Assembly: GCA_005116745.1 (NCBI GenBank)
Contig: SWDS01000001.1
Span: 62,001-126,000, forward strand
DNA from: Nitrospira sp.
Lineage (GTDB): Bacteria; Nitrospirota; Nitrospiria; Nitrospirales; Nitrospiraceae
DNA length: 64,000 bases
Direction of reading: 5' to 3'
Position 1 is the first letter of the stretch. Each line of letters opens with the position of its first letter. The position numbers were made by a program, and so were the translations under genes. Shown one piece after another: positions 1 through 64,000 of this stretch. The notes below the pieces were generated by a model. The model was not told where the DNA came from. It made no database searches and saw nothing but the letters and a program-made list of their open reading frames with translations.

Positions 1-1
1 A

Positions 2-481
2 AAGCGGCTGGAAACGGTCGGTCGCGAGACAGATCGCCAGACACGCCAGATGGCGAGCCGAGGGCGGGTCGAGCAGGAGCAGTTGGAAGCTGCTATCCAG
101 AATCTTACAGCGGACAATCATCGGCTCTCCAAAGAAGTCGTCAGCTTGGAAGACTATAACCAGGTGCTGAAGACTAAGTTGCAGACGGCAGTTGCGAGTG
201 CATCGAAAGCTGTCGATCCAAGCCCTGAGCGGCTCTTGAAAATGGCTGACAGCCTCCAGGCGACTCAGCAGCAGATGCCGTTTCTCTTCTGGGTGACTTT
301 CAGTGATGGCACCAGTCAAGAAAGCATCGACAAATGGGTTTATGAAATACAAGGTCACAAGGGAGCCGTCAGTGAAGGCTGGCAGGAAGTACGGATCGTT
401 CCACCGGCAGTCCCACCCGATCGATTCCTGGAGCAGATTAGAGGCGAAAAAATCGTCAAGGCAGCGCGGATTGGCCAGTAG
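2..481 (+). CDS. Hypothetical coiled-coil protein, 5' end outside window
   Basis: The frame is open from the first bases, so the gene probably begins upstream; the first internal ATG is at 50. The visible N-terminal half is rich in Glu, Gln, Leu and Lys with heptad-like spacing, suggesting a coiled coil of about 50 residues. A compact C-terminal half follows (about residues 75-143 counted from the ATG), with several Trp residues and a Pro-rich turn. I do not recognise a family. There is no signal peptide or membrane segment in the visible part. A 473-bp gap separates it from the glycosyltransferase gene, so it probably belongs to a different transcription unit. Function unknown. Confidence 0.55.
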   Translation, partial: KRLETVGRETDRQTRQMASRGRVEQEQLEAAIQNLTADNHRLSKEVVSLEDYNQVLKTKLQTAVASASKAVDPSPERLLKMADSLQATQQQMPFLFWVTFSDGTSQESIDKWVYEIQGHKGAVSEGWQEVRIVPPAVPPDRFLEQIRGEKIVKAARIGQ

Positions 482-954
482 GGTGTTCCGCGAGAAACGC
501 CTTTCCTGCGCATCGTTCGGTGGGCATGGACCTATCGAAATCGAGACAGGAGGGGATGTGTTCCCCGTGTCCCGTCCGTGAGGTGATATCGATGTTCGTT
601 GCTGGTAAAACGCCTAGATCACGTCCAGTCAGCTGTGGGGGGCTTCATTTTCCGATGGGCGTCAACATGAGCTTCAGTGTTCAGTCAAGCGTCCGGGGCT
701 GGACATATTCCGGCTTACTCCGAGAAGTTTTGTCCGTTGAGCCCGAGAAGCTGTGGTGAGTAGCATGTCGCTTATGAATGACGGACAAAGCAGCAACACC
801 AACAGCTCACGTGTCCGATCGAGACTCTGGCATGTAACCTTGAGCCGATGATTCGACGATCACAGTCCGAACTGGCCCTTATAAATAACGAAATCATATA
901 CAAGCAGATGACTAACCGAATACAGTTGCGTACCAGAGGAAGAAAGGAAGGCTC
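482..954. other. Intergenic region upstream of the glycosyltransferase cluster
   Basis: No convincing gene is seen here; short open frames lack ribosome-binding sites and family resemblance. An AT-rich patch around 880-905 is the most promoter-like part and could drive the downstream sugar/transport cluster, but I could not fix a -35/-10 pair. The ribosome-binding site for the next gene (GGAAGAAAGGAAGG) lies just before 955. Confidence 0.4.
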
Positions 955-2040
955 ATGAGAATCGCACAAGTGTCTCCATTGTGGGAAAGCGTCCCGCCCA
1001 AGCTGTATGGGGGTACGGAACGAATTGTTTCGTATATTACGGAAGAGTTGGTTGCCCAGGGACATGACGTCACGCTGTTTGCCAGCGGCGACTCAGAAAC
1101 AACCGCGCGGCTTGAAGCGATCTGCCCCCAGGCCCTCCGGTTGAACACCGGCATCTTCAACCGAGACGCTCCGATGATGATGCTTCAGGAACGGGGCCTT
1201 GGCGCGGCGAAGGGCTTTGACATTATTCATTCACACCTGGATTTCATCGGATTCCCGTTGGCACGGAGGAACAGCATTCCGGTTGTGACGACCTTGCACG
1301 GTCGTCAAGATCTTCCCGAATTGGTACCCGTCTTTCGTGAGTTCCCAGAAATGCCCTTGGTGTCCATTTCAGATGCCCAGCGCAAACCGCTACCGTGGGC
1401 CAACTGGGCGGCGACTATCCACCATGGTCTTCCTCGAAATCTCTATACGTTTCATCCTCAGGCGCAAGGGTATCTGGCTTTTCTGGGGCGGATCTCCCCT
1501 GAAAAACGTCCGGACCACGCGATCGAAATCGCCAAACGCACTGGCCTTCCCTTGCGGATTGCGGCAAAGGTCGATCCGGCCGACCAGAACTACTTCGAAG
1601 CTGAGATTGAACCGTTGCTCAACCATCCACTGATTGAGTTCGTTGGAGAGATCTCCGATGCTGAGAAAGACGACTTTCTGGGCAATGCGATGGCGTTGGT
1701 GTGTCCTTACGATTGGCCGGAGCCTTTCGGGTTGGTGCTGATCGAGGCCTTGGCCTGTGGAACTCCGGTGTTAGCGTATCGACGCGGATCGATTCCTGAG
1801 ATCATCAATCACGGCGTCACCGGCTTCATTTGCGAGACGGTCTCCGAAATGGTGGACGCGGTTGGGCAGGTCTCCTCTATTGATCGACAGCACTGTCGGG
1901 CGGCCTTTGACGATCGGTTTACGGCGGAGCGGATGGCACGGGATTACGTGGCCTTATATGAGCGTCTTCTCGAAGACGGATCCGCGCAAGCCGCACACGC
2001 CTTCGCTGCCGAACCGCACAAGATCCTTGGACGAGGCTAA
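955..2040 (+). CDS. Glycosyltransferase family 4 (GT-B fold)
   Basis: 361 residues, the usual size for a single-domain GT4 enzyme. The N-terminus (MRIAQVSPLWESVPPKLYGG) has the glycine-rich donor/acceptor loop and the GGTERIV pattern typical of this family. The C-terminal half carries the nucleotide-sugar site: an FLGRISPEKRPD segment followed by EPFGLVLIEALACGTPVLA, which contains the E-x7-E retaining GT4 signature. It should transfer a sugar from an NDP-sugar in the cytoplasm; the acceptor cannot be read from sequence. A purine-rich ribosome-binding site precedes the ATG. The MFS gene starts one base after its stop, and a glycogen-debranching-type gene follows in the same cluster, so a role in storage or compatible polysaccharide metabolism is plausible (inference). 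Confidence 0.9.
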   Translation: MRIAQVSPLWESVPPKLYGGTERIVSYITEELVAQGHDVTLFASGDSETTARLEAICPQALRLNTGIFNRDAPMMMLQERGLGAAKGFDIIHSHLDFIGFPLARRNSIPVVTTLHGRQDLPELVPVFREFPEMPLVSISDAQRKPLPWANWAATIHHGLPRNLYTFHPQAQGYLAFLGRISPEKRPDHAIEIAKRTGLPLRIAAKVDPADQNYFEAEIEPLLNHPLIEFVGEISDAEKDDFLGNAMALVCPYDWPEPFGLVLIEALACGTPVLAYRRGSIPEIINHGVTGFICETVSEMVDAVGQVSSIDRQHCRAAFDDRFTAERMARDYVALYERLLEDGSAQAAHAFAAEPHKILGRG

Positions 2041-2041
2041 C

Positions 2042-3382
2042 ATGTCAGACGTACGTACGCATTCACAAGGGACTGGTTCCACTCCGAGCCGTGCTCGAGG
2101 CTGGGAGTTGGTCAAAACGAGAGACTTCGGTTTTTTGTTCGCCGGCCAGACGGTCTCTCAGATCGGTGACAGTCTTAATAAGGTCGCGTTGCTCTGGTTC
2201 GTATATGACCTAACCGGCTCGGCGCTCAAGATGGCGGTAGTTGGACTGCTCCAAACACTACCTCCCCTGCTGTTTGGGCCACTCATTGGTGTCTATCTGG
2301 ATCGCGTTCGAAAGAAGCCGGTGATGATCGGCGTGGATCTTCTCCGAACCCTGATGGTGCTCCTGATCCCGGTGCTCTTTGCAATGGACGCCTTGTCGCT
2401 TGATCGGCTGTACATCCTTGTATTTGCCACAGCACTATTTTCCACGGTTTTCGGGCCGGCATTGACCTCGGCGGTTCCTTTTATTGTGCCCAAAGAGCGG
2501 CTGATTGCCGCCAATGCCTTGCTGCAGACGACGACCAACGTAGGGCTTCTTGTGGGTCCTGCCGTCAGCGGCCTTGGGATTGCGCTCATCGGAGCGCAAA
2601 ACGTGCTCTATGTCGATGCGGCTACGTTTTTTATCTCTGCGCTTTGCCTGTTCCCCATTCGGGTGCATGAAAGGATCGACCGTCTTGGTGTTGCACGCAA
2701 AGGGTTGACGGAAGGCATCGCCAGCGATTTGATGGTGGGTTTCCGCTTCGTGTTCGTCGAACAGAAGACCGTCACACTTCTCATGTTGACGGCTACCCTT
2801 TATAGTGTCGGCATCAGTGCCTTCATCTTTCTCCTGCCGGTCTTTGCGAAAGAGGTGCTTGGCGTGGGGCCCATCCAGCTTGGATGGCTGTGGTCGGCAT
2901 TGGGGGCCGGGATGGTGCTCGCGTCTCTCGGTTTGACATCGATTGCGCAGGGCGACGTACCTTGGCGTCTGCGATTCATGTCCGGCGCCTTGGCGGTCGG
3001 CGGCATTGCTGTTGCCGCACTTGGTTTCTTCGATACTCCCATCGCTGCCGGAGTCTTGATTGCGGTGATTGGGGGAAGCACCGCCATGTTTACGCCCTTG
3101 GTATGGACGATGCTCCAAGAATTGACGCCGGAGCATCTCCTCGGGCGAGTCTTTACGAGCTTCGCAACGGGGGGGATGGCCTCTTCAATGGCTGGAATGG
3201 CTGGTTTTGGATGGGCGGCTGATCACATCGGTCCTGCCGCCAGTTTAGGAGGGATCAGTCTCATTCTTCTTCTGACGGCTGCGACCGCGTGGTTATTCAG
3301 TTTTTATAAAGCACACTCCCGGGGATTGGCCGGTTCTTCATCCAGCTCCTTTACCTCGCAACCAAGCACTGCCCAATCATAG
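2042..3382 (+). CDS. MFS transporter (EntS/DHA3-like), copy 1
   Basis: About 446 residues with roughly twelve hydrophobic segments. The N-terminal signature FGFLFAGQTVSQIGDSLNKV and the GPLIGVYLDR-x2-KKP loop (motif A between TM2 and TM3) place it in the MFS branch that includes EntS/DHA3-like exporters. The ATG at 2042 lies one base after the glycosyltransferase stop, which supports this start over an upstream in-frame extension into that gene. The substrate is unknown. A visibly similar sister lies at 4620-5909, so an ancestral gene was duplicated, with a BON-domain gene now between the copies. A Ser/Thr-rich hydrophilic tail ends the protein. Confidence 0.85.
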   Translation: MSDVRTHSQGTGSTPSRARGWELVKTRDFGFLFAGQTVSQIGDSLNKVALLWFVYDLTGSALKMAVVGLLQTLPPLLFGPLIGVYLDRVRKKPVMIGVDLLRTLMVLLIPVLFAMDALSLDRLYILVFATALFSTVFGPALTSAVPFIVPKERLIAANALLQTTTNVGLLVGPAVSGLGIALIGAQNVLYVDAATFFISALCLFPIRVHERIDRLGVARKGLTEGIASDLMVGFRFVFVEQKTVTLLMLTATLYSVGISAFIFLLPVFAKEVLGVGPIQLGWLWSALGAGMVLASLGLTSIAQGDVPWRLRFMSGALAVGGIAVAALGFFDTPIAAGVLIAVIGGSTAMFTPLVWTMLQELTPEHLLGRVFTSFATGGMASSMAGMAGFGWAADHIGPAASLGGISLILLLTAATAWLFSFYKAHSRGLAGSSSSSFTSQPSTAQS

Positions 3383-3420
3383 AAACCGGACTTCACGGCC
3401 TGGTTGAACGACAAGACAGA

Positions 3421-3443
3421 CGCCTCCGGCTCAACCGGAGGCG
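3421..3443. other. Perfect 9-bp stem-loop after MFS copy 1
   Basis: CGCCTCCGG at 3421-3429 and CCGGAGGCG at 3435-3443 are exact reverse complements around a 5-base loop. There is no T-tract, so it is not a classical intrinsic terminator. It may protect the 3' end of the upstream mRNA or act with Rho; it separates the GT4-MFS pair from the BON gene. Confidence 0.5.
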
Positions 3444-3570
3444 CGTCAATCGGAGCAGTTCCCTGACGAGAGGGGGCTCTCTCACCTGCGCGCAGATGAC
3501 AGAGCAGCATGAGCGAGTTACAATGACTGAGAAAATCTCAGGAGTGTTATTCACGAGGAGGACTCGCGCG

Positions 3571-4620
3571 ATGATCACATCGTCGAGAGCGCTGATCGTT
3601 CTGTGTCTGAATGTGTTGATACTGGTGCCGATAGGTGTGGGTTCAGCGTTCTCTGAAACACAAGAAAAAGACGGTGCGACGGACACGAAGCCGCAGCCTG
3701 CTCCTGCGCCGAAGGTGGACACGTCGACCGAGCACAAAGAAGCCACGCCGGAGAAGCCAGTGCCGCGTCCGCAGCACCACCCAGCCGATACCGACAGTCA
3801 GCCGGCACCGCACAAGCCATCATCTGAACATAAAATGCCATCACAGCTCGTTCCTCCCATCAAAGCTGATGGGCTGCCTGAACCGGAGATGAAAGAGAGA
3901 GAGTCAGCCAAAGAGAAGGAATCGGTTCAGGAGAAGGAGTCAGCCAAAGAGAAGGAGCCAGCACAGGAGAAAGAGTCGGTGAAAGAGAAGGAGCCGGTCA
4001 AGGAGAAGCAACCGGCCAAGGAAAAGCATCCGGCCAAAGAGAAACAGCCGCTCAAAGAAAAAGATCCAGCCAAAGAGAAAGAGTCGGTGAAAGAGAAGGA
4101 GCTGGCCAAAGAGAAGGAGTCGGTCAAGGAGAAAGAGCCAGTGAAGGAGAAAGAGGCGCCCAAGAAAGCGCTTGGCTCGCTGATCTTGTCCGTCAAGCTT
4201 GCCCTGATGGGAGATTCACGGCTCTTCCACTACGAGATTGAGGTGGAGGATGATCAGCAAACGATTACCCTGAGCGGGCGTGTGGTGAGTGAAGAGGAAA
4301 AGGCTGCTGCAACGGAAGTTGCACAGACCATTCATGGCGTGAAGACCGTCACCAATAAAATTATTCTGGACAAGGACTTGGCAAAGTCGTTGTTGAAAAA
4401 ACAGGATGAAATCCTGACGACGCTCATTAAAGAACGCTTCGCCAAGAGCGCCACCTTGAAAGCGGCAAACTTCGAGGTGAAGACCGAGGACGGTGTTGTC
4501 CTGCTCAACGGAACCGTACGTTTTCAGGTGATCGCACTCGAAGCTGCCGAGACGGCTCGTCAAGTGCCAGGTGTTCGAGCTGTGAACACCGAGAAGATAC
4601 GGTTGGAGGGTGAGAGCTGA
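3571..4620 (+). CDS. Secreted BON-domain protein with KEK hexapeptide repeat
   Basis: 349 residues from the ATG at 3571, which has a GAGGAGG ribosome-binding site about eight bases upstream and begins a clear signal peptide (hydrophobic LIVLCLNVLILVPIGVGSAFS). After cleavage comes a Pro/His/Lys-rich linker, then fourteen near-perfect six-residue units of the form A/V-K/Q-E-K-E-S/P. Two BON domains end the protein: the first reads ITLSGRVVSEEEKAAATEVA with ...GVKTVTNKI, the second VVLLNGTVRF...GVRAVNTEKI. BON domains bind membranes or cell-envelope ligands in OsmY-type proteins. The repeat should be a highly charged rod or single helix, perhaps an envelope spacer (inference). Its TGA overlaps the next ATG by one base. 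Confidence 0.85.
   Translation: MITSSRALIVLCLNVLILVPIGVGSAFSETQEKDGATDTKPQPAPAPKVDTSTEHKEATPEKPVPRPQHHPADTDSQPAPHKPSSEHKMPSQLVPPIKADGLPEPEMKERESAKEKESVQEKESAKEKEPAQEKESVKEKEPVKEKQPAKEKHPAKEKQPLKEKDPAKEKESVKEKELAKEKESVKEKEPVKEKEAPKKALGSLILSVKLALMGDSRLFHYEIEVEDDQQTITLSGRVVSEEEKAAATEVAQTIHGVKTVTNKIILDKDLAKSLLKKQDEILTTLIKERFAKSATLKAANFEVKTEDGVVLLNGTVRFQVIALEAAETARQVPGVRAVNTEKIRLEGES
3907..4158 (+). repeat. Fourteen tandem 18-bp units coding a KEK hexapeptide
   Basis: In-frame units of 18 bp encode [A/V/L][K/Q]EK[E/Q/H/D][S/P/L/A], repeated fourteen times without a gap. The units differ mostly by single bases, so the array probably expands and contracts by slippage or recombination between strains. 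It lies between the secretion signal and the BON domains of the host gene. Confidence 0.9.
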
Positions 4621-5909
4621 TGCAGGGCCGCTCCGGCTCATTGGCTGGTGCTCCCACCACAGCTGAGCAAGCAAATATCGGCTTGGTTGAGAATCGGCCA
4701 CTCCTCCTGACCCGTGATTTCGGACTCGTGTGGTCCGGACAGCTGATCTCTCAGATCGGTGACGGGGTTTCGAAGCTTGCCCTGCTATGGTTTGTCTATG
4801 CCGTCACCGGCTCTCCGCTAAAGACCTCTATCATTGGGTTGTTGCAGACGATTCCTCCCATTGTCCTTGGCCCTCTCATTGGCGTGTATGTCGATCGATT
4901 TCCGAAGAAGGTTCTGCTGATCACCAGCGATATCCTGCGTGCGGTGCTCCTCGGGTTGATTCCCTGTCTGATCCCAGTGGAATCCTTTACTGTCTCGGTG
5001 TTGTACGTCTTGGTGTTCCTCCATGCCATTTCCACGGCGGTATTTGGTCCAGCGTTGACCGCTGCGATACCGGAGTTCGTACCCAAAACGAAGTTCACCG
5101 CTGCCAATGCCCTGCTCCAAGGGACTACCAGCCTCGGGATTATCTTTGGTCCGGCGCTCAGTGGATTGGGGATTGCCGCTTACGGATCGCAAGAAGTGCT
5201 CTGTATCAATGCGGCAACCTATCTGATTTCGGCTGGGTGTCTGGCACTGGTTCGTTTTACCAAGTCGCCCACCCATCCTCCGTCTCAGGTGACACAACCA
5301 ACCATGTTACAGGATTTGGTGGAGGGGATACGGTATGGCCTCGTGACTCAACCGGGACTCTTGCTTTTGACTGGCACCGCCGCGCTCTATACGTTCGGCA
5401 CCAGTGCGTGGACCGCATTGCTCCCGGTGTTTGCGAGGAAATTGCTTGGGCTGGGCCCGGTTGAGGTCGGCTATCTCTGGTCGGCGCTTGGCGTCGGCTT
5501 ACTGGTGACATCAATCGGACTTCTGTGGGTAACGGATTGGACGGTCAAGGATCGCATGCGCCTGATTATGGGCGCCAGCGTATTGAGCGGTGCCGCCCTG
5601 TGTGCATTCGCCTGGACCGTTGATCCCTATCTAGCCGCCTTCTTTATGGGACTCATCGGGTGCGGCATGGGTGCCTTTACGCCGATTGCCTGGGGCATTA
5701 TTCAAGAAATTGTACCCAGTCAAATGATCGGTCGAGTCTTAGGGTTGTATGGAACCGGAGCCATGACTGCTGCCATTGGAGGAATCTCCGCCTTTGGATG
5801 GATGACGGAGCAACAGGGCCCTGAAACCAGCATCCTCGGGATCGCACTTGTTTTCATGCTGACGGGCTTGGTTGCCACACGGATGAGTCGAGTGAGTGCG
5901 AACACCTAA
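4620..5909 (+). CDS. MFS transporter (EntS/DHA3-like), copy 2
   Basis: 429 residues with the same architecture as the copy at 2042: FGLVWSGQLISQIGDGVSKL at the N-terminus, the GPLIGVYVDRFPKK loop, and closely matching central helices. The ATG overlaps the TGA of the BON gene (shared A at 4620), indicating translational coupling. The family exports small molecules by proton antiport in the inner membrane; the substrate is unknown. Divergence between the two copies is spread along the whole length, so the duplication is not recent. The debranching-type gene follows after twelve bases, so all three are probably co-transcribed. Confidence 0.85.
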   Translation: MQGRSGSLAGAPTTAEQANIGLVENRPLLLTRDFGLVWSGQLISQIGDGVSKLALLWFVYAVTGSPLKTSIIGLLQTIPPIVLGPLIGVYVDRFPKKVLLITSDILRAVLLGLIPCLIPVESFTVSVLYVLVFLHAISTAVFGPALTAAIPEFVPKTKFTAANALLQGTTSLGIIFGPALSGLGIAAYGSQEVLCINAATYLISAGCLALVRFTKSPTHPPSQVTQPTMLQDLVEGIRYGLVTQPGLLLLTGTAALYTFGTSAWTALLPVFARKLLGLGPVEVGYLWSALGVGLLVTSIGLLWVTDWTVKDRMRLIMGASVLSGAALCAFAWTVDPYLAAFFMGLIGCGMGAFTPIAWGIIQEIVPSQMIGRVLGLYGTGAMTAAIGGISAFGWMTEQQGPETSILGIALVFMLTGLVATRMSRVSANT

Positions 5910-5921
5910 AGGAAGCAGTTC

Positions 5922-8090
5922 ATGAACGACATCATCCGCTGGAATAATCAATACTATATCCGTGCATCATCTTCATTGGCCGATGGGCGCACCGAGGTCC
6001 TGAAACAGGGTGAGACCTTTGCGGTGTTTGATCGCTATGGCGATATTCACCACGCGCTCTCCGGTCCGCAGGGCCTCTACCATGAAGGGACACGGTTCCT
6101 GTCCAGATTCGAACTGTCGCTACAGGCGCAACGTCCGATGCTCCTGAGTGCCACGGTGAAAGAGGATAATGCCCTCTTCACCGGCGACCTCACCAACCCG
6201 GATTTGGTATTGGACGGACAACGGTCCATCCCACGCGGCACGCTCCATGTGTGCCGCACACGATTTCTATGGCAAGGGACCTGTCACGAGCGCATTCGTG
6301 TCCACAACTACGGGACCATGAAGGTTCCCCTCTCACTCACCTTCATCCTGGAGACGGATTTCGCCGACCTCTTCGAAGCAAGAGGCCAACAGCGGCCACG
6401 TCGTGGATCACGGCTCAAGACCGTTCGCTCCAAAGCCGGCCTGGTGTTTGGGTACAAAGGCCTTGATGGGGCCATTCGCCGAACGTCTGTCCGATGCTCT
6501 CCAGAACCGAAACGGGTGACGGCCGACGGCTTCGTGATCGAATCGACCATTCCTTCACACGCAAATCTAACCTGGGAGATCTCCATCGCGTGTGAAATCG
6601 AGCCACAACGGAACCGAAAATCACTCGCCTATGACCGAGCGCATCGCGAGGCGGATCGGGCATTGCAGAGCGATAAAGCCGATGACGCCCACGTCTATAC
6701 GGCAAACGAACAATTCAACCACTGGTTGAACCGATCATTGGCTGATCTCCACATGTTGATTTCAGCCACTCCGCAGGGACTCTATCCCTACGCCGGAGTC
6801 CCCTGGTTTAGCGTGCCGTTCGGTCGAGATGGCATCATCACCGCGCTTCAGATGTTGTGGATGAATCCACTGTTTGCTCGAGGAGTGTTAGGGTTTCTAG
6901 CTGCGACACAGGCGACTGATATTCGACCTGAGCAGGATGCAGAGCCTGGGAAGATTTTGCATGAGACGCGTCAAGGGGAGATGGCGGCTCTGGGCGAGAT
7001 TCCTTTCGGGAAATACTACGGCAGCGTCGATGCGACGCCGCTCTTTATCGTCCTGGCCGGGGCGTACTACGAACGTACCGGCGATCGCCGGTTTCTTACG
7101 ACCATCTGGCCGCATATTCAGCTCGCGCTCCAGTGGATCGATCAGTACGGCGACCCTACCGGCATGGGCTTCACCACCTATGCGCGACAGTCTGCCAATG
7201 GACTCGTGCATCAAGGATGGAAAGACTCTCATGATTCTGTCTTTCATGCGGATGGAACGGCTGCGAACGGACCGATTGCCCTGTGCGAGGTTCAGGCCTA
7301 CGTGTATCGAGCCAAACGAGCGGCGGCAGACGTGGCGCGGGTGTTGGGAGATATTGATCAGGCGGATCGGTTGGTGAAGGAAGCCGACTCACTTCGCGAA
7401 CGGTTCGAGCGCGCGTTCTGGTGTGAAAGGCTCGGTTCCTATGCCCTGGCTTTGGACGGAAAGGGGCGCCCCTGTTGTGTGCGCACCTCGAACGCAGGCC
7501 ATTGTCTCTATGGCGGCATTGCCAGGCAGGATCGCGGCGGACGGACTGCCCGAGCTCTGTTGCGCGAAGACATGTTCAGCGGATGGGGCATCAGAACACT
7601 TGCCACATCAGAGGCGCGTTACAATCCCATGTCTTATCACAACGGATCTGTGTGGCCTCATGACAACGCCATGATCGCAGCCGGCATGGCGGCCTACGGA
7701 TATAAAGAAGGGGCCATCAAGATTCTCACGGGCCTGTTCGACGCCAGTCTGTTTCTCGACCTCCACCGAATGCCGGAGTTGTTCTGCGGATTTTCCCGGC
7801 GTCCGGGAGAAAGTCCGACACGCTATCCCACGGCCTGTGCCCCACAAGCCTGGGCGGCTGGCGCCGGTTTTCAGGCATTGCAAGCCTGTCTGGGCTTGCA
7901 GATCGATGGGACTCGGGGCCTCGTACAGTTCGTGCATCCCGTTCTCCCGCCGTTCCTGGAACGAGTCGAATTACGGAACCTCAGGATTGGAACTGCGAGC
8001 CTCGACCTCGTGCTCGATCGTCATGAGAACAAAGTGGCCGTGACCGTGGCTCGCCGAACTGGTGAGGTGGAGGTCCTGCTCACGATGTAG
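5922..8090 (+). CDS. Amylo-alpha-1,6-glucosidase / glycogen debranching enzyme
   Basis: 722 residues. An N-terminal beta-rich domain of the GDE_N_bis type (about residues 20-230, including GLYHEGTRFLSRFEL) precedes an (alpha/alpha)6 catalytic domain of the GDE_C/amylo-alpha-1,6-glucosidase type. Visible catalytic-domain landmarks are PWFSVPFGRDGIITA, GWKDSHDS and YHNGSVWPHDNAMIA. The family hydrolyses alpha-1,6 branches or related alpha-glucosides; the real substrate (glycogen, sucrose-type or trehalose-type storage sugar) is not certain. A ribosome-binding site AAAGGAAG lies before the ATG. Its 3' end overlaps the convergent P-type ATPase gene by eleven bases. It is the enzyme of the five-gene sugar/transport cluster. 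Confidence 0.88.
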   Translation: MNDIIRWNNQYYIRASSSLADGRTEVLKQGETFAVFDRYGDIHHALSGPQGLYHEGTRFLSRFELSLQAQRPMLLSATVKEDNALFTGDLTNPDLVLDGQRSIPRGTLHVCRTRFLWQGTCHERIRVHNYGTMKVPLSLTFILETDFADLFEARGQQRPRRGSRLKTVRSKAGLVFGYKGLDGAIRRTSVRCSPEPKRVTADGFVIESTIPSHANLTWEISIACEIEPQRNRKSLAYDRAHREADRALQSDKADDAHVYTANEQFNHWLNRSLADLHMLISATPQGLYPYAGVPWFSVPFGRDGIITALQMLWMNPLFARGVLGFLAATQATDIRPEQDAEPGKILHETRQGEMAALGEIPFGKYYGSVDATPLFIVLAGAYYERTGDRRFLTTIWPHIQLALQWIDQYGDPTGMGFTTYARQSANGLVHQGWKDSHDSVFHADGTAANGPIALCEVQAYVYRAKRAAADVARVLGDIDQADRLVKEADSLRERFERAFWCERLGSYALALDGKGRPCCVRTSNAGHCLYGGIARQDRGGRTARALLREDMFSGWGIRTLATSEARYNPMSYHNGSVWPHDNAMIAAGMAAYGYKEGAIKILTGLFDASLFLDLHRMPELFCGFSRRPGESPTRYPTACAPQAWAAGAGFQALQACLGLQIDGTRGLVQFVHPVLPPFLERVELRNLRIGTASLDLVLDRHENKVAVTVARRTGEVEVLLTM

Positions 8091-10908
8091 TTCCCACCCC
8101 TTCGTGCATCGTCTTCGTCTCGGGACCAACGTCATTCGTAATATGTAAACGCCGGTTTACGATGAACTTCCGCCCCTCCTCCGCCGACAAGAGTGCTAGC
8201 GCCCCGAACACGAGTGGTCCGAAGATCCAGAGAGGCAAGGGGCTGGTTCCAAAGATCTCGTTCCCGATCGGTGTGTAGGTAATGAGCGCCAAGATGATCA
8301 GCTCGGTGAGAATCCCCCACAGAATGAACGGGTTGGTCAGCCATCCGAGTCGAGCCACCGACAGATGGTCGGATCGGCAGGCGAACACGTTCGCGACTTG
8401 TGCGAACACGATCCCGGCGAAGGTGACGGTTGTTGCCTCCCTATACAATGGAGAGGACCAAGCCAGGGTTTCTCCCCACGTCCACCCCTGACTGTTGAGA
8501 TAGAGGAAGAATCCTCCCATCGCGATCTCTGCTTCCATGAGCCCGAGGAACAAATAGGCCCGCAGCAGGATGGGGAGGCTCAGCAGTCGTTCGCTTCGTG
8601 GGCGCGGTGGAAGGTTCATGACATCGGATTGAGGCCGCTCTATCCCGAGGCCCAGGGCGGGGATCATGTCGGTTCCGAGATCGACTGCCAAGACTTGTGG
8701 AATTGTGAGGGCTAGCGGCATGCCGAGGAAACCATAGCCGAGAAATGGGACTATTTCCGGGACGTTGCTCGCCAGTATGTAGGACGAGAATTTGCGAATG
8801 TTGTCATAGACAGTGCGGCCTTCCTCAATCGCACTCACGATCGTTGCGAAGTTGTCGTCGAGCAGTATCATGTCGGCCGTTTCTTTGGCGACATCCGTGC
8901 CGGTGATGCCCATCGCGATGCCGATGTCGGCTTTCTTGAGAGCCGGCGCGTCATTGACTCCATCGCCGGTGACTCCAACCACTTCCCCCATCTCCTTGAA
9001 TGTGGACACGATCCGCATCTTGTGGCGCGGGGCCATCCGGGCAAAGACCGGGTCCGGTTCTCCTGGCCGAGACGGGGTCAGCAGCTGGCGGAGTTGCTCG
9101 TCGCTCATCTGATCAAGCTGCGGCCCTTCGATGACCGGGACGAAACTGTTCGGTGGCGATACAGCCTGTTCAGGAACTAGGCCGATCTTGCGTGCAAGAG
9201 CCAATGCCGTGAGCGGATGGTCTCCGGTGACCATGACGATGCGGACACCGGCTCTTCGACATTTCCTGATGGCCTCAGGCACTTCTCGGTGCGGCGGATC
9301 CATCATGGCCACGAGTCCGAGGAACGTCAGGTCTGATTCAATCGTGTCCACTTCAATGTGATCAGGCTGATGGCCGACTTCGCGCATGGCGACGGCGAGC
9401 ACGCGGTAGGCCTGCTCGGCAAAGGATCGGCTCTGGCTCAGGATGCGCGTGCGCTCATGCGAGGTCATCGTTATGGCATTGCCATGGACGTGAGCGTTAG
9501 CGCAGAGAGGTAAGATCGATTCCGGAGCGCCCTTGGTGAATGCGATGAGTCGTCCTTCTGCCCAATGAAGGGTGCTCATCCGCTTCCGATCTGCATCGAA
9601 TGCCAACTCCCCCATGCGCCGCAGGGGAGGCCGGTGGGCCAATCCATGTTCGATGGCAAATTCCAGCAACGCAACTTCCGTCGGATCGCCGGTGACCACG
9701 AAACGTCCATCGGACTTCCGGACGCGCTTGGCGTTGTGGCAATGAAGCAGCGCATCGAAGAAGGAACGCCATTGCTCAGCATCGACTGTACCGATCATGC
9801 GGCCTCTGGTGAAAAAACAACCCTCTCGTGAGTCGATCACAAGTCCGTCGGTGAAGAATCGATCCACTTTCATGCGATTTTCTGTCAATGTCCCCGTCTT
9901 ATCCGTGCAAAGCACCGTGGTGCAGCCGAGGGTCTCAACGGAGGGCAGGTGCTTGATCAACGCGTTACGCTTCGCCATCCGAAGGCTGCTCATGGCAAGG
10001 GCGAGCGTGACGGTCGGGAGCAAACCCTCCGGCACGTTGGCCACGATGATGCCGATGCCGAAGATCGCACTGATCCAGAATCCGAGTCCCGTTGAGGCAC
10101 CGATCACGAAGAACGCGGCTCCCATGGCCAATGAAATGACACCGACGATACGGGTGACCGTAATGATCTCTTGCTGAAGAGGGCTGAATTCGGTTTCGAC
10201 TGTGGTGGTGAGTGCGGCGATCTTGCCGAACTCCGATCGCATCCCAGTGGCGAAGACGACGGCACGACCATGTCCCGATAAGATGGTGGTGCCGGCAAAC
10301 ACGAGATTCGGAAGGTTGAGCCAGTGTCCGTCTTGTGTGGCCTCGGCTATCCGTTGTTTTGGTCTTGATTCGCCGGTCAAGGCGGCATTGTCCACCCGCA
10401 TGCCTATCGCTTCGATGAGGCGCGCATCGGCCGGCACCCGTTCGCCTTCCTCTAAGATCAGCACATCGCCGGGCACGATGTCCTTCCGTACGGCTTCGAC
10501 GGATTGCCCGTCTCTCGTGACCCACGCTTTGCTCGGCAGCAGGCGGCGGAGTGCCTGAACGGCGTGTTCCGCTTTGTATTCCTGGAAAAAAGCGAACCCG
10601 GCGTTGATGATGATGACGCCGAGGATGGCCCAACCCAGCGTTGCCATACCCTCACCGGGTCGCATGAAGTCGGCCGCAAAGGAAAGGCCGGCGGCGATCC
10701 AGAGGAGAATGGCGAGGAAGTGGGTGAAATGGCGGAGGAGTCCACGGAGGAGCGAGTAGCGATCCGGCTCGATGAGAACATTCGGCCCATATTGCCCCAA
10801 TCGCCGTTGAGCCTCATCGGAAGACAATCCACCGTTGCTAGTTTCCAGCCGTTTCAGCGCATCTTCGGTCGGAAGCTGGTGAATGTCGTGATGGCTGAAC
10901 TCAGGCAC
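8080..10908 (-). CDS. Cation-transporting P-type ATPase (P2, Na/K- or Ca-type)
   Basis: 942 residues, full length. Visible motifs: the actuator loop TGES, the phosphorylation site DKTGTLTEN (Asp about 336), the hinge TGDGVNDAPALKKADIGIAMG, and an N-terminal cation-ATPase domain. The helix-4 ion-site segment reads NVPEGLLPTVTLALA; VPEGLL is the form seen in Na,K/H,K-type and archaeal relatives, whereas SERCA/PMR1-type pumps normally have AIPEGLP. Substrate therefore leans to a monovalent ion, but this is an inference. The start codon overlaps the preceding tandem-USP gene by eight bases, so the pair is co-transcribed and translationally coupled, suggesting stress-linked ion extrusion. Confidence 0.88.
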   Translation of the reverse strand: MPEFSHHDIHQLPTEDALKRLETSNGGLSSDEAQRRLGQYGPNVLIEPDRYSLLRGLLRHFTHFLAILLWIAAGLSFAADFMRPGEGMATLGWAILGVIIINAGFAFFQEYKAEHAVQALRRLLPSKAWVTRDGQSVEAVRKDIVPGDVLILEEGERVPADARLIEAIGMRVDNAALTGESRPKQRIAEATQDGHWLNLPNLVFAGTTILSGHGRAVVFATGMRSEFGKIAALTTTVETEFSPLQQEIITVTRIVGVISLAMGAAFFVIGASTGLGFWISAIFGIGIIVANVPEGLLPTVTLALAMSSLRMAKRNALIKHLPSVETLGCTTVLCTDKTGTLTENRMKVDRFFTDGLVIDSREGCFFTRGRMIGTVDAEQWRSFFDALLHCHNAKRVRKSDGRFVVTGDPTEVALLEFAIEHGLAHRPPLRRMGELAFDADRKRMSTLHWAEGRLIAFTKGAPESILPLCANAHVHGNAITMTSHERTRILSQSRSFAEQAYRVLAVAMREVGHQPDHIEVDTIESDLTFLGLVAMMDPPHREVPEAIRKCRRAGVRIVMVTGDHPLTALALARKIGLVPEQAVSPPNSFVPVIEGPQLDQMSDEQLRQLLTPSRPGEPDPVFARMAPRHKMRIVSTFKEMGEVVGVTGDGVNDAPALKKADIGIAMGITGTDVAKETADMILLDDNFATIVSAIEEGRTVYDNIRKFSSYILASNVPEIVPFLGYGFLGMPLALTIPQVLAVDLGTDMIPALGLGIERPQSDVMNLPPRPRSERLLSLPILLRAYLFLGLMEAEIAMGGFFLYLNSQGWTWGETLAWSSPLYREATTVTFAGIVFAQVANVFACRSDHLSVARLGWLTNPFILWGILTELIILALITYTPIGNEIFGTSPLPLWIFGPLVFGALALLSAEEGRKFIVNRRLHITNDVGPETKTMHEGVGTTS

Positions 10909-11806
10909 GGGCGCCTCGTACGATCAGCACCGAACAGGGGGCATGTCGGAGCAGGCTTTCAGAGACGCTACCGAGGTAGAGTCTCTCGCTCTTCGTCAAA
11001 TCGCGGGATCCGATGACCAAGAGTTCGTCCCGATTGGCTTCTATGTGTTTGACGATGGTTTCAATGACGTGGTCTATCTGGACCTGCGTCACGACCAGAA
11101 AGCCATCCTTAATGAACGCATTCCGTACATTGTTCACGAGCGCGGCGGCCCGCTCCATGACCGGCTTCGTCAATTCGGCCAGCTGCGATTCGGATAAGTA
11201 GCGGGCGGCAAAGTCCGTGACGGGACTCTCCACTGAAGAGAGAATCGTGACGGTGGCGGTCTCTGGAAGAAGGTAGGATCGCAGAAACTTCGCGGCGGCC
11301 CGTGACGGTTTGGAGTCGTCGATGGCGAGCGTGACATGGAGAAGTTTGTGCGTCGGTTGTTTCACCACCCACACAGAACAGGGAGCCATCGAGGCAACTT
11401 GGCGCGAAATACTTCCCAATAAGAACCCTTGAATATCGCTGAGTCCACGCGATCCCATGATGATCAGATCCGCCTTCACGCGACGCGCTTCTCTGGCGAT
11501 GGTCTTCGCCAGTGGGCCATGAGCCAAGATGGTTTGAATGGTTGAGTGCGGCGCCGTGGCTGCTTGACCAAGAGCGACGTGAGCCGATCGCGCCGCCTCC
11601 CGGAGCAGACTCCCTCCTGCCTTTTCCATGGCCGCCAGAACTCGGCGCTCCCGGACGGGATTCTTCCCGGCGAGCGCTTGGAGAGCCCGCTTGTCGATGA
11701 CATGCAGGAGCGCCACTTGTTCAGGCTCTCGGCTGGCCAGCGCCTCAAGCGCCTGGACCCCCCACTGGGAATGTTCCGACCCATCGACCGCACATAAGAT
11801 CCGCAT
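10901..11806 (-). CDS. Universal stress protein, two USP domains
   Basis: 301 residues made of two UspA-type domains. Domain 1 begins MRILCAVDGSEHS and has the full ATP-binding pattern G-2x-G-9x-G-S (GSRGLSDIQGFLLGS). Domain 2 ends with GSRDLTKSERLYLGS, where the second Gly of the motif is Asp, so nucleotide binding there may be weakened. A strong GAGGAGGGG ribosome-binding site precedes the ATG. It lies first in a two-gene unit with the P-type ATPase, overlapping by eight bases. Cytoplasmic; the family adjusts survival under growth arrest or energy stress. Four more USP genes lie at 38.7-45.8 kb. Confidence 0.92.
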   Translation of the reverse strand: MRILCAVDGSEHSQWGVQALEALASREPEQVALLHVIDKRALQALAGKNPVRERRVLAAMEKAGGSLLREAARSAHVALGQAATAPHSTIQTILAHGPLAKTIAREARRVKADLIIMGSRGLSDIQGFLLGSISRQVASMAPCSVWVVKQPTHKLLHVTLAIDDSKPSRAAAKFLRSYLLPETATVTILSSVESPVTDFAARYLSESQLAELTKPVMERAAALVNNVRNAFIKDGFLVVTQVQIDHVIETIVKHIEANRDELLVIGSRDLTKSERLYLGSVSESLLRHAPCSVLIVRGARA

Positions 11807-12188
11807 GATCGCTTCCCCTCCTCGGCGAAGGTGATTGTGTGGAAATCATTCTGGGTATCAGACCTGCATTGGATGTGCCTATGAGAAGATGGCGTATAAA
11901 GGAAGAATGGGCCCTCTCCCAATGAGTTAATGAGTTATGGAGGGAGGCGCTCTTTTATTTCTTCGAAGTGTTGCAGCGTTTTGCAGCAGGAGCAGATGAT
12001 CGACTGTGGTGTTTCGCGTCAGTTGAGCTTCTAGACGACTCAAATTGATCAGGATCGAGTCCGGTACACAGAGTGTCACCCAGTCTTCGCTAGTCAGAGA
12101 ATCGGAGCTTGGTCATTCGGATCGCCGAGGACTGATATTTGGTAACGACGAGGGGGCAAATCCTATCGGAAGGACCTAAGGAGGAACG
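11807..12188. other. Divergent intergenic region, USP (left) / CBS (right)
   Basis: No gene is seen. The region must hold promoters for the USP-ATPase unit (minus) and the CBS pair (plus). A short repeated word, GTTGCAGC/TTTGCAGC, occurs near 11973-11995. An FNR/CRP-like palindrome is annotated separately. A GGAGG ribosome-binding site lies just before 12189. Confidence 0.5.
12045..12058. promoter_or_regulatory. FNR-like operator candidate
   Basis: TTGAT-CAGG-ATCGA matches the FNR/ANR consensus TTGAT-N4-ATCAA at nine of ten arm positions. It lies about 130 bp upstream of the first CBS gene and about 240 bp from the divergent USP gene. Oxygen-responsive control of these stress genes would fit the family, but a single 14-bp match can arise by chance. 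Confidence 0.35.
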
Positions 12189-12635
12189 ATGGAAAAGGCG
12201 AAAAAGGCGAAGAGGGGTAAGGTCGTTAAAGCCAAAGACTTTGAGTCCATGACAGTTAGTCAGGTCATGGAGAAGGAAGTCCAGTCCGTTCGTCTGAGAA
12301 CGAAGGGAGATGTGATTGCGTCGCTCATGATCGAGGGCTTTGGGGCCGTCCCGGTCGTCGAGAATGGGCGCAAGCTGACCGGTATTGTCAGCGAACATGA
12401 TTTACTGGGGGCGGTAGACGATGGTCATCGACTTGGCGCGGTTTTGGCGAAAGATGTCATGACTTCCAACCCCTACTCAGTCAGGCCTGAAACGACGCTC
12501 GGAACGTTGGTCCATGTGCTACGCGTAAGCGATTTGGTTCGCGTCCCAGTCGTGGATGACAAGGATAAATTGGTCGGTATCATCGCGAGGCGCGATGTCT
12601 TGCGAACCTATCTCGCCACTGGCGGCAAACGATAA
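12189..12635 (+). CDS. CBS-pair domain protein, copy 1
   Basis: 148 residues: a Lys-rich N-terminus of about 20 residues followed by two CBS motifs. The first has VSQVMEKEVQSV...GAVPVVENGRKLTGIVSEHDLL, the second AKDVMTSNPYSV...RVPVVDDKDKLVGIIARRDVL. CBS pairs bind adenosyl ligands (AMP, ATP, SAM) and act as energy sensors; no effector domain is attached. A strong AAGGAGG site precedes the ATG. The second CBS gene follows after 13 bases, and the two products probably pair or act together. Confidence 0.88.
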   Translation: MEKAKKAKRGKVVKAKDFESMTVSQVMEKEVQSVRLRTKGDVIASLMIEGFGAVPVVENGRKLTGIVSEHDLLGAVDDGHRLGAVLAKDVMTSNPYSVRPETTLGTLVHVLRVSDLVRVPVVDDKDKLVGIIARRDVLRTYLATGGKR

Positions 12636-12648
12636 CAGTGAGGAGCGT

Positions 12649-13083
12649 ATGAGACAAACCGAATTCTTTCTGAAGGCCTGCGATCCGAAGACCTTGACGG
12701 TGGGACAGCTGATGCAGGACGCCGTCACACGATGCACGTCGCGCACTGACGCCTCGGCGATCGCCCACATGATGACCCATCGGAACTTTGGGAGTCTTCC
12801 GGTCGTGGAAGATGATGGCACATTGGTCGGGATTGTGACCGAATATGATCTCCTCCAGGCCATGCTGGAGGGGCGTGATCTTAGAAAGGTTCTTGCGACT
12901 GAGATCATGTCGGTCCATCCCGTGACTGTGACAGAGGATCAAACCCTTGCCCAGGTAGCCGATCTATTCCAGAATCGCTATTTGACTCGTGTCCCGGTTG
13001 TCCAAAATAACAAGCTGGTGGGGATTCTTGCCAGGCGAGATCTGTTGTTCGGTTATATGAAGGCGTCCCAGTATTGGTCCTAG
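12649..13083 (+). CDS. CBS-pair domain protein, copy 2
   Basis: 144 residues from the ATG at 12649, which has a GAGGAG ribosome-binding site; an upstream in-frame extension would overlap copy 1 and is less likely. Two CBS motifs are seen: VGQLMQDAVTRC...GSLPVVEDDGTLVGIVTEYDLL and ATEIMSVHPVTV...RVPVVQNNKLVGILARRDLL. It differs from copy 1 by lacking the Lys-rich head. Role likely ligand sensing for an unidentified partner; the adjacent transporter at 13126 is a candidate target (inference). Confidence 0.88.
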   Translation: MRQTEFFLKACDPKTLTVGQLMQDAVTRCTSRTDASAIAHMMTHRNFGSLPVVEDDGTLVGIVTEYDLLQAMLEGRDLRKVLATEIMSVHPVTVTEDQTLAQVADLFQNRYLTRVPVVQNNKLVGILARRDLLFGYMKASQYWS

Positions 13084-13125
13084 CAGACTGTTGCAGCTTA
13101 TATTGACCGTACTTTCAAACTAACT

Positions 13126-14184
13126 ATGGGTCGCGGCAACGTCAGCTTTCTCTCCTTGTCCCAGTTTATCCATCATCACCTGCTCTGGCTGTTGATCGGC
13201 GCCTACACCCTCTCTGCCATCTGGCCAACCGCCGGCCTCTGGATTCGAAACGTCAGTTTCGGCGATCTTCGAATCGTCAATGAGAACCTGCATATTTCTC
13301 TTCTCCTGCTCTTGCTGGCCACCTTGATGTTCAATGCAGGGTTGGGGGTCAAGACTGCGCACCTCAGATCATTGACCAAGAAGGTAGGGGTCTTGTTTGC
13401 GGGGCTCACCGCGAATCTCGTCATCCCCATGGCCTATATCTTTCTGGTCACCCTTATCATGCGGCTGTGGTATGAGCCGGAGGAAGCCCAACACATCCTC
13501 GTTGGGTTGGCGTTGGTGGCGTCTATGCCGATTGCCGGGGCCTCAACCGCCTGGGCACAAAACTCAAATGGAAATCTAGCGCTGAGCTTAGGATTAGTCC
13601 TCGCCTCGACCATCCTCAGCCCCATCCTGACGCCTATCGCCCTGTATACGTTCGGGGAGATGGCTACGGAGGAATATGAGGCGGTCATACACACACTCGC
13701 TGCGTATGGATCAGGAGCGTTCCTGGGGCTCTGGATCGTATTGCCCTCTCTGCTGGGCCTTGCGGTGCGCTTCGTGGCGCCTGAAGCCCAACTAACGGCC
13801 ATCATGCCGTTCATCAAACTGATCAATGCAGTTGTCTTGTTGCTGCTGAACTATTCGAACGGATCGGTGTCCCTTCCTCAAGCCATCGCGGACCGAGATT
13901 ATGACTTTCTGGCGGTGACGCTGGCCATCACTGCGGGCCTCTGTGTCACGGCCTTTTCCTCTGGTTATGGGTTGAGTCGATTGTTCAAGGTCGATGAGGC
14001 TGATCGCGTCTCGCTCATGTATGGATTGGGGATGAATAACAACGGGACCGGGCTGGTCTTGGCCTCTCTTGTGCTTGGCTCGTATCCACGAGTCATGGTC
14101 CCCATCATTCTGTACAACCTGGTGCAGCATCTCGTGGCAGGAGGCGTGCATGAAGTGACAGGCCGGACCATTGGGAAGCAATAG
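13126..14184 (+). CDS. Bile acid:sodium symporter family (BASS/SBF) transporter
   Basis: 352 residues with about nine to ten hydrophobic segments. The segment VGLALVASMPIAGASTAWAQNSNGN followed by LALSLGLVLASTILSP corresponds to the conserved SBF helix-4 core with its crossing Asn/Ser-rich motif, and YGLGMNNNGTGLVLAS to the matching core in the second repeat. The family imports organic anions with sodium in the inner membrane; the substrate here is unknown and bile acids are unlikely in a free-living organism. It begins 42 bases after the second CBS gene and may be regulated by it. Confidence 0.8.
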   Translation: MGRGNVSFLSLSQFIHHHLLWLLIGAYTLSAIWPTAGLWIRNVSFGDLRIVNENLHISLLLLLLATLMFNAGLGVKTAHLRSLTKKVGVLFAGLTANLVIPMAYIFLVTLIMRLWYEPEEAQHILVGLALVASMPIAGASTAWAQNSNGNLALSLGLVLASTILSPILTPIALYTFGEMATEEYEAVIHTLAAYGSGAFLGLWIVLPSLLGLAVRFVAPEAQLTAIMPFIKLINAVVLLLLNYSNGSVSLPQAIADRDYDFLAVTLAITAGLCVTAFSSGYGLSRLFKVDEADRVSLMYGLGMNNNGTGLVLASLVLGSYPRVMVPIILYNLVQHLVAGGVHEVTGRTIGKQ

Positions 14185-14341
14185 ATAGAAGGACACTGAG
14201 GGAACTAACAGATCAGAAACTTTCATTGCCTTCGGCTTCAGCGGGAGATTCCGACTAAGGCACCCGCATGGGTCAGACCTCCGCCATCTGTTGAACATGG
14301 CTTCCAGTGCCGTATTTTTCTTCGAATAGGAGTGGCAGGGA

Positions 14342-15031
14342 TCAGGCAGGAACCCCAAATAAAGCTCCAACCCCAGCGGTCACGGCCATAGCCAAGGCGC
14401 CCCAAATGGTCACCCGCGCGGCAGCGGTCATCACGGAAGCACCTCCGACGCGCGCCGCCAGGGAACCTAAGAGAGCAAGAAATACGATCGAGCTTCCAGA
14501 AACAGCCCACATCAGCGCAGAGACGGGCACCAACAGAACTACCAGGAGAGGGAGGGCAGCGCCAACGGAAAATGTGACAGCCGAAGCCAGTGCGGCTTGA
14601 ACCGGTCGTGCGGTGACGATGTCGGATATGCCCAGCTCGTCACGCCCATGCGCGCCGAGTGCATCATGTGCCATCAGCTGGGTTGCGACGTTGGATGCGA
14701 GTTCTGCGTCGAGCCCACGTGCAACGTAAATCGCGGTCATTTCCCGGTGTTCTTGCACCGGGTTTGCTGCTAACTCTTTGCGCTCCCGATCTAGATCCGC
14801 GCGCACGGTGTCGGCTTGTGAACTCACCGAAACATACTCACCAGCAGCCATTGCCATGGCACCAGCCACAAGACCGGCCACGCCCGCGGTCACAATACTC
14901 GTTGAACTCGCGCCTGCCGCCGCGACGCCTAAGACGAGACTTGCCGTGGAAACAAGACCGTCATTGGCGCCAAGAACAGCCGCACGGAGCCATCCAATGC
15001 GGCGTATGCTATGTGTTTCAAAGTGCGGCAT
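14342..15031 (-). CDS. VIT1/CCC1 family iron/manganese transporter
   Basis: 229 residues. The N-terminus IGWLRAAVLGANDGLVSTASLVLG is the diagnostic first transmembrane helix of the VIT/CCC1 family, and GAMAMAAGEYVSVSSQAD is the conserved second helix with its metal-binding Glu. A charged cytoplasmic middle (about residues 80-140, rich in Glu/His/Asp) is the usual metal-binding region. Three hydrophobic segments close the protein. The family moves Fe2+/Mn2+ across the membrane. It is convergent with the BASS gene, with a 157-bp gap holding no clear terminator. Confidence 0.9.
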   Translation of the reverse strand: MPHFETHSIRRIGWLRAAVLGANDGLVSTASLVLGVAAAGASSTSIVTAGVAGLVAGAMAMAAGEYVSVSSQADTVRADLDRERKELAANPVQEHREMTAIYVARGLDAELASNVATQLMAHDALGAHGRDELGISDIVTARPVQAALASAVTFSVGAALPLLVVLLVPVSALMWAVSGSSIVFLALLGSLAARVGGASVMTAAARVTIWGALAMAVTAGVGALFGVPA

Positions 15032-15286
15032 GGCAACGGTTTACGAGTTAGTCAGCGGTGGCCAGCACGGGAAACCTCGCGAGGTAGTCTCACGGGTCTA
15101 ATAGGGACAAGTCTACTGCAAAATCGTAGATGGGGCTATCGATCCGGAGATGATACGGGGAGTGCATGTGAGAGGGGAGAGAGCAGAGCGAATGATGAAA
15201 CCTGAGAGATCAGACCGCTCTTGTTACTCACGGAAAGAATGGGCGGGTTAGAACGTGGTGATTGAGCAACACACGGAGCACGAATG

Positions 15287-15610
15287 CTAGATGATGATCT
15301 CGCAAGGTTGGAGAAAGACTTTCAGCGGGATTTCGCGGTCATCATGCCCTTGGATGTGCTTGCCGCGAAGCTCTTTGAGCGCGGCCACAATCTGTGGCAG
15401 AAACGTGGCCTCATATCCGAGTGCGACCATGAATAGGGTATTGGTATGGGCGTCGGGATCGGCTGAGTGGTTGGCATCGGGGACGGTCCCAGTTACACCA
15501 CTACCTCCCACGCCTGAGATGACCGTATATCCTTTGATACCCACCTTCTTAAACATGGCCAAGATCTCGCTCTCCAACCTCTTTCCACAGACAATGTGAA
15601 GCATCTTCAT
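15287..15610 (-). CDS. PII-like small signalling protein
   Basis: 107 residues with the beta-alpha-beta pattern of PII-fold proteins: LHIVCGKRLESEILAMFKKVGIKGYTVISGV, a Gly/Ser-rich loop where the T-loop would be, then FLPQIVAALKELRG. The usual PII T-loop Tyr and uridylylation motif are absent, so this is not GlnB/GlnK. Relatives of this shape act as small effector-binding partners of transporters. It lies downstream of no gene on its strand, 255 bp from the VIT gene, and could partner one of the neighbouring transporters (inference). Confidence 0.6.
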   Translation of the reverse strand: MKMLHIVCGKRLESEILAMFKKVGIKGYTVISGVGGSGVTGTVPDANHSADPDAHTNTLFMVALGYEATFLPQIVAALKELRGKHIQGHDDREIPLKVFLQPCEIII

Positions 15611-16129
15611 GGGAGTCCCCTTCGACGTTGTGATTGTGGTCAGAGAAATCGTGTAGGTAGCGTATCACAGGGGGAAATCCCTCACAAATGCTGTGTCATA
15701 TCGTGCGGTGGAGCAGGCAAGACACTCCCATTGGCTTCGGGGGCCGCCGAGTGCAGGAAAACCCTTCTCCGCCAGTAAATTGGACGAGGACAAGTTCGTG
15801 ATGAAGAGTCGGGATGATATCGCACGGTATATGAATCCCCCATAAGATTATCGAGGCCTAGTGGTTTATGAAACGGCGCCAGGCACAACAGCTTAAGGGA
15901 TGTTGTGAAAGGTTAGCCGAGATCCCACATAGGAGTTCTTTCTTGAATTATTACGAAGATTACGGTTAAGCCTTTGAAGAAGGCTACGTCTAGAAACACG
16001 GAACAAACAAGGGCTTTTTGAACCTTTTGAGCCCATACCCTGCGTTCTAAGAAATCGCAGGTCAGTCGTCGTCGGAGGCGGTTGTATACTTTTCATGTGT
16101 CTGAATCCAATCTGGCGAAAAGAGCAGTC
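15611..16129. other. Intergenic region between PII-like and DUF3800 genes
   Basis: 519 bases with no gene I can support. It should contain the promoter of the PII-like gene (minus) and that of the DUF3800 gene (plus). From about 15,890 onward the base composition becomes visibly more AT-rich, as in the following gene. Confidence 0.4.
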
Positions 16130-17077
16130 ATGCAAAGGCGCATCGCAGTTTTTGACGAAACGGGAACCAATAATCGCCCCCAGTCAGACGATCTGTCCGG
16201 ATTCGGAGTCGGGGCCATAATATTCCCGTTCGATCATGTGCAATCTCTGTCACTTGCCTCAAAAAGTATTGGATCGCTCGTTAAGAATGGAGACTATAAA
16301 TACAAGGATGTGAAGAATTGCGAGCCAGCAAGAGAGCTGTTCATTCGGACCATTAACTCTACCGATCCACCTGTAAACCTCTACGCTTTCTACGCTCACG
16401 GAGCTTGTATGACCCATGAGATCACGAGGACGAAGAAGGCCGCAGCAATTTACGGTAGGGAATATGGAAAAGAGTCCTCTCCCAGAGGAAAGGGATTCAC
16501 CACCTTCGACTCTTTCATCACGTATATGGCATCGTGCATTGTTGCACACGCAGCAAGTAACAATTACGCCATAGATATTTATTGGGATCGACGTACCGAT
16601 TTGGAACAAATCAAGGCTTCGTTTGATGAGAACGTTAAGCTTCAATCTGCCACGCGGCGGTATAGAGATGTGGCTAAAAAAGTGAATTTTTGCGGTGCTG
16701 TGACCCAAGAACTCTATCCAGTAGTTCGTCTGTCGGGTGTACTCGCTGGTGATATTTGGAATTATTTTGCAACCCATGGCCATAGAATTTGGTCTAAGCT
16801 TGACCAAGCGGGGTTGATCGATGAAAACAACCCCCCTCTCGATATCGATCATCCCTTATTAGCAGGCCCAGTTTGTGTTGCCACGATGAATGAACGACTC
16901 GCTGATGCGGAACCGTCGAAACTTGGGGCAAACGTGATGCTACAAGGCTACTACAAGCGTTTTCTGAAGAGCGTGGAGCATGAAAACCTCATTACTTTTG
17001 GTGCCCCCAATGGTCTGCTCGGAAATATTTTGATCCGCAATGGCAGTCAGTGGAGTATATATCAGTTGCCTGACTGA
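16130..17077 (+). CDS. DUF3800-type protein (predicted nuclease-like fold)
   Basis: About 315 residues if started at the ATG at 16130. The N-terminus RRIAVFDETGTN is the counterpart of the DES(G/T) acidic motif that opens DUF3800 proteins, which are thought to have an RNase-H-like fold. A later IDIYWDRRTD segment and a VVRLSGVLAGDIW segment supply the other expected acidic positions. Codon use and composition are more AT-rich than in flanking genes, suggesting transfer. DUF3800 genes are often found in mobile or phage-related settings; no partner gene is visible here, and the ars operon starts 250 bp downstream. Confidence 0.6.
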   Translation: MQRRIAVFDETGTNNRPQSDDLSGFGVGAIIFPFDHVQSLSLASKSIGSLVKNGDYKYKDVKNCEPARELFIRTINSTDPPVNLYAFYAHGACMTHEITRTKKAAAIYGREYGKESSPRGKGFTTFDSFITYMASCIVAHAASNNYAIDIYWDRRTDLEQIKASFDENVKLQSATRRYRDVAKKVNFCGAVTQELYPVVRLSGVLAGDIWNYFATHGHRIWSKLDQAGLIDENNPPLDIDHPLLAGPVCVATMNERLADAEPSKLGANVMLQGYYKRFLKSVEHENLITFGAPNGLLGNILIRNGSQWSIYQLPD

Positions 17078-17292
17078 ACAGCTTCATGGATTCCCACCTT
17101 GAGTCCCAGCATCTTATTAGTCCTCATCATCGGTTGCTGCTACCAGGACAGGGCAAATCACCCCCATCTCGCCCCATGTTGGGGGAGTTGTGAGTTGTGG
17201 TTTCTTGTGGGGTTAGGTTGTCTGAGGTAGAGCTATTTGAATTTGTAAAGCGCGGGTCGCGCGACTCACATAGCTCATCTTGTCATCGGCCC

Positions 17293-17320
17293 TTGACTCA
17301 TCAAAATATATTGTTATACA
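17293..17320 (+). promoter_or_regulatory. ars promoter with overlapping ArsR operator candidate
   Basis: TTGACT (17293-17298) and TATACA (17315-17320) form a good sigma-70 promoter with a 16-bp spacer. Between them ATCAA-AATATA-TTGTT (17300-17315) matches the ATCAA-N6-TTGAT inverted repeat of ArsR-type operators with one mismatch. A repressor here would block RNA polymerase directly. The expected start of transcription is only about two bases before the arsR ATG, so the mRNA may be leaderless. Confidence 0.6.
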
Positions 17321-17328
17321 GTTTACTC

Positions 17329-17649
17329 ATGGTTACCAGTGCTCTCTCAACCAAGAAAGCGGTTGCGCTGTTTCACGCCCTGTCGGACGAGACGCGCTTG
17401 GAGTTGCTGGACCGTTTGAAAGACGGAGAACGATGTGTCTGTGAGCTGATGGATTCGATGAAAGCCGCGCAGTCGCGTCTCTCGTTTCACCTCAAAGTAT
17501 TAAAGGATGCCGGGCTGGTCGAGGATCGCCGGGAGGGGCGGTGGATGTATTACTCGCTCAGTGCTCAAGCAATTGAGGAGCTGGAGGATTTGGTGGGTTC
17601 TCTCAAAAAAGCAGCCAAGTCAGCAGTCTCTGCGGGCCGCTGTTGCTGA
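17329..17649 (+). CDS. arsR: ArsR-family metalloregulator
   Basis: 106 residues from the ATG at 17329. It has a winged helix-turn-helix with the recognition region SRLSFHLKVLKDAGLVEDRREGRWMYYSL and, at the start of helix 3, ERCVCELMD, the Cys-Val-Cys site that binds As(III)/Sb(III) in classical ArsR. A further Cys pair closes the protein (GRCC). The chosen start is the last ATG before the conserved domain and lies right behind a promoter; no ribosome-binding site precedes it. It heads the arsM-arsC operon and should repress it until arsenite binds. Confidence 0.9.
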   Translation: MVTSALSTKKAVALFHALSDETRLELLDRLKDGERCVCELMDSMKAAQSRLSFHLKVLKDAGLVEDRREGRWMYYSLSAQAIEELEDLVGSLKKAAKSAVSAGRCC

Positions 17650-17695
17650 TTTTTTTGGTTCTTGTACATCAATATTTCTTGATTGGATGTTAATC

Positions 17696-18562
17696 ATGAA
17701 TGACGCACAGACGCTCAAAGACGAAATCAAGACCAGATACGGTCAGGCGGCTCTGCAGGCGCAGAAGCAGGAGCGGCGTTCCTGCTGCGGGACGGGGACT
17801 GTCTTGCAGGCGGGGCAGCTCGATCCTATCACCGGCAATCTTTACAGCGACCGCGAAGCGGCCACACTGCCTCAGGATGCCGTGGCGGCGTCGTTGGGGT
17901 GCGGGAATCCGACGGCGTTGGCACAGATCGCCCCTGGGGACACCGTCTTGGATTTGGGATCCGGCGGTGGCATTGATGTGCTGCTCTCCGCACGGCGGGT
18001 CGGGCCGACCGGTAAAGTCTACGGTCTGGACATGACCGACGAAATGTTAGATCTCGCGCGAGCGAATCAGGCGAAGGCCGGGGTGACGAATGTAGAATTC
18101 TTGAAGGGTGACATCGAACATATTCCGTTGCCAGACAACACGGTTGATCTCATCATTTCGAACTGCGTGATCAATCTATCGCCGGACAAAGATTTGGTGT
18201 TGGCTGAAGCCTTTCGGGTATTGAAGCCAGGAGGGCGGCTGGCTGTATCGGATATCGTGGTCCGGGGGGAGATCCCGCAAGCAGTCCGGCGTAATATCGA
18301 GCTGTGGGCCGGGTGTGTCGCTGGAGCATTGGAGGAGCAGGAGTACATCACGAAGTTGAATCGAGCCGGGTTCGAGCAAGTCTCGATCGAGCCGACTAGA
18401 GTCTATACGGCTGCCGATGCACGGGAGCTGTTCGAGGGAACCGATCTCGACCTCAATACCATTGCGCCGCTCGTCGATGGGAAGTTCCTCAGTGGGTTTG
18501 TCCGGGCGACGAAACCGGAGGCCAGTCCCGTGGCCTGTTGCTCAACTACCTGCTGTTCATGA
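17696..18562 (+). CDS. arsM: Arsenite S-adenosylmethionine methyltransferase
   Basis: 288 residues. The SAM-binding motif [16 protein letters not shown] is clear, followed by the motif-II and motif-III regions of a UbiE-like methyltransferase. Cys residues placed as in ArsM are seen: RRSCCG near the N-terminus, then SNCVINL and [12 protein letters not shown], which bind As(III). A Cys-rich tail (CCSTTCCS) follows. It methylates arsenite to mono-, di- and trimethyl arsenic in the cytoplasm. An alternative ATG lies nine bases upstream. The stop overlaps the arsC start by four bases, so the two are translationally coupled. Confidence 0.93.
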
Positions 18563-18999
18563 AACAGCGCGTGTTGTTCCTCTGTACGGGGAATTCGGCT
18601 CGCAGCCAGATGGCGGAAGGATTACTTCGTCATCTGGCTGGGGATCGATTTGACGCCTTGAGCGCCGGCACGTATCCCGTCGGTCTGAACCCCGGAGCTG
18701 TGGCGGCCATGCGTGAGTTGGGCATCGATATTTCCGCCCAGCGGTCCAAGCGGATGGATGAGTTCGTTGACCAGGCGTTCGACTATGTCATTACCGTATG
18801 TGATCGGGCCAAGGAGTCGTGCCCCCGTTGGCCACATACGGGGCGGTTGCTTCATTGGAGCTTTGACGATCCCGCTATCGTAACAGGATCTCCTGAACAA
18901 CAACGTCAGGCCTTTCGAACGGTGCGGGATCACATCAAAACCCACCTCGAAGAATTCCTCTCGACCAGTTTTAGGAATTCACACCAGAGATCTTCTTAA
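18559..18999 (+). CDS. arsC: Arsenate reductase, LMW-phosphatase (thioredoxin) type
   Basis: 146 residues. The active-site loop LCTGNSARSQ is the C-x5-R phosphatase-like site; the two further redox Cys appear in VCDRAKESCP, as in the pI258-type enzymes that use thioredoxin. It reduces arsenate to arsenite. The DPxx...G segment near residue 110 (DDPAIVTGSPEQ) supplies the usual acid. ATG and arsM stop share ATGA. No arsenite pump (ArsB/Acr3) follows, so the operon couples reduction to methylation rather than to export within this window. Confidence 0.92.
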   Translation: MKQRVLFLCTGNSARSQMAEGLLRHLAGDRFDALSAGTYPVGLNPGAVAAMRELGIDISAQRSKRMDEFVDQAFDYVITVCDRAKESCPRWPHTGRLLHWSFDDPAIVTGSPEQQRQAFRTVRDHIKTHLEEFLSTSFRNSHQRSS

Positions 19000-19117
19000 G
19001 CGCGCAACGGCTGAGGACCCTCGCCCTAGGGCCACAATATCGCTTGCTCCCAGATGGAGACTTCGCTATACAGGGCGGGTCGACAGCCTCAACTTCAGTA
19101 AGGGAGGAATGCGAATT

Positions 19118-19537
19118 ATGAAACGAATGCCGGTTGGAGCGTTGCTGAGTGGACTCGTTAGTCTATTGGTGATGGCCGGTTGCGCATCGGAGCAGGCCTT
19201 CGTGGAACCAACATCGGCAAGCCCGTTCGTGTCGTCGGCTCCCTCTGAGCCTGCCCCCATTGGGCCGTCGGATTTCTTGACGGCGTGTCTCGCCAACATT
19301 TCGAACGAATCCAGCGAAGGGGCGAGGATGGTTGCCGAACAAAGCTGTCAGGATAGTGAAAGGCTCCATCAAGGTATCGTAGGAACAGCCCTCGCGAAGA
19401 GCGCCAACCGTGTATCCGCCGGGACGCAAGGTGATTCGCTAGACGCCTGTATGGCACGTATCCCCACCGAGGCAACGGCAGGTCAGCGACTGTTGGCGGA
19501 AGAAAGTTGTAAGCGTGATCAGTTCATACATCACTGA
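19118..19537 (+). CDS. Small lipoprotein with duplicated C-x19-C unit
   Basis: 139 residues from the ATG at 19118; an ATG nine bases upstream sits too close to the AGGGAGGA ribosome-binding site. The signal peptide ends in a lipobox (VMAGC). The mature part holds two copies of a unit of about 33 residues, each with a Cys pair exactly nineteen residues apart: D-F-L-T-A-C...EQSC and D-S-L-D-A-C...EESC. Each unit looks like two helices locked by one disulfide. I do not recognise the family. It follows the ars operon but has its own ribosome-binding site, and a link with arsenic is not shown. Confidence 0.65.
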   Translation: MKRMPVGALLSGLVSLLVMAGCASEQAFVEPTSASPFVSSAPSEPAPIGPSDFLTACLANISNESSEGARMVAEQSCQDSERLHQGIVGTALAKSANRVSAGTQGDSLDACMARIPTEATAGQRLLAEESCKRDQFIHH

Positions 19538-19824
19538 GTGCAAGATTTAACGGTCAACGGACTATGAACTGTGATTGAGGCATGGGGACCAGATAAGAGG
19601 CGGTCGAGTTTCCCCACCACCACCGTATCAATCTCACCCTTGAATGTTGCGTTTTGGAGTTCCTGAAACGCTGGGCGTTGTAAATTGGTCGCGCTGTAAC
19701 GGTCTTCGAACCAGTGAATGGTTTTCAGCCGTTGCCGTTTATGCCATGTCTCAAGCTCAGCGCATTGACTATCAATCCTTCGTCCTTTGGGTGAGGACAC
19801 GCGAATATAAAGAGCAGCACTCAT
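19531..19824 (-). pseudogene. Serine recombinase, truncated N-terminal catalytic domain
   Basis: The reading frame from the ATG at 19824 gives AALYIRVSSPKGRRIDSQ, containing the catalytic Ser context Y-x-R-V-S of resolvase/invertase enzymes, then EDRYSATNLQRPAFQ and VVVGKLDRLL, the expected Arg-rich core. The frame then runs into unrelated sequence and stops at about 98 residues; the rest of the catalytic domain and the DNA-binding part are missing. It marks the left edge of an AT-rich acquired patch and is probably a remnant of the element that brought it. Confidence 0.75.
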
Positions 19825-19860
19825 ACAAAAATGGGTACAGACGATTGTGCAGCCTGTCAA

Positions 19861-20372
19861 TTAGCTAGAAACCTATGCAAGGGGAAGGGGTTCAGGATAA
19901 TAAAAACACAAGAACCTATTTGCAGGGCAAGCAGGATTAAAAACAAAGGAAGTGGCAACAATGTCGTTGCATAAATATTCTCACAGGTTATTAATCCTAC
20001 CAATTTACTAGAAACTGGTGTATGAACGATTGGCAACCGCAGAAAAAAATAAAAGTGTTATCGTCCATTTATTTGGTGTCAGGCAGCAGCAGAGTGCTCG
20101 GCAAAACCAATTGATCCAGGTCCTCAATATGGCGTAGAGAACAAAGGCTTATTAGTAAAAATAATTGCACCAGTGATAAGTTCGATTTGTCACTGGAAAA
20201 ACAAAGCAACTGACTTGTTTCATTAATTAAAGTCACCATCTGTGATGGTTCTCGCGCTAACAGGTTTGAGTGTTTCTCTCATACACCTGCAAAATTAATG
20301 GCGAAGCCCGTAATATTCAGGATTGAAGTTGGTGGGGTCTATTAACGCTAAGCAAAACGAAATGGGGTATCT
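19861..20372. other. AT-rich intergenic region at left edge of acquired patch
   Basis: No gene is supported. The stretch is much richer in A and T than the flanking chromosome and contains a strong hairpin (annotated separately). The word CTAGAAAC occurs at about 19864 and 20009. The metalloprotease ATG at 20373 has only a weak ribosome-binding site. Confidence 0.45.
20170..20196 (-). terminator. Ten-bp stem-loop, terminator-like on minus strand
   Basis: CCAGTGATAA (20170-20179) pairs with TTGTCACTGG (20187-20196) through ten positions including one G-U, around a 7-base loop. Read on the minus strand the stem is followed by TGCAATTATTTTT, moderately T-rich. It could end transcription entering the recombinase remnant from the right, or be a leftover of a mobile element. 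Confidence 0.4.
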
Positions 20373-22439
20373 ATGGTAGATATAAGCTTTTTGTTAAGCG
20401 GAAGACATTGGGACAATTCAACCCTTCACTATACGTTAAGCAGCAGTTTTCTGACGGGAAGCGATATTAGAATATCCCACATTAATAGCAGCATATCAGG
20501 CAAGATAGATTTACCAACTATTGCAAACGGCAATTCCTCTCTTGCTCTGGCGGCGATGACTGCATGGTCGAATGTTGCCGCCATTACCTTTCAACCGAGC
20601 AGCAATCCTGCAAATGCCGACCTTGCTATTTTAAAAGCTGTCGTTATTGGTGCTCCAGTAGGACTTACCGCATCATCCGTGCATATCAGTCCCGAACATT
20701 TAAACGGAGCAGCGGTTTTTCTGGAAGACAACCAATCGCTCTGGGCATATCTGCACGAGCTTGGTCATGCCCTTGGATTAGATCACCCAGGTCATACAAA
20801 TCCATCTCTTCCTGCTAGTGATCCACATTACAATACCAACACTACCATTATGTCTTCAAACTATGGTGGTCGTCCTGCCATAACTCCGATGATTTATGAT
20901 ATTGCCGCTATTCAGTCTATCTATGGCGCAAACACATCTCATAATAGTGGTAATACCACTTATCGTTTTTCCGGTAACTACACTGCCGAAACCATCTGGG
21001 ACAGTGGTAACAACGATACGCTCGATGCATCACAGAATCTTGTTGATGGCTCAGCAAGAACCAGTCCGGTAACACTAGATCTGCGCGAAGGGTTTGACGC
21101 GAATGGTAAGCAATATTCAAGCAAGGTTGGAAGTCAAGTTTTATTTCTGGCTTTCAATGCCAATATCGAAAATGCCGTTGGTGGTTCTGGTGGTGATTCA
21201 ATCCAAGGCAATGGTTTGGCTAATAAATTAACTGGCGGAGCTGGCAATGACAGTCTAAAGGGAGATGCCGGCAATGACGAACTGCGTGGTGGCAAGGATA
21301 ACGATACACTTATTGGGGGTGCGGGTGCAGACAAATTCATCATTAATAATGGCGATGGGTTGGATACAATATATTATGGGCAGCAGAACGACCGCATCGT
21401 CTTCAACGGCACCACCTTGCAAGGGACGGCAACCTACACAGGAAACGGTGAATACTCTCTCCTCGGTTACAAACTGTCGCAACACGGCTTTAGCTTAGAA
21501 ATCACTTCGCCGGACGGCAAAACAAACATGGAGGCCTACCAATTTTTTACGACCTCCAACGGTGTGTGGTTTGACACTACTAATATTGGCATCACCGTTC
21601 CCGGAATTTATAAGTCGACTGGTACTCCAAAAACTTTCACCGGCACGGAAAAGGATGATTTCTTCAATCTAGTCGGTGGACCGAATATCGTTAATGCGCT
21701 GGGTGGCAATGACACAATCCATGGCGCAAGCACTGTCGATGGGGGGGCAGGAAACGATTATATCAGAGGCACCGGCGCGACCGACGTGCTGAACGGGGGA
21801 ATTGGTGATGATGTCATATTAAGCAATGGTGGTTTGGACACCATACATGGCGGCAGTGGCAATGACCGCATCTATAGTGGTGGCGGTGAGCAGAAAATAT
21901 TTGGGGACGCTGGCTTTGATATTGTCGATTACGCATCTTCTCAGGCTGGTGTGGAAATAAATTTAGCACTCACCACCCGACAAGAGGGCTGGACCTATAA
22001 CTACGCCTATGGCGATATTCTTTCCGGCATCGAGGGGATTAGCGGTACTGGTTGGGGAGACACCCTTATCGGCGACTCAGGAAACAACCTTCTAATTGGC
22101 AGGGGTGGTGCCGATACGCTGACGGGTGGAGCGGGGGCAGATGTATTTAAATATAACCACCCTACTAGTTCCGGAGGTGATATCGGAATTAGCACCATTA
22201 ACCGTGACATCATAACCGATTTTGCAAATGGCGTAGATAAAATTGATCTCAGTGATTTTGCCGGGACATTCGCTTTCAGAGGGACAGGTGCATTCACTGG
22301 CACCGCTCATGAGGTGAACTATGCCAAGGTCGCTGGGAACACCATGATCGGCTTAGATATAGACGGCAACAAAACCCTCGATGCTCAAATTCAATTACTC
22401 GGGCTCCACACCATGATCCCCAGTGATTTTGTGGTATAA
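20373..22439 (+). CDS. Serralysin-like M10 metalloprotease with RTX repeats
   Basis: 688 residues. The zinc site HELGHALGLDH fits HExxHxxGxxH of metzincins, and IMSSNY supplies the Met-turn. There is no N-terminal signal peptide, as expected for type I secretion. Three blocks of Ca-binding nonapeptides follow (GGAGNDSLKG near residue 290; GGSGNDRIYSGG near 495; GGAGADVFKY near 585), and the C-terminus has the DKIDLSDF motif typical of peptidase_M10_C/RTX ends. It should be exported by an ABC/HlyD/TolC machine, which is not in this window. The gene is clearly more AT-rich than its neighbours and lies between two gene fragments, so it was probably acquired. Confidence 0.88.
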   Translation: MVDISFLLSGRHWDNSTLHYTLSSSFLTGSDIRISHINSSISGKIDLPTIANGNSSLALAAMTAWSNVAAITFQPSSNPANADLAILKAVVIGAPVGLTASSVHISPEHLNGAAVFLEDNQSLWAYLHELGHALGLDHPGHTNPSLPASDPHYNTNTTIMSSNYGGRPAITPMIYDIAAIQSIYGANTSHNSGNTTYRFSGNYTAETIWDSGNNDTLDASQNLVDGSARTSPVTLDLREGFDANGKQYSSKVGSQVLFLAFNANIENAVGGSGGDSIQGNGLANKLTGGAGNDSLKGDAGNDELRGGKDNDTLIGGAGADKFIINNGDGLDTIYYGQQNDRIVFNGTTLQGTATYTGNGEYSLLGYKLSQHGFSLEITSPDGKTNMEAYQFFTTSNGVWFDTTNIGITVPGIYKSTGTPKTFTGTEKDDFFNLVGGPNIVNALGGNDTIHGASTVDGGAGNDYIRGTGATDVLNGGIGDDVILSNGGLDTIHGGSGNDRIYSGGGEQKIFGDAGFDIVDYASSQAGVEINLALTTRQEGWTYNYAYGDILSGIEGISGTGWGDTLIGDSGNNLLIGRGGADTLTGGAGADVFKYNHPTSSGGDIGISTINRDIITDFANGVDKIDLSDFAGTFAFRGTGAFTGTAHEVNYAKVAGNTMIGLDIDGNKTLDAQIQLLGLHTMIPSDFVV

Positions 22440-22567
22440 TCGAGCAGTGCGGTAAAAACTTCTCTCTACTGCACCCCGCCTTGCAATACCCACCACATCT
22501 GGACGGTGTCCAGCACTTGAACTGGTCGAAGCCCGCTGTCCATAAGATTTAAGGTTAGTGTTGTTAG

Positions 22568-22729
22568 GTCACCCGCAGCTGGACGAATGTGGACGATTTC
22601 ATGCAGGAAGTTGCGAATGCACGTCTCCATGATGGCGTTCATTACCGGAACAGTGGCAAGGTGGGGACCGAGATGGGAAAACAGATCGCTCGGCTGGCAA
22701 TTGAAAAATACCGACTGGCACACAAATAA
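22568..22729 (+). pseudogene. C-terminal fragment, vanadium haloperoxidase / PAP2-like
   Basis: The frame closed by TAA at 22727-22729 encodes a 53-residue tail ending with ANARLHDGVHYRNSGKVG and TEMGKQIARLAI. The R-x-H-x-G-x-H-Y/F-R-x-S pattern followed by a G-x2-MG helix matches the last catalytic segment of vanadium-dependent haloperoxidases and related PAP2 phosphatases, where the His binds vanadate or acts as nucleophile. The frame is blocked by a stop just upstream and no start or earlier domain is found, so it is a 3' remnant at the right edge of the acquired patch. Confidence 0.55.
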
Positions 22730-22732
22730 TAA

Positions 22733-25156
22733 CTACGGTTCCATGATAATGCGTCCGCTCGATTTCTCTTCCCCTTCACTCCATTTCGCCACAGCCTGCG
22801 CCATTTCTTCCAGCCGCTGAGCGGCACGGCCAAAGACGCTGTCGGACGGGTAGGTCCCATCAAGGTCTCGTTCGCCGGCTGCAACGCCCGTGAGCAGTTC
22901 CAGCGCTTCTTCGATTGTGTTCACGGCATACACGGAGAAGTGTCCTGATTCCACAGCCTCGACGACGTCGCGCCGAAGGGCCAAATGCTTGGTGTTGCGA
23001 GCGGGGACGATCACGCCTTGTTTGCCGGTCAACCCTCTGCGGGAACAGGACTCGAAGAACCCCTCGATCTTTTCGTTCGCGCCCCCAATCGGCTGGATCT
23101 CGCCCAACTGGTTGACGGAACCGGTCACGGCCAGCCATTGATGGATCGGCAGATCGGCGAGGCTGGAGAGAATCGCGGCGAGTTCGGCCACCGCAGCGCT
23201 GTCCCCTTCCACTTCCGAGTAGGTTTGCTCGAATGTCAACGAGGCGCTCATGGCGAAGGGGTGGGATCCGGCAAATTTCCCGGCAAGAAATCCAGCCAGT
23301 GTCATGACTCCTTTGCTATGGATCATCCCGGCGAGTTCCGCCTCGCGCTGAATGTCGATCACGCCCTTGGTCCCGATGTAGGTCCGAGCCGTAATGCGCG
23401 TGGGACGTCCGAACGAATAGTCGCCGAGCTGATGGACTGAGAGGCCGTTGACCTGGCCGACGACGTCGCCGTCGAGGTCGATCATCAATGTGCCTTCTTT
23501 GATCTCGTCCTGGATCCAGTGTTCTTCCAAATTCGAGCGATGGCGCTTATGTGAGACGGCGGTATCGACATCCGCGCGAGACACGAAGGAATGGCCTTCT
23601 TTCCTAGCCCAGTATCCCGCCTCGCGGATGAGATCGCTCACGAGGCTGAACCGCAACGACAGTCGGTCATGTCGATCGGCGAAGCGAAGCCCCTGCCTGA
23701 TGATTTCAGCGACCGCATCGACGCCGAAGTGCGGGAGCCCTTCCTCGCGGCAGAGTTTGGCGATGAACCGGGCATATTGGCGATCCTGCTGCTCGCTTCT
23801 CTCCACCTCGGTGTCGAAGTCCACCTTCACCTTGAAGAGCTTGCTGAAGTCTTCTTCGTACGCTTGCAGGAGATGGTAGAGAATGGGCGGCCCGACCATA
23901 ATGACTTTTACATTCACCGGGATCGGTTCCGGCCTCAGCCCCGCCGTCGAGAATCCGTAGAATTCTCCGGGGTCTTCGATCTTCACCTCTCCTGTCTTGA
24001 TCACGCGCTTTAACGCCTCCCAGGAAAACGGTTGGCGCAGCATGTCCAAGGCATTCACGATCAAGTAGCCACCGCTGGCCAGCAACACGGCACCCGCGTG
24101 GATCTCCGTGAAATCGGTGTACATCACCCCCATGTGCGCCCGCCGTTCGATCTTCCCGATCAGGTTCGTATAGGTCGGGTGAGATTCGTCGATCACGGGG
24201 GCGCCGTCCGTCGGGTCGTGCTGTACGATGAGATTGACGAGAAAGCGCGATATGTCCGGACGTTTGAATTCCAAACCTGGGATGGCGAGGGTGGGTCCCT
24301 CGCGAGGAAGAAAATCCTTGTAGTGGTGCACGATGTCGTCACGAACACGCTCTAAAAACGTCGAGAGTGCCGGGATGTCTTGATAGGCCCGCCGCATGGT
24401 TTCGTAGCGGCCCTCCAAGACATTGGTGACCAGCTGACGGTCGAGGTGGCGCTGCTGGTGTTCAGCTTCCTTCTCAAGGCCGTGGATGCGGACATGGAAT
24501 TCGCGGATTTCTCCTTCGAGGGTCTTGCGTCGTTCATTCAGGTCCCGCTGCTCCTCCTCGGTCATCGCCTCAATGTCGGCGTCTGCCATGGGCTTGCCGG
24601 CCTTGAGCGGCACAATCCCGAAACCCACTGAGGTCTCTTCAAAGCCGAATCCACGAGTCCGGCTGAATTCCGTTAATTCATGGAAGAGCGATTTTTTCTT
24701 CGTATCGATGTCGTCGTGCAGTTTGGCCTTGGTATCAAGATATTTCTTGCTCTCAAACGCCATGGGAATATCGCGTCGCAATCCATCGATGAACCCAGCC
24801 GTTTCTCGTTTAAACGAGGCCCCCTGTCCTGCCGGAAGAGCCAAACAGATCGGTCGAGAAGGGTCCTGGAAGTTATTGACATAACACCAGTCAGACGGAG
24901 CGAGCGCAGCCTGGGCCATGCGCTTGACCATCTGCCGAACGAGCGTGCCCTTTCCCGTACCGACTGGACCCGAGACGTAGAGGTTAAATCCGGGACTCTT
25001 CATGTTCAGCCCGAATTCCATGGCCTCGACAGCCCGTTCCTGTCCAATGATGTCAGTGAGGGGCTCCAGCTCGCCGGTATCCTTGAAACCAAGCTGCCCA
25101 GGGTCGATCACAGGGGCGAGCATCGAGACGGGAACTTTGAATTTGTCCATTGTCAT
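22733..25156 (-). CDS. Lon-family ATP-dependent protease (LonB-like AAA)
   Basis: 807 residues. An AAA module has its Walker A at about 63-70 (GPVGTGKG) with a coiled insertion near 190-250; the C-terminal Lon_C domain carries the catalytic Ser at about 653 (EGDSAAVAEL) and Lys at about 696 (GGANEKIEGF). The spacing of 43 residues equals that of E. coli Lon. The N-terminal substrate domain of LonA is absent, placing it with the short LonB-like group (AAA_32). It degrades misfolded or regulatory proteins. It starts at the stop codon of the HPF-CSD gene, so the two form one operon. Its stop lies three bases from the haloperoxidase remnant. Confidence 0.9.
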   Translation of the reverse strand: MTMDKFKVPVSMLAPVIDPGQLGFKDTGELEPLTDIIGQERAVEAMEFGLNMKSPGFNLYVSGPVGTGKGTLVRQMVKRMAQAALAPSDWCYVNNFQDPSRPICLALPAGQGASFKRETAGFIDGLRRDIPMAFESKKYLDTKAKLHDDIDTKKKSLFHELTEFSRTRGFGFEETSVGFGIVPLKAGKPMADADIEAMTEEEQRDLNERRKTLEGEIREFHVRIHGLEKEAEHQQRHLDRQLVTNVLEGRYETMRRAYQDIPALSTFLERVRDDIVHHYKDFLPREGPTLAIPGLEFKRPDISRFLVNLIVQHDPTDGAPVIDESHPTYTNLIGKIERRAHMGVMYTDFTEIHAGAVLLASGGYLIVNALDMLRQPFSWEALKRVIKTGEVKIEDPGEFYGFSTAGLRPEPIPVNVKVIMVGPPILYHLLQAYEEDFSKLFKVKVDFDTEVERSEQQDRQYARFIAKLCREEGLPHFGVDAVAEIIRQGLRFADRHDRLSLRFSLVSDLIREAGYWARKEGHSFVSRADVDTAVSHKRHRSNLEEHWIQDEIKEGTLMIDLDGDVVGQVNGLSVHQLGDYSFGRPTRITARTYIGTKGVIDIQREAELAGMIHSKGVMTLAGFLAGKFAGSHPFAMSASLTFEQTYSEVEGDSAAVAELAAILSSLADLPIHQWLAVTGSVNQLGEIQPIGGANEKIEGFFESCSRRGLTGKQGVIVPARNTKHLALRRDVVEAVESGHFSVYAVNTIEEALELLTGVAAGERDLDGTYPSDSVFGRAAQRLEEMAQAVAKWSEGEEKSSGRIIMEP

Positions 25157-25708
25157 CTAGAGCACCTTCGCTATTGGCGGCAGAAGAGTGACAACTGTTG
25201 CCTGTGGACCTTTGTCCCCCTGTTCAAGGCCGAAGACGACTTCAGTACCGTCCTCGAGTTTCTTGAACGTGAGCCCCTGCAGGGCATTGGCATGAAAATA
25301 CACCTCGCCGCCTCCTTCTTTAAGGATGAAGCCGTATCGTTCCTTGGGGAAGAGCTTGCAGATCACGCCGCGATGGGGCGGCACGGGCGGCAGGCGCACC
25401 TCGGTTTTCGCTCGTTTTTCACGATACTTGCGGAGTTCGATGCTGATTGCTTGAAACGCAGACCGAATGGCCTCCTCAAACGTCTTGTCTTCCTTTCTGG
25501 CCGTCAGCGTGTGGCGTCCCGGCAGGGTGACAACAACGAGCGCTTCCGCGACATTTGCGAGTTTCTTGTGGCGCCGGTTCTTGATCAACGTGACTCGACC
25601 GTGAGTCAAATCGTCATGCCCTCGTCGGAGGTCATCCATTCGAGCTTCAATCTCTGTCTTCCAACGGGGGGTCATGGCAACGTTGCGGCTTTGTATTTCC
25701 AGTTCCAT
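25157..25708 (-). CDS. HPF/RaiA-type ribosome factor fused to cold-shock domain
   Basis: 183 residues from the ATG at 25708, which has a GGAGG site; an upstream extension lacks conservation. Residues 1-105 show the S30AE/HPF fold (ELEIQSRNV, then ALVVVTLPGRHTLTARKEDKTFEEAIRSAF). Residues 120-180 are a cold-shock domain (RGVICKLFPKERYGFILKEGGGEVYFH), with the RNP1-like YGFI and RNP2-like VYFH motifs. HPF proteins bind the ribosomal A/P site and silence ribosomes at rest; the CSD could add RNA binding. The gene leads into the Lon-like protease gene with no gap, linking ribosome hibernation and proteolysis. Confidence 0.85.
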   Translation of the reverse strand: MELEIQSRNVAMTPRWKTEIEARMDDLRRGHDDLTHGRVTLIKNRRHKKLANVAEALVVVTLPGRHTLTARKEDKTFEEAIRSAFQAISIELRKYREKRAKTEVRLPPVPPHRGVICKLFPKERYGFILKEGGGEVYFHANALQGLTFKKLEDGTEVVFGLEQGDKGPQATVVTLLPPIAKVL

Positions 25709-25979
25709 TGTGCCTCCACATCGTAATAGTTCAGTCTCTTTCACCGACTGGAGATCGCAAACGATATGCCGACAGGACAAGGGCTAAGGGGTATCGGTAA
25801 ATCAGCAAGGGCTGGGTGTTTTATGACCCCAGTCATTCCGACCGATTCCAATATGGGGCATTTGTCCACAGTGCCACTCTGACCGGTGGAGCTCAATGCG
25901 ACAGCGTGCGTTCATTCAGCGGCCTTCCCAAGCATTTGAAAGAGCGATGTCGGGTACGTGAATTGCGATCGTTCTCAGC

Positions 25980-27068
25980 ATGCCGATGTTACGCAGACCA
26001 GCCCTGGAGCGCTATCTCCAGACCCGCTTTGGCCCAACGGCGCGATTGTTGTCCTACGGAGTCATCGGGAAAGAGAGTTCCAAGGGAGAGCAAAAACGGT
26101 ATGGGTATGGCACACCCGTCAAATTGACGTTCCGAGTCGGGCGGCTGGTTCAGTCCGCAGTGCTCGAAACGATGAAGCCGGGTCCGTTCGGGCACGAACA
26201 TATGGCCGATCGCGCCCAGGCGATACTGTGGGACTACGACTCCTATGGACGTCTATCACACCATGTGAAGGCCCTCGATGTGGGCGCCTTCGACGCCAAC
26301 CAGGCGCTCTTTTCCCTCGCGGAGGCCCGTGAGTTTTTCGTGCTGAATGAATGGACCGATGGCGCAAGCTATCATGCGGATCTTGCACGACTGGCAAAAG
26401 GCGGGAGATTACGAAAGTTAGACCGGCAACGGACCGTCGCGTTGGCTCGTTACTTGGCTCAAATCCATGCCAAGAAACGGCGAGACGCTGATCTTTACAA
26501 GCGTCGGTTGCGTGAATTAATCGGTCACGGCGAATGCATCATGGGGTTGACCGATAGCTATCCCAAGCGTTGTGGCTTTATCACAGGCGATCTGTTGCGA
26601 ACGGTGGAGGAGGTCTGCAACCAGTGGCGGTGGCGCCTTCGAGACAAGGTCAATCGTCTTTCCCAGGTTCATGGGGATTTTCATCCCTACAATGTGCTGT
26701 TCCGTACCGGGGAGGATTTTGCGGTGTTGGATCGATCACGAGGGGAATGGGGCGAGCCGGCGGACGACGTGACCGCGATGACGATCAACTATCTCCTGAA
26801 CTCATTGATCAGCCGGGGCAAGCTCCAGGGGTCGTTCGAGATCTTGTTCCGATTGTTTTGGGACACCTATGTAGAGGTCAGCGGCGACAAAGAGGTTATG
26901 GAAACGGCTGCGCCGTTCTTCGCCTTTCGCGGCCTGGTCGTGGCCAGCCCGCTCTGGTATCCCAATCTGTCGATCGACATCCGACGCAGCCTCTTCCGTT
27001 TCATTGAAAACGTACTCGATGCGCCGCGCTTTGAGCCGGAACGGGTGAATGAGTATTGTGGACTCTAG
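25980..27068 (+). CDS. APH-family phosphotransferase-like kinase
   Basis: 362 residues with the aminoglycoside-phosphotransferase/choline-kinase fold. The catalytic loop is VHGDFHPYNVLF (Asp of HGD as base, Asn as metal ligand) and the metal-binding Asp is in the AVLDRSRGEWGEPADD segment. The N-lobe lacks a textbook glycine loop. The substrate is unknown; a resistance role is not implied. It precedes an APS-kinase-like gene by 68 bp. In other bacteria a related APH-like domain occurs fused to a P-loop kinase, so the pair may be a split version (inference). Confidence 0.75.
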   Translation: MPMLRRPALERYLQTRFGPTARLLSYGVIGKESSKGEQKRYGYGTPVKLTFRVGRLVQSAVLETMKPGPFGHEHMADRAQAILWDYDSYGRLSHHVKALDVGAFDANQALFSLAEAREFFVLNEWTDGASYHADLARLAKGGRLRKLDRQRTVALARYLAQIHAKKRRDADLYKRRLRELIGHGECIMGLTDSYPKRCGFITGDLLRTVEEVCNQWRWRLRDKVNRLSQVHGDFHPYNVLFRTGEDFAVLDRSRGEWGEPADDVTAMTINYLLNSLISRGKLQGSFEILFRLFWDTYVEVSGDKEVMETAAPFFAFRGLVVASPLWYPNLSIDIRRSLFRFIENVLDAPRFEPERVNEYCGL

Positions 27069-27136
27069 AGTCCGTTACTCGCTAGCGGTTTGCCTCAATC
27101 GGTCGAACGCCCATGTCTATTCTTGCTGGCTGACCC

Positions 27137-27700
27137 ATGACGATTGAGGCTACATCAAAGGCTTTCGCCATCTGGCTCACAGGGCTGCCTGCGTCCGGAA
27201 AGAGTACGATTGCAGCCGCGCTGAAGCCAAAGCTGGAAGAGATTGGTCCTGTCGAAGTACTCGAATCGGATGCGGTCCGCAGAATGTTGACACCTCATCC
27301 GACGTACAGTGTTGCAGAACGGGATCTGTTCTATCGTTCGCTCGCGTTCATGGGTGCAAGACTGGTCGCTCATGGCGTCACCGTTATCTTCGATGCGACA
27401 GGCAACAGGCGGGCGTATCGAGACTTTGCCCGCAGCCTGATTCCTCAGTTCATTGAGGTCGCCGTGGAGTGTCCGTTGGAGCTGGCCATGCAACGTGACT
27501 ATAAGGGGACCTATCAGCGAGGCCAACAGGGAGAGTCCTCGACCGTGCCCGGGTTGCAAGATCCCTACGAAGCGCCGGCCCACCCTGAAGTGGCCATAGA
27601 CGCGACTGCGCTTTCCGCAAACGACGCAGCGAGGAAAGTGCTGGAAGTTGTGAAAGAGAAATTGGCTCAACGCGGAATCGTGTGGGTGATTTTCGCATGA
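27137..27700 (+). CDS. Adenylylsulfate-kinase-like P-loop kinase, 3' end rewritten by IS
   Basis: 187 residues. The P-loop GLPASGKST near residue 16, ESDAVRRMLTP, FDATGNRRAYR and the C-terminal LQDPYEAPAHPEVAID motif are those of APS kinase (CysC), though the usual DGD is ESD. It would phosphorylate APS to PAPS or a related nucleotide. An ISL3-family element has inserted six codons before the old stop: the current last twelve residues (LAQRGIVWVIFA) are encoded by the transposon end. Joining the flanks across one copy of the 8-bp duplication gives FNPLYS as the original tail (181 residues). The core is intact, so activity may survive. Confidence 0.82.
   Translation: MTIEATSKAFAIWLTGLPASGKSTIAAALKPKLEEIGPVEVLESDAVRRMLTPHPTYSVAERDLFYRSLAFMGARLVAHGVTVIFDATGNRRAYRDFARSLIPQFIEVAVECPLELAMQRDYKGTYQRGQQGESSTVPGLQDPYEAPAHPEVAIDATALSANDAARKVLEVVKEKLAQRGIVWVIFA
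27656..27663. repeat. Target-site duplication, left of ISL3 element
   Basis: GAGAAATT, identical to the eight bases at 29026-29033 on the other side of the element. Eight-base duplications are usual for ISL3-family insertion. Confidence 0.92.
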
Positions 27701-29025
27701 TCTGGGAGCGCGGGTAAGAAATGGGTGATGATTTTCATAGCCAAGTATTCCTCGTCGCGAAAGCCGTACGCCTTGCGCTGAATGACACGAATGGTGTTGT
27801 TCAATCCCTCGACGCAACCCAGCGAGACTTTGTTCTCGGGCTTGCAGTAGGAGACGATACCCTCCCAATGCCGTTCGATCATGGCCGCGAATTTCTCGAA
27901 GGGCTCAAGCCGCTGCCAGCGCAGGCTGCTCTTCCAGTTCTCGAAGAAGCGTCGCGCCCAGCCTTCGCACTCGTAGTCCCAGAGTTGGCCGAAGGATTCC
28001 TTGAGCAGGTAGGCGATGTTGAGCCGCTTGTTGGCTGCGAGCAGTGTCGTGAGCGCCTTCCTGCCATCGAGGTCCAGGTTGTCCCGGTGCGACAGCAGGG
28101 TATAACGGTTGCCCTTGATGAAGCGGCGCTGGTCACCCTGCACCCGTGCATATTCGCTCCGGCGCACCGCATCCAGGGCATCGTTCAGATGGCGCAGGAT
28201 GTGGAACTTGTCGAACACGATCTCGGCCTGCGGCGCATACGCGTGTGTCGCTTCACGAAACGGTCTCCACATATCCATCACCGCCACCTGAATCCCCTGG
28301 CACCGCCGTTCGCCGTAGGCCGTGAAGAACTGCTCAAGGTCTATCTGCTTACGGCCGGTACCACCGAACCAGATCGGCCGCTGCCCAACGAGGTCGCTGA
28401 CCACCACCCGGTACTCGTGCCCCTTGCGGATACTGATCTCATCCACGCCGATCGCCGTCGTGGCCGGCAGCGGATGCCGGCGCAGTTGCTCGGCCATATA
28501 CAACTTGTCCAGGTCCTTGACCGTGGTGTGATGCAGTCGCTCGGGCTCCGCCACATCCTTGACGGTCGTCTTGCGACACAACGCCCCCACATGCAGCGCA
28601 TAGCGGGCCGTGTAACGCGGGTTGTGGGCCAGCCAGTCCAGATACTCCATGCGAACTCCACAGTCCGGACAGCTTACGCGAACCCGCTCGAACTCCAGCA
28701 CGATGCAAAAGCCGCCGGCCGAAAGATCCCGCGTCCGCGTCACGCGCCGATCATAGACCGGGCAGCGAGGCCGGGCACAGCACGAACAGGTGCCGGTCTT
28801 TTTTTACGCCGCAATCGCACCACGCGCACATCCGGATCACCGAAAACACCCTTGAGCTGCGCGGCCGCGCTGAACCCAGGAAACGAATACAACTCACACA
28901 ACGTTCGTGCAGGCTTCATCGGTGTTCCCATACGGCAAGGAGTATAACCACATGAAAACGCTATCCTACAGCTACGAACCGGGGCAATACTACGTACAAT
29001 CGTTCACACGATTCCGCGTTGAGCC
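27664..29025 (-). mobile_element. ISL3-family insertion sequence, 1362 bp, complete ends
   Basis: The ends at 27664-27684 and 29005-29025 are perfect 21-bp inverted repeats beginning GGCTCAACGCGGAATCG, with weaker matching further in. Both flanks carry the same 8-bp target duplication (GAGAAATT). The transposase is on the minus strand and its stop overlaps the left repeat. Size, repeat length, duplication length and transposase all agree with the ISL3 family. The intact repeats and duplication mean the insertion is recent. It cuts the 3' end of the APS-kinase-like gene. Confidence 0.95.
27667..28931 (-). CDS. ISL3 transposase, split by a shift at an A7 run
   Basis: Read leftward, the first frame (start 28919 or 28931) gives FPGFSAAAQLKGVFGDPDVR and then RLRRKK at the run of seven A (plus-strand T at 28799-28805). 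A shift of -1, or one extra A, continues into the main frame with TGTCSCCARPRCPVYDRR, supplying the Cys-rich zinc finger, then IGVDEISIRKGHEY (DDE first Asp), VAVMDMWRPFREA (second Asp) and CVEGLNNTIRVIQRKAYGFR (Glu). The joined product of about 420 residues has the usual ISL3 length. It may be made by slippage on A7 or be inactivated by a one-base loss. Confidence 0.82.
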
Positions 29026-29033
29026 GAGAAATT
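29026..29033. repeat. Target-site duplication, right of ISL3 element
   Basis: GAGAAATT, the second copy of the eight-base duplication. The sequence after it restores the original APS-kinase-like stop (TGA at 29050-29052). Confidence 0.92.
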
Positions 29034-29107
29034 TAACCCACTGTATTCTTGAGCACTTCTCCTGCAACCGCCGATATGCAGCTGTGCGAGCAATCGTCCA
29101 ACGCTGC

Positions 29108-29137
29108 TTGATGAGGCTCTCTCCCGGTCGCTATAGT
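29108..29137 (+). promoter_or_regulatory. Candidate promoter close to SNF2 helicase start
   Basis: TTGATG (29108-29113) and TATAGT (29132-29137) are separated by 18 bp. Transcription would begin near 29144, two bases before the ATG at 29146, and no ribosome-binding site is visible, so a leaderless message is possible. Confidence 0.45.
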
Positions 29138-29145
29138 GTCGCACC

Positions 29146-32100
29146 ATGAGGAAGACACCTGCGTCCCGTCGCAGAGGGGGGGGGAGCCCCCTTTCTGACA
29201 CGAAGAAAAGCCCCTTCATTCCTACTCCCGCCTCGGCAGCCCTTGTTGCCGCATTTCGAGCTCTCGCCGTCAACGATCTGTACACGATGGCCCCGAAAGA
29301 GACAGCGCTCAGGGGATATGACTATTACCAGCAGCAACGGCTTCAGCACTATGTTTGGGGTAGGGACGGGGCGACGCTCACGGCGCAGGTGCAGGGAACC
29401 AGCCTGTATGAGGTTCTCTTTTCTCTCGACGAGGGGTTTCTCTCTTCGTTCTGTGACTGTCCGGCCTGGGATTTTGATCGGCTCTGCAAGCATATCCTTT
29501 GCGCCTGCTTTACTACCAAACATCTGCTGTCGCCCGAGACGGCCTCATTGTCGGATCGGCAACAAGTGCACCTGGCCGCGCGTCGCGTTGAGTTGCTCGG
29601 CGACCTTGCCGAGACAGGTTCCATCAAGGGGACGACCCCCTCGCGGAATGGGGAGGGTCTCCCTGGGTCGACCTATGAAATCGTGATCAACGTCGGCCGG
29701 CCATATCCGCAACTTGTGATCCATCGGAACGGTGTGCCGCTTCCCGCAGGATGGGTTTCCACGGTACCTCCCGAGTTGCGGCCACTCCAGAATCTACCCT
29801 GGTTTTCGTCAGGGTATGATGGGGACGAACCCTTCCAGCGCTATCTCCAGGTCTCTAAGCGCCGGTTCCCGATCGTGCTGAAAGCCGGCCTGGAATCTAT
29901 CGCCCTCGAATGGACCCCGTTGGTTACCTGTCGGAGCAAAACCGAGATCGCTCTTGCCGGTGATGACGTAAAGATCCGCGCGGTCTGCATAGCTGACGGA
30001 ACGGCGCTCGACAGAATCGTTCGGTTTCGCGGCTTCGTAGTCGACGTGAGTGGCCGCCGCTTGCTCTGCTTGGAGGACGAAAGCGGGTGGACTTCGTTTC
30101 GTGCGTTACGCAACGGTTTCCAAGGTTCCAACGCTGCTGATCCTGGGGGCGGTCCGGTCGGGACGTTGTGCGCGGTGACCTTACCGGACGGTCGGGGCCA
30201 TGGGCGATGGCAGGGCATTGATTATGAAGTGGAGTTCACCGTCCCACGGAAGGAGTTCCAGTCCGCGCAGATCGATCTGATCCAGAAACAGGCCGACAAG
30301 ACCTTGCGTGAACTTCTGCTGCGCGCGGATGGGGAAGAGGCGCCGGTTCATTCTTCTGACTCGATGTCGGTGGGCGAGGAGGTGTCGTACGCGTTGATTC
30401 TGGCGCCGCTCCCAGACGAGGCCGGCGCACCGACCGCCGCATGGATGCTACGGACGGAATGCCGGCGTGGTGACGCCCGGTTTATTCCGAGTGCCTCGAC
30501 CTTTTCCTTCATCCGGGCGTTGGAGCAGGGGCGCACTATATCGGCCCCGTTGCGGGCACAAAAACGCAAGGGTGTGCTCTACGATCTATTCTTCACGTCG
30601 CTCACGGTCGGCGAGGCCAAGGAGCGAGATCTCCGCATTAAGACGGCGCTGGATCAGAGCGATTGGGCGAGGAGCATCCGTCTTGAAGCCGCTCAATGGC
30701 TGAGACACCATCTGTCGGTGTATGCCGGTCAAGATGTACGGTTGCAGGTCGAAGGGAGGCGATGGACACTTCACGCGATCGACAAACACCGCGAAGTATT
30801 GCTGTACCGGATTCCATTCGAGGTCTTCGGTCTGGACGCGTTTCACGGCATGCCCTCGTATGACATGATGAAAATCGATTCCCGCATACTGTTTCAACGA
30901 TTGCCGGAGCTGTTGGAAAAGCTGGCGGCAGCCGGGATTGCATTGCTGTATGAAGACAAACCACTCCGGCCCATTCGGTGGGACTGCGCGGTCCACGTGG
31001 AACGTCAGGACCGTGAGGGGATCGGGATCGACTGGTTCGAGATCCGGCCGGAGATTCGCTGCGATGGGGTGGTGATTGATGAGACGGAGTGGCGGGCGGC
31101 CATCCGGCAGGGCGGAATGATCGACACTGGGAACGGTCTGCGGGTCTTGGATGGCCAGACCATGGAGCGGTTGCGCGCGATCATCGGTCTCACAGGTGAT
31201 GCGCCGGAGGATCGGAAAGCAGCGCACGTCGTGCGTGTGCCTCGGTTGCAGATCTTTGATTGGCTGGCGCTACGCGAGCAGGGTATTCCTGTGTCGCTGC
31301 CAGCCGAGGACGAGGCGGTGTTGGCGCGCTTGCTGGGATTTGAGCGGATCGAGCCGCTGCCGTTGCCGAAGACCCTGCACGCGAAGGTGCGCTCCTACCA
31401 GCATGACGGCTACGCCTGGCTGGCATTTCTCTACGAGCATCGATTCGGTGCCTGTTTGGCGGACGATATGGGATTGGGCAAGACCCTCCAAACTATCTGT
31501 CTGCTGGCCGCCATCAAGGAGGGACGTATCAAGACGGCTTGTGGGGTGAAGGGCCCCCATCTGGTCGTCGTCCCGACGAGTATTCTTTTCAACTGGGAAC
31601 AGGAGCTGGCGCGCTTCGCACCAGGTTTGAAGGTTCATGCGTATAGCGGGAGCGAACGGACCTTCGATGCCGGGGACGGCGAGGTGGTGCTCACGACCTA
31701 TGGGTTGGCCCGTCGGGATATCGACACTTTAGCGCGGACGGCGTTCCATGTGATCGTGTTCGACGAAGCCCAGGCGGTGAAAAACATTCAGGCGAACACG
31801 ACGGGTGCGGTCCGTCGGCTCCAGGGTCGGTTCAAGATCGCGTTGACCGGCACGCCGCTCGAAAATCATCTCGGCGAGTATTTCTCCGTGATCGACCTGT
31901 GTGTGCCGGGACTCCTGGGCGAATACGATCGCTTCAAAACCGATCTGAAACGTGTGGCGGGTCACACGCTCGATCGGGTGCTGCGACGGACGCGGCCCTT
32001 TATTCTGCGTCGGACCAAGGCCGAGGCCCTCCAGGACCTGCCGCCAAAAATCGAGCATGAGATGTTCCTCGAGTTGACCGATCGCCAAAAAGCGCTCTAT

Positions 32101-32781
32101 CAACAGACGGTCGACCAGGTGCGCTCAACGATCGACGACGCCTATCGCACCAAGACTTCCGGGCAGGCGCAGTTTATCGCGCTCACGGCCATCCTCAAAC
32201 TGCGGCAGGTCTGTCTTTCGCCTCGCCTTCTCACGAATCAGGCTAATGAGACGTCGCCTAAGCTCAGCTTTCTGATGGAGCGGCTCCAACTCTTGCGTGA
32301 CGAGGGACACAGCGCCCTCGTATTTTCACAGTTCACAAGTTTTCTGGATCTTGCCCAGGAAGCATGCATTCGGCATGGGCTGTCCTACCACCGGTTGGAT
32401 GGGTCCACGGCACCGGCTGCGCGCAAGGCCCGCGTGACAGCGTTTCAGACCAGTGAACAGCCGAGCGTGTTTCTCTTGAGTCTCAAAGCGGGAGGGCAGG
32501 GGCTGAATCTCACCAAAGCGAGTTATGTCTTTCATCTGGACCCCTGGTGGAATCCGGCGGTGGAGCGTCAGGCGTCGGACCGCGCGCATCGCATCGGGCA
32601 ACAGCAGACCGTCACGATCGTGCGGATTCTCATGCGCCACAGCATTGAGGAGAAGATGATGGCGCTCAAACAGCGCAAGCTCGAGTTGTATGATGCGGTC
32701 ATGGCCGGCGTGGTGCGAGACTCCGGGCAAGGCGTGCTGACGAAGGCCGACTTCGACTTCCTACTTTCGCCGAGTGCCTGA
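29146..32781 (+). CDS. SWIM zinc-finger SNF2-family helicase
   Basis: 1211 residues. A SWIM zinc finger lies at about 103-116 (C-x-C-x8-C-x-H in CDCPAWDFDRLCKH). A long middle region follows, then the SNF2 ATPase: motif I DDMGLGKT near 773-780, motif II DEAQ near 873, GTPLENHLGEYFSV, and the helicase C-lobe with RLDGSTAPAARKA, SLKAGGQGLNLTKA and DRAHRIGQQQTV. Proteins with this layout are Rapl/HepA-like DNA or RNA-polymerase remodelling translocases of unknown exact role. Codon use matches the chromosome, so it is probably a resident gene. Its end overlaps the next gene by eight bases if the GTG start there is used. Confidence 0.92.
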   Translation: MRKTPASRRRGGGSPLSDTKKSPFIPTPASAALVAAFRALAVNDLYTMAPKETALRGYDYYQQQRLQHYVWGRDGATLTAQVQGTSLYEVLFSLDEGFLSSFCDCPAWDFDRLCKHILCACFTTKHLLSPETASLSDRQQVHLAARRVELLGDLAETGSIKGTTPSRNGEGLPGSTYEIVINVGRPYPQLVIHRNGVPLPAGWVSTVPPELRPLQNLPWFSSGYDGDEPFQRYLQVSKRRFPIVLKAGLESIALEWTPLVTCRSKTEIALAGDDVKIRAVCIADGTALDRIVRFRGFVVDVSGRRLLCLEDESGWTSFRALRNGFQGSNAADPGGGPVGTLCAVTLPDGRGHGRWQGIDYEVEFTVPRKEFQSAQIDLIQKQADKTLRELLLRADGEEAPVHSSDSMSVGEEVSYALILAPLPDEAGAPTAAWMLRTECRRGDARFIPSASTFSFIRALEQGRTISAPLRAQKRKGVLYDLFFTSLTVGEAKERDLRIKTALDQSDWARSIRLEAAQWLRHHLSVYAGQDVRLQVEGRRWTLHAIDKHREVLLYRIPFEVFGLDAFHGMPSYDMMKIDSRILFQRLPELLEKLAAAGIALLYEDKPLRPIRWDCAVHVERQDREGIGIDWFEIRPEIRCDGVVIDETEWRAAIRQGGMIDTGNGLRVLDGQTMERLRAIIGLTGDAPEDRKAAHVVRVPRLQIFDWLALREQGIPVSLPAEDEAVLARLLGFERIEPLPLPKTLHAKVRSYQHDGYAWLAFLYEHRFGACLADDMGLGKTLQTICLLAAIKEGRIKTACGVKGPHLVVVPTSILFNWEQELARFAPGLKVHAYSGSERTFDAGDGEVVLTTYGLARRDIDTLARTAFHVIVFDEAQAVKNIQANTTGAVRRLQGRFKIALTGTPLENHLGEYFSVIDLCVPGLLGEYDRFKTDLKRVAGHTLDRVLRRTRPFILRRTKAEALQDLPPKIEHEMFLELTDRQKALYQQTVDQVRSTIDDAYRTKTSGQAQFIALTAILKLRQVCLSPRLLTNQANETSPKLSFLMERLQLLRDEGHSALVFSQFTSFLDLAQEACIRHGLSYHRLDGSTAPAARKARVTAFQTSEQPSVFLLSLKAGGQGLNLTKASYVFHLDPWWNPAVERQASDRAHRIGQQQTVTIVRILMRHSIEEKMMALKQRKLELYDAVMAGVVRDSGQGVLTKADFDFLLSPSA

Positions 32782-33739
32782 GCATGGAGGACTGTGGCTG
32801 TTGTTGGACTCAAGCGACATGGATACGAATCTTGGAAAATTTGGGTTCTTGCCGATCGACAGAACCATTTCGTTTTCAGGTGGAGCATTCTCGCTGCGCG
32901 AAGATTTCAATGAGGTGCTTGCTGTAGTTAGATCAGCTACAAACGCTGACGGGTTTGTCTATCCTCCGCTCGAAAAACAAATGCGAGGAGAGCCCAGAAT
33001 CCTAGCCGGACAACTCTTGCCAGAAGATCAATGGGATTGGAAAGAGGTTCTGGGAACTGAACGTCCCGCCCATCTACATCAGTTGCCGGTTTCCCATGAG
33101 CTTCGGTTAAAGCAGGCTCCCATTGATAACGATCTTAGAAGGAACGACGGAGCATTCTTGATGTATCTAGCAGGTTACCTCTATGGCTATCGGTTGCAAT
33201 TTCATGACTGGTGGTTCGATGGGCGAGTCAATATGAAGAAATCACACAACATACTTGTGGGGGACGATAAGGCTGCTGACTTCTTCTCAAAAAGCTATTC
33301 TGTCTGGAAAAACTGGTCTGTGGAGACCAGAAGACACTTCACGAACATTCTCTACATGACTTCCAGATTAGAGCTGTACGAATGGGATTGGGAAAAGTTC
33401 ATGATAGCCTACATGGTTTTTGACGCCTGCTATAACCAGGCGAAGGGGCTGGGGCAAGTTGAAAAGACAATACATAAGTTTCGAATTGATGCGATGTGTG
33501 AGCGATACAGTTTGCAGTGCAATAGCAGTCTGAGCAACGAGATTGTGAGGTTAAGAAATGCCTTGTTTCACGAAGCCCTATGGGACGGTGGCCAACCGTG
33601 CAGTTCAGGAGGGCAAAAGTCTTTTGGCTATACTAAGTGCTTGATGAGGATTAACCATCGCCTAATTCCCGCCATGCTTGGCTATTCTACCGAATACATT
33701 GGAACTCATTGGGATTCCTTTAGTCCCTGTCAATTCTAA
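32774..33739 (+). CDS. HEPN-like hypothetical protein (RNALFH motif)
   Basis: 321 residues from a GTG at 32774 that overlaps the SNF2 stop; an ATG at 32819 is the alternative. The C-terminal third is helical and carries VRLRNALFHEAL, whose R-x4-H (about residues 261-266) matches the HEPN signature of predicted RNases, preceded by a helix pair with MIAYMVFDACYNQAKG. The N-terminal half is a mixed alpha/beta region with many Trp residues and no recognised family. Composition is more AT-rich than in the helicase, suggesting later arrival. A HEPN domain would make it an RNase or nucleotide-binding protein; catalytic activity is an inference. Confidence 0.5.
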   Translation: MPEHGGLWLLLDSSDMDTNLGKFGFLPIDRTISFSGGAFSLREDFNEVLAVVRSATNADGFVYPPLEKQMRGEPRILAGQLLPEDQWDWKEVLGTERPAHLHQLPVSHELRLKQAPIDNDLRRNDGAFLMYLAGYLYGYRLQFHDWWFDGRVNMKKSHNILVGDDKAADFFSKSYSVWKNWSVETRRHFTNILYMTSRLELYEWDWEKFMIAYMVFDACYNQAKGLGQVEKTIHKFRIDAMCERYSLQCNSSLSNEIVRLRNALFHEALWDGGQPCSSGGQKSFGYTKCLMRINHRLIPAMLGYSTEYIGTHWDSFSPCQF

Positions 33740-33835
33740 ACCTGCGTCGATTCCCTTTACTCATTCGACTTGGGGTTCGCCGCTGGTTACAACGTGGCTG
33801 AGTGAAATCCGTTACGAGGGTGTGCACGGGTATTG

Positions 33836-33980
33836 TTAGAACCATTGCGTCGCATTCTCCGTCACCTGTTCCAGGGTGCCAGGTTCTTCGAAGAGGTGAG
33901 TCGCGCTGGGGACGACGATGAGCTTCTTTTCGCAAGTCAGGAGTTCTTCGAGTAGTGCGACGCCACTCTGAGTGAAAGAG
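33836..33980 (-). pseudogene. C-terminal remnant of an alpha/beta hydrolase
   Basis: On the minus strand the frame ending at TAA (33836-33838) reads ALLEELLTCEKKLIVVPSAT then HLFEEPGTLEQVTENATQWF. This is the last strand-helix unit, with the catalytic His, of a dienelactone-hydrolase-type protein and is clearly related to the remnant at 35670-36291. No upstream part exists here. The two copies lie in the same orientation on either side of the YgiT-Fic pair. Confidence 0.75.
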
Positions 33981-33995
33981 AAGTGGGTGGGAACG

Positions 33996-34241
33996 TCAGA
34001 AGTTGACGGCGGGTACGTCTAAGACTTGATCCGGCTGCTGGGCTCGTTCGAAAATTTTATGGAAGCTCTGATCCATGCGCCTGAGGACATCGGGGGTGAA
34101 ATGTTTCTCTCCGCACTGTTTGCAAACACCTGCTGGAACGTTTCGCAGGATGAGCAAGTGATCACGGCGACGATAGTCGTAGTTGATATGTCGTTCTTCC
34201 ACCTCGCCGCCACAGAAGGTGCAATCCGCATAGGTGGTCAT
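33996..34241 (-). CDS. YgiT/MqsA-type zinc finger protein
   Basis: 81 residues from the ATG at 34241. Two C-x2-C pairs (DCTFCGG and VCKQCGEKHF) form the zinc finger of YgiT-type proteins, which act as antitoxins of MqsR/DUF4258 toxins or as zinc-binding regulators; here the DNA-binding HTH of full MqsA is absent. The C-terminal region is a short helix (PDVLRRMDQSFHKIF). No toxin gene of the usual DUF4258 type lies next to it. It is downstream of the Fic gene on the same strand with a 104-bp gap. Confidence 0.72.
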   Translation of the reverse strand: MTTYADCTFCGGEVEERHINYDYRRRDHLLILRNVPAGVCKQCGEKHFTPDVLRRMDQSFHKIFERAQQPDQVLDVPAVNF

Positions 34242-34345
34242 GGCTTTGTTCCTCTGGTGCGGAGATCCGTCCATTTTGGTGGCTTTGGGATATATATGGT
34301 AATCACCCTCAGGGTTCTCTCAACCTGGTGTTTTAATGGTGCGGG

Positions 34346-35482
34346 CTACCGTTTGAACAGCCGCACGTAGTCATCGAAGATAAAGAGGCGATTACGCCTC
34401 TGACCGGTGAACTCCTTCAAAATGCCGAGCTTGACGAAGTCATCGATGAGCGCAGCGGCAGTGTTGGTTTCAGCCTGGATGAGGTTGGTCACCATCTTGA
34501 TGGTGGTCACCGGAGACTGGTAGAGCGATTGCATGAGTGTTTGCGCATTGGTCTGGCGGCGTACGTGGAACGTCGGCATATGCTTGCGTTCGATGCGTTC
34601 TTTCAGCGCCAGAATGTCCTTGAACACTTGGATAGAGAGGGCGATTGTCTCACGCATGCCGAGTAAAAAAAATCGCAGCCATGGTTCTAACTTGTGCGTC
34701 GTTCGGACAGCCATCAGTTGATCGTAATACTCGCCCTTGTGCCGCTCAAAGAAATCGGAGAGATACAGCGCGGGCTTTTGCAGAAGGTTGAAACTGACGA
34801 GATAGAGCACGATGAGCAGGCGGCCTAGGCGTCCGTTTCCGTCAAGAAATGGATGGATCGTCTCGAACTGGTAATGCATGAGCGCAACTTTGATCAGGTG
34901 CGGGACATGAATCTGGTCGTTGTGCATGAACTTCTCAAGATCGCTCATAAGGTCCGGCACATGCTGGTGGTGGGGAGGGATAAATGTGGCGTGCTTAAGG
35001 CTGATGCCGATCCAGTTTTGGCTGGTGCGAAATTCTCCTGGCTGTTTGTGCTTGCCGCGCACACCTTGTAATAGCACTGCATGGGTCTCGCGCAAGAGGC
35101 GGTTGGACAAGGGAATTTGACGCAACTGCTTGATGGAGAAATTAATTGCCTCGATATAGTTGTGTATTTCCTGCCAGTCATCGCGTTTTTCCGGATCGAC
35201 ATCGAGCTTACCGACCAGCGCCTCTTCAATGTTGGTCTGGGTGCCTTCGATACGGCTGGAGGTGGTTGCTTCTTTGGTGATGTGCATTCGGACGAAGAAA
35301 TCCACATCCGGGATGAGCTGAGAAAACGCGTTCAACTCCCCAATCAGACGGTTAGCCTCCTCCAGGAGAGTGAGAATCTCAGGATCGGATACGATCCATT
35401 CCCGGTTAATCGATGTGGGTGAAAAACTCCGATATTCATATTGTTGCTCGTACTCTCCTGCTTTGAATTCACTGATATTCAT
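34346..35482 (-). CDS. Fic family protein with N-terminal autoinhibitory motif
   Basis: 378 residues. The Fic active site is IHPFLDGNGRLGRLL (HPFx[D]GNGRxxR), so the enzyme should transfer AMP or another nucleotide to a target protein. An upstream SSRIEG motif near residue 77 fits the (S/T)xxxE(G/N) inhibitory helix of class II Fic proteins, whose Glu blocks ATP. The C-terminal 80 residues form a winged-helix domain (TTIKMVTNLIQAETNTAAAL). A cluster of palindromic half-sites lies just upstream and may be its own operator. It is followed by the YgiT-type gene. Confidence 0.9.
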   Translation of the reverse strand: MNISEFKAGEYEQQYEYRSFSPTSINREWIVSDPEILTLLEEANRLIGELNAFSQLIPDVDFFVRMHITKEATTSSRIEGTQTNIEEALVGKLDVDPEKRDDWQEIHNYIEAINFSIKQLRQIPLSNRLLRETHAVLLQGVRGKHKQPGEFRTSQNWIGISLKHATFIPPHHQHVPDLMSDLEKFMHNDQIHVPHLIKVALMHYQFETIHPFLDGNGRLGRLLIVLYLVSFNLLQKPALYLSDFFERHKGEYYDQLMAVRTTHKLEPWLRFFLLGMRETIALSIQVFKDILALKERIERKHMPTFHVRRQTNAQTLMQSLYQSPVTTIKMVTNLIQAETNTAAALIDDFVKLGILKEFTGQRRNRLFIFDDYVRLFKR

Positions 35483-35531
35483 AGGTTTTCCTGTCGCTGT
35501 CTTTCCGATTTGAACTAAGGCCTCCCGCTAT

Positions 35532-35579
35532 GTCAAATAGGTGGCACCAATTTGATATAAGATTTGACGTATGTCAAAT
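35532..35579 (-). promoter_or_regulatory. Cluster of ATTTGAC/GTCAAAT half-sites upstream of fic
   Basis: ATTTGAC-GTAT-GTCAAAT (35562-35579) is a perfect palindrome with 7-bp arms. Further half-sites are GTCAAAT at 35532-35538 and ATTTGAT at 35550-35556. Read toward the Fic gene, two copies of TTGACATA occur, which also resemble -35 elements, so binding here would control fic transcription. The Fic protein's own winged helix is the obvious candidate regulator (inference). Confidence 0.6.
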
Positions 35580-35669
35580 GTCTGGATGGTGTTAGGAGAA
35601 AGCTATTCAATCACTGGCCGACCAGTGCCGGAATCGAGAAGACGCTGATGGCGATTTAATGGAAGGTGG

Positions 35670-36291
35670 TTACGGAAGCAGGTGCAAGTAGTGCAAGAAC
35701 CATCTGCTTGCCTGTTCCGCCACCTGTTCCAGCGTACCCGGTTCCTCGAAGAGGTGAGTGGCACCGGGGACGATGATGAGCTGCTTTTCGCAGGTCAGGA
35801 GTTCGTAGGCTGCCTGGTTCATCTCAATCACCGGTTCATCATGGCCACCGACGATCAACAGGGTCGGAGCTGTGACCGATGGTAGATAGGGTTCAGCCAG
35901 GTCCGGTCGCCCTCCTCGTGACACCACGGCCTTGACGTTCGCTGGCTCTCGTGCGGCAGCTTGCAATGCTGCTCCGGCGCCGGTGCTGGCCCCGAAATAA
36001 CCGACCTCTCAATCTTTCGTCCGTGGTTCCGCTTCCAGCCAGTAGATCGATATCGAATACCTTGCGCCGATCATCCGCGTCTTCTTCGGTCAATAAATCG
36101 AGCAGCAACGTGGCAAGTCCGTCTCGTTGTAACTGGCGGGCGACGAAATTGTTATGAGGGCTCAATCGCCCACTACCACTCCCATGTGCAAAGACCACCA
36201 TGCCGCATGGACTGACCGGGAGTCCGAGGATGCCCTCCAGGGTAATTGTCCATTTTGTGATCCTGACGCGGTGCTCGTGCAGGGATGTCAA
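35670..36291 (-). pseudogene. Alpha/beta hydrolase (dienelactone-hydrolase-type), broken
   Basis: The N-terminal part starts at a TTG (36291) overlapping the pentapeptide gene's stop and reads MVVFAHGSGSGRLSPHN... to FDIDLLA. The sequence then continues in another frame as IYWLEAEPRTKD, meets an in-frame TGA, and resumes as EVGYFGASTGAGAALQAA with the nucleophile motif G-x-S-x-G, followed by VGGHDEPV and ATHLFEEPG (Asp and His of the triad). So a short deletion with frame change and one stop have broken an otherwise complete gene. It belonged to the pentapeptide-repeat gene's operon. Confidence 0.82.
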
Positions 36292-37718
36292 GGCTGTCCC
36301 TTTTTCTTTGCGGAGCTGCAGGGAGCCGGACGGCTGAGCCCAGGTGGCAATTTGGTCTTGTCGTCGACGCAGGCAACATTCAGTTGTGTCTGTGAGAGAC
36401 CAATGACCGACGAGAGGATGGCTCCCGCGAAGTTCGCGCGACTCAAGTCTGCTGAGTCTAGTCGAGCGCCGCTCAAATTACCCGAAACAAATGTGGCATC
36501 TTGTAGGTTCGTGTCCTGAAGGTTGGCGTGGGTCATGTTGGAGTGGCTGAAATTCGACCCGCGAAGATCCGCGCCGACAAAATTGGCCGATTCCAGAGTG
36601 GCCCTGTTGAACTGTGCGTGCTGGAAAGAGGATTTCGGAGCGTAGAGTTCGCTCAGATCGCCGTTCATGAAGTTGGTGCGCAGTCCCTTGGCCTCAATAA
36701 GGATCGCGCGGGTGAGGTTCGCATCCAGGAAATCGGCTTCATCGAGGACGGCGTGATAGAGAATAGCCATCCGGAGCTTCGCCGAGTGCACATCCGCCTT
36801 GACCAGAGCGGCCTGTTCTAGGTTGGCTCCTTCCAAATCCGCGTCATGCAGGTCTGCGCCATGTAGGCTGGCGTACCGAAGGTCTGCGCCGCGAAGAATC
36901 GCTTCCTTCAGGTTTGCGTCACGCAAATTTGCTTCGTCCAGATAGGCGCTTTCCATGTCGGTTTCGATCAGGCGGGCCCCTTCCAATTGCGCACGGTCCA
37001 GCAGCGCGCCCTGAAGATTAGCCCGATGCAGATTCGCATTGGTCAGGACGGTGCGGCGCAGGTCGGCGCCTGTCAGATCAGTGTTCACCAGGACCGCACC
37101 TTTCAGGGTTGCTCCGTAAAAATACGCCTCGACGAAGTTGCCGTCGGTCAAGTCGGCAGAGGTGAGATCGGCGCCCTCAAATTGCGCCCGCTCGAACGAG
37201 GCTTCGCGTAGTTTGGCGCCGACCAGGACAGCGTCGAAGAGCGCAGCTTCATCGCCGATGGCTCGGGAGAGATTTGCGCCAGTGAGCCGGGCACGGCGCA
37301 GATCGGCTCCGGAGAGATTACTGTCTTCTAGGAGGGCTTTGGTGAGGTCAGCCCCGGCAAGGCTAGCCTGAGCCAGGTTGACCTGAGCCAGCTTCGCTTG
37401 ACGCAGGACCGTACCCTCCAGATCGGCCCGTTCGAGATTCGCTCCCGCGAGTGCTGCCCGGCTCAGATCCGCTTGGCAGAGCTCCATCCTTTTGGCATCA
37501 GGGTTGCCCCGATACTCCACCCATCGTTCATGCGAACGCACGAGGGTCTGTAATGTCTTGGCCGGGACAGGCTTCTGCTTGTAAGCGCTCTTACAGAGGG
37601 GAACCGCGAGCGACGTCGTGTTAGAAGCAGGTGAGCCTGCCGCTCCGGCCCATGAGGCGGGAAGTCCGATGAGGATGATCATCCCTACAATGACGGTCGG
37701 TAAGGAAAGGCGGTTCAT
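36288..37718 (-). CDS. Secreted pentapeptide-repeat protein
   Basis: 476 residues from the ATG at 37718 with an AAGGAG site. A signal peptide (VIVGMIILIGLPASWAGA) is followed by a short Cys-containing region and then about sixty A(D/N)LxX pentapeptides from residue 90 to near the end, giving a long right-handed beta-helix. An SRANFAGAI unit is near the end, then VACVDDKTKLPPGLSRPAPC with a possible disulfide. The family's beta-helices often act as scaffolds or mimic DNA; export makes an envelope role likelier here. It overlaps the broken hydrolase gene by four bases. Confidence 0.9.
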   Translation of the reverse strand: MNRLSLPTVIVGMIILIGLPASWAGAAGSPASNTTSLAVPLCKSAYKQKPVPAKTLQTLVRSHERWVEYRGNPDAKRMELCQADLSRAALAGANLERADLEGTVLRQAKLAQVNLAQASLAGADLTKALLEDSNLSGADLRRARLTGANLSRAIGDEAALFDAVLVGAKLREASFERAQFEGADLTSADLTDGNFVEAYFYGATLKGAVLVNTDLTGADLRRTVLTNANLHRANLQGALLDRAQLEGARLIETDMESAYLDEANLRDANLKEAILRGADLRYASLHGADLHDADLEGANLEQAALVKADVHSAKLRMAILYHAVLDEADFLDANLTRAILIEAKGLRTNFMNGDLSELYAPKSSFQHAQFNRATLESANFVGADLRGSNFSHSNMTHANLQDTNLQDATFVSGNLSGARLDSADLSRANFAGAILSSVIGLSQTQLNVACVDDKTKLPPGLSRPAPCSSAKKKGQP

Positions 37719-37962
37719 CTCGTGTCTCCTTCGGTGGTACATCCTGGGTTTGACCTTCAAGGCTAGGCGTTGCAAGGCCGTGGGAATCCGATTGTCACAG
37801 GTTCAAGCGCTCGCAGGGATTCAGGAACCCGTTCCATCGGCGCCCTTCGGCCAAGGTTGATAAGCAAGCAGGGTGCGGCAGCGCATACTGATCAGAGCAA
37901 TGGGAAGACCGGGTGCCTGAAACCGTTGACGATAGTTCTCCAGGGTCAAGTGAATCGTAGCC

Positions 37963-38364
37963 TCACCTTGAGTAGATCGATGATCGTCCTTCTTGCGACA
38001 GAAGGCGTATGTACGCCACGGCGTCTTGCATTTCTTCGTCGGTGAGCTGGCCGCGCCAAGAATGCATTGGGCTGAAGACCACACCGTGCTCGATCGTTCG
38101 CAGTAACTCTTCATCGGATTTTAGGAATGACCGGAAGCGCTGAAAATCAGCCGGTGGGACTTTCAAGGAAGTGGCGGTAGGGCCGTCTCCTTGACCGGTA
38201 AGACCGTGGCAGTCCTGACAGTGGTGCTGATAGATCGATTTCCCGCGTGTGATGTCCGGCGGATAGTCCTGGGCGTACAAAGGAGATAGCACCAGACCAA
38301 TCAGAACGAGAAGGGTCCACAGTCCCACGATGAAGAATAGATTCTCGGTGTATTGTGATTGCAT
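37963..38364 (-). CDS. Class I cytochrome c, membrane-anchored or secreted
   Basis: 133 residues. A single hydrophobic N-terminal helix (FFIVGLWTLLVLIGLVLSPLYA) may be an anchor or signal. One haem site, CQDCH, follows GKSIYQHH, and the distal Met lies in VVFSPMHSW, giving His/Met ligation. The LTDEEMQDAVAYIRLL helix is the usual C-terminal one. It should carry electrons in the periplasm. A 126-bp inverted-repeat element separates it from the zinc-ribbon gene upstream. Confidence 0.88.
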   Translation of the reverse strand: MQSQYTENLFFIVGLWTLLVLIGLVLSPLYAQDYPPDITRGKSIYQHHCQDCHGLTGQGDGPTATSLKVPPADFQRFRSFLKSDEELLRTIEHGVVFSPMHSWRGQLTDEEMQDAVAYIRLLSQEGRSSIYSR

Positions 38365-38379
38365 GACCCACCTAGTCCT

Positions 38380-38505
38380 GCAGCGTGTTCAAAAAGGCCG
38401 TCCAACAAGGCCGCAGCGAGAGAGGGGCCGAGGCGTACCCTCTGGGGTACGTTGAGGGCCTGAACGATGCGAGAACGCCGTTGGCGGACTTTTTCAACAT
38501 GCTGC
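38380..38505. repeat. 126-bp inverted-repeat element (REP/MITE-like)
   Basis: The ends GCAGCGTGTTCAAAAAGGCC (38380-38399) and the reverse complement of 38486-38505 agree at 17 of 20 positions. Inside is a perfect 7-bp stem with 4-base loop, CGTACCC-TCTG-GGGTACG (38434-38451). The element fills the whole gap between the cytochrome gene and the zinc-ribbon stop codon. Size, terminal repeats and location suggest a dispersed non-autonomous element or a REP-type repeat. Confidence 0.75.
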
Positions 38506-38669
38506 TAACTCTTCTTCGTGGTGTGAGCGATAAAGGAACTGAACAGCTGCTGCAGCTTCTTGCTTCCGCAGGCCGGGCATGCCACCTCGCCTGCTGCATG
38601 CTCATTCAATGTTACCACGATCAACGATTCCTTCCCGCAATCGAGGCACGTATAGTCGTACATTGGCAT
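38505..38669 (-). CDS. FmdB-type zinc ribbon protein
   Basis: 54 residues from the ATG at 38669. The start MPMYDYTCLDCG with a later CPACGSKKL gives the two CxxC pairs of the FmdB zinc ribbon, and the tail LQQLFSSFIAH is usual for the family. Its role is unknown; such proteins are thought to act in regulation or assembly. It lies 19 bases after the tandem USP gene on the same strand, so they are co-transcribed. Confidence 0.8.
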   Translation of the reverse strand: MPMYDYTCLDCGKESLIVVTLNEHAAGEVACPACGSKKLQQLFSSFIAHTTKKS

Positions 38670-38688
38670 GGTGCGTCCCTTTCGACTA

Positions 38689-39552
38689 TCAACCAACAAT
38701 CATGAGTGGATAGGTCCCTTGGTGCAACAGCGCATGTGACACGCTGCCGAGCACCATACGGGTGATGCCGCGGCGTCCACGGGATCCTGCGAGAATAAGG
38801 TCTGGATTCAAGGCCTTGGCTTCCTGAAGAATTCCCTCGACCGGGGTACTCAACGTAGTCGCCACGCGGGTTTGATAGCCCAATGGTCTGAGCTTGGCGG
38901 CTATCTCGTCGAGGAAGTCTTTCGCCTTGCCAAGGGAATGGGTTTCCATATGCTCGGCCGAGACCGCATCCACCGGCCAGGGTGGCCTGGTATGGGGGAG
39001 AACGGTGAACAGGGTAATCGTGGGGGGAGTACGAAAGGGTTTCTGTTGAAGGAAGGAGAGAGCATGGTCTGCATCATAGCTCCCTTGCAGGGGAAGCAAG
39101 ATATGATGAAGCCTTTTTAAGGGGCCAGGAAGAATCAGTTTTGCGCCAGATCCGAATGTCAGCACTCGGTGGGAGACACTTCCAACGAGCCGCTCCTTGA
39201 TCGGTCCAAGGCCTCTGGCACCCAAGAGAATGAGGTGTATCTTTTGCTGTTCAGACAACGCCACGATCTGATCCACCGGAGATCCAACGACCAAATGCTT
39301 CGTGACCGGTCCGGCATCTAATGGCAGCAAGGACACGATGCGATCCAACAAGCGAGTCCCGTCGTCGCGCATGTTGCGCTCGACCGATTCGTACAGTTCT
39401 TGTGCTACCTCCGGAATCATCATGGGATAGGCTGGACTCGGAACATCAAGCACATGCACGAGGTGCAGTTCCTCGGCACGAGCTAAGTATTTCAAGGCGC
39501 GCACGGCTTCATAGGAATGGTCTGAACCATCCACTGCAAGTAAGAGCTTCAT
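38689..39552 (-). CDS. Universal stress protein, two USP domains
   Basis: 287 residues in two UspA domains. Domain 1 starts MKLLLAVDGSDHS and has GARGLGPIKERLVGS; domain 2 has GSRGRRGITRMVLGSVSHAL. Both keep G-2x-G-9x-G-S, so both may bind ATP. The ATG is preceded by TGAGG, which overlaps the stop of the small membrane gene eight bases upstream. Cytoplasmic stress-survival protein; it is the first large gene of a unit that also makes the FmdB zinc ribbon. Confidence 0.92.
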   Translation of the reverse strand: MKLLLAVDGSDHSYEAVRALKYLARAEELHLVHVLDVPSPAYPMMIPEVAQELYESVERNMRDDGTRLLDRIVSLLPLDAGPVTKHLVVGSPVDQIVALSEQQKIHLILLGARGLGPIKERLVGSVSHRVLTFGSGAKLILPGPLKRLHHILLPLQGSYDADHALSFLQQKPFRTPPTITLFTVLPHTRPPWPVDAVSAEHMETHSLGKAKDFLDEIAAKLRPLGYQTRVATTLSTPVEGILQEAKALNPDLILAGSRGRRGITRMVLGSVSHALLHQGTYPLMIVG

Positions 39553-39559
39553 AAGAACC

Positions 39560-39655
39560 TCATTGACAATCTGCCAGACAGAAGAAAATGACGTAGATTA
39601 CAATCGCGAGACCAAAGCCCACTGCTCCGAGCAGGAGCCACTGTGCACGTGTCAT
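39560..39655 (-). CDS. Small single-helix membrane protein (31 aa)
   Basis: The minus-strand frame from ATG 39655 to TGA 39560 encodes MTRAQWLLLGAVGFGLAIVI then YVIFFCLADCQ: one membrane helix with a positively charged N-terminus and two Cys at the far end. It is too short for routine gene finding. A G-rich stretch precedes the ATG, and the stop lies eight bases before the USP start, so it is probably the first gene of that unit. No known family recognised. Confidence 0.55.
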   Translation of the reverse strand: MTRAQWLLLGAVGFGLAIVIYVIFFCLADCQ

Positions 39656-39668
39656 GCTTTCCCCCCTA

Positions 39669-39685
39669 CTGAAGATGGTCTTCAG
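39669..39685. promoter_or_regulatory. Perfect 7-bp inverted repeat upstream of the small membrane gene
   Basis: CTGAAGA-TGG-TCTTCAG. It lies 14 bases upstream of the ATG at 39655 and could be an operator or a short mRNA hairpin that covers the ribosome-binding region. Confidence 0.4.
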
Positions 39686-39990
39686 CAAGTCCAATGCCGT
39701 TCAAGGAGAAGATCGTCAGGGATAAGGAGTGAAGAGGGAAAGACATATTGTTGCGAAATTCCCTTGCCCCTAACCGCTTATCCTTCATGCCTTCTGGCGC
39801 CTTCTGCCACAGCAGGCGAATGACTTCTGTAGCAGAGCGCCACTTCTCTTGGAGACGGAATCAATGGCCAAGCGCCCATCGTGAAGGCAAAGAACTGCAA
39901 ACCTGTGGTTTCCCCGAGCTCTCCACCATCCCTGACCGTGTTTGGCGAATGGCATCGCCCTTGCTCAATTATTCGCCAGGAGGATCGTTC

Positions 39991-40494
39991 ATGGGGAAGG
40001 AGACAAATCTCTTCGAGACCATACTGGTTCCGGTTGATTTTTCCCCCTGTTCAGATGAAGCATTTCGGGTCGCCTGTCAGCTCGCTCGACTGTGTGGGGC
40101 GGCAGTGCTTGTTCTGCACGTGATCGACACCAGTGCGCTTGCTGCATTCAATCGATTGGGTTTGCTGGCTGTTCCATCCGATGCCGCGCCACAGCGCCGC
40201 CGCTTACGCCATCATGCCCGTCTAAAAGTGAGGCAGTTGTTGGAGTCGAAAGTAGCCACGGATGTGAAGATCACACGCCTGATCGTGGAGGGGGTGCCCT
40301 TCGTCGAGATCGCCAAAGTTGCGCGCACGGGGGATATCGATCTGGTCGTGATAGGAAGCTACGGCGGTCGGTCCGGCAGTGTGGACAGGATTTTCTTTGG
40401 CAGCACGGCAGAAAAGGTCGTTCGCACAGCCGGATGTCCTGTCTTGACCGTGCCGCTTGAGGCATCCGCGCCACAGCGGAAGTCCACGCGTTGA
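39991..40494 (+). CDS. Universal stress protein, single USP domain
   Basis: 167 residues from the ATG at 39991 with a clear AGGAGG site. The domain begins ETILVPVDFSPCSDEAFRVA and ends with GSYGGRSGSVDRIFFGSTAEKVV, the ATP-binding G-2x-G-9x-G-S motif. A basic/Pro tail follows. It heads a plus-strand unit continuing with the cupredoxin gene (30 bases later) and another tandem USP. Confidence 0.9.
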   Translation: MGKETNLFETILVPVDFSPCSDEAFRVACQLARLCGAAVLVLHVIDTSALAAFNRLGLLAVPSDAAPQRRRLRHHARLKVRQLLESKVATDVKITRLIVEGVPFVEIAKVARTGDIDLVVIGSYGGRSGSVDRIFFGSTAEKVVRTAGCPVLTVPLEASAPQRKSTR

Positions 40495-40524
40495 TCAATA
40501 GTTAATTGGCAGATGGAGGATCTG

Positions 40525-40956
40525 ATGACGATTGGGGCAAGTTTGGTACAGTGGCGCAGGTTGGGAATGGTTCTCTCCATGGTCTGTCTAGCCTGGATGT
40601 ATGGGTCGGTTCTCCTGGCGCAATCCGAACAAGTGGTGGACGTGACGATCAAGGATTCTCGTTTTGTGACGAAGCAAAGCCCGTTACGCTTGGGGTTTCC
40701 TACCGTCATCAAGGTACGGAATGATGATGCGGAGCGACACGATTTCAGCTCGACCATGTTTGAAGGGATTCCGACACAGATTGAAAAGGACGGCGTGATC
40801 GTCTATGGCCGTGGGGTGGGGGGAGTCTATCTCGATCCGAAACAGGACGCCACGATTCGATTTGACATGACGCGACCAGGCCGGCATGTCTTTCGATGCT
40901 CGATTCACCCGACGATGAGCGGAGAGTTACTTCTATTAAGTGCGGAGGCAGTGTGA
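40525..40956 (+). CDS. Cupredoxin-like blue copper protein, periplasmic
   Basis: 143 residues from the ATG at 40525 (GGAGG five bases before). A signal peptide ends near LLAQS. The Greek-key core keeps the type-1 copper ligands: His in ERHDFSS, then Cys, His and Met in VFRCSIHPTMSGELLLL. It should be a small electron carrier in the periplasm. It lies between two USP genes, and its TGA overlaps the GTG of the next USP by four bases, which ties a periplasmic copper protein to cytoplasmic stress proteins. Confidence 0.82.
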   Translation: MTIGASLVQWRRLGMVLSMVCLAWMYGSVLLAQSEQVVDVTIKDSRFVTKQSPLRLGFPTVIKVRNDDAERHDFSSTMFEGIPTQIEKDGVIVYGRGVGGVYLDPKQDATIRFDMTRPGRHVFRCSIHPTMSGELLLLSAEAV

Positions 40957-41909
40957 GTGTGCCAGCAGGGGGGCTGAGAATTCTCTTGGCCACTGATGGG
41001 TCACAGGGATCGGTGCGGGCAGAGGCCTATGCCTGTGCGCTCGCCCAATCGTGGGGGGCCTCGCTGACCGTGATGAGCGTTCTGGAGTTTCCTCCGGGGA
41101 TGAACCCGGACTATGCGGTGAATCGATTGTACCTCGATGAATTGATGCAGGAGACAACAACCAGACTGGTGGACGTAACAGCACGGGCGGGCGGCCTTGG
41201 GCTCTTAGCCCAGTCTCGCATTGCAACCGGAATCCCAAGTGAAGAAGTGTTGGCCGTTGCAGGGGCTGAAGACGCAGATCTGGTCGTGGTTGGGACGAGA
41301 GGGAAGACCGGTCTCGAGCACGTTTTACTGGGAAGCACGGCTGAGCGAATCATTCGCATGGCACCCTGTCCCGTGTTGACCGTCCCGGCGGGGAAGCAGC
41401 GCGCAGGGGAACGTCTGAAGGCCACCTTCACGAGAATGCTCGTGCCGGTCGACTTCTCAGATTGCTCACGTGACGCACTGGAGTATGGAGCGTTGATCGC
41501 ACAACGATGGAAAACCTCATTGAAGCTCTTTCATGTGCTAGAGCCGGTGTCGTACGGGTTAGACTTTACGCTGCCCCAAATGGCTCATAGGGAATCGAGC
41601 AAGACAGCCATTACGAAGCGGCTATCGGATTTCGTCTCCGCGCTCACTTCCCTCGGCCTTGTATCCGACTTCTTGATTTCGGGCGGGCTGCCGGCCGATT
41701 CCATCCTTGATGCGGCTCGAGCCCAATCGGTTGATGTGATTGTGATGGGGACGCATGGCCGCCGGGGGGTGTCTCATGCGTTGTTCGGCAGTGTCACGGA
41801 GTCCGTTCTACGGAGATCCTCCTGCCCTGTTCTCACCGTACGGAGCCTGAAGTTACCGCCAGACCATCGTCGTATCCTCTCGGGACTATCGATGCCGCCC
41901 ACTGTGTAA
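40953..41909 (+). CDS. Universal stress protein, two USP domains
   Basis: 318 residues if the GTG at 40953 is used; it has CGGAGG just upstream and overlaps the cupredoxin stop (GTGTGA). Domain 1 has LRILLATDGSQGS and GTRGKTGLEHVLLGSTAERI; domain 2 has TRMLVPVDFSDCS and GTHGRRGVSHALFGSVTESV. Both keep the ATP motif. The next gene (DUF2934) starts 14 bases later, so the unit continues. Confidence 0.9.
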   Translation: MSVPAGGLRILLATDGSQGSVRAEAYACALAQSWGASLTVMSVLEFPPGMNPDYAVNRLYLDELMQETTTRLVDVTARAGGLGLLAQSRIATGIPSEEVLAVAGAEDADLVVVGTRGKTGLEHVLLGSTAERIIRMAPCPVLTVPAGKQRAGERLKATFTRMLVPVDFSDCSRDALEYGALIAQRWKTSLKLFHVLEPVSYGLDFTLPQMAHRESSKTAITKRLSDFVSALTSLGLVSDFLISGGLPADSILDAARAQSVDVIVMGTHGRRGVSHALFGSVTESVLRRSSCPVLTVRSLKLPPDHRRILSGLSMPPTV

Positions 41910-41923
41910 CCCAGGAGCAAGTC

Positions 41924-42148
41924 ATGCGAACGCGAAAAACAATAACTAGTAAAGCCAAAGGTCGAGTCGTCTCCAAGACAAGACGAGCCGAGAAACCCAT
42001 CGAATTGCCGGATGGCATGTGGGAACGGATTTCGCAGAAAGCGTACGAACTGTGGGAACAGCGCGGACGTCAAGATGGCAACGCGTTTCGAGATTGGCTC
42101 GACGCGGAAGTAATCGTCATGGAAGAAATACATGAATCCCGCGAGTGA
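41924..42148 (+). CDS. DUF2934 small protein
   Basis: 74 residues. After a basic head comes the DUF2934 core ERISQKAYELWEQRGRQDGN followed by FRDWLDAE. The family is short, acidic-helical and of unknown function; it is common near stress genes. An AGGAG site precedes the ATG. It overlaps the next gene by 17 bases. Confidence 0.85.
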   Translation: MRTRKTITSKAKGRVVSKTRRAEKPIELPDGMWERISQKAYELWEQRGRQDGNAFRDWLDAEVIVMEEIHESRE

Positions 42149-43523
42149 ACAAGCAACGGGATTCTGGGCTCCACGGCCTGCGGCTCTGGATGCGATTCTC
42201 GCGCGGCTCGAATCGCTGTCGCTCAAGCCGGAATTCGCCCTGCAGCGAGAGATGGCGCTGGCGCGGGCGTTGAGACTCTACCTGGGGGGCACTGTGGGCA
42301 GACTCGTCGCACCGCTCACTCAAGAAACCGAACTCGCCAACCTGTTTCTTCTCTGTGATTTCTATCCTGAAGACGGGCAATTGACGCTGATCGAACAGTT
42401 ACGGGATGTGATCACCGAACACATCCCCAATGAAGAACGGCAGTGGCTCGATCCCTTGAAACATTCCTATTTCGATGTGCTGGAACTGACTTCCTTGCCG
42501 AAGCCAGGGGAAGATCTCACTGTGCGGTCGCTCGGAGATCGAACCACATTGCTGGTTCCCGGCCATGAATCCCTCAAGGATCTTGCGGCAGGCCGGGTGT
42601 TACTGACCCGCCTCGTTGGCACTCCGGATGGTGGCAAATCAGGCAAGGCAGTGTGGGCCGGCTGCGGAATCGTCTTGTCCCAGGCTGATGCTAACGCGCT
42701 GCTCGAGAGGACTGCGGAATGGCGCAGAGAAATGGAGCTGACCACCGGATCCTTTGCATTAGGGGAGTGGAGGGAGTTTACCAAGCGTTTCGGGTATATG
42801 CTGCTCTGGGCGTTCGCGCAACTCCGCACGGACGCGTTGGTGGATGCCGTCGGCCATATTCGCTATCGCCGTCCCGATGGCCAGCCCTATCTCTATACTG
42901 TGGCTCTGTACGATCACCATGAGTATCGGTTCTTTGTCGATGGATTGTCCGAGATGAGCGAGCTTAAGCCGGAGCAGACGGCGCCTCAGGGTAGAAGGCA
43001 AGGCCAGACCGACGAGATTCCTCCGGCTCGCACATGGGTGCAGCGGGACGGGGGCAGCGGGACTGACTCTATTGTCGCGAGGGTGACGCTGACGTCGTCC
43101 CAGCTCATCGTGGAATGCGACAGCCCAGCGAGACTTGACCAGATCAAGCATCGACTCGCGGCCTCGTTTGGATTTTCACTGCATTTCAGAGGTGAGACGC
43201 TCGTACCGCCTGCGTGGCAATTATCGATAGCCGAGCTCATGTCCGATGAACCGCCGCCGTTGGTCGTGGCATCGGAAGAGGACTATACGCTGCTCAAGCA
43301 GTTTCTGGAAAAAGCCTACTTGGAGTGGTCGGATCAGCCCCACCTCGAACTCGGCGGGCACACGCCGCGACATGCCGCCGCATCTGCCGCTATGCGTGGC
43401 AAGGTCGGTACCCTTATCGATGAAATGGCCCAGCATGATCCAGGCCGTTGGCGATGTGGCCGACCGGCGTTCGATTACAATCGTCTTCGCGCCCATGTGG
43501 GCTTGGACGAACTGCCAGAGTAA
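42132..43523 (+). CDS. Hypothetical protein with C-terminal helical GGxTPR domain
   Basis: 463 residues, no signal peptide or membrane helix. The middle has a mixed region (SFALGEWREFTKRFGYMLLW, YTVALYDHHEYRFFV). The last 90 residues read YLEWSDQPHLELGGHTPRHA followed by YNRLRAHVGLDELPE, which resembles the helical C-terminal module (W-D-x-P-x-x-x-L-x-G-x-TPR-x-A) found at the end of SEC-C-motif and MbcA/Xre-type proteins. I cannot assign a function. It overlaps DUF2934 and precedes the PPi-PFK gene by 106 bp. Confidence 0.7.
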   Translation: MNPASEQATGFWAPRPAALDAILARLESLSLKPEFALQREMALARALRLYLGGTVGRLVAPLTQETELANLFLLCDFYPEDGQLTLIEQLRDVITEHIPNEERQWLDPLKHSYFDVLELTSLPKPGEDLTVRSLGDRTTLLVPGHESLKDLAAGRVLLTRLVGTPDGGKSGKAVWAGCGIVLSQADANALLERTAEWRREMELTTGSFALGEWREFTKRFGYMLLWAFAQLRTDALVDAVGHIRYRRPDGQPYLYTVALYDHHEYRFFVDGLSEMSELKPEQTAPQGRRQGQTDEIPPARTWVQRDGGSGTDSIVARVTLTSSQLIVECDSPARLDQIKHRLAASFGFSLHFRGETLVPPAWQLSIAELMSDEPPPLVVASEEDYTLLKQFLEKAYLEWSDQPHLELGGHTPRHAAASAAMRGKVGTLIDEMAQHDPGRWRCGRPAFDYNRLRAHVGLDELPE

Positions 43524-43629
43524 TTCGAGCCCCACCGCTTACCTCTTGATGAGATGGAGTATACTGCCAGCCCACAGATGATGAAGAAATCAGAGGAGGG
43601 CTGATGGGAAATTCTCTAGGGAGGGATCG

Positions 43630-44877
43630 ATGACAGGGCAACGTCCGATAGTCGGTATATTAGTCGGTGGTGGGCCGGCTCCCGGGATCAATAGTGTGAT
43701 CAGCGCCGCCACGATCCACAGTATTCTCGGAGGCTCGGATGTGCTCGGGCTTATCGATGGGTTCAAATGGCTCATGGAAGGGACGACAGGACAGGTCAGG
43801 CCGCTTTCGATTGAGGATGTCAGTCGGATTCATTTCCACGGCGGGTCCTATTTGGGTACGTCACGCGCAAACCCGACAAAAACAAAGGAACATCTCGATA
43901 ACGTGTTGTCCTCCTTGTCGAGGCTGGGTGTGACGCGATTGATTACGATCGGCGGGGATGACACTGCGTTTTCAGCGATGAAGCTGGAGGAACGGGCAGG
44001 AGGACAGCTGCAAGTCATCCACGTTCCCAAGACGATCGACAATGATCTGAGTCTTCCATACGGGGTTCCAACGTTCGGGTTTCAAACAGCGCGGCATGGC
44101 GGGGTCGAAATCGTGAGGAGTCTGATGGTTGATGCCCGTACCACGACACGCTGGTATTTAGTGGTGACCATGGGGCGCAAGGCCGGCCATCTTGCATTGG
44201 GCATTGGGAAAGCCGCCGGGGCTACGCTGACGATTATTCCGGAGGAGTTTCGGGAACGTCCGGTGAAACTTCAACGGATCATCGATCTCTTGATCGGGGC
44301 TATCGTGAAGCGGTTAGCCCACGGTCGATCCGATGGGGTCGCGGTGCTGGCCGAAGGACTGATTGAAATCATCGATCCTTGCGATCTTGGTGGGTTAGAA
44401 CATGTTGAACGAGACGAACATGGCCACTTGAGAATGAGCGAGATTGATGTGGGGGAAGTCTTGCGGCGTGAACTCACGAAGCAGCTGCGCTCACTGGGCC
44501 TTCCTACAACACTGGTGGCGAAGGATGTCGGGTATGAACTTCGTTGCGCTGATCCGATTCCTTACGATATTGAGTATACCCGAGATCTTGGCTACTGTGC
44601 CGCCCAATATCTATTTGAAGACGGGACATCGGCCATGGTCTCGATTCAGAGTGGCCGGTTCACCCCGATTCCATTCAAGCAGATGGTGGATCCCTCCACC
44701 GGACGGACCAAAGTGAGGATGGTGGATATCGATTCCCAGTCCTACAAGATCGCCCGGCAATACATGATTCGGCTCACGGAGGCCGATGTGAACAATCAGG
44801 ACGCGCTGGGCCGTTATGCTGCCTTGGTTGGCCTGTCTCCTGAAGCGTTCCGAGAACGGTTCGAGCCAGTCCTTTGA
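43630..44877 (+). CDS. Pyrophosphate-dependent 6-phosphofructokinase
   Basis: 415 residues. The N-terminus VGILVGGGPAPGINSVIS is the PFK glycine loop. GGDDT at about 108-112 has Asp where ATP enzymes have Gly, and PKTIDND at about 133-139 has Lys where ATP enzymes have Gly; both changes mark PPi as phosphoryl donor. It interconverts fructose-6-P and fructose-1,6-bisP reversibly and saves ATP. It is followed after 40 bp by a USP gene, so probably co-transcribed. Together with the debranching enzyme it points to flexible storage-sugar use. Confidence 0.92.
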   Translation: MTGQRPIVGILVGGGPAPGINSVISAATIHSILGGSDVLGLIDGFKWLMEGTTGQVRPLSIEDVSRIHFHGGSYLGTSRANPTKTKEHLDNVLSSLSRLGVTRLITIGGDDTAFSAMKLEERAGGQLQVIHVPKTIDNDLSLPYGVPTFGFQTARHGGVEIVRSLMVDARTTTRWYLVVTMGRKAGHLALGIGKAAGATLTIIPEEFRERPVKLQRIIDLLIGAIVKRLAHGRSDGVAVLAEGLIEIIDPCDLGGLEHVERDEHGHLRMSEIDVGEVLRRELTKQLRSLGLPTTLVAKDVGYELRCADPIPYDIEYTRDLGYCAAQYLFEDGTSAMVSIQSGRFTPIPFKQMVDPSTGRTKVRMVDIDSQSYKIARQYMIRLTEADVNNQDALGRYAALVGLSPEAFRERFEPVL

Positions 44878-44917
44878 ACAACATAGATACATCTCGTCGA
44901 ACAAAAGGATATCCGAC

Positions 44918-45775
44918 ATGAAGATTCTTGCGACAGTTGATGGGTCGAAACATGGCAAGTGGGCGATCGAGTGGTTAGCGGAGATGCCGTTCGCGGTGCA
45001 GCCGGTCGTTCGTGTGCTGCATATCATCGATGTGGCGAGCGTTCGGGCTCCCTTTATGACCCAGCCGGCGATCGTCGGGACCGGACGGTACATTCAGTCC
45101 GAAGTCAAGCGGATGGAGGCAGTGGCCAAATCCACTAAGAAAGAGTCGGAGGGTTTGTTGTCAACGCTTGGCTTGAGCGGGACCGTGACGACCGACCAGG
45201 GCGCGGTGGCAGCGACGATCATGAAGCATGCGCAGCGTGGGGTCGGACTTCTGTCGATCGGGTCCCGAGGCTTGGATGCCTTAGACCGCTTTATGCTGGG
45301 CAGCATCTCGAATCATGCTATTCACCATGCACCTTGTTCTGTACTGGTGGTGAAAGAGAGTCCTCGGCCTGTACGGCATCTGGTTTTAGCAATTGATGGT
45401 TCGTCAGCCTCAGATAAGGCGGTTAAGTTCCTGATTCGCAACGTCAACCCGACACCCGATGGTCTGGATCGTGAACCAGTCGTGGTGACCGTGATACATG
45501 CCGTGCCCTATTTTAAGTATCCAGAAGTAAAAGAAGCCGGGAAAGCGCTGGTCCAGCGCTATGGTGCTAAGCTCTCGAAATCAGGCTTCCAGATCCGTGA
45601 AGTCTTGAGGCTGGGGAAGCCGGCAGACGAGATTCTGACAGTGGCCAAACAGGAGAAGGCGGATCTGATTGTGACCGGAGCAAAGGGGCTGGGCGCAATC
45701 CGCCGAGTGCTGCTTGGCAGCGTCTCTACCCGCGTGGTGCAGCATGCCCACTGTGGAGTGCTCGTGGTCCGCTGA
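44918..45775 (+). CDS. Universal stress protein, two USP domains
   Basis: 285 residues from the ATG at 44918 (AAGGAT upstream); an in-frame extension into the PFK gene is not supported. Domain 1 begins MKILATVDGSKHG and has GSRGLDALDRFMLGSISNHA; domain 2 has GAKGLGAIRRVLLGSVSTRV. Both ATP-binding motifs are intact. It is the fifth USP gene of the window and probably belongs to the PFK unit. Confidence 0.92.
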   Translation: MKILATVDGSKHGKWAIEWLAEMPFAVQPVVRVLHIIDVASVRAPFMTQPAIVGTGRYIQSEVKRMEAVAKSTKKESEGLLSTLGLSGTVTTDQGAVAATIMKHAQRGVGLLSIGSRGLDALDRFMLGSISNHAIHHAPCSVLVVKESPRPVRHLVLAIDGSSASDKAVKFLIRNVNPTPDGLDREPVVVTVIHAVPYFKYPEVKEAGKALVQRYGAKLSKSGFQIREVLRLGKPADEILTVAKQEKADLIVTGAKGLGAIRRVLLGSVSTRVVQHAHCGVLVVR

Positions 45776-45880
45776 AGATCAAAAGTAGGGGGTGGCTCAT
45801 GGCTGGAGGAACAGGCTTGACGGAAAGGAAGAAGGCGCCATAGACTGACACCCTCTCGGATCAACAAGAGAGGGAACCGT

Positions 45881-46561
45881 ATGATCGCATTAATGCAGAT
45901 TGACCAAGAGTCGCTCCCTGATCGTTTAGTGACGGGGCTTTCCAAAATTGGGCTGGCGATGAAGAGCCGTGCCTGGAGACGAAAGGGACGGGCAGGGATT
46001 GGTCCCTTGCAAATCCAAGTGCTGACGTTTCTCCGATCTCGACCGACTCATTCGGCTACCGTTTCAACGATTGCCCGAGAACTCTCCGTGAAACTGCCGA
46101 CTGCTTCTGAAGTCATCCGAACACTTGAGGGGAAGCGATTGGTCCGACGGCGCCGTCGTGAAATCGACAACCGTGTCGTGACGGTTCACCTCACCTCCCT
46201 CGGGGCGAAGGCAGGCCATGTGGAAAACCGATGGCCGGAGATTCTGGCGTCCGCGACTGAGAATTTGTCGGTGCAAGAGCAGGTCGCGCTTCTGAGTTCG
46301 CTCGTGAAGCTGATTCGTGGGCTTCAACTGCAAGGAGAAATTCCTGTTGCGCGCATGTGCATCTCCTGTGAGTATTTCCGTCCGCATGCCTATGCGGAAT
46401 CGGATCAGCCTCATCACTGTGATTTCTACCATGTGGCATTTGGAGATCAGGCAATTCGCCTTGATTGTCCCGAGTACGTGGAAGCCCCAGCGGAAGATCC
46501 GAGCAAGAAAGCCGCTTCTGACAAAGCTGAGACTATGGCCCAAGGCCTAGCTGCTAGGTGA
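45881..46561 (+). CDS. MarR-type regulator with C-terminal Cys/His cluster
   Basis: 226 residues. Residues 20-140 form a MarR winged helix (LQIQVLTFLRSRP, TVSTIARELSVKLPTASEVI as recognition region, NRVVTVHLTSLGAK as wing). The last part carries a cluster of metal-type ligands: CISCEYFRPHA, then HHCDFYHVAF and LDCPEY, i.e. C-x2-C...H-H-C...C. This could hold zinc or an Fe-S cluster, giving redox or metal sensing (inference). A GAGAGGG site precedes the ATG. It overlaps the convergent lipoprotein gene by 15 bases. Target genes may include the nearby rubrerythrin cluster, but no operator was identified. Confidence 0.82.
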   Translation: MIALMQIDQESLPDRLVTGLSKIGLAMKSRAWRRKGRAGIGPLQIQVLTFLRSRPTHSATVSTIARELSVKLPTASEVIRTLEGKRLVRRRRREIDNRVVTVHLTSLGAKAGHVENRWPEILASATENLSVQEQVALLSSLVKLIRGLQLQGEIPVARMCISCEYFRPHAYAESDQPHHCDFYHVAFGDQAIRLDCPEYVEAPAEDPSKKAASDKAETMAQGLAAR

Positions 46562-47137
46562 CGATCTATCATGGAGCAGCTTCTGTAACGGCTGTTCTGT
46601 TCGGCTGAGGTAGAGTGCTCCGTCCGCCTCGACCTGTCTCATTAAGTCTTCCAACGCTCCCTGTAACGCGGTTTCGATGGGGTTACGGTCTGACGCCGTG
46701 ACCCATCGCACCGACGATCCCGTTGCAGTGTGTTCAGCACGATAGGACTTCATAACTCCGGCAGCTTCGCTCATCTCTGCTTGTAGCACGATTCGATAAT
46801 GATAGAGGCTGCTGCGGGAGGTCAGCGTCAATTTCGTGGCCACGCGAAGCGTCAGGTCGGCTGGGTCAGGCGAGACCGACGTGAAGGTGCCTCGTTGTTG
46901 CAGGTATTGCAAGACCGCCTGTCTCAGGTCGAGATGCCGCCATTCCAGCAAGGCGATGCCTGGCCGATGGTCCGCACCTTCCATCGCAATCGGGCTGACA
47001 ACGGCCTGAAGCGTTCGAGGGATCGTGATGGACGGCAGGCTGGTGGGGAGAGGCGTCACCTGAATCCGATGGACGCATCCCACCCCTGTGAGAGAGAGGG
47101 CTAGCAGGAGCATTGTGAACCGTCTTGAGTGGGTCAT
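46547..47137 (-). CDS. Hypothetical lipoprotein
   Basis: 196 residues from the ATG at 47137; a TTG six bases upstream is less likely. The signal peptide ends in the lipobox LTGVGC. The mature protein has a strand-rich region with LTLRVATKLTLTSRSSLYHYR and a helical end (QGALEDLMRQVEADGALYL). The layout resembles small periplasmic DUF lipoproteins that help envelope assembly, but I cannot name a family. It is followed after 54 bp by another lipoprotein gene on the same strand, read before it. Confidence 0.65.
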   Translation of the reverse strand: MTHSRRFTMLLLALSLTGVGCVHRIQVTPLPTSLPSITIPRTLQAVVSPIAMEGADHRPGIALLEWRHLDLRQAVLQYLQQRGTFTSVSPDPADLTLRVATKLTLTSRSSLYHYRIVLQAEMSEAAGVMKSYRAEHTATGSSVRWVTASDRNPIETALQGALEDLMRQVEADGALYLSRTEQPLQKLLHDRSSPSS

Positions 47138-47191
47138 TGGCAATCAGTGGAAGGCGGCTCGACCCTCCCCACAGTGTTGTGATCTGCGCGA

Positions 47192-47683
47192 TTAGTGAGT
47201 CGAGCTGGGAGAGGGCCCTGACAGGATCTCCAAGTCGTTCAACGCTCGAGTAGCCTGTTCTCGGTAGGTACGCTCCGTCTGGTTCGTGTAGGTATCGACC
47301 ACACGTTGATAGGATGCACGGGCTTTCTCCGGTTGCTGCTTGATCGCAAAATATTGTCCTAACGCGATCCAGTTCTGAGCCGCCGTTCCGCGAGCCGTTT
47401 TCATGAGTGCGAACTCCCGTTCGACCTGCGATGTTCCCTGCAGCTGGCCTTGCTTCCTGACGGTGTCCGCCATCTGATCGGCCATGGCTTCGATCTGCTC
47501 ATTTTCGTGAACCGCTGCGGCCACTCGATTGGCCTTGAGGTGCGTATAGAAGTTCTCGACGTGGTCCTTGATGACATCCGCTCGCCGCTGATACGGGTCT
47601 GCGGCACAACCAGACATGATCAACACGACCAAGGCGATGACACCTGCCGTTCGGTAGAAGACATGGCGACCGGAGATCTTCAT
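47192..47683 (-). CDS. Hypothetical lipoprotein with a TPR-like segment
   Basis: 163 residues from the ATG at 47683 with a GAGGAG site six bases upstream. The lipobox is LIMSGC. The mature part is helical; ALGQYFAIKQQPEKARASYQ RVVDTY resembles one TPR unit, with an upstream amphipathic helix pair (DVIKDHVENFYTHLKANRVA). Role unknown, possibly an envelope scaffold. It is read first in a two-lipoprotein unit and is divergent from the rubrerythrin gene. Confidence 0.68.
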   Translation of the reverse strand: MKISGRHVFYRTAGVIALVVLIMSGCAADPYQRRADVIKDHVENFYTHLKANRVAAAVHENEQIEAMADQMADTVRKQGQLQGTSQVEREFALMKTARGTAAQNWIALGQYFAIKQQPEKARASYQRVVDTYTNQTERTYREQATRALNDLEILSGPSPSSTH

Positions 47684-47882
47684 ATGGCTCCTCGGTGGAT
47701 AAGAGTCCTCGTATATTCTCCTGTGGGAGTGTAACATACCCCCGTGCGAATACTAACTGTACCGGATGGCACGAAGCCCCTTGAACCGCTGACGACGGCT
47801 GCGCTATCTTAGTCGCCGGTTTACTCGCGACGATAATCTCGGTGGGGCTAAGGATGGGCCTTCGAACAACGAGGAGGATGAT

Positions 47883-48308
47883 ATGGGAAATAGCTTAAAA
47901 GGGACCAAGAGTCACGACAATCTGAAACATGCGTTTGCCGGTGAATCACAGGCCAACCGCCGGTATCTGTATTTCGCGAGGAGGGCAGATATTGAAGGCT
48001 ATCCAGACGTCGGTGGGCTCTTCCGGGACACCTCGGAGGCTGAAACCGGCCATGCCTTTGGTCACCTGGACTTTTTGAAAGAGGTTGGAGATCCGGCGAC
48101 GGGTGTGCCGATGGGCAACACGGACGCGAACCTCAAGTCCGCCATTGAGGGCGAAACGTACGAATATACACAGATGTATCCCGGGATGGCGAAGACCGCG
48201 CGCGACGAAGGATTTCCTGAGTTGGCGGAATGGTTTGAGACCTTGGCGAAAGCCGAACGGTCCCATGCCAATCGGTTTCAAAAGGGATTGGATACTCTGA
48301 AGAGCTAA
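47883..48308 (+). CDS. Rubrerythrin (diiron domain only)
   Basis: 141 residues. The ferritin-like four-helix bundle keeps the diiron ligands: Glu in [18 protein letters not shown]-x2-H in [11 protein letters not shown], Glu in IEGETYEY and E-x2-H in [10 protein letters not shown]. The rubredoxin domain of classical rubrerythrin is missing, so electrons must come from a separate partner. It reduces hydrogen peroxide. GAGGAGG lies eight bases before the ATG. It is first in the run rubrerythrin - Fe-S protein - DUF3501 - PTPS. Confidence 0.92.
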
Positions 48309-48329
48309 CACGCACGTATCGGCTCACGT

Positions 48330-48394
48330 TCAGCGGTCAGTTTTCGGCGACGTGACGGGAATCCGTCGGCGAAGGCTGGCCGCTGATCGTTTTT
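48330..48394 (+). terminator. Two-layer hairpin with T5 after rubrerythrin
   Basis: TCAGCGGTCAG (48330-48340) pairs with CTGGCCGCTGA (48376-48386) at ten of eleven positions; an inner stem GACGG-GAAT-CCGTC (48354-48367) sits inside. TCGTTTTT follows. It resembles an intrinsic terminator and overlaps the ribosome-binding region of the next gene, so it may reduce read-through from rubrerythrin into the Fe-S gene. Confidence 0.55.
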
Positions 48395-48404
48395 GGAGAG
48401 AGGA

Positions 48405-49685
48405 ATGAAAGGTCTCAGTCTCCTTGCCCCGATCGACTCCACGCAGTTGGAGAAGGAAACGCTCCGGATCTACGAGGTCTGTGACGGCTGTCGGCGCTGC
48501 TTCAATCTTTGTCCCTCGTTCAACACGCTCTTAGATCGGATTGATGTGTGCGAGAGTGACGTGGCTAAGCTGACCCCGGCTGATCATCATCAAGTCGTCG
48601 ACGAATGCTATTACTGCAAGCTCTGTTTCAACCATTGTCCCTATACTCCGCCTCATCACTATGCGATCGACTTCCCGCACTTGATGATCGCCTGGAAAAA
48701 GCGTCTTGCGGCGGAGCGCGGTGTTCGGTGGCGAGATCGCCTGTTGATCATGACGGATGCGATTGGAAGACTTGGCAGCGCCACCGCCTCGCTCACGAAC
48801 AGGTTGTTGGGCAACAGGTTTGTGCGCCGCATTCTGGAGCGGGTCATGGGGATTCATCGGGACCGTCAGCTGTTGCACTTCTCTCAAGAGACATTTCCAC
48901 GCTGGTTCGGCCGTCGAACCAAAACGGCCATCGCTGATCCACCCGTCCGCAAGGTCGCCCTCTTTGCCAGTTGCCTCGTGAACTTTCAGGCGACCGATGT
49001 CGGCAAGGCGACAGTGCAAGTGCTGGAGAAGAACGGCGTCCAGGTGGTGGTTCCAGAGCAGCGCTGTTGCGGGATGCCCAGTTTCGATATTGGGGATACC
49101 CAGGCGATTCAACAGGCTGCTCGAAGCAACGTTGCGTCATTGTATCCGTTGGTCGCCGAAGGGTACGATGTGGTGGTTCCGACCGCCAGTTGCAGCTTGA
49201 TGTTGAAACGCGAATACCCGGAACTCGCTCGCGATGAGAAGACGAAACGGGTCGCGGAGCGGACTTTCGATGTCTGTGAATATCTGATGGCCATGAAAAA
49301 AACAGGCCAGTTGGCAACCGATTTCACGCAGAAGCCAGGGCGAGTCGCCTATCAGATTCCCTGCCACCTGAGGGATCAAAATATTGGGTTTAAATCCAGA
49401 GAACTCATGGAGTGTGCCGGTGCTCAAGTCGAGGTGATCGAACAGTGTTCGGGGCATGACGGCGCCTGGTCGGCGAAGACGGAGTTTTTCCAACTTTCGA
49501 TGAAGATTGCCGGGAAGGCCATACGAGCGATCGAGCAGACACCAGCGGACCTTGTCGCGTCGGACTGTCCCCTGGCTGGCTTACAGTTGGATCAGGCCGG
49601 CGCGTCGGCCCATGCCCGAGGACGGAGCACTCTGCATCCGATTCAGATTGTCCGTGATGCCTATGGGTTGCCACGACAACCATGA
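48405..49685 (+). CDS. GlpC/HdrD-type Fe-S oxidoreductase
   Basis: 426 residues. The N-terminal region holds two 4Fe-4S sites, CDGCRRCFNLCP and CYYCKLCFNHCP. Two CCG-type domains follow: the first with ASCLVNFQATDVG and EQRCCGMP, the second with PCHLRDQNIGFKSRE and a final SDCPLAGLQ. This layout is that of GlpC/HdrD-like subunits that pass electrons to a partner. In many bacteria it lies with rubrerythrin and DUF3501, as here, so it may be the reductant for rubrerythrin (inference). ATG at 48405 has GAGAGAGGA before it. Confidence 0.88.
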   Translation: MKGLSLLAPIDSTQLEKETLRIYEVCDGCRRCFNLCPSFNTLLDRIDVCESDVAKLTPADHHQVVDECYYCKLCFNHCPYTPPHHYAIDFPHLMIAWKKRLAAERGVRWRDRLLIMTDAIGRLGSATASLTNRLLGNRFVRRILERVMGIHRDRQLLHFSQETFPRWFGRRTKTAIADPPVRKVALFASCLVNFQATDVGKATVQVLEKNGVQVVVPEQRCCGMPSFDIGDTQAIQQAARSNVASLYPLVAEGYDVVVPTASCSLMLKREYPELARDEKTKRVAERTFDVCEYLMAMKKTGQLATDFTQKPGRVAYQIPCHLRDQNIGFKSRELMECAGAQVEVIEQCSGHDGAWSAKTEFFQLSMKIAGKAIRAIEQTPADLVASDCPLAGLQLDQAGASAHARGRSTLHPIQIVRDAYGLPRQP

Positions 49686-49734
49686 GGCTGGAGTCAGCTT
49701 CACGCTGGACGAATCACGAGAGAGGGGACAATCA

Positions 49735-50325
49735 ATGAAAGCCATCGCTCCAGAAGATATTATTCCGCATCAGGAGTACGAGCGGCAGCGTGAGGCCTTT
49801 CGCGCGAAGATCATTGCGCTGAAGCAGCGTCGGCGCATGTCGGTTGGCCCCTGTATGACGATGGTATTCGAGAATCATGACACGGTGCAGTTTCAAATTC
49901 AGGAGATGATCCGCGTCGAGCGGATTTTCGATCCGGTCAAGGTTCAGGATGAACTGGATGTGTACAATGCCCTTCTCCCGGCTCCGGGCGAGTTGAGCGC
50001 GACCCTGTTGATCGAGATCACCCAGGACGCGATGATCAAGGAACGGCTCGATCAGTTCATGGGGCTCGATCATGGAGAAAAAGTAGCCATTGTCGCTGGA
50101 GGCGAGGAAGTATTCGGCGAATTTGAAGGTGGCCGGAGCCATGAGACGAAAATCAGCGCGGTCCATTTTGTGAAGTTTCGACCGACTGCCTCCATGACCA
50201 AGACCTTTGCAGACCTCAGCCAACCTGTGACGATCCGTGTCGACCATGGCGACTATCGAGAAGAGGCGCCTGTGTCCGGCACGATGCGCGAAGAGTGGCT
50301 TGCCGATGTAAGAGGCGGTGCGTAG
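49735..50325 (+). CDS. DUF3501 family protein
   Basis: 196 residues from the ATG at 49735 with an AGAGGGG site; an in-frame extension back into the Fe-S gene is a shadow. The start ITPEDIIPHQEYE-like (AIAPEDIIPHQEYERQRE) and the VGPCMTMVFENHDTVQFQIQ segment are typical of DUF3501. No cofactor site is evident. The family almost always accompanies rubrerythrin and the GlpC-like protein, which argues for one shared peroxide-detoxifying system. Confidence 0.88.
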   Translation: MKAIAPEDIIPHQEYERQREAFRAKIIALKQRRRMSVGPCMTMVFENHDTVQFQIQEMIRVERIFDPVKVQDELDVYNALLPAPGELSATLLIEITQDAMIKERLDQFMGLDHGEKVAIVAGGEEVFGEFEGGRSHETKISAVHFVKFRPTASMTKTFADLSQPVTIRVDHGDYREEAPVSGTMREEWLADVRGGA

Positions 50326-50337
50326 CACCGAGAAACC

Positions 50338-51090
50338 ATGCCCCCTGTCTTGTTGACCAAGCGCATCGAATTTTCCGCCGCCCATCGCTATGGCCGGCCG
50401 GAATGGGATGACGTGAAGAATCGCACGGTATTTGGGCGCTGCTACAATCCTCCTGCGCACGGACACAACTACTTGATTGAACTCACCGTCTCCGGCGACA
50501 TCGATCCCACGACCGGCATGGTCGTCAATCTGTTCGATCTCAAACGAGTGCTCCTGGACGTGATCGAAGAGTTTGATCACAAGAACCTGAATCTCGACAT
50601 GCCCTACTTCAAAAATCAGATTCCGACCTCCGAAAATTTTGCACACGTGTTGTGGACGAAGTTAGCGGCTCAACGGGATATCGGTGCCCTCCATACCCTT
50701 CGACTCTGTGAGGATGAAGATCTCTATGCCGAGGTCACCGCAGCCGACGGGCTGGACGCCGCCGCGGTCGCAAAACGATATTCGTTTAACGCGATCCACG
50801 AGAGCCATCAGGGGCGAGATTGGGACTGCTACGTGACGGTTCACGGGACGATCGATCCGGTGACGGGCATGGTGACTGACATCGGAGCGTTGGACCGACT
50901 GGTACAGGATCGGGTCATCACGCCGTTTGATCGGCAGGATCTCCGCCAGGTGCTTGGCTCTGAAACGGTGAAGGGAGAGGCTCTTGCCAAGGCCATCTGG
51001 GACCGTCTCGCCGGGCATCTCTCAAGTGGAACGCTCCACAATATTCGCCTGGTGTCGTCCCGCGATCTGGCGTACGAAGTCTCCGCCTAG
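50338..51090 (+). CDS. Tandem PTPS/QueD-like protein (second domain degenerate)
   Basis: 250 residues containing two 6-pyruvoyl-tetrahydropterin-synthase folds. The first keeps the zinc His at 16 (FSAAHRY), the catalytic Cys at 35 and His 41/43 (GRCYNPPAHGHNY) and the GMVVNLFDLK motif. The second (from about residue 143) keeps YSFNAIHES, GTIDPVTGMVTDIGALDR and the final strand but lacks the HGH zinc site and the Cys. So only one domain looks active. It may make 6-carboxy-tetrahydropterin or another pterin. It begins 12 bases after DUF3501, which is an unusual partner. Confidence 0.82.
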   Translation: MPPVLLTKRIEFSAAHRYGRPEWDDVKNRTVFGRCYNPPAHGHNYLIELTVSGDIDPTTGMVVNLFDLKRVLLDVIEEFDHKNLNLDMPYFKNQIPTSENFAHVLWTKLAAQRDIGALHTLRLCEDEDLYAEVTAADGLDAAAVAKRYSFNAIHESHQGRDWDCYVTVHGTIDPVTGMVTDIGALDRLVQDRVITPFDRQDLRQVLGSETVKGEALAKAIWDRLAGHLSSGTLHNIRLVSSRDLAYEVSA

Positions 51091-51492
51091 CGTTTTGCAG
51101 AAAATCCTGACTGGACAGATGGCCTTGCTAAACCGCTATCCAGGGACGGACCTACATTCGGTAGATTGTCACAATTGACACCGCAAGGTGTATCGAATCA
51201 GATTCAATACTGTATCTTTTTAGCTCGCTCGTATGTCTGCACCGATCTTCACCTAGGGACGGTCTGATTAATTCAAAGCTCCAGGTCTCGATCATCCAGA
51301 TTCCCACTGTTTTGAACACCGACCGAATGAAATAGTGAATTAATCAGAGCTTCCCTAGGATAGGGTTCTCTGTTCTACCCGCTCACTGAAAGAGTTTTTG
51401 CTAAGTTGATACAGATTAAGAGGAATTGAAGTCAATGGCACATCCATTGCTTCTATTCCTTATATTGCCAGGCTCAACCCAGAGGAATTCAG
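51091..51492. other. Intergenic region holding a MITE
   Basis: No gene is supported. The centre is the 98-bp IS5-type MITE (annotated separately). After it, an AT-rich segment near 51395-51435 is the most promoter-like part for the patatin operon; AGAGGAATT precedes the ATG at 51493. Confidence 0.5.
51257..51354. mobile_element. 98-bp MITE with IS5-like ends and CTAG duplication
   Basis: The left end GGACGGTCTGATTAATTCA (51257-51275) and the reverse complement of the right end (51336-51354) agree at 17 of 19 positions. Both sides are flanked by CTAG (51253-51256 and 51355-51358), the usual 4-bp target of IS5-group elements. There is no coding capacity, so a transposase would act in trans. 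Confidence 0.75.
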
Positions 51493-52956
51493 ATGTTCAA
51501 GTTCGCTCTCATTGTGTCGTCGCTTACGATACTGACCTTGCCAGGGTGTTTTGCCAAGGTTCAGACTCTGCCGGCCCATCCTCAATCCGAGACGTCTGTT
51601 TTTGGGTCGATTGAGGAGTCCTCCACGCTTGTGGGCATCGCTCTGTCTGGAGGAGGTAGTCGAGCCGCCACATTTGCTGCCGGGGCGCTCGAAGCACTCG
51701 CCAGCTATCCCGTCAAACAAGAAGAGAAAACCGTGAGTCTCTTAGAAACCATCACACATATGTCGAGTGTCTCGGGCGGAAGCCTCGCGACGGCCTATTA
51801 TGCAATGAAGAAACCAGGGAAGTCGGAGCCGGTGCTGCAAGGTGCTTCGCTCTCTTCATCCTACAAGACCTTCTTTTCAGACTTTCAGCGAGACATGCAG
51901 ATGAATTTCCAAGGCCGGGCACTGGCTCGCCAGCTTCTCTTCTTCCGGGCGCTGAACCCGGCAAAGTTAGCCTACTCTTTTGCTGAGGTCTGGGACAGCC
52001 ACTTTTTCAACGGGCAGACCTTCTCCGTGCTGTATGAACGGGAGCAACGCGGCGACGCACCCCGAGTCATTCTCAACGGCACGATCTATAACACGGGCCG
52101 CCGTCTCGCGCTGACGACGCTCGGGCCGCAGGATTTCAAGTACGATTTCGTGGAGCATCTGAAGGACAGCTTCGCCCAACGCAACGTGGAGATGAGTAAG
52201 ACCGGGAAGGAAGAATTTACTCGAAGTATTGAGACAGCCAGAAAACAATTTATGCCGATCACGTTTGAAGGAATAGGGAGTGACCATCACACGGTTCCGA
52301 TTTCTCTCGCGGTGGCTTCTTCCGCGTCGTTCCCGCCCATCGTTGGACCGGTGACATATCAGACCGAAGGAACGGGTCGCTATACTCACGTCGGCGATGG
52401 TGGACTATTTGATAACCTCGGAACGGAATCGCTCACCACCCTGTTCTTGAGCAAGATTCCCAAAGACGCGACGACTGCCAAACGAGGACTGATCGTAGTC
52501 ATCGATGCATCGTTTCCTTTCTCTTCGGGGGAGCAGGTCCTGAATCACAACACCAAAGGTTTTCAAGTATTTCGAAAAGATCCGGCACGGATCGTCGGAA
52601 TCATGGAAGCTCGTGCCAATGCGTACCAAACGATACTGTGGCAAAGCCTGCGCAGTCAGGATGTGGTATTGCCCGACTATGATCATCTGAGAATCGTCAT
52701 TCTTCGCCACAGCGATGCCAGATGGGAACGTGGCTATGAAGATCTCCCCGACGTCTGTCGGAGCGAGTTCGCTCCGTCCGTGAGTGCACAGGAGATCCAG
52801 GCCGCCGTCGACCGAATTCCCACCCAATTCAAGATTGAGAGCGATTGTGACGGAGCGCTCCTTGTTGCCGCCGGACATCAAGTCGTGGCCCAACAGCGTG
52901 AACTTCTGGATCGCTTCTTCTACGGGGTGAAACACCGGACTGCCACGATGCCATGA
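51493..52956 (+). CDS. Patatin-like phospholipase, lipoprotein
   Basis: 487 residues. The lipobox LPGC (Cys about 19) makes it a lipoprotein. The patatin oxyanion loop is ALSGGGSRAATF near 50-61, the nucleophile Ser about 94 in SSVSGGSLATAYY, and the Asp about 302 in GDGGLFDNLG. The family removes acyl chains from lipids. The first Gly of the G-x-S-x-G elbow is replaced by Ser, as in the next gene's product, so they are one subfamily. The stop overlaps the next ATG by four bases (ATGA). Confidence 0.88.
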   Translation: MFKFALIVSSLTILTLPGCFAKVQTLPAHPQSETSVFGSIEESSTLVGIALSGGGSRAATFAAGALEALASYPVKQEEKTVSLLETITHMSSVSGGSLATAYYAMKKPGKSEPVLQGASLSSSYKTFFSDFQRDMQMNFQGRALARQLLFFRALNPAKLAYSFAEVWDSHFFNGQTFSVLYEREQRGDAPRVILNGTIYNTGRRLALTTLGPQDFKYDFVEHLKDSFAQRNVEMSKTGKEEFTRSIETARKQFMPITFEGIGSDHHTVPISLAVASSASFPPIVGPVTYQTEGTGRYTHVGDGGLFDNLGTESLTTLFLSKIPKDATTAKRGLIVVIDASFPFSSGEQVLNHNTKGFQVFRKDPARIVGIMEARANAYQTILWQSLRSQDVVLPDYDHLRIVILRHSDARWERGYEDLPDVCRSEFAPSVSAQEIQAAVDRIPTQFKIESDCDGALLVAAGHQVVAQQRELLDRFFYGVKHRTATMP

Positions 52957-55900
52957 TGTCTAAGCTCGGCACGTCTCATCCTATCCGCCTCTCCAGCGTA
53001 TTGGCGGAGGAGTTTGTCGGTCTCCATGGGCCCTTGCCCGACGGGCTTTTCCCCGAAGGCCCAGAGGCTCCATACGATGACGCATTGGAGCACAGCAGGT
53101 TGCGTGCGTTGTATGGGCACATTCATTCCCAGGCCACTCAACGTTCGGCCCTCTGTTTTTCCGGTGGCGGCATCCGAAGCGCAACGTTCAACCTCGGTGT
53201 GATCCAGGCGCTTGCCAAGCTCAATCTCCTGGACAAACTTGATTATCTCTCAACAGTGTCAGGCGGAGGGTATATTGGGGCGTGGCTCACCGCTTGGATT
53301 CATCGGTCAAAAAGATCTGGTGGGTCTGGCATTACCGACGTACAGAACATCCTCAATGGAACAGCCTCCAATTTGCATCCGGGCCTAGAACCAAGTGCCC
53401 TGACATGGCTGCGGGACTTCAGCAACTATCTCACGCCGACCATCGGACTGTTTTCAGCAGATTCCTGGACGATGTACGGCATCGCCCTGCGCAATCTCCT
53501 CTTGAACTGGCTCGTGCTGATCCCGCTGATTGTGGCAAGCTTCATGATTCCCCGCCTACAGATTGCCGTGATCAGGCATTCTCCAGAATTCCTCTCACCA
53601 AGTCTGCTGATGTGGGTGGGCTTGGTCTTGGCTATTCCATCATTGATGTATCTTCACCTCTACCGTCCGAGCCTGAAACGCTTTCGAGGTAAGGATCGGC
53701 CGGTGTCTGCTGCCGCCGGTTTCGCAGACTCCTCGCCAGATTTTGGAGGCCAAGGCTGGTTTATTGGGTTTTCGCTGGTGCCCCTCGTTGTCGCGGCCTA
53801 TTGTCTGACGACGGCCTGGGCTTGGTATTGCAATGTGCCTGGGCGGCTGTCGGAAATCAGGTTCCTTGGTTGGACAACCAGAGAGACGTTTGCCGCAACG
53901 GGTGCCGGCATTCATCTGGCGAGCTGGGGATTCGCCGTGCTGTGGACGTTTTGGGTTGCTGTCATTCGTGGGAAAGGCAATGACTTCCTGAGGTCTGCCG
54001 GATGGAAAGCGCTTGAGGGAGTGCTTGTCGCCGTGTCCGGGGCAATCGGAGGATTTGTCCTTTGGGCCATTCTTGCTCAGACTCCCCCTGAATCGATCCC
54101 CGTGCGATTTATTCCTCTCAATCCTGCCAGTCTGTTGGTAAAGGACTACGCTGAATGGTATGCCGCTTTCGCAGTTCCAGGTTTTTTGGGGTTGTTCCTT
54201 CTCGTTGCCACCCTATTCATTGGGCTCGCAGGTCGATTTACCAGCGATCAAGAGCATGAGTTTTGGGGACGCACGGGCTCGTGGATGCTCAATGCCGGCG
54301 TCACTATTGGAGTTGTGGGAGCCATCATCATCTTCGGCCCGGGATGGATGGCCACAGTGGGTGCCTGGACATCGGCGTCCATCGGAGGAGCGGCAGGTAT
54401 TCTGTCTCTGGTCGGTGGCTTTAGTGCCAAAACATTGTTAGCCCCATCGGACAAAAAAGATCGCGCGTCATGGATGGCTGAATACGGCGTGAAGGTGGCC
54501 ACACCCCTGTTTGTGATTCTCCTTATTGTAGGCCTCGCATTAGGAACGAGCGTGCTTGTCAAAGGCTGGTCAGGTTTCCTGGGTGCTCAGACCGAGGGCT
54601 GGACGGAAACGGGCCTGCTCATGCCGGAACCCTACAACACACCGTGGATCCACTCACTGGCTCTCCACAATGCCAAAGTTTTTCACCTACTGGGCTTGTG
54701 GGGGTTGCTATGGATCATCGGCTTGATCATGGGCTGGTGCATCAACGTGAATAAGTTTTCGTTGCATGGCTTCTATCGAAACCGCCTGATCCGTGCCTAT
54801 CTCGGAGCAACTCGATCATTGACCGAGGGGGACGTGCGCCGACCTAATCCGCTGACGGGGTTTGACCCAAAAGATAATATCTCCATGGCCGAACTTGCGG
54901 GTTATGATTTTGATTCCCCTGAGCGAAACTCGACGGTTGTTCAGCGCCCGTTCCACATCGTGAATATTGCCCTTAACCTCGTTCGTTCAGAGCGACTGGC
55001 GTGGCAACAACGGAAGGCGCAATCCTTCACGGTCTCTCCTCTGCATTGCGGGAGTTGGCAAGACCTCGGGTATCGACGCTCCCACGAGTACGGTTACAAT
55101 TCAAGCGTCAACCGTGCCATTAGTCTGGGTACGGCCATGGCCACGTCCGGTGCAGCTGCCAGTCCCAATATGGGATATCATTCCTCTCCAGCGGTGACCT
55201 TTCTGTTAGCCTTGTTCAACGTTCGCCTCGGGTGGTGGCTTGGTAATCCTGGCCAAGCTGGAAGCAAACCCATACTCGGAAGGCTCGGGAAGTGGTTCAA
55301 TTGGTGGCCCACCTACAACCGAGCGCATCCTGTGTTCACCATTGCTCCCCTCGTCAAGGAACTCTTCGGTCTGACCGATGGGAGGCAGTCCTATGTGTAT
55401 CTTTCTGATGGGGGCCATTTTGAAAATCTCGGACTCTACGAGATGGTGTTGAGACGATGTCGGACTATTGTCGTCGTTGACGCTGGTTGTGACTCTCAGA
55501 TGTCCTTTCAGGATTTAGGAAACGCAATCCGCAAGATCCGGATTGATCAAAGGGTGGATATCGAACTCGATGTCGAGATGTTGAAACAACCAAGTGGATT
55601 AGGGCTGTCTGGCTGGCACCATGCCATCGGCTCTATCCGCTATGACAAAGTCGACGACGGCGCACCTGTCGGGACACTCCTTTATCTGAAGCCTTCGCTG
55701 ACAGGCGATGAGCCTGTCGATATCCAGAACTATGCTGCTCATCACCCCGCATTCCCTCATGAGCCCACCTCCGACCAGTTTTTCGACGAATCGCAGTTTG
55801 AGTCGTACCGTCATTTGGGCGAACACATCGCGACGGAGGTGCTGCGCTTCGGTCTTCTCAACGGAGGCTCACTGCCGAGTGAGTTATCTCTTAACGATGT

Positions 55901-56891
55901 CATCGGTCGGCTCGAACAACATTGGGTCCCGGTTCCTCCGGGAGTACAGGATTCGTTTCTGCGTGAAACTCAGGCCCTGCTGGACCTCGAAAAACAACTG
56001 TGGACGGACCCCGGTTTGGCACGTTACGACATCGAAACCTATCCGGAAATCATCTCGGTCTTTGGCGTTGACCCAGGGAAGGTCGATCCCCTTGATGCAC
56101 GGGCGAGCCTGCACGTCTGTTACTCGCAGATCCAGCTCATGGAAAACGTCTTCCTCGGTGCCCGACTGAGAGAACACCATGGCCATCCCATGAATCGGGG
56201 ATGGATGAATCTATTTCGACGGTGGGCAAACGCTGACACATTTCGGCAGTGGTGGCCGGTCCTCCGAGGCACATTTAGCCGAGCCTTTGTGGAGTTTGCC
56301 GAGCGCCATCTCCATCTCCCGACCCATACTGATCTGGCCTACGAACAGCGTGAGTTCCCTATAGCGGGGATCCAATTCTTGCGAGACCAATTGGATCGAG
56401 AATGGATAATTGACCCTTCGCTTCCACAGCAATTTGAGGCAGCCCTTCACCGACCATTACTGATTCCCTTGCCAACAGATAGAAAAGGACCAGCGATATG
56501 GCTCGCCTGGATGCCGGGGGTTGTCGGCTCCACTACCGTGGCCTTACCGTTTCCGGACGGCGAACTAATTGGCGTGGTTGCCCTCTCATTACGAGCGGCG
56601 CGAGTGTGGCAGGTACATGGGTGGGTCAAGGTCGGATATCGTGATGTCGGGATCGGACACCATCTATTTGAGCGAGCGCTCTTCGACATTCAGCGCAGCG
56701 TGAACCTTGCCGGAGAAGCGAGTGTGACTCTGGTGGCTGACCTGGGTCCAGGTGATGCCTCTGGCTCCGATGAGCACGACCGCCAGATGGAATATATACG
56801 GTTCTACGAGAGGATAGGATTTCGGCGCGCCCATACGAATCAACATAGCCCCCCGCGCCATTTACTGAGCCGCATCGTGACAAGGAATTGA
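52953..56891 (+). CDS. Giant membrane patatin with C-terminal GNAT-like domain
   Basis: 1312 residues. The N-terminal patatin half-site has CFSGGGIRSATF at about 68-79 and the nucleophile in STVSGGGYIGAWL (Ser 103). A long membrane region follows (about 170-600) with roughly ten hydrophobic helices. The second patatin part is YLSDGGHFENLGLYE with the catalytic Asp near 818. The last 100 residues look like a GNAT fold: GYRDVGIGHHLFERAL for the acetyl-CoA loop and YIRFYERIGFRRAH at the end. Thus a lipase active site is split around a membrane domain and joined to a possible acyltransferase. The ATG at 52953 overlaps the upstream stop. Confidence 0.85.
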   Translation: MMSKLGTSHPIRLSSVLAEEFVGLHGPLPDGLFPEGPEAPYDDALEHSRLRALYGHIHSQATQRSALCFSGGGIRSATFNLGVIQALAKLNLLDKLDYLSTVSGGGYIGAWLTAWIHRSKRSGGSGITDVQNILNGTASNLHPGLEPSALTWLRDFSNYLTPTIGLFSADSWTMYGIALRNLLLNWLVLIPLIVASFMIPRLQIAVIRHSPEFLSPSLLMWVGLVLAIPSLMYLHLYRPSLKRFRGKDRPVSAAAGFADSSPDFGGQGWFIGFSLVPLVVAAYCLTTAWAWYCNVPGRLSEIRFLGWTTRETFAATGAGIHLASWGFAVLWTFWVAVIRGKGNDFLRSAGWKALEGVLVAVSGAIGGFVLWAILAQTPPESIPVRFIPLNPASLLVKDYAEWYAAFAVPGFLGLFLLVATLFIGLAGRFTSDQEHEFWGRTGSWMLNAGVTIGVVGAIIIFGPGWMATVGAWTSASIGGAAGILSLVGGFSAKTLLAPSDKKDRASWMAEYGVKVATPLFVILLIVGLALGTSVLVKGWSGFLGAQTEGWTETGLLMPEPYNTPWIHSLALHNAKVFHLLGLWGLLWIIGLIMGWCINVNKFSLHGFYRNRLIRAYLGATRSLTEGDVRRPNPLTGFDPKDNISMAELAGYDFDSPERNSTVVQRPFHIVNIALNLVRSERLAWQQRKAQSFTVSPLHCGSWQDLGYRRSHEYGYNSSVNRAISLGTAMATSGAAASPNMGYHSSPAVTFLLALFNVRLGWWLGNPGQAGSKPILGRLGKWFNWWPTYNRAHPVFTIAPLVKELFGLTDGRQSYVYLSDGGHFENLGLYEMVLRRCRTIVVVDAGCDSQMSFQDLGNAIRKIRIDQRVDIELDVEMLKQPSGLGLSGWHHAIGSIRYDKVDDGAPVGTLLYLKPSLTGDEPVDIQNYAAHHPAFPHEPTSDQFFDESQFESYRHLGEHIATEVLRFGLLNGGSLPSELSLNDVIGRLEQHWVPVPPGVQDSFLRETQALLDLEKQLWTDPGLARYDIETYPEIISVFGVDPGKVDPLDARASLHVCYSQIQLMENVFLGARLREHHGHPMNRGWMNLFRRWANADTFRQWWPVLRGTFSRAFVEFAERHLHLPTHTDLAYEQREFPIAGIQFLRDQLDREWIIDPSLPQQFEAALHRPLLIPLPTDRKGPAIWLAWMPGVVGSTTVALPFPDGELIGVVALSLRAARVWQVHGWVKVGYRDVGIGHHLFERALFDIQRSVNLAGEASVTLVADLGPGDASGSDEHDRQMEYIRFYERIGFRRAHTNQHSPPRHLLSRIVTRN

Positions 56892-57280
56892 ACCTCAGCG
56901 CATCCAAGCTACTCGACCGGCGAACCGCTCATTGCAGTAGCATAGTAGATTGTGGAAGTGCCATGTGCACTAGAAAACCGCTTTAAGAAGTGACTCTGCT
57001 TGTGCTCCGCCTCGCTAGTGTTGATTCATCCAGCCATGTTGAACAGACATCTCCGTTTGTGAGGAACGAAGAGTGCGGCGGGCTCTCAGTTTATCGGCAT
57101 TGTGTGGGCGCTGATGTCTCTGGTCAGCGTGTTTGCGTGTAGTCAGAGAAATTGGAAGGGCGGCCTCTTATGGCTGCTAGTCGGCGTGGGATTTATCGAG
57201 CCCGTGGCTTGTTGATATGGACATGCTGTCGTCGAATTTGTTGCTCTGATGCCTTGACGGGTACACCAAGACGGCTGTGA
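56892..57280. other. Intergenic region with a possible small membrane frame
   Basis: A frame between 57063 and 57215 (plus) is open for 50 codons and would encode FIGIVWALMSLVSVFACS and GGLLWLLVGVGFIEPVAC, two membrane-like segments. It has no ATG before the first helix and no ribosome-binding site, so it may be a gene remnant or a GTG-started small protein. The rest shows nothing. Confidence 0.3.
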
Positions 57281-57736
57281 CTAATGTCTTGCCTTGTGGT
57301 GGGACTCGCCTCTTGATGCGGCTCCGTTCTTGGCGTTGAGCGGGGTAAAGCGGGCGGCATAGGCCTGCTGTTCCGGCAACCTGAGGAAGACCAGAATTCC
57401 GGTATCCGGATAAATCATAAATGTTCCGCTCCCCTTCAGCTGGTTGTCACCAGACGGTTCCAGTTCAATCTGGATCGTGGCCTTCTCAAACCCGTGCTGG
57501 ATCGTGGCCTTAGCTTTCGCTCCATCGGACGGGATGCCCGTGTCAGAATGATCGGTCACATACAGCAGCAGCTCTCCGTCCTTGGCAACCAACTCAAGAT
57601 GATAAGGGCCTGCAGCAAGCGATTGCCCGCCGTGAAGGGCCTTCACGGGTTCTGTGTGTTTCGCTGTGTGGGCCCAGACCGGCGCCGCTCCGAGCAGCGT
57701 CGCACATAGGGTTAAATATCCTAGGAGATATTTCAT
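57281..57736 (-). CDS. Periplasmic protein, sister copy A
   Basis: 151 residues. A signal peptide ends near PVWAHT. The mature core has LHGGQSLAAGPYHLELVAKD then LLLYVTDHSDTGIPSDGAKA, a beta-rich pattern also seen in periplasmic domains next to metal-efflux proteins. A basic/His tail (GESHHKARH) closes it. It is clearly the sister of the gene at 57797-58282, lies 60 bp downstream of it on the same strand and arose by tandem duplication. Metal binding is an inference from the His residues. Confidence 0.68.
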   Translation of the reverse strand: MKYLLGYLTLCATLLGAAPVWAHTAKHTEPVKALHGGQSLAAGPYHLELVAKDGELLLYVTDHSDTGIPSDGAKAKATIQHGFEKATIQIELEPSGDNQLKGSGTFMIYPDTGILVFLRLPEQQAYAARFTPLNAKNGAASRGESHHKARH

Positions 57737-57796
57737 GATCGGTACTCCAGAATGGCAGCTCCGTATCTCTCAAGAGTGAGTGGTGGACGTCGGCCA

Positions 57797-58282
57797 TCAA
57801 TGCTTCGGTGAGTGGTGATGGTGATGTGGGCCGGCATCATCCGCGTGGGACGGGGATTTTTCAGCCTGTTCGCTCTTGGGTTTCAACGGTGTGAAGCGGG
57901 CGGCATAGCCGTCGTGGTTCGGCAGCTTCATGAAGACGACAACCACGGTATTGGGGGTCAACGAAAAGGTGCCAGAACCACGGAGCATATTGTTCCCCAC
58001 CGGGTGCATGTTCACCTGCGTCCTGGTTGACCCGTTCTCGATGTTGGCTTTGGCTAAACCGCCGTCGACACTGATGGGGTTGTCGGCGTGGTCCGTGACG
58101 TAGACCGTCAGGTCGCCATCCTTCGCGATCAGCTCCATATGAAATGGACCGGTCATGCGCAACTGCCCGCCATGGGGTGCCTGGACAGATTCAAAATATT
58201 CGTCGGTATGGGCACCAGCCGAGAGGGACAGGGACAGGGACAGGGTCATGCCAAATACCACACCAGCAATCGTCTTGTTCAT
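57797..58282 (-). CDS. Periplasmic protein, sister copy B, His-rich tail
   Basis: 161 residues with a signal peptide (LSLSLSLSAGAHT). The core PHGGQLRMTGPFHMELIAKD then LTVYVTDHADNPISVDGGLA matches copy A position by position. The C-terminus adds DDAGPHHHHHSPKH, a strong candidate for copper, nickel or zinc binding. It is read before copy A. No efflux pump lies next to the pair in this window. Confidence 0.7.
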   Translation of the reverse strand: MNKTIAGVVFGMTLSLSLSLSAGAHTDEYFESVQAPHGGQLRMTGPFHMELIAKDGDLTVYVTDHADNPISVDGGLAKANIENGSTRTQVNMHPVGNNMLRGSGTFSLTPNTVVVVFMKLPNHDGYAARFTPLKPKSEQAEKSPSHADDAGPHHHHHSPKH

Positions 58283-58381
58283 GCTCTGCTCGCCTCCTCA
58301 CTCATCGATCACTCAGTGCTGCCTGATCCAGCGGATGTGGAAGTGTCTCCGGGTTCACTGACTCACAACGCAGCAGCGGAC

Positions 58382-58714
58382 CTACTTGAGCAAATGGTCT
58401 GAAATCAGTGCGGCGAGTTCGGCCGACTCGACGACTCCTTCGCGTGTTAGTAATAATTTACCATGTGCGAAGAAATGAGTGGTGGGGTATGTTTCAAACG
58501 TGTGGGTCTTCTTGATCTCACGACAGCGGCCCGGCACATGCATCTTGGCCTTCCCGATTTTGATCTCAGGAAATTTGGCAGCGGTCGCTTCAAGAATGGG
58601 ATCGTAAGTCTTGCAGGGCTCGCAGGTGGCAAGGCCGTACGCAACGACCGCACCGGCGCTGTCGGTGAATTCTTTGTAGTTGGCGTCGCTGACGTCGAGA
58701 ACAGTACCAGTCAT
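58382..58714 (-). CDS. Thioredoxin-like protein (CEPC active site)
   Basis: 110 residues. The N-terminal strand-helix is followed by YGLATCEPCKTYDPIL, a thioredoxin-type C-x2-C with Glu-Pro in place of Gly-Pro, and the cis-Pro lies in FETYPTTHFF. No signal peptide, so cytoplasmic. It should reduce disulfides, perhaps those of the peroxiredoxin encoded just upstream on the same strand. Confidence 0.85.
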   Translation of the reverse strand: MTGTVLDVSDANYKEFTDSAGAVVAYGLATCEPCKTYDPILEATAAKFPEIKIGKAKMHVPGRCREIKKTHTFETYPTTHFFAHGKLLLTREGVVESAELAALISDHLLK

Positions 58715-58729
58715 AAGTTACCTAAAGTT

Positions 58730-58785
58730 GAAAGTCTGAAAGTCAGGAAGCCAAACCGTGACGACTTTCCAACTTTCAGACTTTC
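58730..58785. other. 13-bp inverted repeat between peroxiredoxin and thioredoxin genes
   Basis: GAAAGTCTGAAAG (58730-58742) and CTTTCAGACTTTC (58773-58785) are perfect reverse complements around a 30-base loop. It fills the gap between the peroxiredoxin stop and the thioredoxin start (both minus). It could be an mRNA-processing or attenuation hairpin that sets the ratio of the two products. Confidence 0.55.
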
Positions 58786-58796
58786 TAGCTATAGAA

Positions 58797-59267
58797 TTAG
58801 TTCAGCTTGGACAGCGCGTCGAGGATGTCCTTGTCTTCGCGTGCCGTCTTGATCTCCTGCACCTTCGCGTAGGCGACCTTGCCGTTCTTATCGATGATCA
58901 CCGTCGCGCGCTTCGAGCAGTTCAACGGTTCAAAATACAGGCCATACGACTTTGCGGTCGTCCGGTGGACGTCCGACAACAAGCGGTGCTTCAGGTCCAG
59001 CGAATCCGCCCAGGCTTTGTGGGAGAAAAAGCTGTCGCAGCTGATGCCAAACAATTCTGCATTGGCGGACTGGAACTTGGGGAAGTCATCGGTCAGGCAC
59101 TTGTTTTCACCCTGGCACACAGGGCTCCAATCTAATGGATAGAAGCAGAGCACGACGTTCTTCTTGCCTTTGTACTCGCTCAACGTCACGTCCTTTTGGT
59201 CCTGATCCTTGAGATTGAAGTCCGGTGCTGTATCGCCCACCTTAATTTCTGATGCTACATCGCTCAT
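58797..59267 (-). CDS. Peroxiredoxin (AhpE/BCP-like)
   Basis: 156 residues from the ATG at 59267 with a strong AAGGAGG site. The peroxidatic Cys lies in FYPLDWSPVCQGEN and the Thr/Ser before it is the usual P-x3-(S/T)-P-x-C. Further Cys are in NKCLTDDF and GISCDS, and a possible resolving Cys in PLNCSKRA. It reduces peroxides in the cytoplasm with a thiol donor; the CEPC thioredoxin-like protein encoded next is the natural partner. Confidence 0.9.
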   Translation of the reverse strand: MSDVASEIKVGDTAPDFNLKDQDQKDVTLSEYKGKKNVVLCFYPLDWSPVCQGENKCLTDDFPKFQSANAELFGISCDSFFSHKAWADSLDLKHRLLSDVHRTTAKSYGLYFEPLNCSKRATVIIDKNGKVAYAKVQEIKTAREDKDILDALSKLN

Positions 59268-59441
59268 TGCAAACCTCCTTATTAGGACATCTATATTTGG
59301 GTGATCGCTATACTGAGGCCTCGGATTGGCAGGACCCCACATGAACCATAAACTTTGTAACCTGTGCTTTAAAGGGATGTCAACAGCCCGCTAGGCCTAG
59401 CATTGGGTGTGAATGGATAACATGTTGAGTTATCGACGGAC

Positions 59442-60194
59442 TTACGCGTGTTGAAGTTCTCGGAATCCCAGCATCCGTCCGGCAGGCGCCGTGGTGCGGT
59501 AGTTCCTGACGTGAAGAGTACGGCCGAGCAGAGGAAGGTCGAGCGCTGTTCCAACTTTTGGAGAATGCCCCAGCCGTAGCAATTCACCAGCCGACTCAGT
59601 CAACAGGTCTTTTGCCGCGCTGTCGGAAAGTCCTTTCGCCGTAAACATTTCAACTTCGTCCAACCCAAATTTGCTGAGTCCGAGTGAGTAGGACCACACC
59701 CGGTCCGGGTGAGTGGTGTCGTCATGGACGATGGACACATGGTCATCCAGAAGAAAACTCCCGAGTGTACGAGGCTGCCAGTCCGAGGGATTGGCGTACG
59801 CTTGCCGAATGACGTCATAGGCCGTGCCTTGCGATAAGAGGGTCAGACAACGGGCCAATCGTGTGGCCAGGAGGACGGCATCGGGCATATCACGAGGGGA
59901 GGTGACGGACGGTGCAACGGCACCCATGAGGTCATGTTCCCAGGTTAATTGTTTCATCACGTCAGCCACATGACTCATCGGAAGTGGCAGTACCACATGG
60001 GCAGACCAAGGACCGTGAGTCGCCTGCCAGGATTCTGGCGAGCCCTCTTCATGACGGATAGCCAAGGGGACGCCATATTCCCGCTCATACAGTGTCTTGA
60101 CCTCCTCACTGGCTGGGGCAGTGCCGCGATAGCCGATGAAGTAGAGAGGGGGGCGTGTGGCAGAAGGCTTAGGAGACTTTTTCCGAATCCTCAT
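59442..60194 (-). CDS. Hypothetical protein
   Basis: 250 residues without signal peptide or membrane helices. It starts with a basic, Pro-rich head, then PPLYFIGYRGTAPASEEVKT, a helical centre (DAVLLATRLARCLTLLSQGT), and VSIVHDDTTHPDRVWSYSLG with LSKFGLDEVEMFTA. The last segment resembles part of DUF4261-type proteins, but I am not sure. It lies 17 bases downstream of typA on the same strand and is probably co-transcribed with it. Confidence 0.6.
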   Translation of the reverse strand: MRIRKKSPKPSATRPPLYFIGYRGTAPASEEVKTLYEREYGVPLAIRHEEGSPESWQATHGPWSAHVVLPLPMSHVADVMKQLTWEHDLMGAVAPSVTSPRDMPDAVLLATRLARCLTLLSQGTAYDVIRQAYANPSDWQPRTLGSFLLDDHVSIVHDDTTHPDRVWSYSLGLSKFGLDEVEMFTAKGLSDSAAKDLLTESAGELLRLGHSPKVGTALDLPLLGRTLHVRNYRTTAPAGRMLGFRELQHA

Positions 60195-60211
60195 ATGGGT
60201 ACCTGTGACAA

Positions 60212-62068
60212 TTACTTTCCAGACTTCTTCGCTTTGCGGCGGTCATCCGGATTCAACAGTCGCTTACGTAGACGGAGGTGCTGTGGCGTCACCTCGACCA
60301 GCTCATCGCCCCCAATGTATTCCAACGCGAATTCCAGCGTCATTTCGCGCGGAGGGGTGAGCACCAAGGCTTCATCAGTACCGGACGCCCGCATGTTCGA
60401 GAGATGTTTTTCCTTGCACACGTTCACATCGAGATCTTCATCCCGACTGTTTTGGCCGATGACCATCCCCCGGTACACTTCGACTCCAGGGCCAATGAAC
60501 ATGGCGCCCCGCTCCTGGGTCATGAAGATGGCATAGCCGGTACTCGCCCCGTCCTCGTATGCGACAAGCGAGCCATGCGGGGTCACGAGGAGGTCCCGTT
60601 CTTCCGCCGGTTCATAGGCTGCGAAGACATGGTGCAGAATGACGGTCCCTCGGGTCTTGGCCAACAGAAGGTTTTTAAGCCCCATGATGCCGCGTGTCGG
60701 AATGTGGTATTCCAAATGCATCTCACTGGTACCGACATCAGAGTGAATCAGCCGCATGTGCCGCATTTCACCTCGGCGTTTCCCGAGTTCTTCGATCACG
60801 GTTCCCTGATAGGTCTCTGGCACCTGGATGGTCAGCTCCTCGTACGGCTCCATGACTGTGCCGCCTTCGCGATGGACAATGACCTCCGGTTGGGAGACTT
60901 GCAGCTCGTACCCTTCCCGTCGCATCTGCTCGATTAAGACGGAGAGGTGAAGTTCCCCTCGTCCCGCCACAAGAAAGCGATCGGCGCTGTCTGTCTCATT
61001 GACGCGGAGCGACACGTTGGTCTCCAGTTCCTTGAACAGGCGCTCACGCAGATGGCGTGACGTGAGGAACTTGCCTTCGCGTCCGGCGAATGGACTGTTG
61101 TTGACGGAGAAGGTCATTTGGACGGTCGGCTCATCGATCGAGACCCGAGGGAGGGCGATGGGACGGTCGGCGTCGGCGATGGTATCCCCGATGCTCACAT
61201 CATCAAGCCCCGCGACCGCGACGATTTCTCCGGCCGCGGCCTGTTCCATGTCGGCCCGGTCCAGTCCAGAATAGACGGCGAGGTCGGAAACTTTGCCAGC
61301 AACTTGTGCGCCGTCCTTGCCGAGCAACATGACGGTTTGCCGCCGAGTAATGGAGCCGGACTGGATCTTGCCGATCCCCATCTTGCCTTTGTAGGGATCT
61401 TGCACCAGAGCCAGCACGAGCATTTGGAGCGGAGCATCGACAGTAATGGCGGGGGCAGGGATCTTCTCTAGCACGGTATTGAGCAACGGCTGGATATCCG
61501 TTCCTGGTTTGTTGACATCCAGCGTGGCGATTCCTTTAATGGCCGACGTGTAGACGATCGGGAAATCAAGTTGCTCGTCGGTGGCACCAAGATGAACGAA
61601 CAGGTCGAAGGTGCGGTTGACGACGTCGTCGATGACCGCATCTGGCCGGTCGATCTTATTGATGACGACAATGGCTTTGTGTCCCAGCGCCAAGGCTTTC
61701 CGCAACACAAAGGTTGTTTGCGGCATAGGCCCTTCCTTCGCGTCGATCAAAATCAACACCCCGTCCACCATCCGGAGTGTGCGTTCCACTTCACCGCCGA
61801 AATCGGCATGGCCCGGCGTATCGACGATGTTGATTTTCACCCCGTTGTAGATGACGCTGGCGTTTTTGGCCCGGATTGTGATTCCACGCTCCCGTTCCTG
61901 GTCCATCGAGTCCATGATGCGTTCGCCCATATCATCAATCTTGCGATGGACGTGAGTTTGGCGGAGCACGGCATCGACCAAGGTCGTTTTGCCGTGATCG
62001 ACGTGGGCGATGATGGCGATATTCCGAATATCGCTTCGACGGTCTTGAGGGGCGCGTACGATGGACAT
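60212..62068 (-). CDS. typA: TypA/BipA ribosome-binding GTPase
   Basis: 618 residues from the ATG at 62068; an in-frame extension upstream would run through the leader hairpin and promoter. GTPase motifs are AHVDHGKTT (G1), RERGITI (G2), DTPGH (G3) and NKID (G4). The EF-G-like beta-barrel and the TypA-specific C-terminal domain ([17 protein letters not shown]) follow, ending in a basic tail. TypA binds ribosomes during stress and cold and helps assembly. Its short leader contains a terminator-like hairpin only 24 bases upstream of the ATG, annotated below. Confidence 0.95.
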
Positions 62069-62091
62069 GGTGACGGTGCTTCCTTGATGAC

Positions 62092-62118
62092 AAAAAAAGA
62101 CGCCTCGGTAGTGAGGCG
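62092..62118 (-). terminator. Terminator-like hairpin in the typA leader
   Basis: On the minus strand CGCCTC-ACTACC-GAGGCG (62118-62101) is followed by TC and T7 (62098-62092). It has the form of an intrinsic terminator but lies downstream of the likely typA promoter and upstream of the ATG. It may be an attenuator, or may end the preceding response-regulator transcript. Confidence 0.7.
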
Positions 62119-62128
62119 CAAACTCAGC

Positions 62129-62158
62129 AGTATACTCGAACTGCATTCTCCTGCACAA
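62129..62158 (-). promoter_or_regulatory. Predicted typA promoter
   Basis: On the minus strand TTGTGC (62158-62153) and TATACT (62134-62129) are 18 bp apart. Transcription would begin near 62122, giving a leader of about 54 bases whose first part is the hairpin above. Confidence 0.55.
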
Positions 62159-62304
62159 GCTAGGGTCGAGAAATAATATGGAGGGGAGTTTCAGAGGCAG
62201 GGAACGCTGGAAAACCACGGGGAGGTCTTCGTGATGCCATGGAGCCGGCTTTTCGCGTCACCGTGTGGTCGAAGGGTATGGAGCAGGATGGCTGTGCGTG
62301 CTGA

Positions 62305-62733
62305 TCAGACCTGTTTGAGTTGCGGCGCTTGTTGATCGGTTGGTCTTGGCAAAAATAGCTCCACCGCCTTCATAAGGCGTTCCTGCGAGAAGGGTTTCTT
62401 CAAATATTCTGTGGCTCCAAGGGTCGTCGCTTCGGTTATCGTTTTCTCGCGGTTGTCCGCACTGAGGATGATCACGGGAATCCACTGCCATTCCGGCGTC
62501 GTTCGAATGGCGCGTAAGACCTCCAGTCCTGACAGGGAGGGTAGAGAAATGTCGAGCAGGACCAAGTCCGGCGGCTCGGTTGTTTCCGTCAGACGTTTCG
62601 CGTTCCACCCGTCAGGAGCATGCCGGACGGTATAGCCATTCCGTTCAAGGATGAACCGGACCAAGCAGGCGGTGTCGTCGTGATCCTCAACCATCAGCAC
62701 GGTCGGTCCAGAAGAGGTCCTAGCTTTATCCAT
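62305..62733 (-). CDS. Response regulator, receiver domain only
   Basis: 142 residues. The receiver has the acidic pair near the start (VLMVEDHDD), the phospho-acceptor Asp in LVLLDISLPSLSG, the switch Ser in IILSAD and the Lys in YLKKPFS. No output domain follows, so it works through protein contacts, like CheY or an SpoF-type relay carrier. It lies downstream of the second receiver gene and the Hpt gene on the same strand, as expected for a phosphorelay. Confidence 0.92.
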   Translation of the reverse strand: MDKARTSSGPTVLMVEDHDDTACLVRFILERNGYTVRHAPDGWNAKRLTETTEPPDLVLLDISLPSLSGLEVLRAIRTTPEWQWIPVIILSADNREKTITEATTLGATEYLKKPFSQERLMKAVELFLPRPTDQQAPQLKQV

Positions 62734-62851
62734 TCGGTCTCCTTAAAGGGGATTCATTGAACCGTAGGAGCCAGTTCGATGACGGCGCGCATCTTCTGTA
62801 GAGACAGGTCTCTTCTTTTCCTCACGTATGCACGGAACCTACGGGAATGGG

Positions 62852-63334
62852 TCACGCGGCTCGTTTCCTTCTCTGGTTGCTCTGATGGCGACGGCGCACC
62901 GAAGCCTGGTGTGTTGGAGGCGCCGCGCTGCTCGGGTGGGTGACGATCTGGTCTTGCGGTGGCGTGGCAGGCAAAAGTCGTTTCACCGCCTGCAGCAGAG
63001 CAGTTGACCCCTTCTGCTTCGTCACATAAGCAGTGGCTCCTTCGCGCAGGGCTTGCTGAATATCCGGCTCGTAGTTATCGGCGCTGAGCATAATAATTGG
63101 CGTGTGTTGCCAGTCAGGATGACGGTGGATGATCCTCAGTAGCTCGAATCCGCTCACATAGGGGATCACCATGTCCAACAAGACGAGCGAGGGTGGGCGT
63201 ATGGTGTCGATCAGGGTACGGGCCTGGCGTCCATCGCCTGCATGGAGTACCGAAAACCCTTCTCGCTCCAAGAGGCGCTTCAACAGCTCAGCGGTATCCT
63301 GTTCATCTTCCACAACCAGCACTGTGGTGTTCAT
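62852..63334 (-). CDS. Response regulator with basic tail
   Basis: 160 residues. Receiver marks are VLVVEDEQDTAELL, LVLLDMVIPYVSG (Asp acceptor), IIMLSAD and YVTKQKG (Lys). After residue 120 comes a Pro/Gln-rich linker and a strongly basic end (SVRRRHQSNQRRKRAA), which might bind nucleic acid or lipids (inference). It lies 27 bases from the Hpt gene. Confidence 0.9.
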   Translation of the reverse strand: MNTTVLVVEDEQDTAELLKRLLEREGFSVLHAGDGRQARTLIDTIRPPSLVLLDMVIPYVSGFELLRIIHRHPDWQHTPIIMLSADNYEPDIQQALREGATAYVTKQKGSTALLQAVKRLLPATPPQDQIVTHPSSAAPPTHQASVRRRHQSNQRRKRAA

Positions 63335-63361
63335 GGGCTCGCTCTTTCTGCTCCAAGGACC

Positions 63362-63694
63362 CTACTCGTAGACCACCTTGACCCGGTCCAAATATGAACC
63401 CAGCGCAGGGAGATCACGTTCTATCGTCGAGGCGTCTCCCGTCTTTGCCGCTTGTTCGATGCTGGCGGCGATCTCAGTGATCCGGTCGAAGCCGTAACTT
63501 CCTCCGGCCCCTTTTATGCCGTGTGCTACTTTTCGGACCGTGTCAAAATCCTTGGCGGTCAGAGCCTCCTGCATCACGACCACTTCTTTCTTGCGGTTGG
63601 TCATGAATTTCGGCACAAGCGGCTCGAAAGAGGCATCGACGTGCACAAGCTCTTCGTCTTCAGCGACTGCCCCTTCGGGCTGCGTGTGTTCCAT
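63362..63694 (-). CDS. Hpt (histidine phosphotransfer) protein
   Basis: 110 residues. The phospho-His is in VRKVAHGIKGAGGSYGF, the core helix of Hpt domains, with following Ile/Ala-rich helices. The N-terminal 20 residues are acidic. It should pass phosphate between the receivers encoded beside it; no sensor kinase is seen in the window. Its ATG is at 63694. Confidence 0.88.
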   Translation of the reverse strand: MEHTQPEGAVAEDEELVHVDASFEPLVPKFMTNRKKEVVVMQEALTAKDFDTVRKVAHGIKGAGGSYGFDRITEIAASIEQAAKTGDASTIERDLPALGSYLDRVKVVYE

Positions 63695-63862
63695 TGGTCA
63701 GTCTCCGATCGATCCGGTATCGGTCGTTTTCTAAGGATACTTGACAGGGATGTTTAGAGTAGGGCCTCCGCACAAGCCTTCGGCAGCAATCGAACGTTGA
63801 CGCAAGGATTGGGGCCTGTGCCATCCTGGGATAGTGCAACAAACTCATTGAGGAAGCTGGGA

Positions 63863-64000
63863 TCATTGCGGTCGGGCTGGCGTCCTGTGAGATTGGTCAA
63901 CAGATCGGAGCAAGGTTTCCCGTCTGAACGGCTTCAGCACATAACCCTGAACGGTGAGGGACAACACCTTGCGGATCTGTTGCTCATCAGACACGGCGGT
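63863..64000 (-). CDS. Response regulator C-terminal part (cut by window end)
   Basis: The minus-strand frame from the window edge to TGA at 63863 ends with VSDEQQIRKVLSLTVQGYVL then KPFRRETLLRSVDQ. Gly-Tyr-x-x-Lys-Pro-Phe is the conserved receiver Lys region, so this is the end of a third receiver protein or of a hybrid kinase. The start is beyond the window. Confidence 0.75.
   Translation of the reverse strand, partial: TAVSDEQQIRKVLSLTVQGYVLKPFRRETLLRSVDQSHRTPARPQ

Follow-up and report, generated by a model that had tools for sequence, protein, structure and literature searches.

A HEPN-type gene behind a SWIM-SNF2 helicase gene of Nitrospira, probably a horizontally acquired effector

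A gene for a HEPN-like protein lies directly behind a SWIM-SNF2 helicase gene in the stretch of Nitrospira sp. DNA that we analysed (64,000 nucleotides of contig SWDS01000001.1, here called the window). We conclude that this gene probably encodes a stand-alone HEPN RNase effector that was acquired horizontally, was inserted behind the helicase gene and functions independently of it. Its relatives form an unannotated HEPN clade and belong to the HEPN effectors already known to be associated with restriction systems. The window comes from a genome of 3.86 Mb, and in a scan of genome contigs the closest named relative at the helicase/HEPN locus is Nitrospira sp. CG24B (locus L002, genome G404).

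The helicase gene and the start of the gene behind it

The helicase gene (29146–32781, plus strand) encodes 1211 amino acids and matches in Pfam a SWIM domain (about 29407–29511), an SNF2 domain (about 31396–32226) and a Helicase_C domain (about 32266–32598). The identification as a SWIM-SNF2 helicase, made from the letters of the sequence alone, is therefore borne out, although the SWIM domain is barely over the Pfam cut-off (19.7 bits vs. 19.6). The protein carries the motif CDCPAWDFDRLCKH at residue 103, as well as DMGLGKT and DEAQ. Its SNF2 core is related to DISARM DrmD, Zorya ZorD and Dpd DpdE, and matches the PADLOC models of DpdE (E 8e-126) and ZorD (E 1.4e-102). However, the best matches to the models of these systems span chiefly the helicase core, and none of their recognised partners was found among the seven proteins scanned at 25980–35482; those beside the helicase were an APH-like kinase, an APS-kinase-like protein, an ISL3 transposase, a zinc-ribbon-like protein and a Fic protein. 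The top NCBIfam match, also over the core, is NF058637 for helicases of the SCO1167/SCO6262 family, but the score is 410 bits where the model requires 1200, which by this model puts the window helicase outside that family.

Just upstream of the helicase gene, at the 3' end of the APS-kinase-like gene, we also observed an intact ISL3-type insertion sequence (27664–29025) with its transposase on the minus strand (27667–28743). The element ends in 21-base terminal inverted repeats and is bounded by an 8-base target duplication (GAGAAATT); the alignments of loci L002 and L006–L009 cross the empty site.

The second open reading frame (32774–33739) is on the same strand as the helicase gene and, read from its first GTG, encodes 321 amino acids. 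The two genes then share the eight bases 32774–32781, from this GTG through the helicase stop, an overlap to which the sequence-only reading had drawn attention. This is true of the GTG-started frame, but it hinges on the choice of start, and three lines of evidence make the ATG at 32819, which lies 37 bases beyond the helicase gene, the likelier one. When the window is compared with its closest relative, L002, codons 1–15 of the GTG reading show five amino-acid-changing and no silent differences, and third positions account for only one of seven base changes there, vs. 54 of 114 in the rest of the gene. The flank at 32782–32818 is similar, in register, to the helicase flank of 12 relatives that lack the HEPN-like gene, with a score reached by 17 of 2000 shuffles (14 of 2000 for L002); this register-restricted test is post hoc, as it was designed after an earlier, looser test of an ancestral flank that was not significant (56 of 500 shuffles for the window and 127 of 500 for L002). 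Finally, the GC content of these 37 bases is 57%, compared with 46.4% for the gene that follows. Each of these observations is suggestive and none is conclusive alone. Positions 32774–32818 on the plus strand, the overlap and spacer that the GTG start adds, are probably the 3' end of the helicase gene and ancestral non-coding flank rather than HEPN coding sequence, and the overlap is probably an artefact of taking the first GTG. The HEPN-like gene then spans 32819–33739 on the plus strand, an inserted single gene of 306 codons from the ATG. The differing base composition of the two genes, also remarked on earlier, was confirmed (60.0% GC in the helicase gene vs. 46.4%). A pattern scan found no plus-strand terminator between them, and with a shared strand and a gap of 37 bases co-transcription with the helicase is possible.

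A HEPN-like domain in a divergent protein family

The HEPN assignment had been proposed on an R-x4-H helix in the product of the second gene. The motif is present, as RNALFH at residues 246–251 (33554–33571, plus strand). Alone, however, it is weak evidence, because half of the shuffled copies of the window protein contain at least one R-x4-H. More telling is its conservation: an alignment of 13 members (A2) that reaches down to about 20% identity has 14 invariant columns, R246 and H251 included. The R is followed by N in 11 of the 13, and by T in L050 and L051. An N in this place is also known from active HEPN families. The window protein thus has the HEPN motif in the form R-x(4-6)-H with a polar residue after the R.

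Using AlphaFold2, we obtained a model of the window protein of moderate confidence (mean pLDDT 68.6, with block means of 68–92 from residue 151 to 250). When the model was aligned to 999 PDB chains, ranks 1–10 were all HEPN-type (Z 5.4–6.9, rmsd 3.0–4.3 over 108–125 residues) and the next row was an unrelated structure with a Z of 4.9. These matches place a HEPN-like helical domain at residues ~164–290 (33308–33688, plus strand); all have a Z below 8, a range in which the tool warns that a common arrangement may be the cause. The top ten include HEPN-MNT toxins and the HEPN domain of sacsin, and five of the ten titles say HEPN; 7bxo, 6m6u, 1ylm and 1ufb we take to be HEPN-type proteins as well. 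The entry 5yep is SO_3166, which is termed HEPN in PMC4621449. With Foldseek, the model had no match at E ≤0.001 against the PDB or against viral models. For the phage branch of the family, a second model (mean pLDDT 54.2) gave HEPN-type toxins, HEPN proteins or Csm6 at ranks 1–8, although its alignment also contained the window, L002 and L003 proteins and the result is not fully independent. The four-helix HEPN fold is therefore seen in predicted models, at Z below 8 and with four of the top-ten labels being our own assignment.

Relatives of the window protein are few. In a single-protein scan of genome contigs, which also covered genomes of phyla beyond Nitrospirota, they were L002 (83% identity) and L003 (37%, Ignavibacteria). 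A profile search matched 8 of 395 Nitrospirota genomes, including the window genome, CG24B and one decayed copy; searches by class gave 3 of 230 and 1 of 4, all of them members already known. We excluded the Nitrospirota match G374 (E 9.5e-4), which has two in-frame stops, from the alignments and from the counts of genomic context.

The family extends to phages and plasmids through phrog_5937, a group from P2-like phages with no annotated function. The PHROG scan matched it to residues 190–286 of the window protein only (E 8.6e-7), but a comparison of disjoint profiles, chromosomal (A6) against phage and plasmid (A5), aligned 273 columns with a probability of 99.3 and E 4.8e-20, giving homology over the full length. 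The comparison of A1 with A4 was dropped as circular, since A4 includes members of A1. Members of phrog_5937 have the same invariant R-x4-H at about 20% identity, but are without the RLQFxxWWxDGR stretch present in seven of eight chromosomal members. Single proteins detected this branch poorly: tblastn with the window protein gave three weak records from P2-like phages (E 0.005–0.09), and in plasmid searches the window, L052 and L053 proteins had no match while L003 had two weak ones (E 0.008 and 0.02), put in the family by phrog_5937. Scans of viral contigs found no relatives with A1, L052 or L053; the phage homologue found 30 loci and A2 found 27, mostly on the same contigs.

No curated model recognises these proteins. 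For the window protein, no HEPN or Apea profile matched in Pfam (E up to 1), NCBIfam or PADLOC, which was the check that the sequence-only reading had proposed. In Pfam at E up to 10 there was no family for L002 or L003 and no HEPN family for eight other homologues, another profile scan of members gave a single weak, unrelated match (L051), and PADLOC had no match for the members scanned, namely the family proteins of the window, L053, L043 and L047. Searches of PDB sequences with the window protein and with profile A2 also returned nothing. Although the profile check failed, the HEPN assignment stands because of the motif, invariant across a divergent family, and the HEPN-type structures that fill the top ten. 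The original guess was right, for weak reasons.

Genomic neighbourhoods of the family

We read a further six chromosomal loci in which the gene is intact (L003 and L049–L053, of which L050 and L051 are from one genus). An Eco57I-type restriction enzyme is encoded upstream of the HEPN-family gene in L049, L050, L051 (one gene between) and L052 (67 bases between); in L049 the two genes overlap by eight bases, provided that the HEPN-family gene starts at the ATG behind the listed GTG. The L049 and L052 enzymes match PADLOC models for type IIG and those of L050 and L051 were recognised by Pfam. Each of the four genomes contains only two to five Eco57I-domain matches, so the adjacency is well above what random placement would give (an estimated <1% per genome). 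In L003 an MmeI gene lies upstream with two open reading frames between. The sequence-only reading's picture of a HEPN protein beside a DNA-acting enzyme therefore fits the family elsewhere, with Eco57I and MmeI types and one DrmD-like protein, but not the window's helicase.

Some of these neighbours have features of their own. The type IIG enzyme of L052 (4582–8313) has a C-terminal Fic domain in Pfam, and the C-terminus of the L049 enzyme (9671–13624) matches PADLOC PDC-S04, as does that of L052. At 5022–11923 of L053, a gene for a DrmD-like SNF2 helicase is followed by the HEPN-family gene, with an 8-base ATG overlap (ATGAGTGA), and by a TmtA/sacsin-like ATPase in two overlapping open reading frames; this is a possible three-gene defence locus, as yet uncharacterised.

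Phage members stand alone at the gpQ–gpA region. L043 and L045 lie between the portal gene gpQ and the replication gene gpA, and L044 adjoins gpA at the end of its record. This region of P2-like phages is an anti-phage hotspot (Rousset 2022, PMC9122126; Vassallo 2022, PMC9519451). Of 5426 complete E. coli genomes, 90 contain a match to the L043 gene. The L043 locus also has a gene for 334 amino acids (4482–5486), placed between gpQ and the HEPN-family member, for which Pfam and PADLOC gave nothing at E 0.01. Both plasmid members likewise stand alone, one of them near BrnT/BrnA and RelE-type toxin–antitoxin pairs.

At least 16 HEPN clades have been linked to restriction-modification operons, and a second line of defence was proposed for them (Anantharaman 2013, PMC3710099). 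The window family shares with those effectors a HEPN-like domain, the R-x4-H motif and proximity to restriction enzymes, and the theme of restriction-modification, HEPN and Fic/Doc described there is echoed by the Fic domain of L052 and the PDC-S04 match of L049. Unlike them, its scanned members match no curated HEPN model, and the neighbour of the window gene is a SWIM-SNF2 gene instead of a restriction enzyme. Work on BREX also argues for second-line defence by backup HEPN effectors (PMC12839542). Our literature search found no description of the family, though it may be one of the published systems that contain HEPN domains: Vassallo 2022 reports remote HEPN similarity in six of 21 systems, and PMC13092281 includes four validated systems with HEPN domains, and either set possibly includes it. 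Since its relatives are mostly found near phage-defence genes, the window gene is probably a defence effector.

Insertion behind the helicase gene and possible function

We then asked whether the helicase and the HEPN-like gene belong together. The helicase was matched in 33 of 59 Nitrospira genomes sampled, of which 30, counting its own genome and some split over contigs, were read as orthologues; of the other three, one had fragments only and two had only core matches at 38–39%. The HEPN-like gene, by comparison, is present in 2 of 79 Nitrospira genomes, those of the window and CG24B. For most relatives the homology breaks off at the helicase stop, give or take a few bases, and it often resumes in a block of hydrolase and pentapeptide genes. 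We fetched this downstream slot from 20 other genomes among the 30, and the HEPN-like gene was absent behind the helicase in all 20. Nine slots have no other open reading frame of at least 90 amino acids before the block, eight have at least one of Mrr, Phd-ParE, Fic and DUF4258/MqsA-like genes, one has a histidine kinase and two (L129 and L130) are without the usual block. Visual comparison with similar copies tested in Pfam served to identify Mrr in L120 and L125, and likewise the toxin–antitoxin pairs of L122 and L127.

A conserved helicase gene followed by an empty or varied slot points to a small site of turnover, of which the HEPN-like gene is one cargo. Insertion is indicated by the end of helicase homology at the stop, the shift in GC content, the patchy occurrence (8 of 395 genomes) and the variable slot. 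The proposed coupling of helicase and HEPN protein is thus unsupported, and the neighbourhood survey found no conserved pairing; absence of a profile match and of a conserved neighbourhood, the two outcomes that had been named as refuting the idea, were literally what we found. Most probably the two genes are neighbours only because an insertion happened to fall here.

Further along the window, a 110-base piece of an alpha/beta-hydrolase gene occurs twice (33838–33946 and 35696–35804, 84.5% identical). Between the two copies are a Fic gene and a zinc-ribbon gene whose likeness to MqsA stays below the Pfam cut-off. This segment may be a second cargo whose insertion went along with a partial duplication. 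The hydrolase at 35670–36291 runs over two overlapping frames and is apparently broken; the L002 alignment is split as well.

Other explanations have to be weighed against an independent insertion. In a co-evolved module, the SWIM-SNF2 translocase would sense foreign DNA and release or activate the HEPN RNase. The shared strand, the tight spacing and retention in two Nitrospira species agree with this, as do family members that lie directly behind DNA-acting enzymes, with overlaps in L053 and, given the ATG, in L049. We nevertheless consider such a module unlikely: the helicase mostly occurs without a HEPN gene, none of the 20 other slots examined holds one, the neighbour varies, the overlap probably comes from a wrong start, and an arrangement common to both species is most simply one event. 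It is also doubtful that the family is a modular HEPN effector placed behind varied DNA-surveying enzymes (Eco57I- and MmeI-type restriction enzymes, DrmD-like and SWIM-SNF2 translocases), each controlling it, which acts alone against phages in P2-like phages and has captured the housekeeping-like Nitrospira SWIM-SNF2 protein as its sensor.

The two remaining alternatives concern the protein itself. A HEPN-fold toxin or stress RNase, selfish or serving a stress response and with no anti-phage role, would suit the Phd-ParE, Fic and DUF4258/MqsA-like cargo of related slots and the plasmid member that adjoins BrnT/BrnA and RelE-type pairs. However, the members read have no antitoxin-like neighbour in common, and both the P2 hotspot and the restriction enzymes that recur beside the family suggest defence, which leaves this explanation improbable. 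Very unlikely is a non-nuclease helical bundle that only resembles HEPN, as in the mannitol repressor MtlR: MtlR chains do appear at structural ranks 12 and 15, and the Z scores are modest, but the invariant R and H, the N after R in most members and the defence-like contexts all speak for a nuclease.

In the reading that we prefer, a single gene for a HEPN-type endoribonuclease effector would have been gained horizontally and have landed immediately past the stop codon of a SWIM-SNF2 gene that is conserved in Nitrospira. The small slot there is vacant in some sister species and in others carries different genes, frequently for restriction, toxin–antitoxin or Fic proteins. The N-terminal ~145 residues are probably sensing or regulatory, and would be followed by the catalytic HEPN domain with R-N-x3-H. 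On infection or stress the effector would cut host or phage RNA and growth would stop, as with other HEPN effectors, whose RNases usually act as dimers; family members beside restriction enzymes would serve as a second line of defence. We infer the horizontal acquisition of the gene, the RNase activity, the trigger and the anti-phage role of its product, and likewise that the protein functions without needing the helicase.

Two genes packed closely together in a single genome can thus reflect recent insertion rather than a functional operon. The family adds a HEPN clade that was missed by the family and defence models searched, and it ties a chromosomal, restriction-associated branch to a gene in the P2 anti-phage hotspot that has no name. 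Because the family occurs in E. coli genomes, standard laboratory phages can be used to test its function.

What the first reader, a model, noticed from the sequence alone, without database searches (positions are those of the whole stretch)
51493..56891. Two-gene patatin operon ending in a giant membrane patatin-GNAT fusion
The first gene encodes a patatin lipoprotein, the second, overlapping by four bases, a 1312-residue protein with a patatin site divided by about ten membrane helices and a C-terminal GNAT-like domain. Both share the unusual S-x-S-G-G nucleophile elbow. An acyl-removing site and a possible acyl-transferring domain in one chain, with a lipoprotein partner, suggests a membrane lipid remodelling or toxin-defence system that I do not recognise.
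Basis: partly seen in the sequence, partly recalled or inferred. Interest (0 to 1): 0.62.

Follow-up and report, generated by a model that had tools for sequence, protein, structure and literature searches.

The report
Patatin lipoprotein beside membrane patatin–acetyltransferase fusion
A Nitrospira operon encodes a lipid-cutting enzyme predicted to sit on the outer side of a cell membrane and a giant partner in the membrane that joins a second lipid-cutting site to an acetyltransferase; the joined form is conserved in one bacterial family, probably for membrane-lipid upkeep, and I found no earlier description of it.

Summary
P1 (51493-52956) is a 487-aa patatin with an invariant lipobox. P2 (52953-56891, 4-base overlap) is a 1312-aa polytopic protein; about ten helices split its patatin motifs (GGGIR 71-75, Ser103, Asp819). 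Its C-terminus is a GNAT by sequence: Pfam in 12/12 homologues, above cut-off in two other fusions, intact R-x-x-G-x-G; a poor model's 50 best Foldseek matches are acetyltransferases. The "shared elbow" is wrong: P1 has S-V-S-G-G, P2 T-V-S-G-G.

P1-P2 is an old gene pair, adjacent in 18 loci of four Nitrospiraceae genera. GNAT-less P2 cores also occur in Proteobacteria and Bacteroidota. The 335-residue helical+GNAT module was found only fused to or beside P2, in 5 of 169 Nitrospirota genera, under purifying selection. Most P1-linked copies lack it; in one genome it is a separate adjacent gene.

Most likely a housekeeping membrane-lipid remodelling module, P1 outside the cytosol and P2's domains inside, the GNAT using acetyl-CoA on an unknown amine. 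Little supports toxin or defence beyond the window copy's variable site. No activity was testable. New variant of a known kind.

The parts
51493..52956 (+). P1: patatin lipoprotein, 487 aa; type II signal peptide (lipobox L-P-G-C19), GGGSR 53-57, nucleophile Ser94 in S-V-S-G-G, Asp302 in DGG
   Evidence: ORF; PF01734 1e-16; motif residues and lipobox G-C invariant in 7 homologues
52953..56891 (+). P2: membrane patatin-GNAT fusion, 1312 aa, start overlaps the P1 stop by 4 bases (ATGA)
   Evidence: ORF; homologues in 8 Nitrospiraceae genera
53130..53297 (+). P2 first patatin part (residues ~60-115): GGGIR 71-75, nucleophile Ser103 (T-V-S-G-G)
   Evidence: PF01734 2e-6 at 67-115; motif residues invariant in 17 sequences; positions
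53496..54743 (+). P2 membrane bundle (residues ~182-597), about ten helices; N and C parts on the same, probably cytosolic, side
   Evidence: Hydropathy; positive-inside count in homologues with ten predicted helices; side is inference
54744..55880 (+). P2 second patatin part (residues ~598-976) with S-D819-G-G-H-F-E-N
   Evidence: Invariant in A2; the stretch most often matched outside Nitrospirota
55908..56342 (+). P2 helical linker domain (residues ~986-1130), no known family
   Evidence: 55-62% identical to g12 and G268 copies, 74% to G243; dN/dS 0.02-0.08 within g12; no Pfam match
56343..56888 (+). P2 GNAT-like domain (residues ~1131-1312); acetyl-CoA motif R1230-D-V-G-I-G; FYERIGF motif
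   Evidence: Pfam Acetyltransf_7/1 in 12/12 members, above cut-off in L084/L085; Foldseek top 50 all acetyltransferases, low-confidence model
51252..51359 (.). 108-bp element with 24-nt terminal inverted repeats upstream of P1, MITE-like; second copy on another contig
   Evidence: the repeat finder; own-genome search

Best explanation
A membrane-lipid acyl-hydrolase module. P1, a lipoprotein, would hydrolyse (lyso)phospholipids outside the cytosol. P2 is a polytopic inner-membrane patatin: its Ser and Asp parts are both cytosolic, meet because the number of helices between them is even, and act on lipid in or at the inner leaflet. In the fused form a cytosolic helical linker carries a GNAT that uses acetyl-CoA, most likely to N-acetylate an amine linked to the same lipid pathway (a head group, a product, or a regulatory lysine). 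Shown by sequence: patatin motifs in both proteins, lipobox, split motifs around a hydrophobic bundle, GNAT family membership with an intact CoA-binding motif, purifying selection within g12, conserved pairing. Inferred: side of the membrane, joining of the two halves, substrates, and any coupling between the activities.
For: Catalytic motifs invariant across 7 P1 and 17 P2 sequences. Positive-inside counts favour cytosolic N and C parts in five homologues with ten predicted helices (5-8 K/R in outer loops against 13-19 in inner). P1-P2 adjacent in 18 loci of four genera, four more by coordinates; the 4-base overlap recurs in L096 and L098. In three genomes (G022, G026, G300) P1 is instead followed by a differently built six-helix membrane patatin, so P1 recurrently travels with a membrane patatin. 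Synteny UPF0114-[lipoprotein]-P1-P2-HerA across g1, g14, g17, g19 and, without P1, g12. Low dN/dS in all P2 segments within g12, GNAT included (0.03-0.16). The helical+GNAT module is a separate gene directly behind P2 in G242, which supports a functional link.
Against: No activity, localisation or substrate data. The first G of the classical GxSxG elbow is S or T. The GNAT is missing from most P1-linked copies, so it is dispensable for the pair. The window GNAT has diverged faster than the rest (47% against 74-77% identity to G243). The window copy sits at a variable site, unlike the syntenic locus.
Confidence: 0.45

Rival explanations
1. A defence or toxin module: the patatins are membrane-degrading effectors held in check, with the GNAT as sensor, antitoxin or modifier, as patatin CapV is an effector in CBASS.
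For: Patatins are known defence effectors (CapV; own knowledge, protein described in PMC9095652). The window copy sits at a variable chromosomal site that is empty in G297 and differently filled in others, beside a MITE-like element.
Against: No PADLOC match; no nucleotide-signalling partner adjacent; present in at least 27 genomes of g12, in one syntenic place where inspected; no relative of the C-terminal module and one weak relative of the core in viral contigs.
Confidence: 0.12
2. The GNAT is a regulatory or structural appendage with no lipid role: it acetylates P2 itself or an unrelated substrate, and only the patatin core matters for the pair.
For: GNAT absent from most P1-linked P2 copies, not found with plasmid-borne relatives, and lost or broken in L036 and G264.
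Against: Purifying selection on helical and GNAT parts in g12; CoA motif intact; separate gene kept next to P2 in G242.
Confidence: 0.28
3. P2 acts on a storage or hydrophobic compound other than phospholipid (neutral lipid, polyester, acylated small molecule), the membrane bundle being a substrate channel.
For: The patatin fold accepts many acyl esters (own knowledge); a ten-helix bundle inside the catalytic region is more than an anchor needs.
Against: No gene of storage-lipid metabolism recognised at the conserved locus.
Confidence: 0.15

Closest known systems
Patatin-like phospholipases (PNPLA, PF01734), including E. coli/V. cholerae CapV
   Same: GGGx[K/R], Ser nucleophile followed by GG, DGG dyad motif (motifs as listed in PMC9095652)
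   Different: P2 has about ten membrane helices between nucleophile and aspartate, T in place of the first elbow G, and a C-terminal GNAT; P1 is a lipoprotein with S at that place
Short membrane patatins of Alpha-/Betaproteobacteria and Hymenobacter ('patatin-like phospholipase family protein' or 'hypothetical protein')
   Same: Same split architecture and motifs, 29-46% identity over the matched core
   Different: No match to the helical+GNAT module; no patatin annotated beside the four annotated cases inspected
GNAT N-acetyltransferases (PF13508, PF00583)
   Same: R-x-x-G-x-G motif, FYE..GF motif, predicted strand order; profile and fold-search matches
   Different: Joined through a new helical domain to a membrane patatin; substrate unknown
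Cytosolic phospholipase A2 delta
   Same: Weak profile match over the nucleophile region (E 0.013)
   Different: Animal enzyme; no match outside that region, no GNAT

Membership tests
Patatin-like phospholipase (PF01734) | Pfam score above gathering cut-off | tested here: met
   P1 62.2 bits, P2 28.6 bits, cut-off 27.7
Patatin-like phospholipase (PF01734) | G-G-G-x-[K/R]-G anion-binding motif | tested here: inconclusive
   GGGSR and GGGIR present, but the sixth residue is A or S, not G
Patatin-like phospholipase (PF01734) | G-x-S-x-G esterase box in its strict form | tested here: not met
   S-V-S-G-G in P1, T-V-S-G-G in P2: Ser and the following GG kept, first G replaced. A variant elbow; the family profile is still matched, so I file them as patatin homologues, not as classical PNPLA enzymes
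Patatin-like phospholipase (PF01734) | D-G-[A/G] dyad motif | tested here: met
   P1 D302-G-G, P2 D819-G-G
Patatin-like phospholipase (PF01734) | Phospholipase/esterase activity | not testable with these tools
   Needs purified protein
GNAT acetyltransferase | Profile match to GNAT families | tested here: met
   12/12 homologues; above cut-off in L084, L085; window copy alone is below cut-off
GNAT acetyltransferase | [R/Q]-x-x-G-x-[G/A] acetyl-CoA motif | tested here: met
   R-D-V-G-I-G at 1230 in the window; the pattern was found in all other full-length copies read but one, L102
GNAT acetyltransferase | GNAT fold | tested here: inconclusive
   Single-sequence model poor (pLDDT 47, pTM 0.46); element order fits and Foldseek top 50 are all acetyltransferases, but TM about 0.3
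Bacterial lipoprotein (P1) | Type II signal peptide with lipobox | tested here: met
   Hydrophobic stretch then L-x-G-C, cysteine invariant
Anti-phage defence system with patatin effector (CBASS-like) | Match to a defence model or an adjacent signalling partner | tested here: not met
   No PADLOC hit; adjacent genes are PTPS and an unnamed 151-aa gene

The most novel reading that the evidence does not exclude
P2 is a bifunctional membrane enzyme in which a cytosolic patatin releases an acyl chain or lyso-product and the attached GNAT acetylates the exposed amine of the same lipid: a one-chain deacylation-acetylation step that would make an N-acetylated lipid in Nitrospiraceae.
Probability: 0.1. 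Interest if true: 0.75.

Novelty: new variant of a known kind. Interest (0 to 1): 0.42.

Why it matters
Nitrospira are central nitrite oxidisers. If the reading holds, this locus gives a testable entry to how they maintain their membranes, and a rare case where a patatin is split around a membrane bundle, paired with a lipoprotein patatin, and fused to an acetyltransferase that can also be found as a neighbouring gene.

Tried and rejected
Single-sequence structure predictions of residues 978-1312 and 1131-1312 were poor (pLDDT 42.5 and 47.1). I did not hand in alignments with sequences from genome-search loci, because the tool names only other sources as allowed. NCBIfam and PADLOC gave no match. 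Profile-profile comparison of the GNAT part with four GNATs of the same genome gave 63% probability. PDB sequence search gave weak acetyltransferase matches (best E 0.07). The C-terminal module was not found in plasmids or viral contigs. The count of 9 helices in the window alone was set aside because the missing helix near 480-498 is predicted in some homologues. Literature searches found no patatin-GNAT fusion.

Full report
The window lies in a Nitrospira genome (the only relative found in genome contigs is a Nitrospira MAG; own assembly 3.86 Mb in 32 contigs). P1 is a patatin by Pfam (E 1e-16); P2 is a patatin by its N-terminal stretch only (2e-6, residues 67-115), with a sub-threshold GNAT match at 1202-1291. 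No NCBIfam or PADLOC model matches either.

Anatomy of P1. Seven aligned homologues share an invariant L-x-G-C lipobox after a hydrophobic leader, then GGGSR, S-V-S-G-G and DGG. P1 should therefore be a lipid-anchored protein outside the cytosol; which membrane is not known.

Anatomy of P2. GGGIR (71-75) and T-V-S-G-G (Ser103) lie before, and S-D819-G-G-H-F-E-N after, a stretch of 9-10 predicted helices. Homologues with ten predicted helices have more Lys/Arg in the loops that face inward if the N-terminus is inside (13-19 against 5-8). An even helix number puts both patatin parts on one side.

Is it a GNAT? The window copy alone is weak, but all 12 aligned family members match Acetyltransf_7 and Acetyltransf_1 (best 1.5e-7 and 1.2e-5), and the copies of G243 (L085) and G268 (L084) exceed Pfam's cut-offs. 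The acetyl-CoA motif R-x-x-G-x-G is present in the window and in all other full-length copies read but one. A single-sequence model of residues 1131-1312 is poor (pLDDT 47) but has the GNAT order of strands and helices, and its 50 best Foldseek matches are all acetyltransferases, with low TM-scores. Same-genome GNATs align by profile at E 7e-5 (63% probability). I regard GNAT membership as well supported and the fold as not yet shown.

Distribution. In 175 Nitrospiraceae genomes the P2 core is in 54 (8 genera), the helical+GNAT module in 30 (5 genera) and P1 in 30. Twenty-five of the module carriers belong to one genus (g12), whose intact copies are fusions of about 1320-1390 residues and which has no P1 match; one g12 genome without the module was also seen (G076). 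In 396 Nitrospirota genomes the module was found in 5 of 169 genera, always fused to or next to P2. Split P2 cores without it occur on plasmids of Alpha- and Betaproteobacteria and Hymenobacter. Other phyla could not be searched as whole genomes.

The pair. P1 and P2 are adjacent in 18 fetched loci, with spacings from a 4-base overlap to 103 bases, leaving aside two uncertain start calls; four more adjacent pairs follow from the coordinates. In the Nitrospira MAG contig L036 only the end of P1 is present. In three genomes P1 is followed instead by a differently built membrane patatin with six predicted helices. The exact combination of the window, P1 next to a GNAT-fused P2, was otherwise found only in G268; L036 has lost the GNAT.

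History. A tree of the core places the GNAT-bearing forms as several early branches in Nitrospiraceae, with the short P1-linked forms nested among them (some deep supports are low, rooting by midpoint). This fits loss of the module in most P1-linked copies. In G242 the module is a separate gene about 20 bases behind the core; the N-terminal motifs of that copy fall in a run of N. Within g12 all segments are under purifying selection (dN/dS 0.02-0.29; GNAT 0.03-0.16, helical 0.02-0.08).

Context. In g1, g14, g17, g19 and g12 the locus is typically flanked by UPF0114 and, in many, a HerA-like ATPase, often with a further lipoprotein before P1. The window copy is elsewhere, between a PTPS gene and a 151-aa gene; in G297 these are about 500 bases apart with no insert, and G024 has P1 without P2. 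A 108-bp element with 24-nt inverted repeats lies upstream of P1, with one other copy in the genome. So the window copy was probably gained or lost repeatedly at a variable site.

Function. I take the module to be membrane-lipid housekeeping, with P1 outside and P2's domains inside, because of the motifs, the conserved synteny, the pattern in g12 and the recurrent pairing with a membrane patatin. Defence is less likely: no model match, no signalling partner, widespread syntenic presence in g12. The GNAT substrate is unknown and no activity could be tested. No paper found describes a patatin-GNAT fusion; that is absence from the searched open-access library only.

Noticed in passing
51252-51359: 108-bp element with 24-nt, 92% complementary terminal inverted repeats, MITE-like; one further copy on contig C2 at 75% identity.
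   Followed up: partly
50338-58282 and L112, L042, L109: Variable site between a PTPS gene and two tandem paralogues: P1-P2 here, P1 plus another patatin lipoprotein in G024, nothing in G297, about 3.8 kb of other DNA in G101.
   Followed up: partly
57281-57736 and 57797-58282: Two tandem, similar secreted-looking genes (151 and 161 aa); no Pfam match for the first.
   Followed up: no
L041, L043, L103: P1 followed by a differently built 667-685-aa patatin with six predicted N-terminal helices, as if P2 had been replaced.
   Followed up: partly
L088 4375-7512: P2 relative in G303 whose catalytic DGG region reads S-A-G-E: probably an inactive copy, also without GNAT.
   Followed up: no
L038 10061-11134 and relatives: Conserved lipoprotein-like gene of about 357 aa with no Pfam match, directly upstream of P1 in many genomes but absent from the window.
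   Followed up: no
L036 3283-4115: In this MAG P2 ends at 1053 aa within the helical domain, with ORFs of another kind behind it: the GNAT has been cut off.
   Followed up: partly
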